Assembly (NCBI GenBank): GCA_022457155.1
Contig: JAJGOT010000435.1
Span: 199,001-263,000, forward strand
Length of the DNA stretch: 64,000 nt
Source of the DNA: Cladopsammia gracilis
Lineage: Eukaryota; Cnidaria; Anthozoa; Scleractinia; Dendrophylliidae
Direction: 5' to 3'
The position numbers were made by a program, and so were the translations under genes. Below the pieces are notes generated by a model. The model did no database searches. It was not told the DNA's origin and worked only from the letters and a program-made list of their open reading frames with translations. The stretch's first letter is position 1, and every line of letters starts with the position of its first letter. This document shows, one piece after another, positions 1-64,000 of this stretch.

Positions 1-335
1 CAGTGCCCTAGATGTTATAATCGTCCTACTGGTCACAAACCATCGCCAAGTCGGCAACAGTGCTACTTCCATGAAAAGTGCACAAATCACACGTTTGGAG
101 CCGTGCAGAGAACGTTTTGGCCAAATGGCACTTTTCAGCGCCCCTGATCTCAAAATCGTACCACTGGCCGCAGACCATTACATTGTCAAATCGGGAAAAC
201 AGTGCTCTTTCCATAAAAAGTGCACAAAACGTACGTTTAGAGCGGTGCAGAGCACGTTATGGCGAAATTCAACTTTTCAGTGGCCCAGATCTCAAACCGT
301 CCCCAAATCGGCTCGGAATTGTCATGAGGTTGGTT
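1..335. repeat. Tandem repeat, period about 142 bp, cut by the window start
   Basis: The block starting at base 58 recurs with substitutions at base 200 (shared landmarks CAGTGCT, AAAAGTGCACAAA, TTTTCAG, GATCTCAAA), giving a period of 142 bp. Bases 1-57 look like the tail of a further unit. The small ORFs here are by-products of the repeat and match nothing I recognise. Confidence 0.7.
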
Positions 336-540
336 TATAAATAGATCAAAGACAGCGGTCAATGTAGTGATCGATGGCAGAGAAGTGACCTTCAGGTGGT
401 GTCCATGTGGAGACCCAAGTGTTGTACTTGAAAAAGCAGTCTTTTGTGTAGAATGGTGAGACTGGTAAAAATATCGCTAACCTGATCATCACAATGAGTC
501 TTGAGGGGGAGAGGCCGAAAGAGTTTTTCGCAGTAAGCCT

Positions 541-665
541 TAACCTGATATAAACGACAAACTGCAAGGCTGATCTGACTACGTAAAAAGGTAGATTTTG
601 CGAGACACCAATGCGACAGAAACCGATAAAGCAGGGCAGCAACCGCGGACATGCAGCTGTTTCGC
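541..665 (-). repeat. Dispersed repeat, inverted copy of 14690-14840
   Basis: The stretch running from the GACAAACTGCAAGGCTGATC motif through CAATGCGACAGAAACCGAT to GGCGAAACAGCTG (read on the other strand) matches 14690-14840 in inverted orientation. It contains no coding signal. This is an interspersed element present at least three times in the window. Confidence 0.6.
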
Positions 666-910
666 CCTCCTTGGGGCTCTTAACCTGATACCCGTCAACA
701 CGTTTACTGATTTGGGTACAAATATTTGGCTCTTACTAATAACGTATCTCTCTGCGTCGGTGATAGGCAGGTCGACGGGAATCGTGACAAGTTTGGTGAT
801 CACAATTGAGTTCAGTATTTGTACGCTGAGCTTGTTGTACAGTCTTGGTTTTTATTTCTTTGTTGGAGGTGATCAGTATGTACCTACTTCTGCAGGGGGT
901 GATCACTTAA

Positions 911-1711
911 GCCTGCCGCACACTTGAGGAAAGTGCTGAGCAAAATTCCTCGCGAGGTGGTTTCCTCAAGTGTGCGCTGGAGTTTTTGTGAGTTTTTCGC
1001 CTCGCGAGGTCGTGAGGCAAATATCTGTCGTGTTTGATATTTTTTGCCTCACGAGATAAATTCCTCATCGTGTGCGGGCGCCGCGAGAATCTGGCTGAGC
1101 CAAATTAATCGATTAGCCAATAAAATTGCATGGCAAGCTCACGTGATTTCAAGCTTGACATTCAAGATGGCGGACGACGAGATGTTAAAACTTCTCGCAG
1201 CTCTTCTTATCCGTTTGTTTGTGGTCCACTCAGGGTATACAAAATGTAATATTACATTTGTATAACTGCAATTGCTGTAAAGTTTTAATATCCACTTTTT
1301 TAGAATATTCTTAAGATATAATTTAAATTTAGCATTTTTATTAGATTTTAATACAGTCAACATGCAACATACAAGGCTGCAAAGTACTCGACAAGTTTAT
1401 CCACTAGGATGGCTTCGTTAACCACACACCTGTCCGCCATCTTAAATGTCGAGCTTGAAATCACGTGAGCTTGCCATGCAAGTTTATTGGCTAATCGATT
1501 AATTTGGCTCAGCCAGATTCTCGCGGCGCCCGCACACGATGAGGAATTTGTCTCGTGAGGCGAAATATATCAAACACGACAGATATTTGCCTCACGACCT
1601 CGCGAGGCGAAAAACTCACCAAAAATCCAGCGCACACTTCAGGAAACAGCTGAGCTAACTGCCTCGCGAGGAATTTTGCTCAGCCCGGCTTTCCTCAAGT
1701 GTGCAGCAGGC
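911..1711. mobile_element. Foldback MITE with TTAA target duplication
   Basis: The element starts GCCTGCCGCACACTTGAGGA and ends with its near complement. The inverted arms are roughly 240 bp (about 911-1150 and 1440-1711). It is flanked on both sides by TTAA (907-910 and 1712-1715). TTAA target duplications are the hallmark of piggyBac-type transposition, although the terminal bases are not the usual CCC. No transposase ORF is present, so this is a non-autonomous element. Multiple TCGCGAGG palindromes recur inside the arms. Confidence 0.75.
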
Positions 1712-1849
1712 TTAATTAGCACTTACTTCTGGAGGATGAATGTGATCGGTCAGCACCTACTTGTGGAGGATGTCATCAGTCAGTATCTACTTGTGGTACT
1801 TGTAGAGAATGTGATAAGTAAGTACCTTCTTCTGGAGAATATTTATAGC

Positions 1850-4266
1850 CGCGGTTACACGAAGCACTTTTACCTAGGTAAATTTGATTTACCTAGGTAA
1901 AATCAATTTATACTTAGGCTTTTCGGCGACGGCAACGAGAACGTGGAAAAAAACAATAGGTTTAATTTAATAGCAAAACAACGGCTCTGCACGTGCGTTA
2001 CACACTTTGGTAAATTTCTTTGCCGTTCTCTGCAAAACAACAACGGCCGTGTTTTCACGAGCGATTTTTCAGGTCGCTGAGCGAGTGACAGTCGGAAATC
2101 TCGTGAAAACAGGCTGTGTTTTCACGAGGCGATTTTTCTCGCTTAACATTCCTTGAGGTGATTTGTTTACCGACAGCGTTAAGCAGCTTAAATAATTTAT
2201 GCGTTTTCACGGACAGAGCTTTATTCATTTTTCTTGATGTTTGTCCCTTGTTATTCGCGGAATAACAAGAAAGATGGCGGGAAACAGAGACGCTTGCAAA
2301 TATATGATACTTATGTTTATTGGTGTCGGTGCTATCGCGCTTGTTCCAGCATCAGAGACGGTGGAAAATTCAAACTGTAATCATGAGGAAATAGATAGCG
2401 CACCATTGCGTTTCTGGCCAATTCAAATATTCGCGGCAAATGCAAATTATATCACCTCTGACGTGCCCTTCTCGGTTGTTTGAACACTGGCGAAATGTGA
2501 TTGGCCGATTGATTGGTGGCTTAAATTTAATGAGAATTCTATTGGCCGTGTTTTCACGAGCGATTTTTCAAGTCGCTGAGCGAGTGACAGTCGGAAATCT
2601 CGTGAAAACAGTTGCTTGTCCAACTCGCTTAAAGTTAAGCGAGTCGGCGAACTACAATAGAATTCTCATTAAATTTAAGCCACCAAACCAGGGCCGTGTT
2701 TTAACGAGCGATTTTTCAAGTCGCTGAGCGAGTGACAGTCGGAAATCTCGTGAAAACAGTTGCTTGTCCAACTCGGTTAAAGTTAAGCGAGTCGGCGAAC
2801 GACAATAGAATTCTCATGAATTTAAGCCACCAAACCAGGTCGCTTAAGCTTGTCGGCAATTAAACAACAAAGACATTGTATTGTCGTTCTTTTGTGTTCT
2901 AATTTTCTATTGTTTTAACAAAAGAAAATATATCGCGCATGGTTTAAGAAAAATGAATAAAGTTCTGTCCGTGAAAACGCATAAATTTTTTAAGCTGCTT
3001 AACGCGGTCAGTAAACAAATTACCTACAGGAATGTTAAGCGAGAAAAACCGCCTCGTGAAAACACAGCCCAGGTCGCTTAAGCTTGTCAGCAATGAAACA
3101 ACAAAGAAGGGCATTGTATTGTCGTTCTTTTGTGTTCTAATTTTCTATTGTTTTAACAAAAGAAAATATATCGCGCATGGTATAAGAAAAATGAATAAAG
3201 TTCTGTCCGTGAAAACGCATAAATTTTTTAAGCTGCTTAACGCGGTCAGTAAACAAATTACCTACAGGAATGTTAAGCGAGAAAAACCGCCTCGTGAAAA
3301 CACAGCCAGCCATTGAAATTCGCCGACTCGCTTAACTTTAAGCGAGTTGGACAAGCAACTGCTTTCACGAGATTTCCGACTGTCACTCGCTCAGCGACTT
3401 GAAAAATCGCTCGTGAAAACACGGCCACAGTTGCTTGTCCAACTCGCTTAAAGTTAAGCGAGTCGGCGAATATCAATAGAATTCTCATTAAATTTAAGCC
3501 ACCAATCCAAGTAGCATAAGCGAGTCGGCAATTAATTTCGGCCAATCACATTTCGCCAGCGTTCAAACAACGGAGAAGGGCAAGTCAGAGGTGATATAAT
3601 TTGCATTTGCCGCGAATATTAGAATTGGCCAGAAACGCAATGGTACGCTATCTATTTCCTCACGATTACAGTTTGAATTTTCCACCGTCTCTGATGCTGG
3701 AACAAGCGCGATAGCACTGACACCAATAAACATAAGAATCATATATTTGCAAGCGTCTCTGTTTCCCACCATCTTTCTTGTTATTCCGCGAATAACAAGG
3801 GACAAACATCAAGAAAAATAAACAAAGCTCTGTCCGTGAAAACGCATAAATTATTTAAGCTGCTAAACGCTGTCGGTAAAGCCTGGTTTCCATATAATCG
3901 CAACGATCGCAGCGATCGAAGGAAAAAGTGTTGTGCGACTCTTGCGATCATATGGAAACCAAACCGTTGCGATCCTTGCGATTGCGATCGCAGAGATAGA
4001 AATTTTTCTATCTCTGCGATCGCAATCGCAACGATCGCAAGGAAAAGCGTGCGGAAAAAAACTCGCTGTCAAAACTCGGCATTTCATTGGTTGATTTACC
4101 TGGGAAAACCAATTGACCTTACTATTTACCTTGGAAAAATTCTATTGTTTTCCATGGTTTGACCATTAAAATTTACCTAGGTAAATTTACCTAGGTAACA
4201 TCGGTAACACGTAGAAAACCATTTACCTAGGTAAATTCAAATTTAAGAATGCCGTGTAACGAAGGC
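1850..4266. repeat. Nested foldback complex with TTACCTAGGTAAA ends
   Basis: Outer ends carry repeated TTTACCTAGGTAAA motifs (about 1867-1905 and 4168-4250) next to GTTACACG/CGTGTAAC. Inside, a second inverted pair (about 2095-2480 and 3560-3875) includes the mirrored TTGTTATTCCGCGAATAACAAG segments. Between them the motif GTGTTTTCACGAGCGATTTT recurs in several orientations, and a block of about 230 bp is tandemly duplicated (about 2845-3070 and 3077-3305). The ORFs here (for example 2881-3081 and 3032-3316) are copies of repeat sequence, not genes. Confidence 0.65.
3889..4056. repeat. Small foldback built on GCGATCGCAA palindromes
   Basis: TTTCCATATAATCGCAACGA at the left is mirrored by CGCAATCGCAACGATCGCAA at the right, with a perfect inner hairpin around the AGATAGAAATTTTTCTATCT centre. 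No coding capacity. It sits inside the larger foldback complex and probably inserted into it. Confidence 0.6.
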
Positions 4267-4288
4267 GCTACCAGGGCGGTCAATTTTA

Positions 4289-4441
4289 CCAAGGGCCTGG
4301 TCGCACTATAGTCAAAAACAAAAATTAGCCCGTGCAAAATGACATAAAAACAAAAACATTCCACAAAAAGCGTGTCCCACCAGAGCGGTTTCTTTTTTTC
4401 CCCTCGATATTTTTGTTTTTGACTGTAGTGCGACCAGGCCC
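4289..4441. repeat. Short foldback MITE with GGGCCTGGTCGCACTA ends
   Basis: GGGCCTGGTCGCACTATAGT followed by AAAAACAAAAAT on the left is mirrored by ATTTTTGTTTTTGACTGTAG then TGCGACCAGGCCC on the right. It is too short to encode anything. Confidence 0.65.
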
Positions 4442-5519
4442 CTGGGTAAAATCGGTTACACGGAGAAAAAAACTTTACCTAGATAAATTCAAATTTTAGC
4501 GTGCCGTAAAAGTTGTATCGTATAACCGCGCCTTATGTAAATAAGTTAAAACCCTACTTCTGGAGTATGTGATCAGTTAGTTGCTACTTCTGGAGTATTT
4601 GATCACTTTATTTCTACCAACGATTTGAAGTTATTATAGGAAAGGCAGCATCTTCGTCCTCAGTTACTTCAGGCCACGAGTGTTAGTCCGGCTCGGATTT
4701 ATAAGTACCCCCGTACTTATAAGTGTTGAAATGACATGACTAATACTGTACGAAGGCAATATCGTGCGGAGACAAACCCAATACCGGTTATTCTTTGGTC
4801 AATCGTGCACACAGATTTTGATTAGCTCTTTGCGTTTTACAGGACACATGCTGCGAGTTAGTTCAAGTCTTTACGCAGTTTTGTGCATCAGAGAAACAGG
4901 ATTTGAATTTTTAAATTCCAGGGAAATCAAAGCGGACTATCCACAACCAATCAGGACGCTTGTTATGTCAGAACGTTTTTAAATTGTCTTCTTACGGTGT
5001 GGAAATGTTGTTAAAGACCAACACCACGAATTATGTTTTACACTTTAATATCGTAAAATCAATTTCCATTTTGACAAGCAATACACTATAGACCACCCTT
5101 TTGTTTTGTTTTGCACTAGCTTGAATAAACACAAATAGTATTGTGACAATAAGTAACCACTATACCACTTGATGAAGAATTGTACAATATACACGTGATC
5201 TATTTATTTATTTATTTATTTATTTACCTATTTATTTATTTATTTATTTATTTATTCTTGTCGTTTATATACTTGTGCTTCTTAAAAACAAGTTATAAAT
5301 ATCAGTGATTACTCTCAGCGCACATCTCCTTAATGTATTGACTGCTAACATAAAATTATAAAAAATATATATTAATATGTATAATGTACCGCTTTGTTTT
5401 TAAAGTGCCTTTGACTGATAATATTGGCTAGTTAGTGTTCATTTTTTATGTCCTCCTTTCCACAAGTGTCCACATTATGATGGAAACCTGTTATACAGGA
5501 GATAGTCAACACTGATCTT
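4442..5519. other. Non-coding stretch, no gene seen
   Basis: Apart from the ATTT microsatellite and a small palindrome (TTATAAGTAC around 4700-4727) I see no coding signal, no paired splice sites and no RNA gene. Confidence 0.5.
5204..5256. repeat. (ATTT)n microsatellite
   Basis: About 13 ATTT units with one ACCT interruption near 5226. Confidence 0.9.
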
Positions 5520-5943
5520 AAAGGGAACCTCCATTGTCAGAACAAATTGACGTTAAATTGTTGGAAATAAAGTCGAAATTTACAATTTTTAAAAGAACAG
5601 GTGCAAATATAATTTTAGTGTACAAATAAAATGGATAAATATCGCCTATTTTCGCTTTTAAATTTCCCGCGCGCCGACATTTTGAATATGTATGACGTGT
5701 TACGGTTGCCGCTATTGTTAAGAATTGAAGTTCTTTTGTATACAACAATAAGACAACCGTAACACGTCATAAATATTCAAAATGGTGGCACGCGGGAAAT
5801 TTAAAAGCGAAAATAGGCGATATTCATATCCATTTTTTTTGTACACTAAAATTATATTTGCACCTGCGTTTTAAAAATTTTTAATTTAGACTTTATTTCC
5901 AACAATTTAACGTCAATTTGTTATAACAATGGAGGTTCCCTTT
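5520..5943. mobile_element. Foldback MITE with AAAGGGAACCTCC ends
   Basis: AAAGGGAACCTCCATTGT at the left is mirrored by ACAATGGAGGTTCCCTTT at the right. The arms remain complementary for about 200 bp (for example GGAAATTTAAAAGCGAAAAT against its inverse). The element is flanked by TT/AA, compatible with a TTAA or TA target, and carries no transposase. Confidence 0.75.
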
Positions 5944-6314
5944 AACGCTGACACATTCACTTCTAGTTGAAAGCTGGAACCCATTTTCCTTGTCTATCAG
6001 TTATCACTTATCACACAAAGACGAAGGCATGAACCATCCCAAGATATGTTGATAGAACTTCATCCCAATAATATATTGACACTTTTCCTTCCACACCACT
6101 TGCATAAATAAGGCCCATCAAATTCCCCTCTTGTTACAGAGTGCCACTGCTGGGCAAGAAGAACTGTATATTATTCTATCAGCAAGAGATGGATCAGTGT
6201 GGCCCGATAGTGAAAATGACAAGTCAACTTGCACCTTTAAGGCCACTGGCTACCTTGACAGCACCAGGAGCCCCTGAGATGTAGCGAGAGTGTTTTCACT
6301 ATCAGTTGCCACTA

Positions 6315-6420
6315 CTATACAGGAAGAGTGCTAGAAACTGTCTTTGTCACTGCAGACGAGAAAAGCTTTGTGAAGAACTTCATTCCTGTAGTACCACCAG
6401 GAATATAGCTGACAAAGTAC
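6315..6420 (-). CDS. SFT2D3: SFT2-like exon 6 (C-terminus and stop)
   Basis: Acceptor TTTTTTCCAG; completes the Trp codon and encodes YIPGGTTGMKFF to a TAG stop at 6315-6317. Confidence 0.9.
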
Positions 6421-9400
6421 CTGGAAAAAATCGGGGGTGACAATTGACGGCATTGTAGACTTTAGAAACCTGACTGGGTTTGTACAAGAACTAGAGTTGT
6501 AAATTTGTGCTGCTGTACCTGTATGCATCTGTTCAGTTAGGTAGATGCACAGCTGATATCAAAATGTGTTTAGCTTAATTTATCTTAAATTTTTGTGAAA
6601 GGGGGATGCTAACTGGTTTATAGTGGTTCCTTTTCCCACCAAGTTACAATATGTATAACAATAATTCTAGGGTAAGCAATGTGCTTCACGCAGTTACATT
6701 AGTGTTGAATGGACTGCCAAGCAGCACCCAATTATTAAGAACAGCGTGCTGACCCAGATATTAACAACTCACCATATTAGAGCTAGGATTTGTGCTACAG
6801 CGCAAATTGCTGTTAGTATTGTGCTTTTCATCTGAAATAAAAAAAGATCACATTATTTACATCTAATTTCCAACACATAACAGTCACAGCTGATTTTCAT
6901 GCAGGTTTTCTATATCTGGATTGAACTGACGTAAAGTACAAGTAAAAAAATGGTTTGTTATATTTGAGGCATCATTGAGTGTGGGCAAAACAACAACCAG
7001 CATTTGTAAACAATACATTTCATGCTGTGACTATTTTGCACACAAAGTTAAAATGAACTATATAGGCTTTCTGGTGTGGGGTGCAGAAAAATGTTGAACA
7101 TTATGCAGCAAGAATTTTTAGGACAGATTGCGCAGCAATCGTCATACACTCATCATGCATTGACACACGTCAGCTGATTTTCCTATCAAAAAGTAACATG
7201 TGCAGCTCACTGGAAATGAAAATACTGCATAAAATCATGTGAACAGGAAATAAATCATGCATAAAATATTCCTTTTTATCTCGAAAGTTTGTTTGGTGAC
7301 CTATCCTGATTTTCTGTATGCAAGCAGTATTCGGTCTTTCCTATCTTAAACAAGGGTTTGATAAAAAATTATCTAACAGAATTTTTTTCTTATCTGACAA
7401 CAACCTTTTTGGAATAACTTGTTTTCCACTAGATTCCACTTGATTGACAGCAGGGGCAGTCTGTCGGTTTCTTAAAAATGCTGCCTAGTGTTTGAATGGC
7501 AAAGAAAACATTAGGACCATGTTCAAACCTATTAAAACACTGGGCAACATTTTTAAGAAAACAAAACACCGTCCCACTGTAAATCAGATCAAAGTTAATG
7601 TCGGAGAAAGTAAGAGATCCTGGAATTCACGAGGTTTTTTTTTTTTTATCATTTATTATTTATTTACCACCACACTTCATACGTAGCATTGCAGACTGAG
7701 ATACATTATCAAATGATACTATGATTACAATATAGCACGATCCTATAATTACAACACAATTCAAATTAATAAATACAAGCAGTTTAAATTAATAAATACA
7801 AACAAGGAAAAAAAGTACAGAACACAAGCAGGATACAAGATCGAACAATGACAGCGCAATTAGGCACCACGCTGAAACAATGTTGAAATTCTGGGAAGGA
7901 AACTGAACAATAGGCAACAAGTACAGAACACTAGCAGGATACAAGATCAAACAATGAAACAACAGATCATGACATTCACTCAGACTACGTTGAAATTCTA
8001 GGAATGAACCTGAACAATAGGCAAGAATGCCTTTCCTTGGAAGCTTTGCATTCCATTCAAGACTGCAACTTCGCAAACAAGCAGGTTTATAATTTAGCTT
8101 TAGCAGCATCCCTGGGCCCTGTTGTTCGAAAGCCGGTTAACGCTAACCCGGGATTAAAACTTAACCAAGGATTGAAACAATGTTGAAATTCTGGGAAGGA
8201 ACCTGAACAATAGGCAACAAGTACAGAACACTAGCAGGATACAAGATCAAACAATGAAACAACAGATCATGACATTCACTCAGACTACGTTGAAATTCTA
8301 GGAATGAACCTGAACAATAGGCAAGAATGCCTTTCTCTGGAAGCTTTGCATTCCATTCAAGACTGCAACTCCGCAAACAAGCAGGTTTATAATTTACCTT
8401 TAGCAGCATCCCTGGGCCCGGTTGTTCGAAAGCCGGTTAACGCTAACCCGGGATTAAAACTTAACCAAGGATTTAATTTCTCTTGTTAGAAAAATTTTCA
8501 AAAGCTATTTTTAAGTTACATGTGGAGACAAGTCAAAGTCGAAACTAAAGGGCAAAGTTACTTTAGAAATATCTCCATTGATTATTTATTTAACTGGAAT
8601 TAAAATTGATGCTAACCCTGGGTTAGCTTAACTGAACAACCCAGCCCTGGAGACCAGCAGCAAATAACAGCCGATTATTCATGCAGTAACACTGTTTCAA
8701 ACTAACTCAGACGAGGGCAACAAATTTAAAATTTAGTTTCTTGAAAGTTTTTTATAAGATTTCAAAGTTAACGGAATTAAAAGAATGCGTGTGCGCGTGC
8801 AACTATAGAGAAAGCATCAAATTGATATGTTTGACCTGTTGATTAAGGTCGGGCTTTTCCCACTTGATATACATAGACTCCTTAAGCTTAACTTGGTATT
8901 TGGTCGGCGCAGAGTCTAAGATCTTGAAACAGTCTAAGTTACAAGAAGTACGGCACGACTCTGAAGCCTGCAAATGCTTATAAACGTGAGAAGATCTGTC
9001 CGATGACAAGTGCTCATGCACGCGCGTGGAAAAATGTCGGCTTGTTTTGCCAACGTAACAAGCATTACAGCTTGCACAAGAAAATTTGTAAACGATGCGC
9101 GTACGGAGCCTGTCAGGAAGATGATCTTTCACGTTGAACAAGTTCTTAATTTTATAGGTAGAAAAAACAAATTTTATGTCAATGGGTTTACAGAATTGAT
9201 TGATTAGTTTGCGCACCCTTTGTTGTGCAACACCCGAAAAATGCCCGATGTAGGGGATCTTAAAGTAGTGTTTGGGCAAATCCTGTTGCTCAACACCTGT
9301 TGAAGGTCGTGTGTCGTTCCCTACTACCGCCCTCGTGACATAACATTTTTCCACGCGCGTGCATGAGCACTTGTCATCGGACAGATCTTCTCACGTTTAT

Positions 9401-12400
9401 AAGCATTTGCAGGCTTCAGAGTCGTGCCGTACTTCTTGTAACTTAGACTGTTTCAAGATCTTAGACGCTGCGCCGACCAAATACCAAGTTAAGCTTAAGG
9501 AGTCTATGTATATCAAGTGGGAAAAGCCCGACCTTAATCAACAGGTCAAACATATCAATTTGACGCTTTCCCTATAGTTGCACGTGCACGCGCATTCTTT
9601 TAATTCCGTTAACTTCGAAATTTATCTAGCGTATTGTTAAGTAGCGTATTGTTTTCAAACGCAATTCAACGTATGATTTGCAACAGGCACGTTTTTATAA
9701 GATCATTTTAACATTTTTTTAGATCAGTTTCAAAACATTTTTTAAGTTAACACAATTATAGCTTATCTGTATATCACCAGGAGTAAATTTTACAGCCAAA
9801 CAGTTGTCACACTAGACTTGTCTTTAGAAAGCCATGGTAATCATGACTCCAGCCTGTCCATGTTCAAGTATTGAGCCCTAAACCAGATCTCAGGCTTTAT
9901 CTACATAATTGTATTGACACTAATAAAAATGTGTTGCCAGCAACAGCATTTTTCTGATTACATGTATATGTAATGTACTTACAACCATAGCCATGTATAG
10001 TGTAGCAAACATTGAACCAAAATAAGCAGCAGTGAAAGGAAGCCTCCCAAAGGAACATAAATGCTTGACATGATTAACTGGTCCCCACAGTAACGAAAAA
10101 CTGAAACATAACAGAATGAAATAATTTACATCCCCACTGTACCACTCTGTTCCCACTGGACCACCTTGTCCCCATTGGACCAGAGGAGGTCACAATCAAT
10201 TTTTATATCCATGCTGATATTGATGATGGCAGTCATCATCTTATTATATATCTGCATCATGAAGGTGATCAGCAAGGTGTCAATGGTTTAAACTTAGTAC
10301 ATTGTCTCTGAAACCATTTGATAATAGTTATTCCCTAGAATTGTGGGCGGCACGGTGGTCTAGTGGTTAGCGCGTCGGACTTTCAACCTGAAGGTCGGTG
10401 GTTCGAAGCCTGGTCTCTGCTGTCGTGTTGTTTCCTTAGATAAGAAACTTTACTCCACACTGTCTCTCTCCACCCAGGTGTATAAATGGGTACCGGCAAC
10501 AAAATGCTGGGGGTAACCCTGCGATGGACTAGCATCCCATCCAGAGGGGAGTAGCAATATTCCTAGTTGCTTCATGCTACGGAAACCGGGTTAAGCTCCG
10601 GCCGTGTGGGCCATCGTGGCCCGAGTGCGACTTTTTACCTTTTATTCCCTAGAATTAATACATGTCAGGCCACATTTATATCCATGTGACATATATTTAC
10701 ATTTCATTATATGCTTCTTATTTATTTATTTATGCATATTCACATTACCTTCCTATTGTAAATAAACTTCCCATTGTGTAAAGAAGCACAAATTTCCGTG
10801 CCTTTAATAGCATGAAAGGTGCTATGAAGCCAGCCTAAAGTGAATACAAACCTGTATTATTTTCTATTAAAAAGTTGGAAAATAATAAATATAATATAAA
10901 ATAAATCAGTAAAATCACTACTAAGTCATGCAAGCTTGTTTACTATCACAGTGGAACCTGATACAATGAAGTGCCAAGGGACTACGAAAATGTGTTCGTG
11001 GAGTTCATTGTGCAGTTCCAGAAAATATCCATACTCCCCCCACGGAAGGTTTTTTGTTTAGCACCCCCCGTCCCCCCATGAAATTCCAGTTTAGCTTCAT
11101 ACTTTGCTTCTAAAATGTTGGCTTTTAAGACCCCTCCCCCTAGGAATTTCCAATGACCTTCCATGGGGTGGGTATTGATTTTTTCTGGAACTACACATTA
11201 TACTGACTGGTCTGTTACTGTCTGAATGTAACGAAAGATACAAAAAGGTTTCTACAATGGGCTTACAGGAATCTGTGCTGATGGAGGAGGATAGGCATAA
11301 AAGAGAGTGAGACAAGGGAATGCCTGTGAACATTTTTAAAACAGATCCATTCTGCCCACTGTACACCGCCTACACCGGTAACATGAACTTTGCATTCACT
11401 GTTTGTGGTTTTAAGTTGTCAATCAATATCCCTGTAGATTTTCCTGGAGGAAATTAAAATTTGCATACATGTATTATAAAGCTTCCAGTGAAGAATGCCA
11501 TGTTTATATTTTTTGTGGAACACAATATAGAAATGTTACTTTATTTGTATCACCTTGCCGACAAGGCAGAAATTTGTTCGAGTGGCAAGGTATTATGCCA
11601 TTTATAATCCAGCAAATGAAACCCATTAACAGCTATTGCTACAAGCCATTACAGTAGCTGTCTCCATCAGTCTCAATTGAAGTTCTTTTAGACTTTCCAT
11701 TTCCAAATACAAGACTCTCGCATTAAATTAGACTGCCAGCAGTCCCTTTCTGGAGAACAGATAGGGCAAGCTAAAATGTGAATAGGTTATGGACAAAAAC
11801 AAGCTCTGCGGCCAGGCTTTCTATTTGGTTTTCATACACAATTTCATCATGGTAACCCCAAATTTTCAAGATTAACTATTTGTCCCGATAACTGGGTCAG
11901 CCCGATTACTGGACTCACATAAAGCGGCCCTTAAAATACAGTTCTTCTACAAACCACCTGAGGTCCTAACTGAAAACAAAATCCAGCACGCTTTATCCAC
12001 TAAGGTGCAGGATTGCAGAAAACTAATTTAATGAGATGGAAATCATATTTCTATCTCATTGAATAACATCCCATTGTATCGTGCTTCCTTCTAAAAAATC
12101 ATGACTGAATTTTTTGCAATCCTGCACCTCACTTGCTTTATCACAGGCTGATCTTACCATAACAAAACAGAAAACACCCATCAACAAGCACATGAAAAAT
12201 CCTGTGATTCTTTGAGCTCGAGTCTGCAGCGAAACAAAAATAAGCTTAAATCAAATGCACGCAGTTAAACGTAATTACGTGTCAACATTAACGCACGCAA
12301 CTGGGTCAATAAAAAGTGTCTAAAAAGCTAAATAATTTACCCGACACGTTTATTAAAATAATTACCATTTCTCTCAATTTGTTTGGCATAATAAAACAAA

Positions 12401-12704
12401 TTCAGCTTACTTGAAATAATTATTTTACTAAGATAAATGGAAAAGGAATAGTTATAAACGTTATGGTTATTCTAAATCAGAGAAGTGACGTAGAAATTAA
12501 TATGGTCCAATGGCTGCTTACTAATGACGGTAAAATTGGATCCTTCTCTCCTTTTGCAAACCAATTTCCCCAGCCATTTTGCGAGGAGGAAAGATTCGTA
12601 TTTTGAGAGCTTTGATTACTTCGCGTGGAAGACGAGCCGACTTTTGAGGAAGATCCAAAAGAAGCAAAATCTTTTAGAGCTGAAATCTTGCTTTCCAAAT
12701 CCAT
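6315..12704 (-). CDS. SFT2D3: SFT2-family Golgi vesicle transport membrane protein, six coding exons
   Basis: Assembled by eye from splice sites: exons 12522-12704, 12158-12223, 10749-10834, 9983-10100, 6773-6831 and 6315-6420, all minus strand. Every junction has GT/AG and phase is kept. The summed CDS is 618 nt (205 residues plus stop). The N-terminus is a polar Ser/Asn-rich cytosolic tail ending in a Trp-Gly-Asn-Trp-Phe motif. The remainder forms four hydrophobic segments with the family signatures TRAQRITGFF, KFVLLYTMGSLF, LLWGPVNHVKH, RLPFTAAYFGS and YIPGGTTGMKFF. SFT2 proteins are small tetra-spanning membrane proteins of the Golgi involved in retrograde endosome-to-Golgi traffic (family knowledge). 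The RLPF..AYFGS segment and the long N-terminal tail fit the SFT2D3 branch best, but the paralogue assignment is tentative. Intron 3 holds a SINE; intron 4 holds the Penelope-like remnant and the 300-bp duplication. Confidence 0.9.
6773..6831 (-). CDS. SFT2D3: SFT2-like exon 5 (fourth membrane span)
   Basis: Acceptor TTATTTCAG, donor GTGAGT; 59 nt from phase 0 to phase 2. Encodes a hydrophobic span ending AQILALIW. Confidence 0.9.
7874..8473. repeat. Direct tandem duplication, period exactly 300 bp
   Basis: 7874-8173 and 8174-8473 are near-identical, both starting GAAACAATGTTGAAATTCTG and ending in CTAACCCGGGATTAAAACTT. The second copy continues into a foldback: GGTTGTTCGAAAGC and GTTAACGCTAACCCGGG are mirrored by CTAACCCTGGGTTAGC at about 8610-8645. 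The few mismatches suggest a recent duplication. It lies within intron 4 of the SFT2-like gene. Confidence 0.85.
8765..9354 (-). mobile_element. 5'-truncated Penelope-like element with GIY-YIG endonuclease domain
   Basis: A minus-strand ORF (8803-9354, 183 codons) ends a Penelope-like polyprotein. It contains a Cys-rich GIY-YIG-type core (YKFSCASCNACYVGKTSRHF, then an RVHEHL segment) and a C-terminal tail ending just before a short 3' UTR. In Penelope-like elements this endonuclease lies C-terminal to the reverse transcriptase (family knowledge). The reverse transcriptase is missing here, so the copy is 5'-truncated. It sits inside an intron of the SFT2-like gene in the same orientation. The Cys-rich variant of GIY-YIG could also occur in other retroelements, but the inverted partial copy beside it supports the Penelope-like assignment. 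Confidence 0.7.
9343..9612 (+). mobile_element. Inverted partial copy of the same Penelope-like 3' end
   Basis: Bases 9343-9612 are the near-perfect reverse complement of about 8765-9038. They include the last 72 codons of the endonuclease ORF and the start of the 3' UTR. The two copies meet head-to-head through the ACATTTTTCCACGCGCGTGC stretch. Truncated copies joined in inverted orientation are typical of Penelope-like insertions. Confidence 0.75.
9983..10100 (-). CDS. SFT2D3: SFT2-like exon 4 (LLWGP and third membrane span)
   Basis: Acceptor ATGTTTCAG, donor GTAAGT; 118 nt ending in phase 0. Contains LLWGPVNHVKH and RLPFTAAYFGS. Confidence 0.9.
10343..10641 (+). mobile_element. tRNA-derived SINE with 15-bp target duplication
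   Basis: The head is tRNA-like, with an A-box (GGTCTAGTGGTTAGCGCG) and a B-box (GGTTCGAAGCC), followed by a non-tRNA body and a tail ending GACTTTTTACC. The insertion is flanked by the direct repeat TTATTCCCTAGAATT at 10328-10342 and 10642-10656. Target duplications of this size indicate LINE-machinery retrotransposition. A close relative with its own target duplication lies at 52701-52998. It sits in intron 3 of the SFT2-like gene, antisense to it. Confidence 0.92.
10749..10834 (-). CDS. SFT2D3: SFT2-like exon 3 (second membrane span)
   Basis: Acceptor CACTTTAG, donor GTAATG; 86 nt, leaving phase 2. Encodes the conserved KFVLLYTMGSLF block. Confidence 0.9.
12158..12223 (-). CDS. SFT2D3: SFT2-like exon 2 (first membrane span)
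   Basis: Acceptor TCGCTGCAG, donor GTAAGA, 22 codons, phase 0 at both ends. Encodes TRAQRITGFF followed by a hydrophobic segment. Confidence 0.9.
12522..12704 (-). CDS. SFT2D3: SFT2-like exon 1 (start codon)
   Basis: ATG at 12702-12704. A TTG-initiated extension to 12722 is open but not needed. It encodes 61 residues of Ser-rich cytosolic tail and ends DPILPSL before a GTAAGC donor, phase 0. Confidence 0.85.
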
Positions 12705-12836
12705 AGTTACTCTTGAGTTCAATTCGCGGGCTCAAGTTCTCTGCATAAAGACGCGGGAAATCTGGGAACGACTCACGAGACATATAGCATCTACTTCATG
12801 TATCCTTTATTATAGTGACATATAATGTTTTTTCGA

Positions 12837-12995
12837 AAAACGACACTGAAAGGTATAGTACAAGAATCGTGTTTGATGGGCGCGGCTCAGATATATTTTT
12901 ACCCCTAAGAGGTACCAATTTTAAACAACACAAGACATATTCTGTCATATTATTTCGGCCAAATACCCTAAAAGGCACCTACATTGTAACGATGT
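12837..12995. repeat. Dispersed repeat, GTTTGATGGGCG...CCCTAAGAGGTACC family
   Basis: The order CGAAAAAC, GTTTGATGGGCGCGGCTCA, CCCTAAGAGGTACCA, ATACCCTAAAAGGCACC is shared with 59466-59640. Part of the series (AAAGGTACCGTGATAAT, TTTTGACCCC, then a poly-C run) recurs at 14950-15110. The small ORFs here are repeat-derived. Confidence 0.55.
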
Positions 12996-13937
12996 TTACG
13001 TATATACTCATTTTTATTTTAGCCCCCCGTCGAAGGTTTGTGTTTCAAACCGAAATATCGGGCACACAATATATATCTTTTATTTTACTTTATTTTTCTT
13101 GTCTCAATCTTTTCTCCGCCGTATTCTTGGCTTTCACATGACGTCATAAAAATTAAAAAATCTAAAGCATACATCCTACAAAGCTGTTTCTAACATGGTA
13201 TGTGGATACAAGTGTTATAATCTTTCACAAAAAGTTTCAGGTTTTAACGATGTTTTGCTACCGATTTACAAAGGTTTTAAATGTGTCACGCAATGCGTCA
13301 CGATATTTCAGATAAGCCGCGAAAATAAACAAAATTGAATCAGCTGAAAGTTATTGTTTGCATTATAAGTGCTTATAAGCCGAGTTAATTGAGCTTATAG
13401 CAAATACAATATTTTTGGATGTGGTTTTTGGTGTAATTAAGACTTTGAATTTTTGGCCGCCATCTTTGTGTCCCTGAGTGGGGCACAAAGATGGCCGCTC
13501 CATACTTTTCTTACTAAAAATATCTAATACTCGTTCGCCTATAACTCTTGAACGAAATGCTTTTGCGCTTCAAAATTTGGCCAAGATGTGTAGTTTTAAA
13601 CTCTCTACAATTTCATAAACATTTTGAATTCGAAATCTATTTTTTAATGCTTCTGAATTTTGATATGACGTAAGTGAAAGCCACCAATATAAGGATCAGT
13701 TTGCCGTGTTATTTTACATCTAAAAGGTACCTGCCTCGTCCCCAGTCGCTCGCGAAATTTGAGAAGCGGAGCAGGGCGCGCGGGTAAAGACGGGAAGTTT
13801 TTTGCCTTCCCATCACCCCCAGCGCGCTTTGCGCTCGTTCCCAGCTCTCCTAACATAAACTATAATAACGGTAAAACCACAACGACAAACTGCCGGATCT
13901 ATCGTATACCTGGATATCAGTAAAAATCATGAAATAG

Positions 13938-14230
13938 TAAAGGTAAAAACGGTAAACTGATCCTTGCGGCAAGAAGAAAAGATAGAGACAGAAGTGAAAT
14001 AAAAAATAATAATAAACACATAAACAGTTGAATATATTTGCCCGATATTTCGGTTTGCAAAACAAACCTTCCACGGTGGCTAGAAAACAAGCCCCCGCAG
14101 AAGGTTTGTTTTGCAAACCGAAATATCGGGCAAATATATTCAACTGTTTATTTTTTTTTTTTATTATTATTTCACTTCTGTCTCTATCTTTTCTTCTTGC
14201 CGTAACGATCAGTTTGCCGTTTTTACCTCT
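13938..14230. repeat. Foldback repeat centred near 14085
   Basis: The left arm, from AGGTAAAAACGGTAAACTGA to TTTGCAAAACAAACCTT, is mirrored from AAGGTTTGTTTTGCAAA to the TTTGCCGTTTTTACCT end. The arms are about 130 bp and include the palindromic CCGAAATATCGGGC motif, which also appears at 13051-13065. Confidence 0.7.
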
Positions 14231-14261
14231 CCTAACATACCCGCTCCCCGCGCTTGTCTTT

Positions 14262-14935
14262 TTTACGTAGTCAGATCAGCCTTGCAGTCTGTCGTTTATG
14301 TTTGTTCATTTTTTGGCTGATAAGGTCTTTCGTAGATCCTACGTATCGTTTACAGCATTATCGTTTGCGGTCCTTTGCAGATTTTGGTTCTATTTCAATC
14401 ATATTTTTCTGGGACCGTAGGTCATTTATTGATCCGATATGCTGGTTCTCTTTCAGCATGGTTTTGTCCATGCGTTTGAATGTTAACATTGGCTTGCCAT
14501 GTACATTTAGGTTTTGCGAGACACCATTGTGACATCTTGGGACGGCATGCTCCCCGCAATACGTGATGTGGCACGCGTGATGCGGGTGACAAGTTGGTTC
14601 CAAGGTACGGAACTTGATATTGTGTACGGGTCATTGTGCAATGTATTTACGACTGCTTTCTTGTGCGGGTTGTTCTTAGTTTGTTACAAGCTACACCGCG
14701 CTGACGAGCCCCAAGAAAGGGCGAAACAGCTGTCCGCGGTTGCTACCCTGCTTTATCGGTTTCTGTCGCATTGGTGTCTCGCAAAATCTACCTTTTTACT
14801 TAGTCAGATCAGCCTTGCAGTTTGTCGTTTATGTTTGTTCATTTTTTGGCTGATAAGATCTTTCGTAGATCCTACGTATCGTTTACAGCATTATCGTTTG
14901 CGGTCCTTTGCAGATTTTGGTTCTTTAGAAAAAGC
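14262..14935 (+). repeat. Dispersed repeat with a 128-bp direct duplication
   Basis: 14264-14392 and about 14798-14926 are direct copies, from AGTCAGATCAGCCTTGCAGT to GTCCTTTGCAGATTTTGGTT. Between them lies the segment also found inverted at 541-665. The 143-codon ORF at 14514-14945 reads through this repeat and has no recognisable domain. Confidence 0.6.
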
Positions 14936-15065
14936 CTGTGGATGAGGCAGAAAAGGTACCGTGATAATTCTAACCATGGCCATTTTAGATTTCCGCACCC
15001 TAAGTAGTGCCAATCTGCAGATTTTGACCCCTAAAAGGTACGACGAGCACCCCCGTCATTTTCAT

Positions 15066-15108
15066 ATCGGAGTACCCTCCCCCCCCCCCCTCCTCCTCCC
15101 CCCCGCTC
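15066..15108. repeat. Poly-C / CCT-rich low-complexity tract
   Basis: Interrupted runs of C with CCT, at the end of a dispersed-repeat copy; the same family ends in a poly-C run near 59730-59751. Confidence 0.85.
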
Positions 15109-15109
15109 A

Positions 15110-16689
15110 GGAGTGCAGTCTCCCACTTTTACTTTTCCTCAGACTGATGCCCTCGTTCCTCACGGCTCGCTTCTCCGCGATTCGCGTGCGTTTGACTATT
15201 AAACTAAAAGAAAAATAAACGATAAGAGTCTGCTCACAGTTTATCTCTGGCATTGCTCTCAAATAAAGCCAGAAAAACAAACTCGCTACGTAAAAGCGGC
15301 AGCCTACACAAAAACGCGAACAACAAGGTAAGCAAGAGAGCGGAAGCGGAAAAGAGAGACGTCAAGGTCAAGACACGACGTGTTCACGTCATAACCTGCG
15401 ACCAGGTCCAATTTTAGCAGCACTCTTATGTCCTCTTATGATATGTGGTCGTTCGCAATTTTTCGTTTTGCCGACGTTATCCGGTCCGCAGAGCCTGATC
15501 GCAGGTTATGACGTCATGGTCAATACGTCAATCCTTCAAAACACTAAATGAACGGCAGTCCGATATTTTTGACAAATTCAAGGAAATCGAAGCATTACAA
15601 TTTAAATTTGAGTATAGATTGTATAAATTGGCTTTTAGAACTAACGAAAAGAGCACCTGATCGCAGGTTATTGAAGATCTTGACCCCGGCCATGACCGGC
15701 CCGAGCTCTTCACATCAATCGCTTAGCACTCGCCAGCATAGTTTGGATTGGATTAGACAAGCACCCTCGATTTCCGGTTGCGGTCATTTACGGTCTAAAT
15801 GTACTGTGCAGACGGTCTCGTAATACTGTTTTTAAGAATTGCTAACTGAATTGAAAAATAGCTCGGTCGTCAATCTTAATTCTTGTGCTTCCGACCTTTC
15901 ACCTTAGTTAAGTTCCACCTTAGTTAAGCTTGTTCAGAGAGCGACGATGTTAGGCTCAGCCTATCAATATATGTTATCTTTCTTTTTAAGTGGAGTATTT
16001 TCCTGCAGTTTCCGTGGCGCTAGTTTCTGCGTTCTTCCCAGAGCGGCCTGTATCTTTCTCAATTCTCTCCACTCTTCGAGCGCGCCATAAATCCTTCCTT
16101 CTTCTCCCCCTTCTCGCGCCTGCCGCAGGCTATGTGTTGTCCACTCCAGTTTGCTCCCGAACAATAACAGCGTGGACAAAATAGCATTATTTCAGCTATG
16201 AAAACAACTGTCAAGTATCCGTACGGTACCGGGGTCACCGTACGAATCAGCTCGTATTTCACATGTTTCTCGTCCACTTGTTTCAAATAAATTAGACTTG
16301 CTGGTCTAGCCTATCCCAGGCGTTCAAAGAGCTAGTGGGGAGCGAGGGATAGGCGGCGCTCGAAGGAGAAGTAGCTAGTGCAGTCTCGACCCGTCTCGGC
16401 TGCGTACGCCTGCCACGCACGCAGGGTACCCCTCACGCGCCGATTTTTAGCTGCTTCCCGACCCCACGCTTTGCTGGTCTGACGTCAGAAGCAATATACG
16501 CAGGCAATGGCGGCTAACCGAGGGGAAGATGTGCAGGAAACATCGAAAACATGCGGATATCCGATCGAGTGCAAGTGTTTTATTTCCTTTTTCCTGATTT
16601 CTTATTTCGTTCCTTATCAATCTGCGAAAGAGACAATTTACACTGAATTGATGTTGACATTTTGACCTGGTTTTAAATGAATACGTTAA
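15110..16689. other. Intergenic and 5' region of the Roc-COR gene
   Basis: Contains a repeated motif GATCGCAGGTTATGACGTCA (around 15388 inverted, 15500 and partly 15660) and a GC-richer stretch (16300-16520) that could be the promoter of the downstream gene. An ATG in good context at 16507 opens a short frame. A first exon 16507-16530, spliced to the AG at 16718-16719, would join in frame, but its donor is weak. I therefore start the CDS at 16690. Confidence 0.35.
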
Positions 16690-17222
16690 ATGAATGAAGC
16701 TGCGTTTCTAAACATGCAGGCTATCGTGGATATATTAAATGCGAAGAGGATTGTGGTGGATGTAAGTTCTTTGGATACCGTGGAAACGCTAAAGAAAAAG
16801 ATCTCAGAAGCTACTGGTCTTCTACCTTGCTTTCAAACTCTTCATGTTTCACAAAATGGGACAAAGGTGGAAGCCAAAGATGACAGTCGCATATATTTGG
16901 GAGACCTGATAAAAAATAAAGCAATCATCAATTTATCCTACAAAAAGAAGAAGTCAACAACTTGCTATTATATCAATGTAGTGGCAGAATCTGGGAAAGT
17001 TTTAACTGTCACTCCGGAAGGAGGAAATTCTGCAAGCATCAATGATTTGAGAAGGCAACTGTCTGTAATGCTGAGTCTGCCCGCCGAAAGTTTGTTTCTT
17101 CGTGTGGTTGAACTGTCACGTTTTGTGAATAAAGGGCTGGCGACATTGTTCAATACTTTGGAGGATTTTTGTGTGAGCAGTGGCTCTGTTTTGTACGTGC
17201 AGATTCATCCATGGAATACGAA
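16690..17222 (+). CDS. Roc-COR gene exon 1: two ubiquitin-like domains
   Basis: Open from ATG 16690 (a second ATG at 16714) to a GTGAGT donor, ending in phase 2. Two ubiquitin-like repeats (about residues 10-85 and 90-172); the second ends YVQIHPWN, matched by YVQIHPSN at the end of the third copy in exon 5. Confidence 0.8.
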
Positions 17223-20200
17223 GTGAGTTTAATAAATTATATACCAGCTACCTGTTAGTGCCTCATTAAATGCAAATTTACCTGAAATTTAGAAATGTGA
17301 TTTTTGTAATGACCACATCGTAATGTTGTAATTTTGGCTTGGACAGGAAAAATATCGATACTACCAAAAAGAACATCTTAAAATTAGCCGGACCGTAAAA
17401 TTTGAGCGTTACATCTTGCTTAGATGCAAAGATATACATGCTAATTTTTTTTGTCATTTCGTGCCGCCATATAAACATGTCGACACATTCACTGACCCCG
17501 CTCAGCCCCGCTACAGATACATATCTCCGCTTCTAGGCAAGTTATAAGACTCAGATTTACAAGATTTTCTAATTCATTGGTGCTCTTTCCAGCATCATGG
17601 ATGGTTTATTTGTCCAAGCTGAAATAAAAAATTAGAAAACTACAACGTGCTCTTTTGATAATAAAAATTATATAGTTTTATATAGGCTAAGAATAATTTA
17701 GGTGACTAAGGAATGTTGTGAAAATCCTATTAACCTACTCAGTCCTATAGTTCTTATAACTGTCTTAAATTTGCTATTTGTTGTGATGATGCTGTTGTGG
17801 TAGACTCTGCAAGGTCAAGAGCAGCTGGAGAGCAAATGAACACAGCCATTATAACTGTCATAAAAATAATTAAATTTTAGCCGATGAAGGCCCTGTATTC
17901 CCTCATGACACTTATTCTATCCAGGTTCGTAAAAATTTATTTCCCAGGTGGGGGTTAGGGAAAATATAAGTAGGCAAAAAATGACGGGAAAAAATATTCT
18001 TGAAACCTTAATGAACACAAAATCCCAACAAAAAATTCATATAAACAAATTCAGTTGGAGGGGTGGCGAATGGTACCTTCAAAATCGTGGATCTCGGAAA
18101 ATTTTGGTCCGGTCTCGAAATCTCGGCAGTTTTTGCTTTAGTCTCAAAGTCTCGTTTGGCTGGTGCTTTTTCCGTCTCGGATTCTCGGATTTTTTAACTC
18201 AAGGTCTCGGATACTTTTGTCAAGCATTCTCATTCTTCATCCTTGTCTGTTGTTTGATAGGTGATTTTGATATTTTTAGCACTGAGTCTCGGGCTCGGGT
18301 TTTATAACGTAGCTGCGGTCACAGTCTCAGATTTTGAAACAAGGGTCTCCGCGTCTCGGCGAGTCTCGGATTTACCATTCACCACCCCTAGTTGGCAAGG
18401 TAATAATTATTTGCATATCAGGAGTTTAAGAGAAGTAATTGACTGTTCATAATTTATTGATTATTCCTGCTCTAAAATCTCCATTTTCTCCAGTCAAGAA
18501 AAACTCACCATTTGCATTCATTTTAATATTAATAGTCCTTTTCACTGCTACAACTCACTGCATGTGCCTTAATGCCCTATCACTGAATCTCTAGGGAGTT
18601 TTTCCAGCCTTTTTAACTTCTGAATATGCAAAGTGTTGAACATGTTTTATAATTGAAGACGTTGGAGCATATCCAACCTATGTCGAATTTGAGACCTTTT
18701 TTGTTTTTTCGCACCCATTTTGCCTCATTTTTGGCATGTGACCTACAAATTAATTGCAAAATATTGTTCAGAATTTTTTATGCTGTTTTTTCCGTCATTT
18801 TAGAGAAATAACATACAGTCGATCATAATTAATTTTAACGTTGTTCAAGAAAAAAGAAGTTTACAAGTTAACAAAACAATTAAATATTCAATTTCCTCGC
18901 GCGGGACCTTGAATTTGCATAATAACGCGTAATAATAACACGGCGAAAAGTCGTTGATATTCAAAGATGCCTCTTCTTGTTAGGTAACTACTTTTTTTCT
19001 TTTCATCCAAAACGCGTACTTCTAAACAGTTTGAACTTCCCGCCGTGGCCATTTTCTACACATGTGTTCAGCTGCACGTTCCAATGGAATAATTCAGTTT
19101 CCATACGCGCGTAATTTGAATGTTAATGAGGCACGTGACTTTTGTTAACTTGTAAACGTCTTTTTTTCTTGAACAACGTTAATGGGATCGACTGTATGCA
19201 AAAAAACAAAAATTAACTAAACTCCCTGTCTTATTTCCGTTGAATCTTGATTGAGAAAATGAATCCAAAAGTTTATCCGAATTTCTCTATTTTATGCTGA
19301 TTTTTTTCACTTCAGATGGCCAAGTTTGAGCCCGTACCCCATACAAATTTCTGAACGATGTTTTGAAGTTAATTTGTAGGTCACATGCCAAAAATGAGGC
19401 AAAAATAATTAATAAGTGCGAAAAAATGCAAAAAGGTCTCAAATTCTACATAGGTTGGTTATGGTCAAAGCTCTTGATATCGGTAGCTCAACATGCACAT
19501 GACATATATCCAGCGATGGTGGTAAATTTTGCATTTTAAAGGAAATAAAAGTGAAAATGACCGCCTCCCGACTGTCATTCCCGGCACTAAGACAACACCT
19601 CAAACCACATGACATGACTATCGTGGAACACATACTTACTGTAGTTAAGATTAAATGTTATTATTTTAGTGTAGATACGCATCAAAGCGCATGTCTCAGT
19701 TGAAAAATCCTGTTAATTCGATTTTATGCAAAGCCTATTGTTGCTTAGATTCATTTACAACACATTATTTATTGTTATCACTGTATTCACGTTCTAGTTA
19801 CAAAATGCATTCATAACAAAGCACTATGTCACGGTTTACAGCTGATAGAAGCAGCAAGTGAGTGAGTGAGTGAGTGAATTAGCCACTGTTACCAATAACG
19901 CTTGCACATATTCATGGGTTAAAAACCAGTAAAATGATAAAAATTAATGTTTAATTTGTCATTGTAATTCCATTTGCAGTTTACAAATAAGTGTATTCAG
20001 TTTACAAGTAACCATATGGATTCCCTATGACCCGCCCCTGAGACCAAGCACTTTCCCTGTGACTGGACCAGCAAAATTAATACCCAAGAGATTTGAATCA
20101 TTATATTTCAAAAAAATTTTAACCCATGTTTATGTTAGAATAAGAGTACAGTCAAACCCCTATTAAACAACCACCCTCTTTTAAGCAGCCAGTTTTTGAC

Positions 20201-23200
20201 AAATGCGTTGCGTGATCAGAAGAAAGTTACAAGTATGAAAGCTGAAGTAAGCGGCTTAGTAATTGACTATAACAAAGTTCAGGGCTAAAGTTCATAACTT
20301 ACACTGCTACAAGTAGCACAGCCTCCAGTCGCACTTTAGATTGTTCAGCCACCAAGAGGTTTAAACCCACAGTTAAAGTTCATAATCTAAATATATATTT
20401 GAAAGAAAGCAATCAGCCAAAGCCCAGCGCCATCTCAAACTCACTTTGTGAGACATGTACAGCATGAGCGGATGTTATATAATTCATGTTACATGTGAGT
20501 TGATCAAACAGTCAAACAAATAGAGAAACAGAGAACGTGTGCACCTGGTCACTTGTGAGTACCTTGGTCCAGTTGTCTGCAGTTACATGTAGATGTGAAC
20601 CGACATGTACACTTAATTTAATTTATTCTTTTTTTATTTGCAGTTGGTTCCATGGGAAAATAACCCGTGATCAAGCAGAACTAGTTATGTCTAATGCCTC
20701 TGATGGGCAGTTTCTTGTCAAAGAGAGTGTGAACTTTCCTGGTGACTATGTCCTCTTTGTTTGGTATGTTGCTTAACTGTTTTGTTGTTGTTTTTGTTTA
20801 GCTTACCAGACATTTACAAATCTAATTACTAGCTAAATTGAATTGTTGTAACACTACACTTACTTTCATGCACCAGTGAAAAACATACAGGCAGATAGTA
20901 ACATACTCACTTTGAGGTGGACTGGAGATGAGTTAACAATCCATCCATCTAAACAAAGGTGTCTTGAAAGCTTAGACCTCAGAAACTCGTGCGTCATGCA
21001 CCTACAACATGCAAGTAGGATGCAATCAAACTGGCTATCCAACTTTAATAGCCTGTGGTGGAAAGACCCATGCAAACACAAAAAAGAATCACATGGAAAC
21101 TGGGGAGGGGGAATGATTATTAACTTGCGCATCTAACGCACAACCTGTGCACACTCTGCATGTTAAAAAGATATACTGTAAAATTTGACCAAAACTTTCA
21201 TTATTTCCATGTGAATTAAAGCATTCAAAACATTGGGCCAGTTATTTAAACAAAGTTTAACCCCATTTCAATCTGGCCAACCCTCATATTTAAAAGCTAT
21301 TTACTGTAACAAAATAATGTCAAGTAGGCATATAACACAGACTAGTTAGAAAAACAACTGGAATAACGAACTTATAAACAGATATAAAGGTCCATTAATT
21401 TTCTAAAACCGTGGCCTAAGTTAGACTCAATCCTCGATCCTCAAGGTTTTTCGAGTTTTGAGTTTCGAGACTCTCGAAGTTTTTTTCGAGAATCTCAAAA
21501 AGGGATTTTGAGAAAATGATTAATTTCTTGGAAACAGAACAACGGCGATTTCACATGGCCGCTTTTGTTTCGCGTGGCTTTTGAGCTGTAAAAAAACCTT
21601 GGAAAAAACTTGGAAAAAACTCTCACCGGGCTGCAAGAGAGCTCCTGTTTCGCTATCTGGGTGCCAGAGGCTAATTTTTTTTTTGTGACAACTGGCGAGT
21701 TAAGCACAAGAATGTGTGAATCGAACGCATTGGTTGTTGTCAAATATTAAAATGATATGTGACGCGTAGCAGTCTGTAATGCTTTAACTTTACCAAAACC
21801 TCAAATTTTCTTTTTTCTCGGTGAATTAGAAAATCGTGAATTAAACAAAGTTTATGATAGCAGAATCAATAGGAATGGCGTGGTTTAAATGCTGAATAAC
21901 ATCAGTTAATATTCTTTTCTGCAGCGACTTGATTTTGCATACCGCAAAAAACCGAAAACCTCCGGCTGCGACTTCAACAGGCCTCCAACAGGAAAATGTC
22001 ACGCTTCCAAAACTAAAATAAGACCAATATCAAAACTTAAAGTTCACGGCGAACATAAAATATTAAAAGCAAATTTGCAAACTTTGACACTGAAATCAAA
22101 AGAGCACTGAATTTGCATAGTGTGGGCATGCATGTTCTTTGTACAGTGTAATTTCAAACCCCAGTAAACAGCGCGTGACGCATGATGTTTTAGAGTACAT
22201 TTCGCGAAGTTTCGTGGATGCATTTAGCCTTCCTTTTTGAAAATTTTGATATAAATTCTTGCTAAGCACTAGCAAAAAAAATAATATATCTTGCGGTTTT
22301 AATCATCTACACTGTAACTCTCAAACGTATAGATTATTAAGTCATCATCTTAAAGTCCAAATTTAAAAGGAAGCGTGCAAAAGAGAGCATGCTGAAACTA
22401 CGACCATCGCTGTTCGATGACGAACGCTCTCGCGTTGGTAAAAGTCAGCTGCGCCGTAATATCGTCTAAGTTCCTTGAAACAAAGAGAACTGCAGCCTTT
22501 TGTTAGTCTTCTAAAGAATTAATCGAGTGGCAAGCTTTTTGTTTTCTCATCTCAAAACTCAAAACACTCTACTCGAAACTCGAAGTTCGCGACTCAAAAC
22601 TCGAAACTCAAAGTTTGCTACTCGAAACTCGAAGTTCAAGTCAAGTCGTTCGAGTTTCGAGTGACTGTCAACTTACATTTGAAGACGTCAGAGCATATCC
22701 AACCAATGTCGAATTTGAGACCTTTTTTTGTTTTCTCATGCTCATTTTGCCTCAAACCAGCATACAAATTTCTGAACGATGTTTTGAAGTTAATTTCTAG
22801 GTCATGCCAAAAATGAGGCAAAATAAGCACGAAAAAACAAAAAAGGTCTCAAATTCGACATACTGTAGGTTGGTTATGTTCCGGATGCTTCATGTCTAAA
22901 CGCCTGACCTAATTAGCATTTCTAAACAGTGATCCCAAGGGGCATTTAGATCGGTTAGCTTGTGGTTACTTGAAGACGTCGGAGCATATCCAACCTATGT
23001 CGAATTTGAGACCTTTTTTGTTTTTCCGCGCTCATTTGCCTCATTTTTGGCAGGTGACCTACAAATTAATTGCAAAACATTGTTCAGAATTTTTTTATGC
23101 TGTTTTTTTTCCATCGTTTAGAGAAATAACGTATGCAAAAAAAACAAAAATTAACTAAACTCCCCGTCTTTCCATTGAATCCCACTCGAGAAAATTGCTG

Positions 23201-26200
23201 AATTTTTTTCACTTCAGATGGCCAAGTTTGGGCCCGTGCTGCTAAATCCCGCTCAAGAAAAATTTATCCCGAAGTTTAGTCCCTCAAAATTGCTTCATTT
23301 TTATCACCAATAGTCAGCAAAGGTGTCGCAAAGCATGTCGGAATATCAATGGCGACATCGAGCACGGAATGTCCACCCAAACAAAATATGGAAAATATTA
23401 TAAGTCTCGAAGCACTTCGGATATCGGGCATTTCGACCACGGCACAGGATGGGAAATGGCCCACAACTCGCAACGCTGCACCTTTTCTGATCCGAAGTGA
23501 TTCCAGACTTTCCCGCCGGCTCGAGTCTTGTCCACCAACGTCTATTTTCACCTCGAGGGCGAAATAGTGATTTAAACACAAGGTGGGACAAGAAACACGA
23601 CTCATTTCTTTGAGAGGTGCTAGAGCCTTAAGGATTTCTGGACTTAATGATGTCCTTCCATCACCGGACGGCCTCAAACTTGTTGGCTTATACACACAGT
23701 ACGGACGATGTGTTAACCATAGCGAGCTCGCGATCAATAAGCGAGCCAGGCACGCGTAAATAGCGGTATTTTTGTTCAGGTGTTTGGCACTGGTCAAGAG
23801 TATTGCGGTCGCATAGTCTCACTGCCAATCTGCTTTTAATGGCTTCATTTTGGAGTTCGTTTCATACAGTTTTGGAAGGAACTACGCTCAGATGTACAGT
23901 CAAATCACTAGAGGGCCAGAACTCATCTTTCTTCAGGTAGTTTAGTTTAGTTAATTTCATTTTTTATGTATTTTTTTTTTCTCTAAAATGACGGAAAAAA
24001 CAGCATACAAATTTCTGAACGATGTTTTGAAGTTAATTTCTAGGTCATGCCAAAAATGAGGCAAAATAAGCACGTAAAAACAAAAAAGGTCTCAAATTTG
24101 ACATAGGTTGGTTATGCTCCAGACGCTTCATTTGACTGGTACTGTAGTCCCCCCCCCCCCCCCCCCCCTCTCTCTCTCTCATGAGTCTTTCCTCTAATAA
24201 AATGACTCTTCCATTTTGATGAAATAAACCCCCGGGTATTAAATCTATTTCAAGGTCTGCTGTTTCAATGTCTGACCCCTCAAAACAGTCATTTATTTTT
24301 CCTATCTAAAAAACTGCAATGTTTCATGCATCTGGTACATCAGGAGCAAAAACCAAGAAATCAAAATAATGTTTAGTTAGATGTTGGTTTGTTTTTAATG
24401 CAGCATTGATGGCAAAATCAGGCACTACAGGGTGGTATGTAAAAGGAACATGATGTTCACTATCAATGAGCAAGAGTATTTTAACAGCATTGCCGAAATG
24501 GTCACGGTATGCTTTACTTTACATTAATACACTGTACAAGTTGTTGTTCATTGTTGTCTTTTTATTTTATTTTATTTTTGTTTTATTCCATTTTCATGAT
24601 AAATAAAAAGGATTAACAAATAGGAAAACAATACATAATTTGCTTAAGGTAATGAAGATTATATGATATTAATTACAACCTCCCTTCACAGTCCTCATTG
24701 GATGAACTAAAAAAATAGAATAAATTTAAAATGAAATAAAAATCCCTTTGGAGGACTTTAAACTTGGGACCTCCAGATTGTAATTCCATACAGTACATGT
24801 AGCCCTGCTGGCCACCAGTCTACACTGGAAATAAATGATTAATTTGTGTAAATATGGTATAAATCTGTTCTTCAGTTTTACAAGAACAATAGAGGACTGC
24901 CAATCAAACTGACAGAACCTGTGAGTCATTCAGAGCTTCCTGGCCAAATAGATGGTGAGGTACAGTGTAGTTAGCCATGGTTTGTACTTTGTCTAGTGAA
25001 CAGTATCAGTGGCACTGTATTTAGTGGAATAAACACTTCCTCTCATTTAAACACTTCCTCAGAAATACACTCCTTGTTGAACAGTCAAATCAGAAATTAA
25101 TGCCTCAGGGGTTCATGACAAGAGAATGTTTATACATCCAGGGTTCTCCTTATCAGGCGGTAACCGGTAAAATTTACCGCTTGAAGCAGCACTTATTACC
25201 GTCTGTAACCGCTTGCCCCCGGAAAATTTTTAAGACACACAGTTTTCCCTTTACCGCTTAGCAAAAATCCCTTACCTGCTAAGCTGAAATTTGGGGAGAA
25301 CCCTGTACATCTACCCATGCATTTATTTTAAAAGAAAACAACACTTGTTTTAGTGATAATAAATTACTAAATTAAAATAAAATCAATTATTGATTTATAC
25401 TAGATATGAATTACAGTGTATAATAATTATATTATGTGTAGACATCTCTGGTATCAGTAAATGTTTGGGCCAATTAAGATACTTTTTTGCAGAAAAAGTG
25501 CATGACCTCTTGTCCTCGTCGTTTATGTTTATAATGAAATGTGATCCCTAAAGTTCCATTTTTTTTTTGCACTTTATTAGTGTTAACAACTCTTTACAAT
25601 CTACAAAATACATAAATAAACAAAAAAGTTACAAAACAACTACCAATACAAGGTTACAACTTAAAACAAGCTATTTGGATATACTTATTTATTACATATA
25701 ATTATAGTTCAAAAAACACAGATACACAGCAAACAAAGGAGGACAAAGAACAAGTACGGGGTCAAGAGAAAAAAAGTTCGCTTACAGAGCAATCTTTACT
25801 TTTGTATGATCTTTGTGTCTATTAAGGGCTTCCATTTATGATAAAAAGTTGTCAGAGAGTTAGACCTAGTTGCAATTCGTTTTTCAATTTCAGCTTTACT
25901 TACAACTATAGCTTGGAACGTTGATATAGATAGTGGCTCCTCTTTAACACTACAGCAATAAATATAATATTTCGCGATAAGAATTAAATGATTGATAAGT
26001 CTATCAAACTTGTCTCTTTTAAGAATTCCAAACATGATTTTGACGATAGAAAGCTCTATTGCTGAGGGCATATACTCTTTGTATAGCTCACTAAAGGAGT
26101 CCCAGAATTGAGCAACAATAGGGCAGAGAAAAGTTATGATTTCATGTGTGACTGATCATTGCCGGCCATATATATTTCAACTTAATATTAGTTTAAAGCC

Positions 26201-29200
26201 TCTGTTTTTTTTTGTTTTTTTTTGTGTGTGTGTGCATGTGTGAGAGAGAGAGTAGGAACCCATTCATCTTCAGTTTCTGTTCTCTAATTTGCTTTTGCGA
26301 TTGATCATCATCCATTGTTCCACCAATATGTCAGGAAAAATTGATCATATTAATGGGGTAGATGGATTTAAGGGTTTTACCATGTACAAAAATGACTGCA
26401 TCAGCTTATTATAATATGACCGTATGGCTCCGCTGATGCAATCCTACAGAAAATAGAATTGCAAGGTAACGTGAGCGGGGACCGGATGGGTTGACGTGAG
26501 CCGGTCCGGAAAAAGCCGTCCGGCCCCACTCGAGTTCAAGCGACCTCGCACTGCACTCATATTATAAAATACTTATTGACCGAGTTAGGTCGGGCCAGAC
26601 GGGAAAATATTTGGCGCATGGACCTCGCTGCGCTTGGTCTGTACGCCATGACCTCGAGCAAAATATTTTCCTGTCCAGCCCTCCCACTCAGTCAATAAGT
26701 GCATAGTATGCCCTCCACCTCACCCTCCCTAAAAGGGGGCTTTTATTTTAAACTATGGTATAAAAGTAGTTTGTCTGTTGTATTCAGCTTGTTCAGAAAA
26801 GAGTTAACACTGTATCTCTTATTTATGCATGATGACTTTCTGTCTCCTTATTCTCCATATTTATATCAGTTAATGGTTTACGTTATAATAATGTAGGCCT
26901 TCTTCCTTATGTTTTCTCTATAGGATCATCTACTAACAGTTCATTGCAGGCAAGACCTCGCCTTCAAACCACAGCTTCATCAGAAATCCAGCTTTGTGTG
27001 GTGGTTGGATCAAAGACATTCTCTCTCCTCACAAGTCCTTTAAATCAAGTGCATTCTCTCAAAGCTCAGATAGAAGAAATAAGTGGGGTACCTGCAGACT
27101 GTCAGTTATTACGACTGGATGGAAAACCTCTGGTTATGAATCAGTTTCTTCTCGGTGACTATCACATCATAGACAACTCTACGATTTATGTCCAGATTCA
27201 TCCTTCGAATGAGGAGTATGTGCTTTAGACATTATTTTATACATGTATATCATACATATAATTATAGTCAGGGGGTGATTACATCAACTGGTTAGTACAT
27301 GTAGTATGCCTAATAGCCTAAGCAAACCAACAGTGGCAACAAGAAAGCTTGCAAATTTTTAGCTGACGTTTATAATTATGAGCAAAACAAAAATATTCTG
27401 ATCTAAATTCAATAATAGCAAGATTTGGAGCAACAAAATGATGGCAGGAGAACTACAATATCCCTACTCCTATTAGGCTAGTGTTTGCAATCTTATTTTA
27501 AGAGCACTTACTGGCCAGGTGAGTCACTTTCAGAATGAACTCACCAAGATTAGTTTTTACTTGCCTTAAAAATAATCCGTCTTCAGTTCCCACAGCTAAA
27601 CTGAAATCTCTCTGAGGGAAAAATAAGAAATGGGTTTTATCATTCGGCCTTTTATGATTAAGAATCAATCACCATTCACTTTGTACCAAATACAACATTC
27701 TTGCCAATCTGCAGTACTTGTTGCAGAGGTGAAGGATAGCATTGTTGATATACTTTTGTTTTCTTCAATTAGTTGGTATGTTGGTAAAATATCACACAGT
27801 GAAGTAGAGTCTGTAGTCAGAGGTATGAGTGTGGCTGATGGAATGTTCCTTATCAGAGATAGCATCACGTTTCCAGGAGATTACTGTCTCTATCTGTGGT
27901 GAGTTGGTGTCTTCTGTACCTGGAAATGTACAAGTTAAGTGTACAATGTATGATAGCATTCTCATTTGGGACCCTTATTGTACATGCATATGTTGGAGTT
28001 TATTTATTTATTTATTTTTTATTTTTGTGGGGGAGGAGGGGGGAGGGTTGGTGGGGAGCACTTTAGGTTACCCATTTTCAGTGTTACATGCATATTGACT
28101 TTTTTGGACCATCTTTCAACATCTGTCTTTCATTATGCTATGTCAGGTATGCCATGTCAGGCCTATTGGGTGTGCTCAAAGTCCATTTTATCAACATACT
28201 TTGCCATGAATGTATTCAGGGTTCCTCTTTCTCAGGAATCATTTGGAAAGAGTAGTTGTGATCTTTATTTTCCTTTGACTCGGATTATGGTTACTGTAAT
28301 GAATTGGAGGCAAAGGAACATACAAATTGTGGTTAGTCCACAGGAAATTGGGCAAACGTTACCTTGTAATAAGTGTGTTGTGACTATTATTATTATCCTG
28401 ACTTGGTAACCTACACTGTACTTCGTTATTACTCTGTATATTGGATACTTCCTTAGAGTTAGTTCTACCAACTGTAATACATCTTTATTTTTTCCACTGG
28501 CAGTAGTCCAGGGCTTGTAATATTTAGTGTTTTCAAATGTGTATAACTTGCTGCTTATTATGTCTTCAAAATGAGAGCCTTGTTTTAATTTGATAGGTGG
28601 AGAGACAAGCCAAATCGTTACAAAGTGGAGACTACTAAGAAAATCCAGTTCAGAATTGACAAGAGTCAACAATTTAGCAGTTTGTCCAATTTGATTGAGG
28701 TAAGCTGTGCATAATAATATGGACTGAACAATGTCAATATTGTCAATAGACAATTAATATTGATAAACATGTTAATTAACACAATGGTGATTTACATGTA
28801 GCGGAACAGTGAATATGAGGTTTTAAGATGGTTTGTTTACAGCCGAGTTACTGTCTTTACTCTTGACAAAACCGTTGACTCCATGTTCTTGTTGCTCTTT
28901 TATTGGATTATTACCAGCAAGTGCTGTAACCATTATTAGAAACTGAAAAGTTAAATTCAGGGTGTTTCTTTTCAGTATTATAAAAGCCATTGTGGTCCTC
29001 TGAAATCACAACTCACTAAACCTGTGAAGATTGACAAAGAATTGAGAGGTGAGTTTAAAGGGACACTGTCCTGGCTGAAATATCTTTTTTTTCATGATTA
29101 TAGCCAGGAGCTTGCTTTAAGCTTACTTAATGATCCTCTTTCAAGGCAGGCTGGTTGGTATCTACGGTAATTACGTACAACAACACACAGGTCATGGGTA

Positions 29201-32200
29201 AAATCAGGGTGGCAGGGAAGCGCTGCTAGGGAACCCCCCAGGGACCAGGAGAGCAATGCCCTCCTGGGGGGAGAGCAGATCAGGTGGTACCAGGGGTGGC
29301 CACTCTGGACGTGGTCCAGATCTGTCTCCAGTGGGGTAAGGCCCATATCCCTAGTCCACGGAACTAGAGAACCAGGAGAGGGGTGCCCTCCTGGGGGGAG
29401 TATGGATATTTCTCCGGACCTGTCTCCAAGGGCTAAGCCTTACTGTGGGGTAAAGCGCAGCCAAGGGTTTCACTTCCCTGCCACCATATTTATTAATAAA
29501 CGATTCTACTACAACAAAAACCTTGCGGCCAGTAAACTTAAAATGACAAAGGTTCCAGTTGTGGGAGGGTGGGGAATTATTGATGCTTGGTGCAAAGCGA
29601 TGGAAGAATGACTGAGTGGGACACGTGTTATTCCATTATAGGTAAGAGCACAAGGGGAAAATAAGACAGAACCTACTGCCGAGTGGTACTTTTGTTTGAA
29701 AACATCTTACAAAGATTGCCTTACATTGGTCTTTGCCTTGAAACTGATAGATACATTGTAAATGAAGCGACTATATCAAATCTTTAAAGGTCAAATTAAT
29801 GAACCAAAAATTTGAATTTTTTTCGTTATCCATTTAAAGCTTTAACCATAATAAAGCATAATAAAGCATACTTAAAACCATAATAAAGCATACTTACGCA
29901 TCAATTTGCCTTCCTGAGCCTTTAAGTAAGTCACATAGCTAAAAGTACGAAGATTTCCGAAGACTTCACGAAAACGTTTCTGAAATGGCCGCGCGCTTCA
30001 AGTGGTAGGATTGGTGAGGATTATGACGTCACTATTGGCGAGCCAACCGTGTTTCCAGTGTCCTCTCTTCTGGCGAATACATGAGTATTCTAAGTTGCGT
30101 GTAAGATTTTCACTGTTTTCGTATTGAAAATGAACAATTGTTGCTGTAGTTTATCGCAGAACAAAACACCATAGTTTTCCGCTCAGTCACCGACTTTCAA
30201 CTCCAATCCTTGACTGTTTTAAAGTGGTCAATAGTGACGTCACTATTGACCGCAATTTTCCCGATCGCTCTACGATTATGAAGGTCAAAAAGTTTCATTT
30301 TTCAACTTCCAATATCTCTGCGATGCGAAGTCCATATAGTTTTAAACTTCAGAATAATTTATTTGGTCCTCTTTCAACCCATTGCACTAATATTGGACTA
30401 AAAGAAAATATGTCAATTTTTTTGGTTCATTTGACCTTTAATCTTTAATCAGGTACTCTTAAAACAGTTAAAACTATGCTAGGAGGTTTAAATATAAAGA
30501 TGAAATAGTATAACGTTTAAAACATTCTAACTGAGGAAATTCAATTCTAGACTAATTTACAATATATATTCTAATCTAATTAATAAATACATAGATATAA
30601 ATAAGTTAAGATAAAAGCATGAAAAATTTTCGAGTAGTAAACAAGCAGTGTTAGAATAAGATCATTAAAAATTATCGATAAGAGAACAAGGTTTGACCTT
30701 GGAATTGAGAAATTACAGAAAAACAGGCTTGGACTTGGGCCTTGAAAGAGTACGGAGAAGTACAGAAATTGTTGTACCCGTGAGATTTGCGTGACAATAG
30801 GCCATGCAATTAACAAGTGGACTGTGGAATAAAATGTTACATGCCAACAGTGAGTACAATTGTCTCAGATCTCATTAACATCAATTTATCCAATAATAAA
30901 CTTGAACTTTATTATCTTGAAATAGGAAGAACCCATCGCCAAAAGTGATAAAAGCAAAGAAATATCAACTAAACAGACAAAATAATGGCTAGAAATGGCA
31001 AGTTTGATTTCTTGACCGGCTGTCAATAAATCAAATTTCATGAACTGTAATCCATTTCAATCCTTGCAATCCGATCCATTCTATAAAATCTTTTTTTTTT
31101 TTTCAACTAACTTGTATATTTGGTGGCATTTGATGATACAGGGTGTATAACGTGAAAATAAGCTAACCGACATTTTGATATTTCGGCTGGACAGTGTCCA
31201 TTTAAAGGCCCACCTTCACCCAAAAGACGTTGCGATCGTTTGTTTTTGTTTTGAAATGCTCCATTATTCGTAAGTAGTTAGGAAAATACATTCTCTAGAG
31301 CACCTCCCAAGGTACTATTTCCACATATTTTTATAATAATTCCCGATATCCAATTTTTTAAAAATTCCCAAAGTATATTTTTCTATCATTTTCTTGCGAA
31401 TCCCTGTCATAGCTTTTTGATTTTAAAGGGAAATCAAGACCTAATTAATTACTGTAATTTTTTGTATTATTGGAATATTTCTTATGGAAAAAAAAGTTTT
31501 TTTAAAGGGAAATAATTAAAATTTATACGGTAACTCTTGTTTATATCGTTGTTTTTCTATTTATTTAAGAGAATCAAAAAAAATCTAATAAAAATATTCT
31601 TAAATAAACGGCTTTACTTAATACTTAAAATTTATTTCCGTATAAAATATAATTAATATCCTTATTGTGTTTAGTCTATAAATCAAACGGGAATAAAGGT
31701 TTTTTAAATCGAAGTAATCGAAGAAATTGAAAAAAATTCAATAACTTAAAAAAATTACAGAAAATATAATAAATTCTTGAATTGCTTTAAATTTCAAAAA
31801 GGTATGAGCTCACTCGCCCTTCGGGCTCGCTCGCGGGATTCGCAAGAAAATGATAGAAAAATATACTTTGGGAATTTTTAAAAAATTGGATATCGGGAAT
31901 TATTATAAAAATATGTGGAAATAGTACCTTGGGAGGTGCTCTAGAGAATGTATTTTCCTAACTACTGAATGGGGCTTTTGGATATTAGGTTTTTTGGGTG
32001 ATTTTGGTCACTTTCATATAGAAAACTGTTTAACGCGTTAGACAAGGGGATTCCCCGAATTATGCGTTTTGATATTTCTTGAATATAAACACCTGCAGTT
32101 TGTTTTGATTATGGTTGAATATTTAATGATTTTACACATGATAAAGTTTGTTAGTAAAGTTTATCGTAAAAGTAAAGTTTGTTAGTAAAGTTTGTTAGTA

Positions 32201-35200
32201 AAGTTTGTTAGTAAAGTTTGTTAGTAAATTTTGTTAGACAAAAAAAAAATGATAAAAAAAAACGACTAACGCGTTAGCCGAAAAAAATTATAACAAAAAT
32301 AACGACTAACGCGTTAGCTGAAAAAAAATTATTTAAGTTAAACTAATAACTACTTACGTCTTAAACTTTTTATTGTATTTCTTTTCAATCTTCGATGAAG
32401 TAGGTGTTAATTCAATCATTTCTTGATCTAAAAGTTTCATATCAGATATGAATTTCTGATAATCGAATTCACCACCTCTCATTGCTGTTCGTAAATTAGT
32501 CAACACTTTTTCATAAGTTGTAAATCCAAATTTAACCATATCTAATTTTCCTTTGTAATTTTTCATTTCATGATATGTTTTTAATATTATTCCAGCTCCA
32601 GTTAAAACACTTAAAATAATAGGGTTTAAGGTTATTCCACCTGTTATTACACCAACTGAAGCTAGTAACACAGACGAAATATTCATAATATAATTTATTT
32701 TTTTATATTTACTTTGACTGTTTTTGTATATCCATGTTTTTTTATGATAAAAAGAGTATAAATCCTTTAATTGTTGGATTTTCTCAGGATTTAAAGTTGA
32801 AGAAATATGATTGAATTCGAATATATCTTTTTGTTCTTTGTGTCTTAATGATTTTATTTTTGTGATTGGCATTTTATTTATAATATTTATAATAAACTTT
32901 TACTGAATACAAGAGTAAATGTAATTTGGTTAACATTTACAATTTGATCAGTTCCTCTTTTATTAATCGCAATCCAAAAATGACTTGTTCGAGTTAATGG
33001 AAAATTGATATCTCTAAAATATTGATGATCATTTCCATTAATTGAAGATAAACTTTTTGTATTTCTACTATCAGATACTTTCAATGTTATATAAAAATAT
33101 CGACTTGAAACATGTAATTCAGTAAAGAAACAATCTATTGATTCCAATTTACAATTGAATGGTATATATAAAGAAGTTGATATTGAATTGAAAAATAGAT
33201 GGTTATTTGATTTTGATTTATTAAAATAAGCAGTTATAAAAAAATGAGATCTTAATGATTTCAAAAAAGATAAACTAACAGGTTGATCATCTTTTGTTGG
33301 ATTTTTAATACTAATATCATGATTATTCATATTAATATCTGTTTCCATCACCATTTTCTGATTTTCAAAAATAAAAGGAGAATCATAAACACTTGATTCA
33401 ACATCATTAACATAATTTTTTACTCCATAAATAATTAAATAAGCTTGTGCTTGTACTAATGGTGTAGTTTTTGATGCATCACAATGTAAATCAACAAAAA
33501 AATATTCAGGTGGGGAAATTTTATATTTATGCATATGAATAATAGATCTAGTATATCCTTCTTTTTGAAAAATTTTTGTTGATTGTTGACCAATATTTAA
33601 ACTTGTTGAAGTAGCATTAACACTAACATTATCCATAGTAACAGGAAAAAATTCTATACATATAGTATATTCTCCTTCTGGTATTTTATACATATTAAAA
33701 CTTATTCTGGAAACATATTTTTGATTAAAATTTATATGAAGAAGTAAATCATAAGCTTTTTTGTTAAAAATATGTGGACTTCTAGCAAAATCATTAATAC
33801 CAGTTACAGTAATATTACTTTCTGATGAACTTTCATTAACATTCTCCATTAAATATCTGAATTCATCTTTTGGATGAGAGGATGCTGAGATATGAGATTC
33901 ACTTACATATTTTTCTAAATATGAAACATTTACTGCAGAATTTTTTTCACTTGAAACTGGAGTTGCTAAATTAGTAATCTTTTTATTATTCATATTTAGA
34001 TCAATATTTGTAGGATTACTTAATTTATGAAGATCTATTTGATGTATTTGACTATTTATTTTTACAGTTTCTTGATCTACATATTGTTTATTAGCTGCAT
34101 GTTTATAATATGTAGGAATTGCTAAATTAGTAATCTTTTTATTATTCATATTTAGATCTTTATCTGCAGGATTATTTAATTTAGTATCCACATACTGTTT
34201 ATTTGCAACTTCATGATCATATTTAGGTAATGTTGATAAATTAAATATTCTATGATTATTGATATCAATATCAACATACATTGGAGAGACTTCTTTACGT
34301 GATAAGAAAATATTCTTCACATCATTATAAGAAGGTACATTGTTATAATTTTGTGTTAAATAATTAAAATTTTGTTGCTTACTTTGTACAATATTATAAA
34401 GTTCTTTCAAATCAATATTTGCACTTATATTTTGTGTATGAGGAATACCACTAATTCTTCCATCAACATATGCTTTATTAGCTGCATCTTTATTACTTCT
34501 TGGAGTTGTTAAATTTATTATTCTTGTATTTTTTGCATCATAATATCTACCTCCATTCAATGTTAAAAAAATACTTTTCCCATAATTCAAAGGAAAAGCA
34601 TCATTTTCTCCAGCTGCTTGTACATTAGTTATTGCATGATAATTCATATCAAGATGATCTTGCATTGGATTTTCTTCATAACGATTTAAGAAAATATTAT
34701 TTGCATCACTATAAGAAATTAAAATATTTTGATTTTTGTCTAAAAAATTATAATTCTGTGGTTTACTATTTAAAATATTAAAAAGTTCTTTCAAATCTAT
34801 ATCTTTAGTAACTTCATGAGTATGTGCAGGTACATTAGGATGATATTTCTTCAAAGTAATCATATTTACAGCTGCTAAATCATCATTCTCATCTGTATCC
34901 ATATTTGTAATTAATTTTCGATTCATTTCAATTCCTCCAGGACGAATTATATTATTTCCTCCTAAATCAAGATGACCAGTCATATGATTTGTGCCACTAA
35001 CAAGAATAACATCAGTAGGATTTGGTTTTGTTGCTAATCCTGTATCAAGTTGATGTTTAGTTATAGCATCAGAAGAATTAATACCTTCTCCAAGATTTAC
35101 TAATCGTTTTTGTTCAATATCGTAATTATTATCAGCATCTAATTTAATTCCTGTGTTTGCATGTATTTCTTGACTAATCTGTCTAATATATTCGTTGATA

Positions 35201-38200
35201 TCAATATTAGTATATTGATTGATATTATTGAATATTCCCATTTTTATTTTATAATTATATTTTTTCATCAAAATTCTTAGTAACTGATTTTTGTTCTTTA
35301 TCTAAAAACAAGAATTCATAAGGTCTAAGTTTATTAAAAAGATTTGGATCAATCAAATTTTCTTTTGCAATAAGATTCAAATGATTTTTAGAAACTGGTG
35401 GATATAATATCATATGAGAACAATTTAATCTTAATTTTGAGGGTACATCATAATAACTCTGACTTAGATAAATAGGACTAATTCCATGATGTCTTCCATC
35501 AGTATAATGATTTGCTATTTTTTTCTGAATTCCATCTGTAGCATTAACAAGATCGTCAAATATAACAATTTTTCTATTATCTTCTGGATATTCTGTTGTT
35601 TCCATTATATCTTCTGGAAATTCTAAAACATCATATCCAACTTTTTCACTAATTTTAGACATTATTTTTTTAAGATCTTGTAATTTTTCTTGATTATGAT
35701 TAGGACCATAATAATAAATTTTATCATAGTAAACTAATGGGGATCTTATCATATGCATTAGAGTATTTGTTTTTCCACAACGGGTTTGACCAGCAATAAG
35801 CATTCTATAATCTTCATCTAAGAAATCACATAGTTTTTTAGACTTTATTTTTTGATTCGAATCGTAATTTGGGATTTTCATACTTTTTTTTTTTATTATA
35901 ATGCTAGATAATTGAAATAAAATTAAATGTTATTTTTACAAATATTTATATAATCTTATAATAAAAATGAATTTAGAAAATGTCAAAAAGTATGCAGATT
36001 CAGAATATAAAGGATATAAAATATCTAAAGCTGTTACTGCAGCTAAAAATGAAGTGAAAGACAAAGGTCAAATCCGTGATGTTGTTATGAGTGAATATTT
36101 TAAGACATTAAGAGAACCATTAAAAGAAACTATTGTTGAACAACAGAAGAAGACAGATGAAAAACAGGATAAAATAATTGAGCAGTTGAAAGAAAATCAA
36201 TTAGCTATTACTAGTGGTTTAAATCAATTAACATTAGCTACTGGAAAAAATCTTATAGAATTAGAAGATAAACCTTTTACATCAAAATCATTATTAGATA
36301 CTGAAATTGAAGATAAACCTTCTACATCAAAATCATTATTAGATACTGAAATTGAAGATGAAATATCAATAGAAAAATATGATTTGGATACACACTTTCA
36401 TAATAAAGAATCAGTTGATATATTAGATAAATATGGTTATAATTTACCTTCAACTTATAAAAATATTGAAAATATTAGTGAACATATAAAAGATGTTAAT
36501 AATGTAATTAAAGAATTAAAAGTCTCATCAAATATAGCTGATATTTCAACAGATGAAAATGGTATTAAAAAAGCTGAACCCAAAGCAAAAAATCCTAAAC
36601 CAGATACTTTAGAAAAAATAAAAGAGTTTAATCTTTTAAATACTTTTAAAGAAAGATTGATAATAATTGAATTAAGTCGTGGAATAAAAGGTAAAGGATT
36701 AGGTATTCGAAGATATAAACAACCAAGAAGAAATGCTTATAAAATTCAAAATAATCAATATGGTGGATTAATGATTGATTTACCAAACTTAATGAAAAAT
36801 TTAAAACTGAATGCTTATCGTGGTGGTAAATTAATCTATGAAGCAGATGCTGATAAATCTCTTATAAGCCTATTAACAAAGAGATACAATCCTAAAACAA
36901 AATATTCAATGAATGCTGTAAAAATATTTAATGATTTAAATATGCTAAGTAATATGCCACCTCATAAGTCATCAGGAAAATCTAAAATGGTCGGATCAAG
37001 TATTACTTATTATCAAGATCCAAAAGAATTAACAGATAGATTAAAGGTATTAATTGGTTCAATAGCTGCTGGGAATAATTCACCAGTTATAAGAAATGAT
37101 ATTTCACAAATCAATGATGAATTATTAAGAATAGAAGCTATTGATAAAAAATTACATGAAAAAATGTATAATAAATGGGTAAAATCTTAGATTTTAATAC
37201 TTCAATTAGTATTAAAATCAAAAAAAGATTATATAACTTTTTATGCTTTTATAAGCATTTTTCCAGATGAAGTGTATAATTCAATTTCTTTTTCATGTAA
37301 AACCAAAGCATTAATTGTATAATTACTTCCTGGAGCATCATTTAACTCATATCTAAAAGTTAGTGAAACAACACCATCTTTAACATCTTCATCTTGATTT
37401 CTAAGATCAAAATATAACATCCCAAAAAGATTTTTGAAATTTGTTCTATTAATTATTGGTCCACTTAGTAAATCATTATAAGCTGAAGAATATGACATTA
37501 ATGTTCTATAAAGTCTCGATTCCTCTTTTGATGTCATTTCCAATTGAGGATAATATATACTGTTGTTTACTTCTAATTGAGCTCTAGTAAAATGACGATT
37601 ATTTGCACCAATACTGAATGTTTTAAAAGTGAAAATATTTTGTTCCTGATTTCCATAACTTGCTGTAGGTACCACCCATATGAAAACATGCCTTGGTCTT
37701 CTAATTCCTGTAGTTATACGAAAGTAGCTATGAGTTGATGTTGTTTGTAATATTTCACTATGTTCTCTTAGGTAAGTCCATTTTTTTGGTTTTAAATAAT
37801 TTTCAAGATACATCTTCAGTCCTTCTCCATTAAACATAATTTTCGGACACCATAATCGTAAATTAGTGATAATGACTTTTGAATTTGGAGCATCAGTACC
37901 ATCCCTAAAAACAATATTATTATCATCTTCTAATTTTAATAAAATATTCATTTTGATATTAGGATGAAGATTATTTTTAAAAGCTGCAAAATAACTATAT
38001 AAATTCAGAGGAATTGAAAAAACAGTCTCATTTCCACCATCTGTTAATTTTTTTCGTTCACCAAACCCTTCATTATATAAAACTCTTAATTCTTTATCAG
38101 CTAATTGTTTCCGTGGTTCTGCAGTTCCTGTAGATGAATCTAAATAGAAAAATTGATCTTTTCCAATTGTATCTGCATAACTTTTAGTATATTTCAAAAG

Positions 38201-41200
38201 AGATAAAACATTTGATGTTTCATTAGCTCTTGTATTATTATATACAGTTATTCCATTACATTCAACTTGGATTTCATTAATGAAAGTATGACCATTAGTT
38301 GTGGTACAAAATGTATTAGTAGCACCAGTTCCTGCTGTTATTCCAGTCGTACTATCAGCAAGAGTTACAAGTTTAAACTTAACTTCTAAATAAGCATTAT
38401 ACCAATCAATTGGATTAGCTTCTGATGAATTATCAACTGTGAATCTATAATTATCCTTTACTTGTCTAGCATTATTTGGAACATTAGCATTTAATGGTGT
38501 TTCCAAATCATAATATGTATATTCATATCTCCTTACTAAATTCGGGCTTCTAAAATTTCCATTCATTTTATTTTAAGATTATATAAAAATTTTTTTTAAA
38601 GAAGATCTTTATAAACATCTTTGACATAAGAATATTTATCATTATTTTTTTGTAAAAGTTTAACAATTTTTTCACCTTTATTTTCTTTCGGTGGATTTTC
38701 TTTTTGTGGTATTACATAATCTTGAATTTCAGGAATAAGATCTTCTGGTATAGTTTCAATTTCAAGTTTCTTCTCTTTCTTTTTTGATGATTTAGGTTTA
38801 GGTTTAAATTTATCATAAATCGTTTCACCAATTAATTGTCCAGTTTTCTCACCAATCTTTTCAGAACCTTTTTCTACAAATTTTTCTGCTGCTGTTGAAG
38901 CAAGTTTAGATGCAGTTTTTCCAGTAAGTTTAGCTCCAATATTACTCAATACATCAAAAACACCACCACCTTTTGTCTCTGTATCTGTATAATAATCTTC
39001 ACCAGTATCATAATTTCTTATTCGTCTTTCCATTTTTTATTTTATACATTATAATATTATTTATTTTCTTTCACCAATAACAACAGTTAAACTTATATCA
39101 ATATCATTCAAATCAACTTCTCTATCTTGGTCATCTGTAATATAAAATTTCACTTCAAAAATTTCATTTCTATTTATTCTATTCCATAAGTAATTTATAG
39201 GTTGAATTTCAAATGGTAATGATCTTGTTTTTGTATTAGTTGAAAATGTGTATAATACATTTGATCGTTTTCCTGAGATAATACTATCAGATAATAAACT
39301 AGTTCTAATATATAAATTATCAATATCATTACTAATATTAGGAAAATTCTTTCCATATGCACTCTTCTTTAAAACTTTCTTTTCAAATCCTAATAATTTA
39401 CCAAAATTACCACTATTAGAAAAATCAATGTAATAATTTTCATTAAGAGCAATAAATACTTTATATGTTGTAAGATCAAAAAGTATATTAATACCATAAT
39501 TTTCTGTATTTCCAAGTTTACCTATTCTTTTTTGAATAAGAGTATTTATATCTTGATAATCATAAATACCTGATGGAAATACAATTGTTATATAAGTTTT
39601 ACCTTTATCTTTTGATATTTTCAATTCATTGTTTTGATACTCAGATCTAATATTATGCCAACTAGCAGTCATAGAAAGATGGTCTAATGCTAAATAATGA
39701 GTAGTGTTTGGATCCAATTTCAATTCAGGAGTAAATTTTAGAGTAAAATTACCTGGTTTATTTGATGGATTTTGTTTTTTAGCATCAAGACTTTTAAAAA
39801 CTAATACTCTATTCTGAATCATTTTATTTAATAACTTATATAAAATAATTTTTTATAAACTTTTCATTATAATCCTGATCATCAATTTTAAAAACTTTTA
39901 AAAGATTATAAAAAGATTTCTTATAAATATTATCAAGAAAATATAAACAGTAATAACCACATCTAACAGAATAGATATCTTGAATTGGATAACCTTTATT
40001 ATAAATAAAACCTAGATTTAATCTTTTTGCATGATCTATAATTTCTAATGGTGGTGGAAGCGAAAAAGAATCGAAATAGTAAATATATGGTGGTTTTATG
40101 AATTCTGCAACCCAATGAGTTCCTTGTCCTACTTTATCATCAAGATTAATTATACAACATCCTTTTTCATGAAAATGATCAATTGAGTCTCTAGAAAAAA
40201 TTCCTTTAAAATTTGGTATCTTAAGATAATCTATATATTCTAAAAGATCAAAATTACTGAGAGGAATATCTTTGAAAATAGGTTTTAAAGTATTGCTCCT
40301 AATACTGGAATTTGGTTGAATGGACTGTTCGGTCCTAGTAATAATCCTTGTCCTTTTTTTTTTTTTACCTTTCCCTTGTTGTTCCCATGTTCCAAAAAAT
40401 GGAGGTGGTTGATAAGGAATCATTCCTGGTCTAGCACTTACTTGTAATCCTTTTCCTTTTCCTTTTCCTGCTATTGGTACTTGTAATCCTTTTCCTTTTC
40501 CTTTTCCTTTTCCTTTTCCTGTTCTTGGAACTTGTAATCCTTTTCCAAATATTTTTGATGCTAATTCTATAGCCATAGGAATACCAATTGCAGCTAGAGT
40601 ACCTAAAAATCCTCCTTCAATTTGTCTTTGTGTTGGTTTAAAATATAATGCTCCATGTTTTTGTATAGCTTTATTTAAATCATCAATTTGTTTTTTTGTT
40701 AATTCTTTTTTAAGACTCATCAATTTAGATAAATATTCAGATGGAATATTAATTCCTTTACCAAAAATTTTATCAATTCCAAGTGATCCTAAAGCTGTTA
40801 AAGCACCCTGAGCAAGTGCTGGAGCTGCTTTACTAGCTGCTTTTGCAGCCATTGGAAGAACTTTTGAACCTATTGAAATAAGAGATCCAAACAAACTTCC
40901 ACCTTCTTTTACTACTTTTCTAATTTGTGTTTTTGTTATTTTAATATCAGAACCAACTCCATTAGTTTTAGCTTTATTAAGTTTATTAATTTGTGTTTTT
41001 GTCAACATTAATTCATCTGATCCAACTAAATTATTTTTAGTAATTCTTAAAGTAATCTCTGATCTATCCTTATAAGCTTTTGCTAATTTTTTTAATTGAG
41101 ATTCAGATAATTTTAATTTGTATGGAAAATAATTCGTCATTCTTTTTTATTTAATGAATTATATAAAAAGTGTAAAAGTTAAATTTTTTTATCTAAATAT

Positions 41201-44200
41201 ATAATAAAATGAAATCTTATTGTGTGAAAGAAAAAAAACAAACAGAATGTGTGAAACCAGAAGGTTATCAAACTGCTAAAAATGGAAGAAAAATGTATTG
41301 GTGTACTTGTGCTTCTTGTGGAATAAAAAAAACACGATTTGTTAAGAAACAGGGAAACTAATTCAGCCTTCTTCTTCACAAGCACAAGAAGGAGAAGGCT
41401 TGGGTGAATTAGCATTAACAGGTTTAACTCATGCTTTACCTTGGTTAGGTAAAAAAACAGTAGAAATGGGACGATATGGTATATCTGAAGCTATGAGAAA
41501 TAAAAACTTACAGAAAAAAGCAATTAATTATGGATTAAATAAATTAACTCCAATGATTCAAGATGTTGGTAGTAAAGCATTGGATGAAATATCAACAAAA
41601 ATAAGACCAAAATTAAAATATAAAACAAATAGAAAAGATCTAGACCAAGGAGGTAGTGTAGATATTCATAAACTCATTGGAAAATTGCCAAAACCAAAAG
41701 GTGGTTGGACTCCTGGAGAATATAAGTACATGGGTCCGTATAACCCTTTGAATGAACAATTAAGATATGATCCTGAAACAGGTGAAGTATTAGAATGGAT
41801 GGTTAAACCATATAATAAAGTAGATGAAATTGCTGCTTATCATGATATATGTTATGATATGGGAAAAAATAAGAATGAATGTGATAGACAAATGGTTAAA
41901 TCTTTAGATCTGATTCCATACGGTGAAATACCGAAATGGGGTCAAACGGCGAGATTTATTATAAATACTAAACAAAAACTTGGTTTGGGTTTACCAAAGA
42001 AGACAAAAAACGTAAAGCGGCGTTGAGTAATAATAGTGATTGGACTCAACAATTAGCCGATGAATTACATAAACCAATCACTAGAAACTTTTCAAAGAGA
42101 ACTGTAATATCAAATGGGATTGATGAAATCTGGGCTGCAGATTTGGTTGAAATGCAAAAGTTTAGTAAATGGAATAAAGGAATAAATTATTTACTGATGG
42201 TAATAGATATTTTTAGTAAATATGGATGGATTGAACCATTGAAAAACAAAAAGACTGAAAGTGTTAGTAAAGCATTTGATGATATATTTAAAAAAAGTAA
42301 ACGTAAACCAAAAATGCTTTGGACAGATAAAGGTTCTGAATTTATCAGTAAACATTTTAAGAAGGTCCTTGAAAAGAATAAAATCAAATTATATCATACA
42401 GAGAATGAAGAGAAATCAAGCATTGTTGAGAGATGGAATAAAACAATGAAAACCAGAATGTTTAAGATGTTTAGTGTAAATAACAATACTGTTTATTGGA
42501 ACATCCTTGATAAATTAGTTAATGATTATAATAAAACAAGACATTCTAGTATTAAAATGACTCCAATTGAAGCTAGTAAAAAAGAAAACGAAGAAAAAGT
42601 TTATGCTAATTTATATTCAGATTTAATTTATTTGAAACCTGGAAAAGTAAAATTTAAGGTTGGAGATTTCGTTCGTATATCAAAATATAAGAGACCTGTA
42701 TTTGATAAAGGATATACTCCAAACTGGACAGAGGAAATATTTGTGGTTAATGAAATATTAAATACAAAACCTATTACCTATAAAATTGTTGATTTAATGG
42801 GTGAAGAAGTAAAAGGATCTTTTTATGAAAAAGAGTTACAAAAAACAAAACAAGAAATATATAGAATTGAGAAAGTATTGAAACGAGACACCAAGAAAAA
42901 GTTAGCTTTAGTTAAATGGAGTGGATATCCTGACAAGTTTAATTCGTGGATTCCTTTGAGTGATTTAAAAGATTTTTGATACTATTGTAGTATTAAAAAT
43001 TGTTTCAAGCGACATAAAAAAAAAAGCCCATTAAGGGCTAATACTTTTTTTTTTATTTTAAAACAAATCCTGTGAATCACCTTCTTCATTTTCTTCATCG
43101 ACTTCATCATCACTTTCTTCTTTAATCATTAATAATGATTCTCTTGGTTTTAATGGTCTAACATAAACTTCATGAACTTTAACTTGAATAGATTTTACTA
43201 ATTTGGAAATATAAATACTCTCAATTATCAAAGCTAATTTCACTTTACAATATTGATTAAGATATTCAAATGGATCAACATTTTTATTTCCTTTTGTTTT
43301 AAACAAAGATAGAATTTTATTAGATTTTTCTGAATATATAAGTTTTGCATATAAAACTGGTGAAACACTATCATCATTTACTGTTTTAGGTCTTCCTTTT
43401 TTATCAGTAATTTCTTTCTTTTTATAATATAATATTTGCGATAAATTTTGAGATTCTTCAACACCAATTGTCTCTTCAAGATGATTATAACAAAGTTGTT
43501 GTATTTTTTCTAATGTTTTAAAAAACTTTTTTTCTTCTTTTGTTGGATCTTTATCTTTTTCCCATAAACAAATAGGAATAGTATATCCAACTAATTCTTG
43601 AGATTCTTGATTCTTTCTTTCAGATACACCAAAACTAAAAAGTAAAGGTGTTTCTATTATAAGAGGACCTTGCTTACCATTAGGATAAGTTGTTTCGATT
43701 TTAATACGATGATATTTCATCTTGGAATTCTTGACTTTATATTGTTTGGCTTCGTTAAAAATTAGATTTTCTTTAGAAATGTTTTCGGGAGATATAAGTT
43801 GCATTTTTATTATATATAAATATTTTTTTTTTTTAAATTATTTTTTTAAAAATTATAAATTTCAGCATAAAAAAAATCCCTAAAAAAGGGATATAATTAT
43901 TAATAAATATAATTAACTTGACTATCACTAACACTAACTCTAGCAGAATCAGAATCAGAATCAGAATCAGAATCAGAATAATCGGTTTGCCAATGAATAA
44001 TAACATCTTTTTCTTTAAAATAACTTTTAAAATCTTTAACAATTTTTCTTATTTCTTTAATTATTTCTTTATTATCTTTTCTCAATGAAAGTTTTCCCTG
44101 ACATTTATAAATATCTTCACGATATAATGATTTTCTATATTTTTTTTGTCTTAACATAATACTTTTAATTATGCTAAAACTTAAATAATTAGAATATGTA

Positions 44201-47200
44201 AAATCTATTAACTTTTCATAATTTAAAATTCCGAATTTTATATCATCACCTTCTATACAATATAAAACTTTTTTTTTATATTCTTCTTTCATTAAATATT
44301 TTCTAATATATTTTATTTCTTTTCTTATTCTATTCAAATATTTTCTTTTTGTTTGTCTATTTCATTACTTTTTTGACTTTTTTTAAAATATCTTAATATA
44401 TCTTTTATTTTTAAACTATTATCTGATATAATTTTATCTTCAATTTCTCTCTTTCTTAACTCATAAAATCTTCGATAATTAATATATATATTGTGAAAAT
44501 GAAGATCAATCATAAACATTTTACCATATAATATTTTATCAAAATATGTTACACCAAAAAGAGTGATAGGAATTGCTTTGTATTGCGTATTAACAGATTT
44601 GCTTTGTGAAGAATTCATTTTTATTTTATATAAATATTTTTTTTTTTTAAATTATTATTTTTTTTTCCGCTACAACTTAATTTCAAAACTCAATTAAAAT
44701 TATGATATTATAATTTCTTTTTTAACTAATTCCCACCATTCTTCATAAAAAGCTTTTGTTTCTTCTGAAAGTTTTAATGGTAATAATTCATCAACATTAC
44801 TATAACCTAGAATAATTAAAATCTTTTTTATAATAAAAGTGATATTAATTATTCTCTTTCTTTCAAACTGTGTATTTACTTTCTTAATTAAATTTGCATT
44901 ATCAATTTTATAAAGTATTTCATTTATCTTAGAAATATCATCATTTTTTATATCAAAAATGTTTTGTATTTCATTGATCTTTTTCTTAAAAAAATACTTT
45001 CTTTGATATACTGATTTTTTTCTATAACAACATCTTTCCCAATCAGATATATTAACATCATAATTTAATATTCTTTGAATTTGAAGACCACAATCACAAC
45101 AAACTTCAGCATAATCAATAATTTCTTTATTCTCATGTTTGCATTTTTCATATATTGGTTTATTTCTTTTTTTCTTTTTTTTGATTTTACTTTTTTCATA
45201 AGATCTTAATATGGAAGAATATAATTTAATCTCTTCTTCTGTATACATATTTAATCTTTTATTTTTTTAATTTTTTAAATTTTCTCTTTTATAAAATCTT
45301 TCTCTCTTATACCTTTTATATCTAATTTCTTCATCAAAATCTTCTATTAAAAAAAGTCTTCTTAAATATATTAATAAAATATCTTTTTTTGTGAAATTAA
45401 TCATTTTATTTTATATTATTTTTTTTTTATTTTCTCAAAGCTAAAGTATTAATTTTATTTTTACAAATCAGTCTTTTATCGTCATTTGCAGATAATGCTA
45501 CTTTATTCATTTTCATCGAGTAAATTTTATGTTCTTTACTTCTGATTATATTCATTGTTCTCATTTCTTCTTTTTCTGAGAATAAACATTTCTTGAAATC
45601 TTCAAATGTTATTTCCCTTTTAATAACATTTTTCTTAATTCCTTTACATTTCTTTACTTCAATGTCTTCAACTTTAAAAGAATAAAGCTTAGGTCTTAGA
45701 CCAACAAAATGTGTAATTTGTTTTCCACAAGCTTCATCTTTAAACATTCCTATTACTTTGTTATTAATTCCAGTTTTTATTCCAGATTCATGATTTTCTG
45801 GATAATCACTTGTATCAAACTTTTTTTTGATGTCTTTTCTTATATCATAATAAAAATCATCTGTATGAATTTCATACATTAATGAATCTGTATCTGTGAA
45901 TAATAATTCAGCTTTATTGGAATACTTCTCTCTAATATAATTATAATGAAAATCATACATATGAAATTTTGACAAATCAAGAACAGCTTGTCCCACATAA
46001 ATAGGTTTATTAAAATATATTTCTGTCTTTTTCAAATGAACTGCAATTAATTTTTGATCAAATATTGTTAATCGATCAAAATTAGGTTTTGATGACAAAT
46101 TAATAGCCTTTTTCTTATTATTTACTAATTGTATATTTTGTCTTTTTCTTATATTTTCAATTGTTTTACCAAATACAGAATTATTCATTAATTTAAAAAA
46201 ATCTTTTTCAAAAGAGTTTTTAGATTGTTTTCTTAATTCTGTATTTTTTTCAATATAAGGTTTCATCCATTCAGATTGATAAAATGATATTCCTCTGTGT
46301 ACTTTTTCAAGTTCAAGTCCTAATTCTAAACATTGTCTAAGATTTCTATAATGTATTATATAATTCTTTTTACGGTAAAAAGATCCAACAAGTTTCTCTA
46401 CCGAACCAAACTTTAATCTTTCTGTAGCAAGTGGATAATCATTATGTTCTTTCCATAGTTTTTTTGGATATTTAAGATCCACTTCAAAAATATAACCAAT
46501 ATTTGTAATTTTCTTTTCTAATATTTTTATTACATTTTCTTTTGTAAGATTTTTCATCCATTTAAAACCATGAGTTGGAAGTTTTTGTATCATTGACCAA
46601 CCATAAAGATTATTAGCATCAAGATATGTAATAAATTTTGATTCTTTATCAGGATTATAATTTTTCATATATTTATTGTTTGCTTCTGAATATCTTTTTG
46701 ATATATGAGTTATACCACCTCTAATTCCTTGATCAAACATCATTAACATATCATAATCATGTAATAATTCAAGTCTTTGTTCTGTTTCTTTAAGACATGC
46801 ATCCCAAGCTAATCCAGGAGATGAATAATAATGAGCAGGATCTAAATTATAATACTTTAAACAAGTTTTACGAAAGTTTTCAAATACATCAGCTAAAAGT
46901 AATACATCTGTTTTAAGATATAAATCATGATAATCTTTAATAGTTTTACAATTAAAAGAAGTCCAAACATTTTGTGCATGAGTATAATCCTCATCAGTTA
47001 TACCTTCATTATTTAATTTTGAATAGAATTCTTCTTTTGGAGGTAATTGTGTTTCTTTAAATTTTTCTAAAGAATTAACATAATCATAAGGATATACTCC
47101 TTTTCTTGTTAATAATTCTATATTATTATAGTGTCTTTTTATAGAATAAAAATCATCAGGTTGTAGATTATTAACAAGATTTGCTAAAGAAGTTAATAAA

Positions 47201-50200
47201 AATTTAAATGAATCAATAAAACGTAATTCAAAATTAATTGTAACTTTTTCATCTTTTTTCTTAAATTCAGCTACTTTAACTTTCTTAGAAAATGATATAT
47301 ATTTCTCTTCTGTTTTAGGAATAAAAGTTAAATCACCTTTCATTTTTGCTAATTCTTTAATAAAAATATGTGAATCATAACCTTGAAGATTATGAAATAC
47401 TACAGGAAGTACTCTAGGTTTTTTACAAAAAATATTACAATTATTATGAGCAGCTCCTCTAAACTTACCAGTAAAATGACAATGATCTCTAACTTTTTTA
47501 TTCTTAAAGTCTCCTTCAATAAAAGGTTTTTCACAAATATGACAATTTGTTGATTTATTAAACTCTATTTTATCAGAGTCTGTAAATATCATCATTTGTG
47601 GGAAATTATAAAAACTAAAATTAATTTGTTTTGCAATTTTTTTTAATTCTTTTACAAAAACTAATGCAATATTTTCATCTTCTTTTTTCTTTGTATAAAT
47701 AATTGGATTGATTTTAAATATTCTATCAACTCTATCATCAAAATCAAAAGATTTAATATAAATACAAAATCCACAAGGTTCATGTTTTTGATATTCCATT
47801 GAATAAGAATAATTTGGATCCGGTTCACAATTATTCATTGGTTTTGTAAAACATTCAAAATCAGCATAAATAACAAATGGTAAAGGTAATTTTTTATTAT
47901 AATTTTTAAAAGATAAAAATGAGTTTTTAGGAGGCATTTTTACTGCAGCTGTCGCATTATTAGTACAAAATATAATGTGTTTATTTAGGAGATCCTCTTT
48001 TGTAAAATGAGATAAACATTTTTTACAAAAATATTTTTTTCTTGTATCTTTACTTATTTGTGTATTGATTAATCTTGAAAAATTTTTGATAAGTGTATAA
48101 TGTGTTTTTCCGGTGTCTTCATAAAGAAATAAATCTATTGTATTATTACAATCTTTGTCATTAATTCTTAAAGGATAAAATTTATTATATTCATTAATTG
48201 AAAAAACATTAATTCCTGGAATATTATTATTTTGATTTTCAAACTTTTTTATATCTGTTAATTTTACTGGAAAATTAATACCTTTAAAATTAAGATCATT
48301 TTCATATTGTTTTAAATTTGAAATTCTTTGAGGATCTTTCTTATGTGGATGTAAGTATCTTAAAATACACCACATGAAACATTTATCATCTTTTTTATTT
48401 TCTAAATTTATTATAGCTTTCTTACTTGAAATAAAATCAGGAAGTTTAATATATGAAGATCCTTTCAAAGGTTTATATTTTATAGTATGAATTTCTAATG
48501 ATAAAATCTCTTTAAAATACCAACCTGAACCATTTCTTTGATAAATTAAAATTTTACTAAGAATTTCTAGAATTATTTTAGTTAAAATCTCTTTAGCATC
48601 TATACCTTCAAGATTAATATGTGTTTCAGAATGAAAATAAGCTTTATCTTTAATTTTATCTTCATGCTCCATTCTTTCCATTAAACAAACTAATATAAAT
48701 CTAACTTTAATATTTCTATGATTTTTAAGAAATTCTTTTAATTGTGAAGCTTTTTCTTTAAAATAATCTTTAGGAAAGATTTTTGGTTTTCCTTCAATTA
48801 CATATTTTTCAGCAAAATTATCAAGAGCAGATTTTTCAAATTTAATTCCAACGTGGTATTCTTTCATTGCTCTTTTAAGTGCTTTCTTTAAATATTTTGG
48901 AGTATCTTTTGGAATCTTTTTATTTTTTATACATTCAAGAAAATAATCATCAAATGTTTTAATTTTCTTTGGTTTAGGTTTAGATTTAGGTTTAAGTTTT
49001 ATTGGTTTCTTTTTTAATTTATCATTTTCTTCCTTTTTATTTTTAATATATTCAATCAATTTTTGTTTCTTTCGTTCTTCTTTAATTTTTCTATTTTCTT
49101 TAGTTTCCTTTTTTGCTATTTTCATAAGTTCATCATATGATAAGTTATTTAAATCAGATGAAGACATCCTTTTTATTATATATAAATATTTTTTTAACTT
49201 TATTTTATTTTTTTTTTCCGCTTCAACTAAAAAATAGTTATAAATTTCAGCATAAAAAAAAGCCCCAAAATGGGGCTAAAATTTATCCATAAATATAATC
49301 AAATACTTCTTCTGTATCAAGATAATAATTTCCATAATCTTCATCGTGGTCTCTATTTTCATCTTGATCTTCACTTTTTATCACAATCTTTTTATAAAAT
49401 TTATTTAATAATTTCTTAACAATTTTTTTCTCATTACAAGTTGGATATCCATTTGAATTTTCAAAAACTGTCATACTTCCTTCTCCAATATTTATAAAAT
49501 ATTTGAATAATTCACCTGAACAATGAAATATTACAAAAGTTACTAAATCTTCCATATCTTCAGGCATATTATAATATAAATTCAAAACTGGAATATGATC
49601 CAATTTATAATTTATATTTATAATAATTTCTTTCAATTCTTTTTTTGCTGTTTTCCTTTCTTTTTTAGAAATCTCTAAATTTAGAGATTTTTTTAATTTT
49701 TCCAAAACTTCTACAAACAAGGAGTCAATAGCATGAAATCTTTCTTGTAGAATATCTCTTGAATCCATTTTTTTAGGATTCTGGTTTTTCTTTATGATTT
49801 GGTTTGTGTTTGGCTTTGCGTTCATAATCTTATACATATTAATATTTCATTTCTTTAAGCCTTTATTATTTTAAAAATTGTTTTTTTTATTTTCTACCTT
49901 CAACTTAAATCACCCAAAAAACCTAATATCCAAAAGCCCCATTTAGTAGTTAGGAAAATACATTCTCTAGAGCACCTCCCAAGGTACTATTTCCACATAT
50001 TTTTATAATAATTCCCGATATCCATTTTTTTAAAAATTCCCAAAGTATATTTTTCTATCATTTTCTTGCGAATCCCGCGAGCGAGCCCGAAGGGCGAGTG
50101 AGCTCATACCTTTTTGAAATTTAAAGCAATTCAAGAATTTATTATATTTTCTGTAATTTTTTTAAGTTATTGAATTTTTTTCAATTTCTTCGATTACTTC

Positions 50201-53200
50201 GATTTAAAAAACCTTTATTCCCGTTTGATTTATAGACTAAACACAATAAGGATATTAATTATATTTTATACGGAAATAAATTTTAAGTATTAAGTAAAGC
50301 CGTTTATTTAAGAATATTTTTATTAGATTTTTTTTTGATTCTCTTAAATAAATAGAAAAACAACGATATAAACAAGAGTTACCGTATAAATTTTAATTAT
50401 TTCCCTTTAAAAAAACTTTTTTTTCCATAAGAAATATTCCAATAATACAAAAAATTACAGTAATTAATTAGGTCTTGATTTCCCTTTAAAATCAAAAAGC
50501 TATGACAGGGATTCGCAAGAAAATGATAGAAAAATATACTTTGGGAATTTTTAAAAAATTGGATATCGGGAATTATTATAAAAATATGTGGAAATAGTAC
50601 CTTGGGAGGTGCTCTAGAGAATGTATTTTCCTAACTACTTTCGTACGCGTGGTCTGATTGGTTGCACGCATTCAAATTCAGCACAGAAAGTGATCACGGC
50701 GCGCACAGCATTTTGGGTGAAGGTGGGCCTTTAACAATAGACCAATTTCGATATATTAATATTCATACTTGGCTCCAAGGCTTGGGGGAATAAAACAAAA
50801 GAAATGAATAATTCAACGCTGGACCTCATGTCATTTCTTTTGTTTTATTCCCCCAAGCCTCGGAGCGAAGTATGAATTTTAACACATTGAAATTGGTCTA
50901 TTAGCAGTTAGAACGTTGCACATCAGACATCAAAGTCGGTGTTTTTAGACTTACCCTTTGCCATCATGTTGTTTCTCTCTCCACCCAGGTGTATAAATGG
51001 TTACCTATAAAATTATATCTGTGGGTAACTCTGTGAAGGGAAGAGTAGCAAAATACTCCTCCAGTGGCTAATTCATGCTACATAAGGTCCGGCCATTGTG
51101 GGCCACCTGTGCCTTGTGTCTGAGTTTACCTATCCTTATCCTTGCTTTCTGCTAAAAGTTGATTGTTTCAATTTACAGCAATATTCAGCAGCTTTGCTGT
51201 ATGTCATAACAAACACATACATTCGTGTAGTTGATTTGATTCATTATTTTTCCCCAGGTCTTATTCCACCAGCGGTGCTAGCAAGAGGCAACAAAGCCAA
51301 AGCAGCATACAGAAGAGCCTTAAAGAATGGCAAAACATGTGATGTACGTGTGCGAATCATGCTTATTGGTCAGAACCAAGCAGGCAAAACAAGTGTGAAG
51401 AGATCCCTCAAGGGTGAAAAATTCAACCAACATGAAACCAGTACACAAGGAGTGGAGATGGATGCACCCTTGTTAAAGGCTGGAATCAAGGCATGGAAAG
51501 TACATCAAACCGATGAAACCATCACTGTTTTTGATCACAAAAGTGCACAGCTGATAGCCCGACAGCTCTCAGGACCATCAGATGATTTTGTAGAGTCTCC
51601 CACACTATCCAATGCTGCTGATTTGCCAGAAGATTACCCTGCAAGAAAGGACTCTTCCTCAAACGGAGTGAAAAACTCTGAAAATTCATCTGTTTTTAAG
51701 GAGCTTCCTTCTCATTCACACATTGTATCTAGTGGACACTCTGCAGATTTGCCCCGCCATTGTTTTGAAGGTAAATACTATAGACACCAATGACTTTACG
51801 ACTTACACCGTTTTATTGTTAATAGAAATTACCTTTTAGTTAACCAAACGACATCTCATTTTGCTAGTTTGTTAGGTAATAAGTCCCAAAATACATTTTA
51901 CTAATTTTCTTTGGTAAGAAAATTTCAAATAAACTGGGCCTCCCGAGAAGGTTGATTCTCACTAAACAAATTTTTGTTAGAAGAGAACAATGTAAACAAC
52001 CTAATAATGATTCCCTCTTCACGGGATTTTCCGCGGTTACAAAATAATGCTTAGAACACGACGTTCCAGACTGCCGGCTTTACTGTCCTTCTTACGTAAA
52101 ACTGTCCGAAACTTGTGTTTTTAGCATTCGTAACCTCGAAAAATCCTATGAAGAGGAAATTATTTTTTCGTTGTAGCAATGAGAGTGAACGTTTCAGGAG
52201 AACGATATGAAGTCATTTCTATTATTTAATCAAAGGCTCCTAAGAGCCAACCCATGAATAAGAAATGCTAACGCCTAACGCAATCTTGCGGTAAGCTTAT
52301 GTTTTCACACTGCCGCGGTTCGATATTTTTGAAAATTAAATGTAAGGATTTTTGACGAACGCAAAAATCAAAAAAACTACATCACTTTCATAAGGTCCTG
52401 AGCTGGACTTGAACTGGCGCCTCCCGACTACAGTCCCGACGCTTAACCACTTGACCACCGAGGAACACATGCTTAGTGCAGACTAAATTTTGTTATTTCA
52501 AGGTAGATACCCATCAAAATTTGGTCTTGGTTGAAAAATCCTTTTAGATCGATTGTATTGATGCATTATAGACTCCAAATGCGAAACATCTTTAAGCTTA
52601 TTGTTGTTTATATTCGTTTACAACAAATTAGTTATTGTTATCGCTGGATTCACTTTGTTCTTGTTACGAAACGCAAAGCATTACGTCACTAAGGCCGTGT
52701 GGGCGGCACGGTGGTCTAGTGGTTAGCGCGTCGGACTTTCAACCTGAAGGTCGGTGGTTCGAGCCTGGTCTCTGCCGTCGTGTTGTTTCCGTAGACAAGA
52801 AACTTTACTCCACACTGTCTCTCTCCACCCAGGTGTATAAATGGGTACCGGCGACAAAATGCTGGGGGTAACCCTGCGATGGACATCCCATCCAGGGGGG
52901 AGTAGCAATATTCCTAGTTGCTTCATGCTACGGAAACCGGGTTAAGCTCCGGCCGTGTGGGCCATCGTGGCCCGAGTGCGACTTTACCTTTTACCTTTAC
53001 TAAGGCCGTGTTCTATTGGGAAAAAACCGTTTTCGGTTGGTTTGGTTGATCAACCATTTCAACCAGCTCTGAACCTGGTTGAAATGGTTGAAATGGTTGA
53101 AACCGAAAATGGTTGAAAAGTGTTCTATTGGGACACCTCAACCAAATCAACCAAAACCGGTTTAGGTTGAAACGGTTGTTCCCAGTAGAACACGACCTAA

Positions 53201-56200
53201 GTTTACAGCTGATGGAAGGAGTGAGTGAATTTAGCCACCGTTACCGATAACCCGTTCATTACGCATGCGCTTATTCACGGGTTAAAAACCCTTATTAAGG
53301 TGTTTCCCTCCAGTTTCCGTGTAGCCGCACCGACCGTTTTTGAGCGGCCGTTTAACTAATTTTTCTTTATTGAATTAGAATGAAATTTACACAAAATATT
53401 GTACAAAGTTTGAAGTTTATAAGAGTGTAACAATTTTAAAAATCGGATTTAAAATTGCGGAGATAAACGAGAAACATTGAAATCGCTTGAGTCTAAATTC
53501 CAAGCGATTGCGATGGCATCTAGAAAAATCACAACTATTACGATAAACTATGACATATGGCAAACAATATATCTAAAAATTAGAAAATTTTGTCAAGCCG
53601 ATTTTGAGTAAATCGAAAAAACATTTCGAACTTGTGATTTTGCATGTGTATGAGCACATCTACAAATTCCTCAATTAAGCTTATAAAAGTTTAATTTCTC
53701 AATCTCAAATTTACGCCAAAATGCGTGTATAGTGTATGAGATGAAACTGTGAAAGTTTGAAAGCGTTTCTCGTTTTAGTTTTGGAGATTCGATTTTCTGT
53801 AGGAAACCATAGTTTTTTGACTGAGTCCTTGATATTGTAGTTTTAGCACTTTTCTACATATTTCAAAAACCGCGAGATGGATTTTTTTTAAACTTTTATG
53901 GTCATTTCTTTATAATATGAACAACATTGTCTCAAAGTTTCATCTTGATTAAAACATTGCAACATGGTCAAATAAAATAATAAAGTTCACCTAAAATGTG
54001 ATTGAGACTTTGTACTTTGATTGCACGGTTGAAGGCGCACGTCGCAAAGACGCTTTAATTAATTCAGGTGAAGTGTAACGCATTTCGGCGTGTTGAGAAT
54101 TATGCAAATCGCAATGACTTCTTTCTTTTCCCTATAATTCAAAATGTCGAGAGAGTCCAGAGCACGTCAAATGCGAATAAAAAACCTGCTTACAAATAAA
54201 CGTCCCACTGAAATTCGTGGGAATGATAAAAATAACGTGGAACACAGCCCCTAACGTTACTCCGCAAAACATGATGGTCACGCAGAAATACGTTGCGCTT
54301 CACCTGAATTAATTAATTAAAGCGTCTTTGTGCGCCTTCAACCGTGCAATCAAAGCACAAAGTCTCAATCGCGTTTTGGGTGAACTTTATTATTTTATTT
54401 GACCATGTTGCAATGTTTCAATCAAGATGAAACTTCGAGACAATGTTGTTCATATTATAAAGAAACGACTAAAAAAGTTTAAAAAAAAATCTATCTCGCG
54501 GTTTTTGAAATATATAGAAAAGCGCTAAAACTACAATATCAAGGACTCAGTCAAAAAACTATGGTTTCCTATAGAAAATGGAATCTCAAAACCTAAAACG
54601 AGAAACGCTTTCAAACTTTCATAGTTTCATCTCATACTCTAAACACACATTTTGGCGTAAATTTGAGATTGAGAAATTAAACTTTTATAAGCTTAATTGA
54701 GGAACTTATTAATGTGCTCATACACATGCAAAATCACAAGTTCGAAGTGTTTTTCTGATTTACTAAAAATCGGCCTGACAAAAGTTTCTAATTTTTAGAT
54801 ATTTTGTTTGCCATATGTCATAGTTTATCGTAATAGTTTTGACTTTTCTAGATGCCATCGCAATCGCTCGGAATTTAGACTCAAGCGATTTCAATGTTTC
54901 TCGTTTATCTCCGCAATTTTAAATGTGATTTTCAAAATTGTTACAATCTTATAAACTTCAAACTAAGTACAATATTTTATGTAAGTTTCATACTAATTCA
55001 ATAAAGGAAAGTTAGTTAAACGGCCGCTTTAAAATGGTCGGTGCGGCTGCATGGAAACTGGAGGGAAACACCTTAAATCGGGCTGGCTATTTGCTAGCGC
55101 AATTTTATAAAATTCAAGTCGAATTCCTGAATGGTCGCCAGCGCACGGTGGTGGCTGCAAGCATGACAAATTTTCAGTGACAAATTGTGCATCAAAGACT
55201 GCGCGAGACTGGGGTTGGTAATTAAAAAGTAAACAAGTGCATTCGATTTTGCATGGCTTACATTTGTCATTGCATGTCCTTGTGCATTTACATGTATAGA
55301 TTATTGTTATAGATTCTTAGGGATGTTCGTTATTTATTCCCATATTAACTCGCTAAAGGAGTCACACACATTGCCGCCAGTATTTGTTTCATGCCTTCTG
55401 CTTCTTTTCAGGGATAAATATAAGAGATCACGTGGAACCTTCTTCGATGCTTCTCCAAGATGATGTCTTCATCAGAGATGCAGAACTTTCAGATAATCTG
55501 CCACCGAAGGTTGTCAGCTTGGTAGAGCGTATCCTTCAACAAGAACACTCTGCTTTAGCCGAGGAAGTTTGGCCGGTGATCTGGGACTTTTCAGGTCAAT
55601 CCCTTTTCCATGCCATACATCCAATTTTCATGTCACGAGACGCTGTATATTTACTGGTATCTGACCTGAGCAAGGACCTCTTTAGCAGGGGAGACACGGG
55701 ACAGCCTGGGAGGGGTACCAGGATGGAATGCAGAGATGAGTCCAGTCTTGATCACCTGATGAGGTGGATGGACTTTGTTCATTCCTTTCAGGATACCAGC
55801 AGTGCAGATGTTTCAGACACTGCCCAGCCACCGGTCATCTTAGTTGGAACGCATGCAGACAAAATTGATGGAGATCCTTGGAAATCCATGAATGCCATCT
55901 TGAACAGTTTTCGTGGAAAATCGTTTTCCTCACATATTGTTGATGAGACGTTTGTCGTGGACAACACCCGTGCCGGGCAGGCTCATCAGCAAGAGGATCC
56001 AAACGTCCAAAGACTTAGACAAAAGATCATTTCTGTGGCCTCCACATTGCGTCACACAAAACGAGAAATTCCTCTGCAATGGCTTCGTGTTGAGAAGGTT
56101 GTTCATGGTCTAGCCAGCAATGGATACAAGCATGTCACTAAAACAGAATTCAAAGCAATTGCTCAGAGAATATGTCATTTTGAAGTGGACGAAGACAGTG

Positions 56201-58663: not shown

Positions 58664-59392
58664 TAGAACGATAATCTATAAGAGTTATTTATCTCTCATT
58701 TGTACGTACTTTGTACGAGTAAATTTCAAGTTTGGCAAGCGCATAGCGTACTCAACCTACAAACAGCCTTTTCCCTTTTTAAACAAACACAGGTACGACT
58801 ACAGTCATATAACTAATCATTTCCATAATTGAATACGGATACAAGGTATATTCACTCTTGGCTGCACAAAAGGACGGTATAATAGATCCTAGAATGAGTA
58901 TTGCAAACTCGTAAAAGTTAACAAGCCATAATAGAAGACCCATAGAAGCTATAGAAGGCCCAACACTGTGCCCTATGAAAGATGTAATATATGTGAAAAT
59001 ATGAAATAGGGCGATTTTTTACCAAACCCAAAAGTAAACACTCTGGCCCATCACAACAGACCCAGGCAATCGAATGAACCAATCAGAATGCAAAACAAAT
59101 ACAATTGTCACAATATACTGGCACGGGAAAACGCAAACAAGGCACCACTGGCTTTGGTTCTTGTTCTGATTGGTTTGAAAGTAGCACTTTTTTGCGGCAA
59201 TCACAAAACTTTGTAATAATAGTATTAATATTAATTTAATAATTTATAGTGCGCATTTTTCATGACGAAATGATCAAATGCGCATAACATCTTCATGCAG
59301 TATAAAGTACCAAAAAATTATGTCTGCAACTGTCTATTAACAAACTATCAAAAAGACGCTAAAAATACAATTAAAGTTGCAATTCAACATAT
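58664..59392. other. 3' flank of the Roc-COR gene, no gene seen
   Basis: Probably begins with the 3' UTR. No clear AATAAA close to the stop. AT-rich with no coding signal. Confidence 0.4.
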
Positions 59393-59760
59393 CTAATATA
59401 ACAGGATAATAATAACCCCGGTGGGACTCCCATATAAAAATGACCGGGCTGCTCGTCGGAAATTTTCGAAAAACACCCTAAAATGGTACCAGAATCTCGT
59501 TTGATGGGCGTGGCTCAAAATGATTGTTTCCCTAAGAGGTACCATTTGTAAAACAACGGTTGAAGAACAATTAAAAATCAGTTGACTGACAAACATTTCC
59601 TGTCTTATTTCTCGGCTCAATACCCTAAAAGGTACTGCGATAATCCTAACTGTAGTTATTTTAGATTTTAGCACGCTAAGTGGTAACAATCTACAAATTT
59701 TGACCCCCGTCATTTCTATAAGGGAGTTACCCCCCCCCCCCCCCCCCCCCCGATAATAAT
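59393..59760. repeat. Dispersed repeat copy ending in poly-C
   Basis: Same landmark order as 12837-12995 and 14950-15110 (GTTTGATGGGCGTGGCTCA, CCCTAAGAGGTACCA, ATACCCTAAAAGGTAC, TTTTGACCCCCGTCAT), finishing in a run of about 22 C at 59730-59751. The 106-codon minus ORF here is repeat-derived. Confidence 0.65.
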
Positions 59761-59894
59761 ATTAAGAGTGAAATAAGTAACGTTTTAAGGAGACTTTTAA
59801 ATTTTCAATCGGTTGCATCGCATTACAAGAGAATTGATTTCTGTTCGCTATTGTTAGAGCTGTTAATTTCGATTTTCATTATCTGTTGAATGTA

Positions 59895-60412
59895 GGCATG
59901 TTTTATGCCGGTGTAAGTTATGTGCATGCACGTGCATTTACTATGCCCGTGGAAGTATGTGTATAAATAGTTGGTTCTTTAGTATGCGAGTCAGTTCTCG
60001 GTCGTTACACTGACGATTTGCCCTAGTCAAATTTTACTTGTTTGTTTTGATTAGTCTTTTCCACCGCTGAACTTTATTTGAACATTATCCATCAGTTTTT
60101 TCCTGCGATAATTAAATTTAAATTATCAGTGGCCCCGTAGGAAGGGTTGCCGGAGTTTTGAGCTTGGTTCCTACCCAGGTTTCTTACAATTTTTTCCCGT
60201 CGAGTTTCGGGTTTTTTAAGTAGGTTTTTCCAGGCCTCCGAGTATCTTTTGTGATGCGCTCTCAATTCTCCAGTTATTTTGTTTCTTTTATTTATTTTCT
60301 GTAAGATATTTAGCTGTCAGTTGTAATTTTTTTTTTTACGGCTTTCGTTTGAAATAAAGTGTAACGGCCAACTACGGCACAATACTCCAGAATTTGTTGT
60401 CTGCGTCATGAT
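59895..60412 (+). mobile_element. Candidate solo LTR or promoter-bearing repeat
   Basis: Contains GTGTATAAATAGTTGG (TATA box near 59961), a CAGTTCTCGGTCGTTACAC stretch downstream, and GAAATAAAGTG (AATAAA near 60352) about 390 bp later, the layout of a retroelement LTR. I cannot fix the ends or a target duplication, so this is tentative. Confidence 0.3.
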
Positions 60413-62093
60413 TTGTTAAGGGGAGTATGTAATTATGGGCACGTTGTTATGAACAGAATTAACAGTCTTAGCATTTCTAATATGAAGTGGAAGTTAATTC
60501 CGTAGTTTAGTGGCTGCCATCATGAAGGAGCGATCCCAAGTGTGACATTACATCTACCTGAAGGGAAACATAACTCGCTTTCGGAAGCCGCTCTATCTGG
60601 GCAAGTAAACAGAAATGAACTGTTTCCACGGAAACTGTAAGTTAGGAGATGGATAGGAACACTTTTTAACTCCTTGGGGATCTATCAATCGTTTAGTGTT
60701 TGCACCTAAACACTCCTGTGTTTAAACCAAGTCCTTCATTCAGAAGCACTTTCTTGATGTGGAAAGAAAGTACACAGCTTGAACTCGTGGCGTCTAATAA
60801 CCCATTGTAGTATTGACTCCCAAGTGTTTTGAGTGCTTTTACGGTGAAACATAAAATTATGTCTAAAAAGTAAGACCACTACATTCACGGTAACCGACAC
60901 TTAAAACCTCGATCGCTAAGCAAATGACATTAGCCAAGTTATTTAAAACACAAAACTTGCCAGAACAAAAATCCCACAGCAACAAGCGGTGAACTCAATA
61001 TCAAACAATTCTACAGGTGTATCCATCCATTTTACAATACGTAGTTCACAGTTTATGGATAATCAATTTAAGAAATACTAAATAAAAACTTAATAGTCAA
61101 TTGATATGTAAAAATATATTACCTGGAGGTGAAAACAAGAAGTTGTATAATAAACAAGTCCCGAATTGACGTCATCTTATTAGCATTTTGTAAATTAAAA
61201 TCTCTATAATTAACTAACGCGAGGTTAAAAACAAGAACTATTTCACTATTCGACTTTTCATCGTACATAGAGTTGATTAAGCGAAACAAAAAAATTGGGG
61301 TTAGGTGCACTTTAAAGCATTAAAAGCCAAATATTTTACCATCCGGCCTTTAAGTCTATAAGTACATATTATTGTAAGTTACTGACCAGTTAAAAAAACT
61401 GAAGCAAATTGACGTATGGCGCTTGTGATGTTCACGTTGTATACCGGATGTTCAGAGTCAATGTATGTCGCTAGGAACTTTGGGATTGATCCCTCGACCA
61501 TGATGGCGTCCATGTGATTGATGTTTCTAAGCTTCTAATACTACGCCTTTCAATAACACGCGGAATTTGAAATTCAAATCCCCACCAACGGTTGCGTTTT
61601 CCCTGCCGTCAATCGTAATTAATACGAAAGCCAACGGACCATATAAAAAAGAAACAAACAAAAATGGATCGAAATCTACCAATCATAATGCACGGACGGT
61701 TTTTTGTTTCGTAATTGACATTCCAAAGTGTTTTACTTTTATTGATATTCATTGGTTTGCCGAGACAGTGTAGAAAGTACTAGTGACTTGACTCTGTTAA
61801 ACTGTTGTGCTTCCCTTGACTCGACCTTGACCAAGACAGTCAATGATTTTGTTTTTTGCAACTGTCATTAGAATTTTATTGGTAAATAAGATAAGAACTT
61901 TATTAACGTGTCAAAATCGCTAGCATACAATGTACACTAATTGGGGACACCTAACTACACTGTAACTACAATAATAATCTAATGCAGTTTCCGGTGTTTC
62001 ATTTTCAAACATTTTCGCGTAGAGGGCGGTGCATGCCCCGGACCCCTTTAGAAAGGTTAGCGGTTAGAAAATAGACAAAAACATGTCACCACT
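60413..62093. other. Intergenic stretch, no gene seen
   Basis: No long ORF with recognisable content on either strand. ORFs such as 61119-61310 (minus) and 61567-61773 (plus) have no domain or splice context. Confidence 0.4.
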
Positions 62094-62203
62094 TTGCGAA
62101 TACAACAACAACATGAACTCTACTTTATTCTCTCCCAACACGTGACGTTAGCCTTTTCCATAAATGGTCGTATGACGTAATCGCGTCAAGAAAAACGGCT
62201 ACA
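62094..62203 (-). repeat. Candidate 3' LTR of the gypsy element (about 110 bp)
   Basis: On the minus strand the purine tract AGAAGGGAAGGAA (62204-62216) is followed by TGTAGCCG, then AATAAAG, and ends GTGGTGACA. A polypurine tract directly before TG is what a 3' LTR requires. The 5' LTR lies outside the window, so this cannot be confirmed here. Confidence 0.5.
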
Positions 62204-62528
62204 TTCCTTCCCTTCTAACATGAGCAAAACTAAGTGACAAAATGAACTCAGACCCTAGACCCTAAAACTAGATCATACCAAATGCGAGATTTAATACCGC
62301 GACAGTTCGAGGGTTTAGTCACAAAATGAACTATAAGCTAACACTAACAAATAACTTTGTCACTGCTATGTCCATGTCTCTGATAGACAACAATGTCTCT
62401 AGAGAGTCTTGCACCGTAACAATTTGCTTGAACTCGACACGATCAAAGTCCGGGCTATAGTCCATTAAACGCTTGCTCTTGTCCATAGGTACGGATTTCT
62501 TTGACAAATCATGGTTGTACACAGGTTT

Positions 62529-63978
62529 CTAGACGCGGGATTTTGCAAGTCTCGTGCGACGTCGTGTAGGAGCATAAGCGTGAACTACAACGGAGTCTTG
62601 GGCTTCATCGGCTTCTACTATCTCTCCAACCAGGATCCCTTGATCAGAGTGAGATCGTTTATAGGCGGCTTTGTCTAGGACTAGATTATATGCTCCTCCA
62701 GACAGATCTCCTTCAAGAGATAGGTATGGACAATGTGCTGTAAGACCACGCATCTTTCCGAGTTTGACAAGAATTTGTCTTGCTGTTGGGTAAACAGAGT
62801 ACAGATGCTTGCAAGCTTCACTTACTGGAGCTTTGCCAAGAGGTTCAAGATACTGAGCCAATTTGAGCGAGATTCCTTCATCCGCTTCATTGTTGCTCTT
62901 AGGAAGGTACATGACGAAGCGACCAGGTTTATATTGTTTTTCACTGTTTCTTGTTTGAACTAAAGGAGACGCTCTCTGTGCGCAGGACTCTCCCAAGTCA
63001 TCAGCTTCGGCATCAGGAACTAGTATCAGTTTCTCAACGTTAGTAGGAGGTAATTTTTCGTTGGTAATGCTGTGCCTTAGGTGATACAGATCACTATTCT
63101 TCAGGCGTTCAATGACAGTATAAGGTCCAGCATATTTGCGGATAAGTTTAGTAACTGATCCTTTTTCTACGTTTGAAGGAGGAGGTTTCCTGACTAGGGC
63201 CCGCTGTCCAACAGAAAATTCTCTAACGTTAGCAGACAAGTAATAATCTCTTTGTCTTCTTTTAAGGTCCTTCTTGATGCTAGAGAATAGTTTGTGCGCT
63301 TCCGAAATCCTTTGAACTAAATGTTTTGCATAATCGTTCCTGCTGATTGGCTCGCAAGGGAGCTGAAGACCAACTGTCTCGGGTGAAGGTGCATTACGGC
63401 CAAACATGAGGAAGAATGGGGTGATACCATCGGTGCCATCAATTGCTGAGGTGTTGTGTGAGTAAACTGCTGGTTGCAGGTAGTCTTCCCATTGTTTTTG
63501 CCATTTAGATGCAAAAATAGCAAGAGCTGAGTTCATAAAGTGGTGAACGCGCTCAGTTGCTCCAATAGCTCGAGGGCGATAACTGGACGATAACTGGACG
63601 TAACACCTGTTTAATGGACAAAAGTCTGGATACTTCACGTAGTACGGCATTTAAGAACTCTCCGCCTCGGTCACTGAGAAGGGTGGATGGAAAATCTAGC
63701 TTAAGAAATACATTGTCAAACAGTGCTCTTGCTGCTGTGGTAGTACTTCGATCTGCCGTTGGTATTGCTACTAGGAAGTGAGAAAATGGACAAACTGCCT
63801 TGAGTATATAGCGGTTCCCGTTGGCAGATTTTGGGAACGGTCCAACAAAGTCAATTCCAAGTACATTCATTATTTTGTCATAGAACCGTGGGTGCATAAG
63901 ACCATGTTGCTGGTCGACAGATTTATGCTTGAGGCATTCTAAACATCTTGCAACCCAGCACTTCGTTGCCTTTCCCAT
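62529..63978 (-). pseudogene. Ty3/gypsy integrase region, frameshifted, cut by window end
   Basis: Two minus-strand frames make up one integrase. 63553-63978 carries the end of the zinc-finger module (CLECLKHKS) and Asp residues in GIDFVGPFPKS and LSDRGGEF. 62529-63650 carries the Glu-containing ATERVHHFMN, the YSHNTSAIDGTDGITPFFLM block and a basic C-terminal region with GPYTVIERL. The frame changes near 63580-63602, where an 11-bp unit (CGTCCAGTTAT on the minus strand) occurs twice in tandem. The catalytic core is therefore split and this copy is probably dead. Reverse transcriptase and protease would lie beyond base 64000. The gypsy assignment rests on the integrase C-terminal layout. Confidence 0.85.
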
Positions 63979-64000
63979 CCCTCTCCAATAGAAATCTCTA

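Follow-up and report, generated by a model that had tools for sequence, protein, structure and literature searches.

A candidate two-step −1 frameshift cassette linking a DUF5679 protein, a phospholipase A2 and the integrase in a Polinton of the coral Cladopsammia gracilis

INTRODUCTION

Two questions about Polintons concern the expression and delivery of their integrase and the formation of infectious particles. A Polinton in the coral Cladopsammia gracilis raises the first of them directly: how is an integrase made when its reading frame begins inside that of a phospholipase A2 (PLA2), which itself begins inside a third frame? Betaretroviruses such as MMTV solve a comparable problem by two −1 frameshifts, from which Gag-Pro-Pol is made. 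An initial annotation, made from the sequence of a single copy, had proposed that the coral element does the same. We followed up this proposal by comparing the element with its relatives in the same genome and in protein and contig collections. The window analyzed is a 64-kb stretch (contig JAJGOT010000435.1, positions 199,001 to 263,000, forward strand) of an 877.8-Mb assembly (GCA_022457155.1), and all coordinates below are those of the window.

RESULTS

The element and its genes

The element extends from 31269 to 50643 and is very AT-rich, with a GC content of 20 to 31% against 34 to 44% in the flanks (2-kb windows). Inverted terminal repeats mark its two ends (31269-32004 and 49907-50643, with weaker matches extending to 31202 and 50734). 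They are made up of a 429-nt and a 315-nt piece that abut each other, both 100% complementary. Each terminal repeat also holds an internal inverted pair of 132 nt. In a domain scan, its open reading frames (ORFs) included those for a double-jelly-roll (DJR)-like capsid protein, an A32-type ATPase, and an rve integrase with a chromodomain. We call it a Polinton because it combines these proteins with the inverted repeats; all four hallmarks of the group, namely, inverted terminal repeats, capsid protein, packaging ATPase, and rve integrase, were found. The same features, including the DJR type of the capsid protein, the A32 type of the ATPase, and the chromodomain of the rve integrase, are shared by Polintons/Mavericks and adintoviruses (Eupolintoviridae).

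Two further ORFs were assigned by eye. The ORF at 45427-49275 (1282 aa), for which Pfam at E 0.01 returned only Endonuclease_7 and gave no confirmation, resembles in its motifs the protein-primed DNA polymerase B (PolB) of Polintons and may be PolB-like. The product of the minus-strand ORF at 39836-41146 gave a weak DUF4479 match and nothing above the Pfam cut-off; its C-terminal part, which lies behind a Lys/Gly-rich repeat, resembles an adenain-type protease in one motif. The motif TATATAA lies within 45 bases 5′ of the first ATG in 7 of the 16 ORFs (35916, 37241, 39061, 39836, 41209, 43058, and 45427) and is perhaps the element's own promoter. It is often followed by a ATAAAATG-like sequence. 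Elsewhere in the window, inspection by eye suggests that an open frame at 62529-63650 (minus strand) is part of an LTR retrotransposon integrase and that the open frames at 51086-51793 and 55357-56877 (plus strand) are pieces of a host gene with a Roc/COR-type GTPase domain.

Three overlapping frames and their heptamers

The initial annotation described three plus-strand frames that step by −1 twice, and this arrangement was confirmed, with overlaps of 16 and 55 nt. ORF1 (41209-41361) encodes a 50-aa DUF5679 protein (PF18930, E 1.2e-6), ORF2 (41346-42026) a PLA2-like protein (PF08398, Phospholip_A2_4, E 4.3e-7), and ORF3 (41972-42979) the integrase (rve, E 4e-12) with its chromodomain (Chromo, E 2.3e-7). 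As had been claimed, ORF1 alone of the three has both an ATG and TATATAA, the motif ending just 4 bases 5′ of the ATG. The first ATG of ORF2 is at 41466 (codon 41) and that of ORF3 at 42152 (codon 61), the latest among the 16 ORFs, in which the next is at codon 37; neither has TATATAA in the 45 bases before it.

Both overlaps contain a slippery heptamer in the register X XXY YYZ, again in agreement with the annotation. At junction 1, G GGA AAC (41352-41358, plus strand) lies directly 5′ of the ORF1 stop TAA (41359-41361), and at junction 2, A AAA AAC (42005-42011, plus strand) starts 19 nt 5′ of the PLA2 stop TGA (42024-42026). A further in-register heptamer, GGGTTTA, lies upstream within the junction 2 overlap and is missing from some copies. 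The annotation had judged the two canonical heptamers, together with their phase, spacers, and stems, hard to explain by chance or decay. In support of that view, GGGAAAC and AAAAAAC each occur in register only once across the 16 element ORFs (5,617 codons), namely, at the junctions; however, once a loose 14-heptamer set is accepted, the probability of a random hit is 0.03 for the first overlap and 0.11 for the second. The heptamers on their own are therefore suggestive only, and the comparative evidence has to bear the weight.

Conservation and selection within the family

Close copies are numerous in the same genome, at least 40 by DNA search and at least 120 by integrase search, and among the matches listed by the latter the integrase frame is free of stops in 117 of 120 copies. 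The integrase queries P0146 and P0210, searched against the same genome, returned the window's family again. Long loci, picked by integrase similarity, were fetched for 55 distinct insertions. At junction 1, GGGAAACTAA is kept in 53 of the 55; at junction 2, AAAAAAC is kept in 54, the remaining one having AAAAAAT. Within the window's family, the heptamers thus passed the comparison with related copies that the initial annotation had called for. The whole double-step layout, for which ORF1 had to be uninterrupted up to the heptamer, the −1 frame to continue past the second, in-register heptamer, and the third frame to stay open for at least 310 codons, is intact in 34 of the 55 insertions and broken in 21. 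In one copy (L058), which is broken further downstream, ORF1 and PLA2 share one frame. ORF1 occurs in two main types that are 82% identical in protein, and the heptamer is kept in both.

Across the 55 distinct cassette sequences, the N/S ratio (distinct nonsynonymous to synonymous changes, per site), obtained by simple counts against the window sequence without a tree, is 0.31 for ORF1. In the PLA2 frame it is 0.47 upstream of the first ATG and 0.44 in the remainder, and in the integrase frame it is 0.21 between the heptamer and the first ATG and 0.23 beyond it. Indel events are multiples of three in 132 of 174 cases. By these ratios and this indel phase, the stretches before the first in-frame ATGs are under purifying selection and therefore very probably translated in these frames.

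This result bears on a restart reading, in which the integrase is made unfused from a TTG that overlaps the PLA2 stop (TTGA), or from a near-cognate start, and PLA2 starts internally, for instance at ATG 41466. The TTGA is indeed kept in the window's family, a start at 41466 would keep the PLA2 core intact, and 111 of the 120 listed integrase relatives in the protein database are called as starting near the restart position, close to the conserved DW. These gene calls, however, do not separate ATG from TTG, and a restart accounts neither for the heptamer nor for the downstream pseudoknot described below. The integrase frame before its first ATG and the PLA2 frame before 41466 are under purifying selection. 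Moreover, six pieces from other Polinton families (L083 to L085, L087, L089, and L092) share AAAAAAC but no such TTG restart, and their PLA2 stop and its surroundings differ. We regard this reading as very unlikely.

Other Polinton families in the same genome

The strongest test of the proposal came from families other than that of the window. When P0121, a distant integrase, served as the query, 77 matches from such families, 56 to 63% identical to P0121, were obtained, and 150-base pieces were fetched around 20 of their junctions. AAAAAAC was present in all 20, at the end of the PLA2 frame, which reads PKN or SKN at this point, and the integrase follows in the −1 frame in 19; in the remaining piece (L093), a seventh A joins the frames. 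The proposed comparison across related Polintons thus favors the heptamer. The PLA2 stop lies at varying distances among the 20 junctions. Between the heptamer and the ELHKP motif, the integrase frame contains an ATG in two pieces (L085 and L087) and none in the other 18, and two pieces (L081 and L082) are disrupted shortly beyond this region. With a degenerate pattern that covers the PLA2 tail and allows synonymous codons, 934 matches were obtained in the genome, against 2 for the control. All 59 listed strings from these 934 (25 distinct) end in CAAAAAAC, whereas the preceding Leu and Gly codons vary; a narrower pattern matched 616 places, with 0 for the control. In six sequences (L083, L084, P0001, P0008, P0013, and P0024), the PLA2 frame runs past Lys-Asn to a GKKN or GKKD tail before its stop, a tail at which a second slippery site is possible.

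The frames might instead be joined in the RNA, through splicing or because the polymerase slips on the run of A residues. AAAAAAC has six A, the number of A varies among copies where such runs are longer, L093 has its seventh A, and the heptamer of the window is followed by GTAAAG, which resembles a splice donor. However, the GT-AG spans between the conserved PLA2 tail and W24 of the integrase are far below intron length, and other families have GGGAAA, GGCAGA, or AGAAAA after the heptamer, without GT. Slippage, for its part, leaves unexplained the AAC, the pseudoknot, and the GGGAAAC of junction 1. Joining of the frames in the RNA is, in our assessment, extremely unlikely.

Downstream RNA structures

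The initial annotation had placed a stem-loop after a spacer at each junction. Structures were found at both, although they differ in form from those described. At junction 1, the hairpin (41358-41412, plus strand) is present, but instead of a 13-bp stem it has a 12-bp inner helix (about 41366-41377/41388-41399) and an outer helix (about 41358-41365/41405-41412). Its fold of −24.8 kcal/mol (z −4.4) was equaled in stability by 1 of 200 shuffles. It is the most stable hairpin of the cassette: among 567 windows of 70 nt, the 9 that reach −21.9 kcal/mol or lower all lie there, and 8 of 1,000 synonymous recodings, in a simple count without a tree, fold equally well. The arms are kept in most copies and in both ORF1 types with a loop of variable length; in L053, the 3′ arm is shortened.

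At junction 2, the 4+7-bp stem described earlier proved to be only part of a predicted H-type pseudoknot (42018-42083, plus strand). Its S1 has 7 bp (GTTGAGT, 42022-42028, with ACTCAAC, 42044-42050) and a 4-bp extension across a bulge (CGGC, 42018-42021, with GCCG, 42056-42059), which is disturbed in some copies (L044 and L045). The 10-bp S2 pairs TAGTGATTGG (42034-42043), in the loop of S1, with CCAATCACTA (42074-42083). As a plain 70-nt fold alone, junction 2 is not outstanding, ranking 38 of 567. Pseudoknot controls were run for six sequences. The score of the window was reached by none of 300 dinucleotide shuffles and none of 300 synonymous recodings, and the same holds for L075, L076, and L091; for L093, 0 of 300 shuffles and 1 of 300 recodings were as good, and the pseudoknot of L094 is weak, with 19 and 7 of 300 controls, respectively, as good.

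Comparable structures follow the heptamer in the other families. A short-loop S1 of 9 to 11 bp lies 6 nt past the heptamer (8 nt in L077) in 14 PKN pieces (L075 to L082, L086, L088, L090, L091, L093, and L094), and 11 of these, all except L082, L093, and L094, also have a 6-bp S2. Since the 3′ arm of S2 in the PKN families is shifted by one codon relative to that of the window, S2 was left out of the column counting. In the S1 alignment of 12 sequences, 126 of 132 cells are paired, and in 3 of 11 pairs both partners differ (two of these pairs in L091, the third in the window), each resting on a single sequence; compensatory changes of the kind that the annotation had suggested looking for are thus seen in S1 of junction 2. 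None of 500 column shuffles attained this result, 87 of 500 did so for the count of further pair types, and 11 to 52% of cells are paired when the partner is slid by 1 to 3 columns. Four pieces (L083, L084, L087, and L089) have instead a long-range stem of 12 to 14 bp, 7 nt past the heptamer, with a loop of 52 to 62 nt; these are 4 of 4 testable pieces, as those of L085 and L092 end before the stem region. The spacer between the heptamer and the pseudoknot or long stem of junction 2 is 6 to 8 nt, or 10 nt for the 7-bp core of the window. The usual marks of a −1 frameshift site, an in-register heptamer and a downstream structure after a short spacer, are present at both junctions. Conservation of the site together with compensatory changes is found at junction 2, and conservation at junction 1 within the DNA of the window's family only.

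Protein relatives and other DNA collections

Among the 120 PLA2 relatives listed of 2,058 found in the protein database, the tail is Lys-Asn in 88, LN[AVMI] in 16, and neither in 16; the LN[AVMI] tail might hide T TTA AAC. A DUF5679-like segment stands in frame at the start of 11 of the 120. We read these in-frame proteins as evidence that the DUF5679-PLA2 fusion is a real product, and they show that frameshifting at junction 1 is not universal. The PLA2 tail and the integrase are in a single frame in several single-member clusters (P0147, P0162, P0173, P0197, P0228, P0094, P0101, and P0110). Outside the window's family, in which it is seen as DNA, junction 1 can be followed through protein ends alone: of 56 ORF1 relatives, 23 end in Gly-Asn (preceded by Q, K, S, M, or P), 8 in Lys-Asn, and 25 otherwise. 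The Gly-Asn and Lys-Asn ends lend indirect support to a slippery site at junction 1.

The viral contig collection contained no relative by PLA2, PLA2-alignment, or integrase-alignment search, the genome contig collection none by PLA2-alignment search, and the phage and plasmid collections gave no match. The integrase-alignment search of the genome contigs returned one distant Polinton, L064 (WPAE01000166.1), the sole other DNA relative seen. The contig is titled as an Ignavibacteria MAG and is probably eukaryotic or viral contamination of that bacterial MAG. Its Polinton-type integrase has an early ATG, extra N-terminal residues, and no overlapping PLA2 frame, unlike that of the window, which has no early ATG and follows PLA2 in −1.

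The initial annotation had named in-frame fusions or ATG starts in related copies, and heptamers that are not conserved, as observations that would speak against it. The heptamer is conserved, but in-frame forms and ATG starts do occur: 11 of 120 listed PLA2 relatives fuse a DUF5679-like segment to PLA2 in frame, 1 of 20 junctions of other families is in frame, and 2 of 20 have an ATG. Such in-frame relatives, together with the 21 of 55 insertions broken somewhere in the cassette, could suggest that each step is a mutation that broke the frame and became fixed while the element decayed or relied on a helper. This reading is largely contradicted by the stop-free integrase frame of 117 of 120 listed copies, by purifying selection on both sides, and by the finding that divergent families share one heptamer in one register, and we find it scarcely credible.

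DISCUSSION

We suggest, with considerable confidence, that the three frames form a cassette for two-step −1 programmed ribosomal frameshifting. On the comparative sequence evidence, −1 frameshifting at junction 2 is very likely, as is its wide occurrence among the Polinton families of this genome, and −1 frameshifting at junction 1 is likely. The proposal supposes that one mRNA is used, that ribosomes slip on it at some rate, and that the resulting ratio matters. A single mRNA would be read from the ATG of ORF1, and most ribosomes would stop after the 50-aa DUF5679 protein. Some would slip by −1 on GGGAAAC, aided by the hairpin, and produce DUF5679-PLA2, and some of these would slip again on AAAAAAC, aided by the H-type pseudoknot, and produce DUF5679-PLA2-integrase-chromodomain. 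The junction 1 step would be limited to families with the DUF5679 leader.

The predicted scheme resembles that of retroviral Gag-Pro-Pol in its two successive −1 steps, in its canonical heptamers, each separated by a short spacer from a downstream hairpin or H-type pseudoknot, and in having the integrase as the last and, by prediction, rarest product. In contrast to the retroviral case, the carrier here is a DNA element with capsid genes, in whose 16 ORFs the domain scan found neither a reverse transcriptase nor a Gag domain, and the first and second products are a 50-aa DUF5679 protein and a PLA2 rather than Gag and protease. The likeness to retroviruses and LTR retrotransposons is one of mechanism, not of membership.

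PLA2 of the parvovirus type acts in entry; therefore, a PLA2-integrase fusion could ride in the particle in the manner of Gag-Pol. As with Gag-Pol, the fusion would bring few integrase molecules into the particle, here on the PLA2 entry protein, and the element's own protease would perhaps free the parts; the protease-like product of the ORF at 39836-41146 might serve in this separation. We offer as a tentative hypothesis, which we think possible though doubtful, that a large group of Polintons carries its integrase in the virion through a frameshifted PLA2-integrase, in some of them DUF5679-PLA2-integrase, and that this enzyme integrates the incoming DNA.

In the literature searched, as far as its accessible text goes, we found no earlier description of PLA2-integrase frameshifting in Polintons, and our claim of novelty extends no further. 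The nearest case in that text is the adintovirus Penton, for which a hypothetical −1 frameshift giving an alternative C-terminus has been proposed (PMC11071296); it belongs to the same broad virus group, but it concerns another gene and not the expression of the integrase. Where frameshifts appear in the accessible parts of PMC10120064, PMC12721341, PMC12567637, PMC8097293, PMC8363768, and PMC6431247, they refer to assembly errors, search settings, decay, or another virus, and the term was not found in those of PMC3671162, PMC12220804, and PMC8547959.

One practical consequence would be that the start assigned to this integrase by mechanical gene calling is wrong. If a conserved frameshift couples the integrase to a PLA2 entry enzyme, integrase is expected in particles at a low, fixed ratio, and a retrovirus-like control of expression would extend to an integrating DNA element. 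If the hypothesis of integrase carried in the virion is true, frameshift-controlled integrase would be a solution common to reverse-transcribing viruses and integrating DNA viruses.
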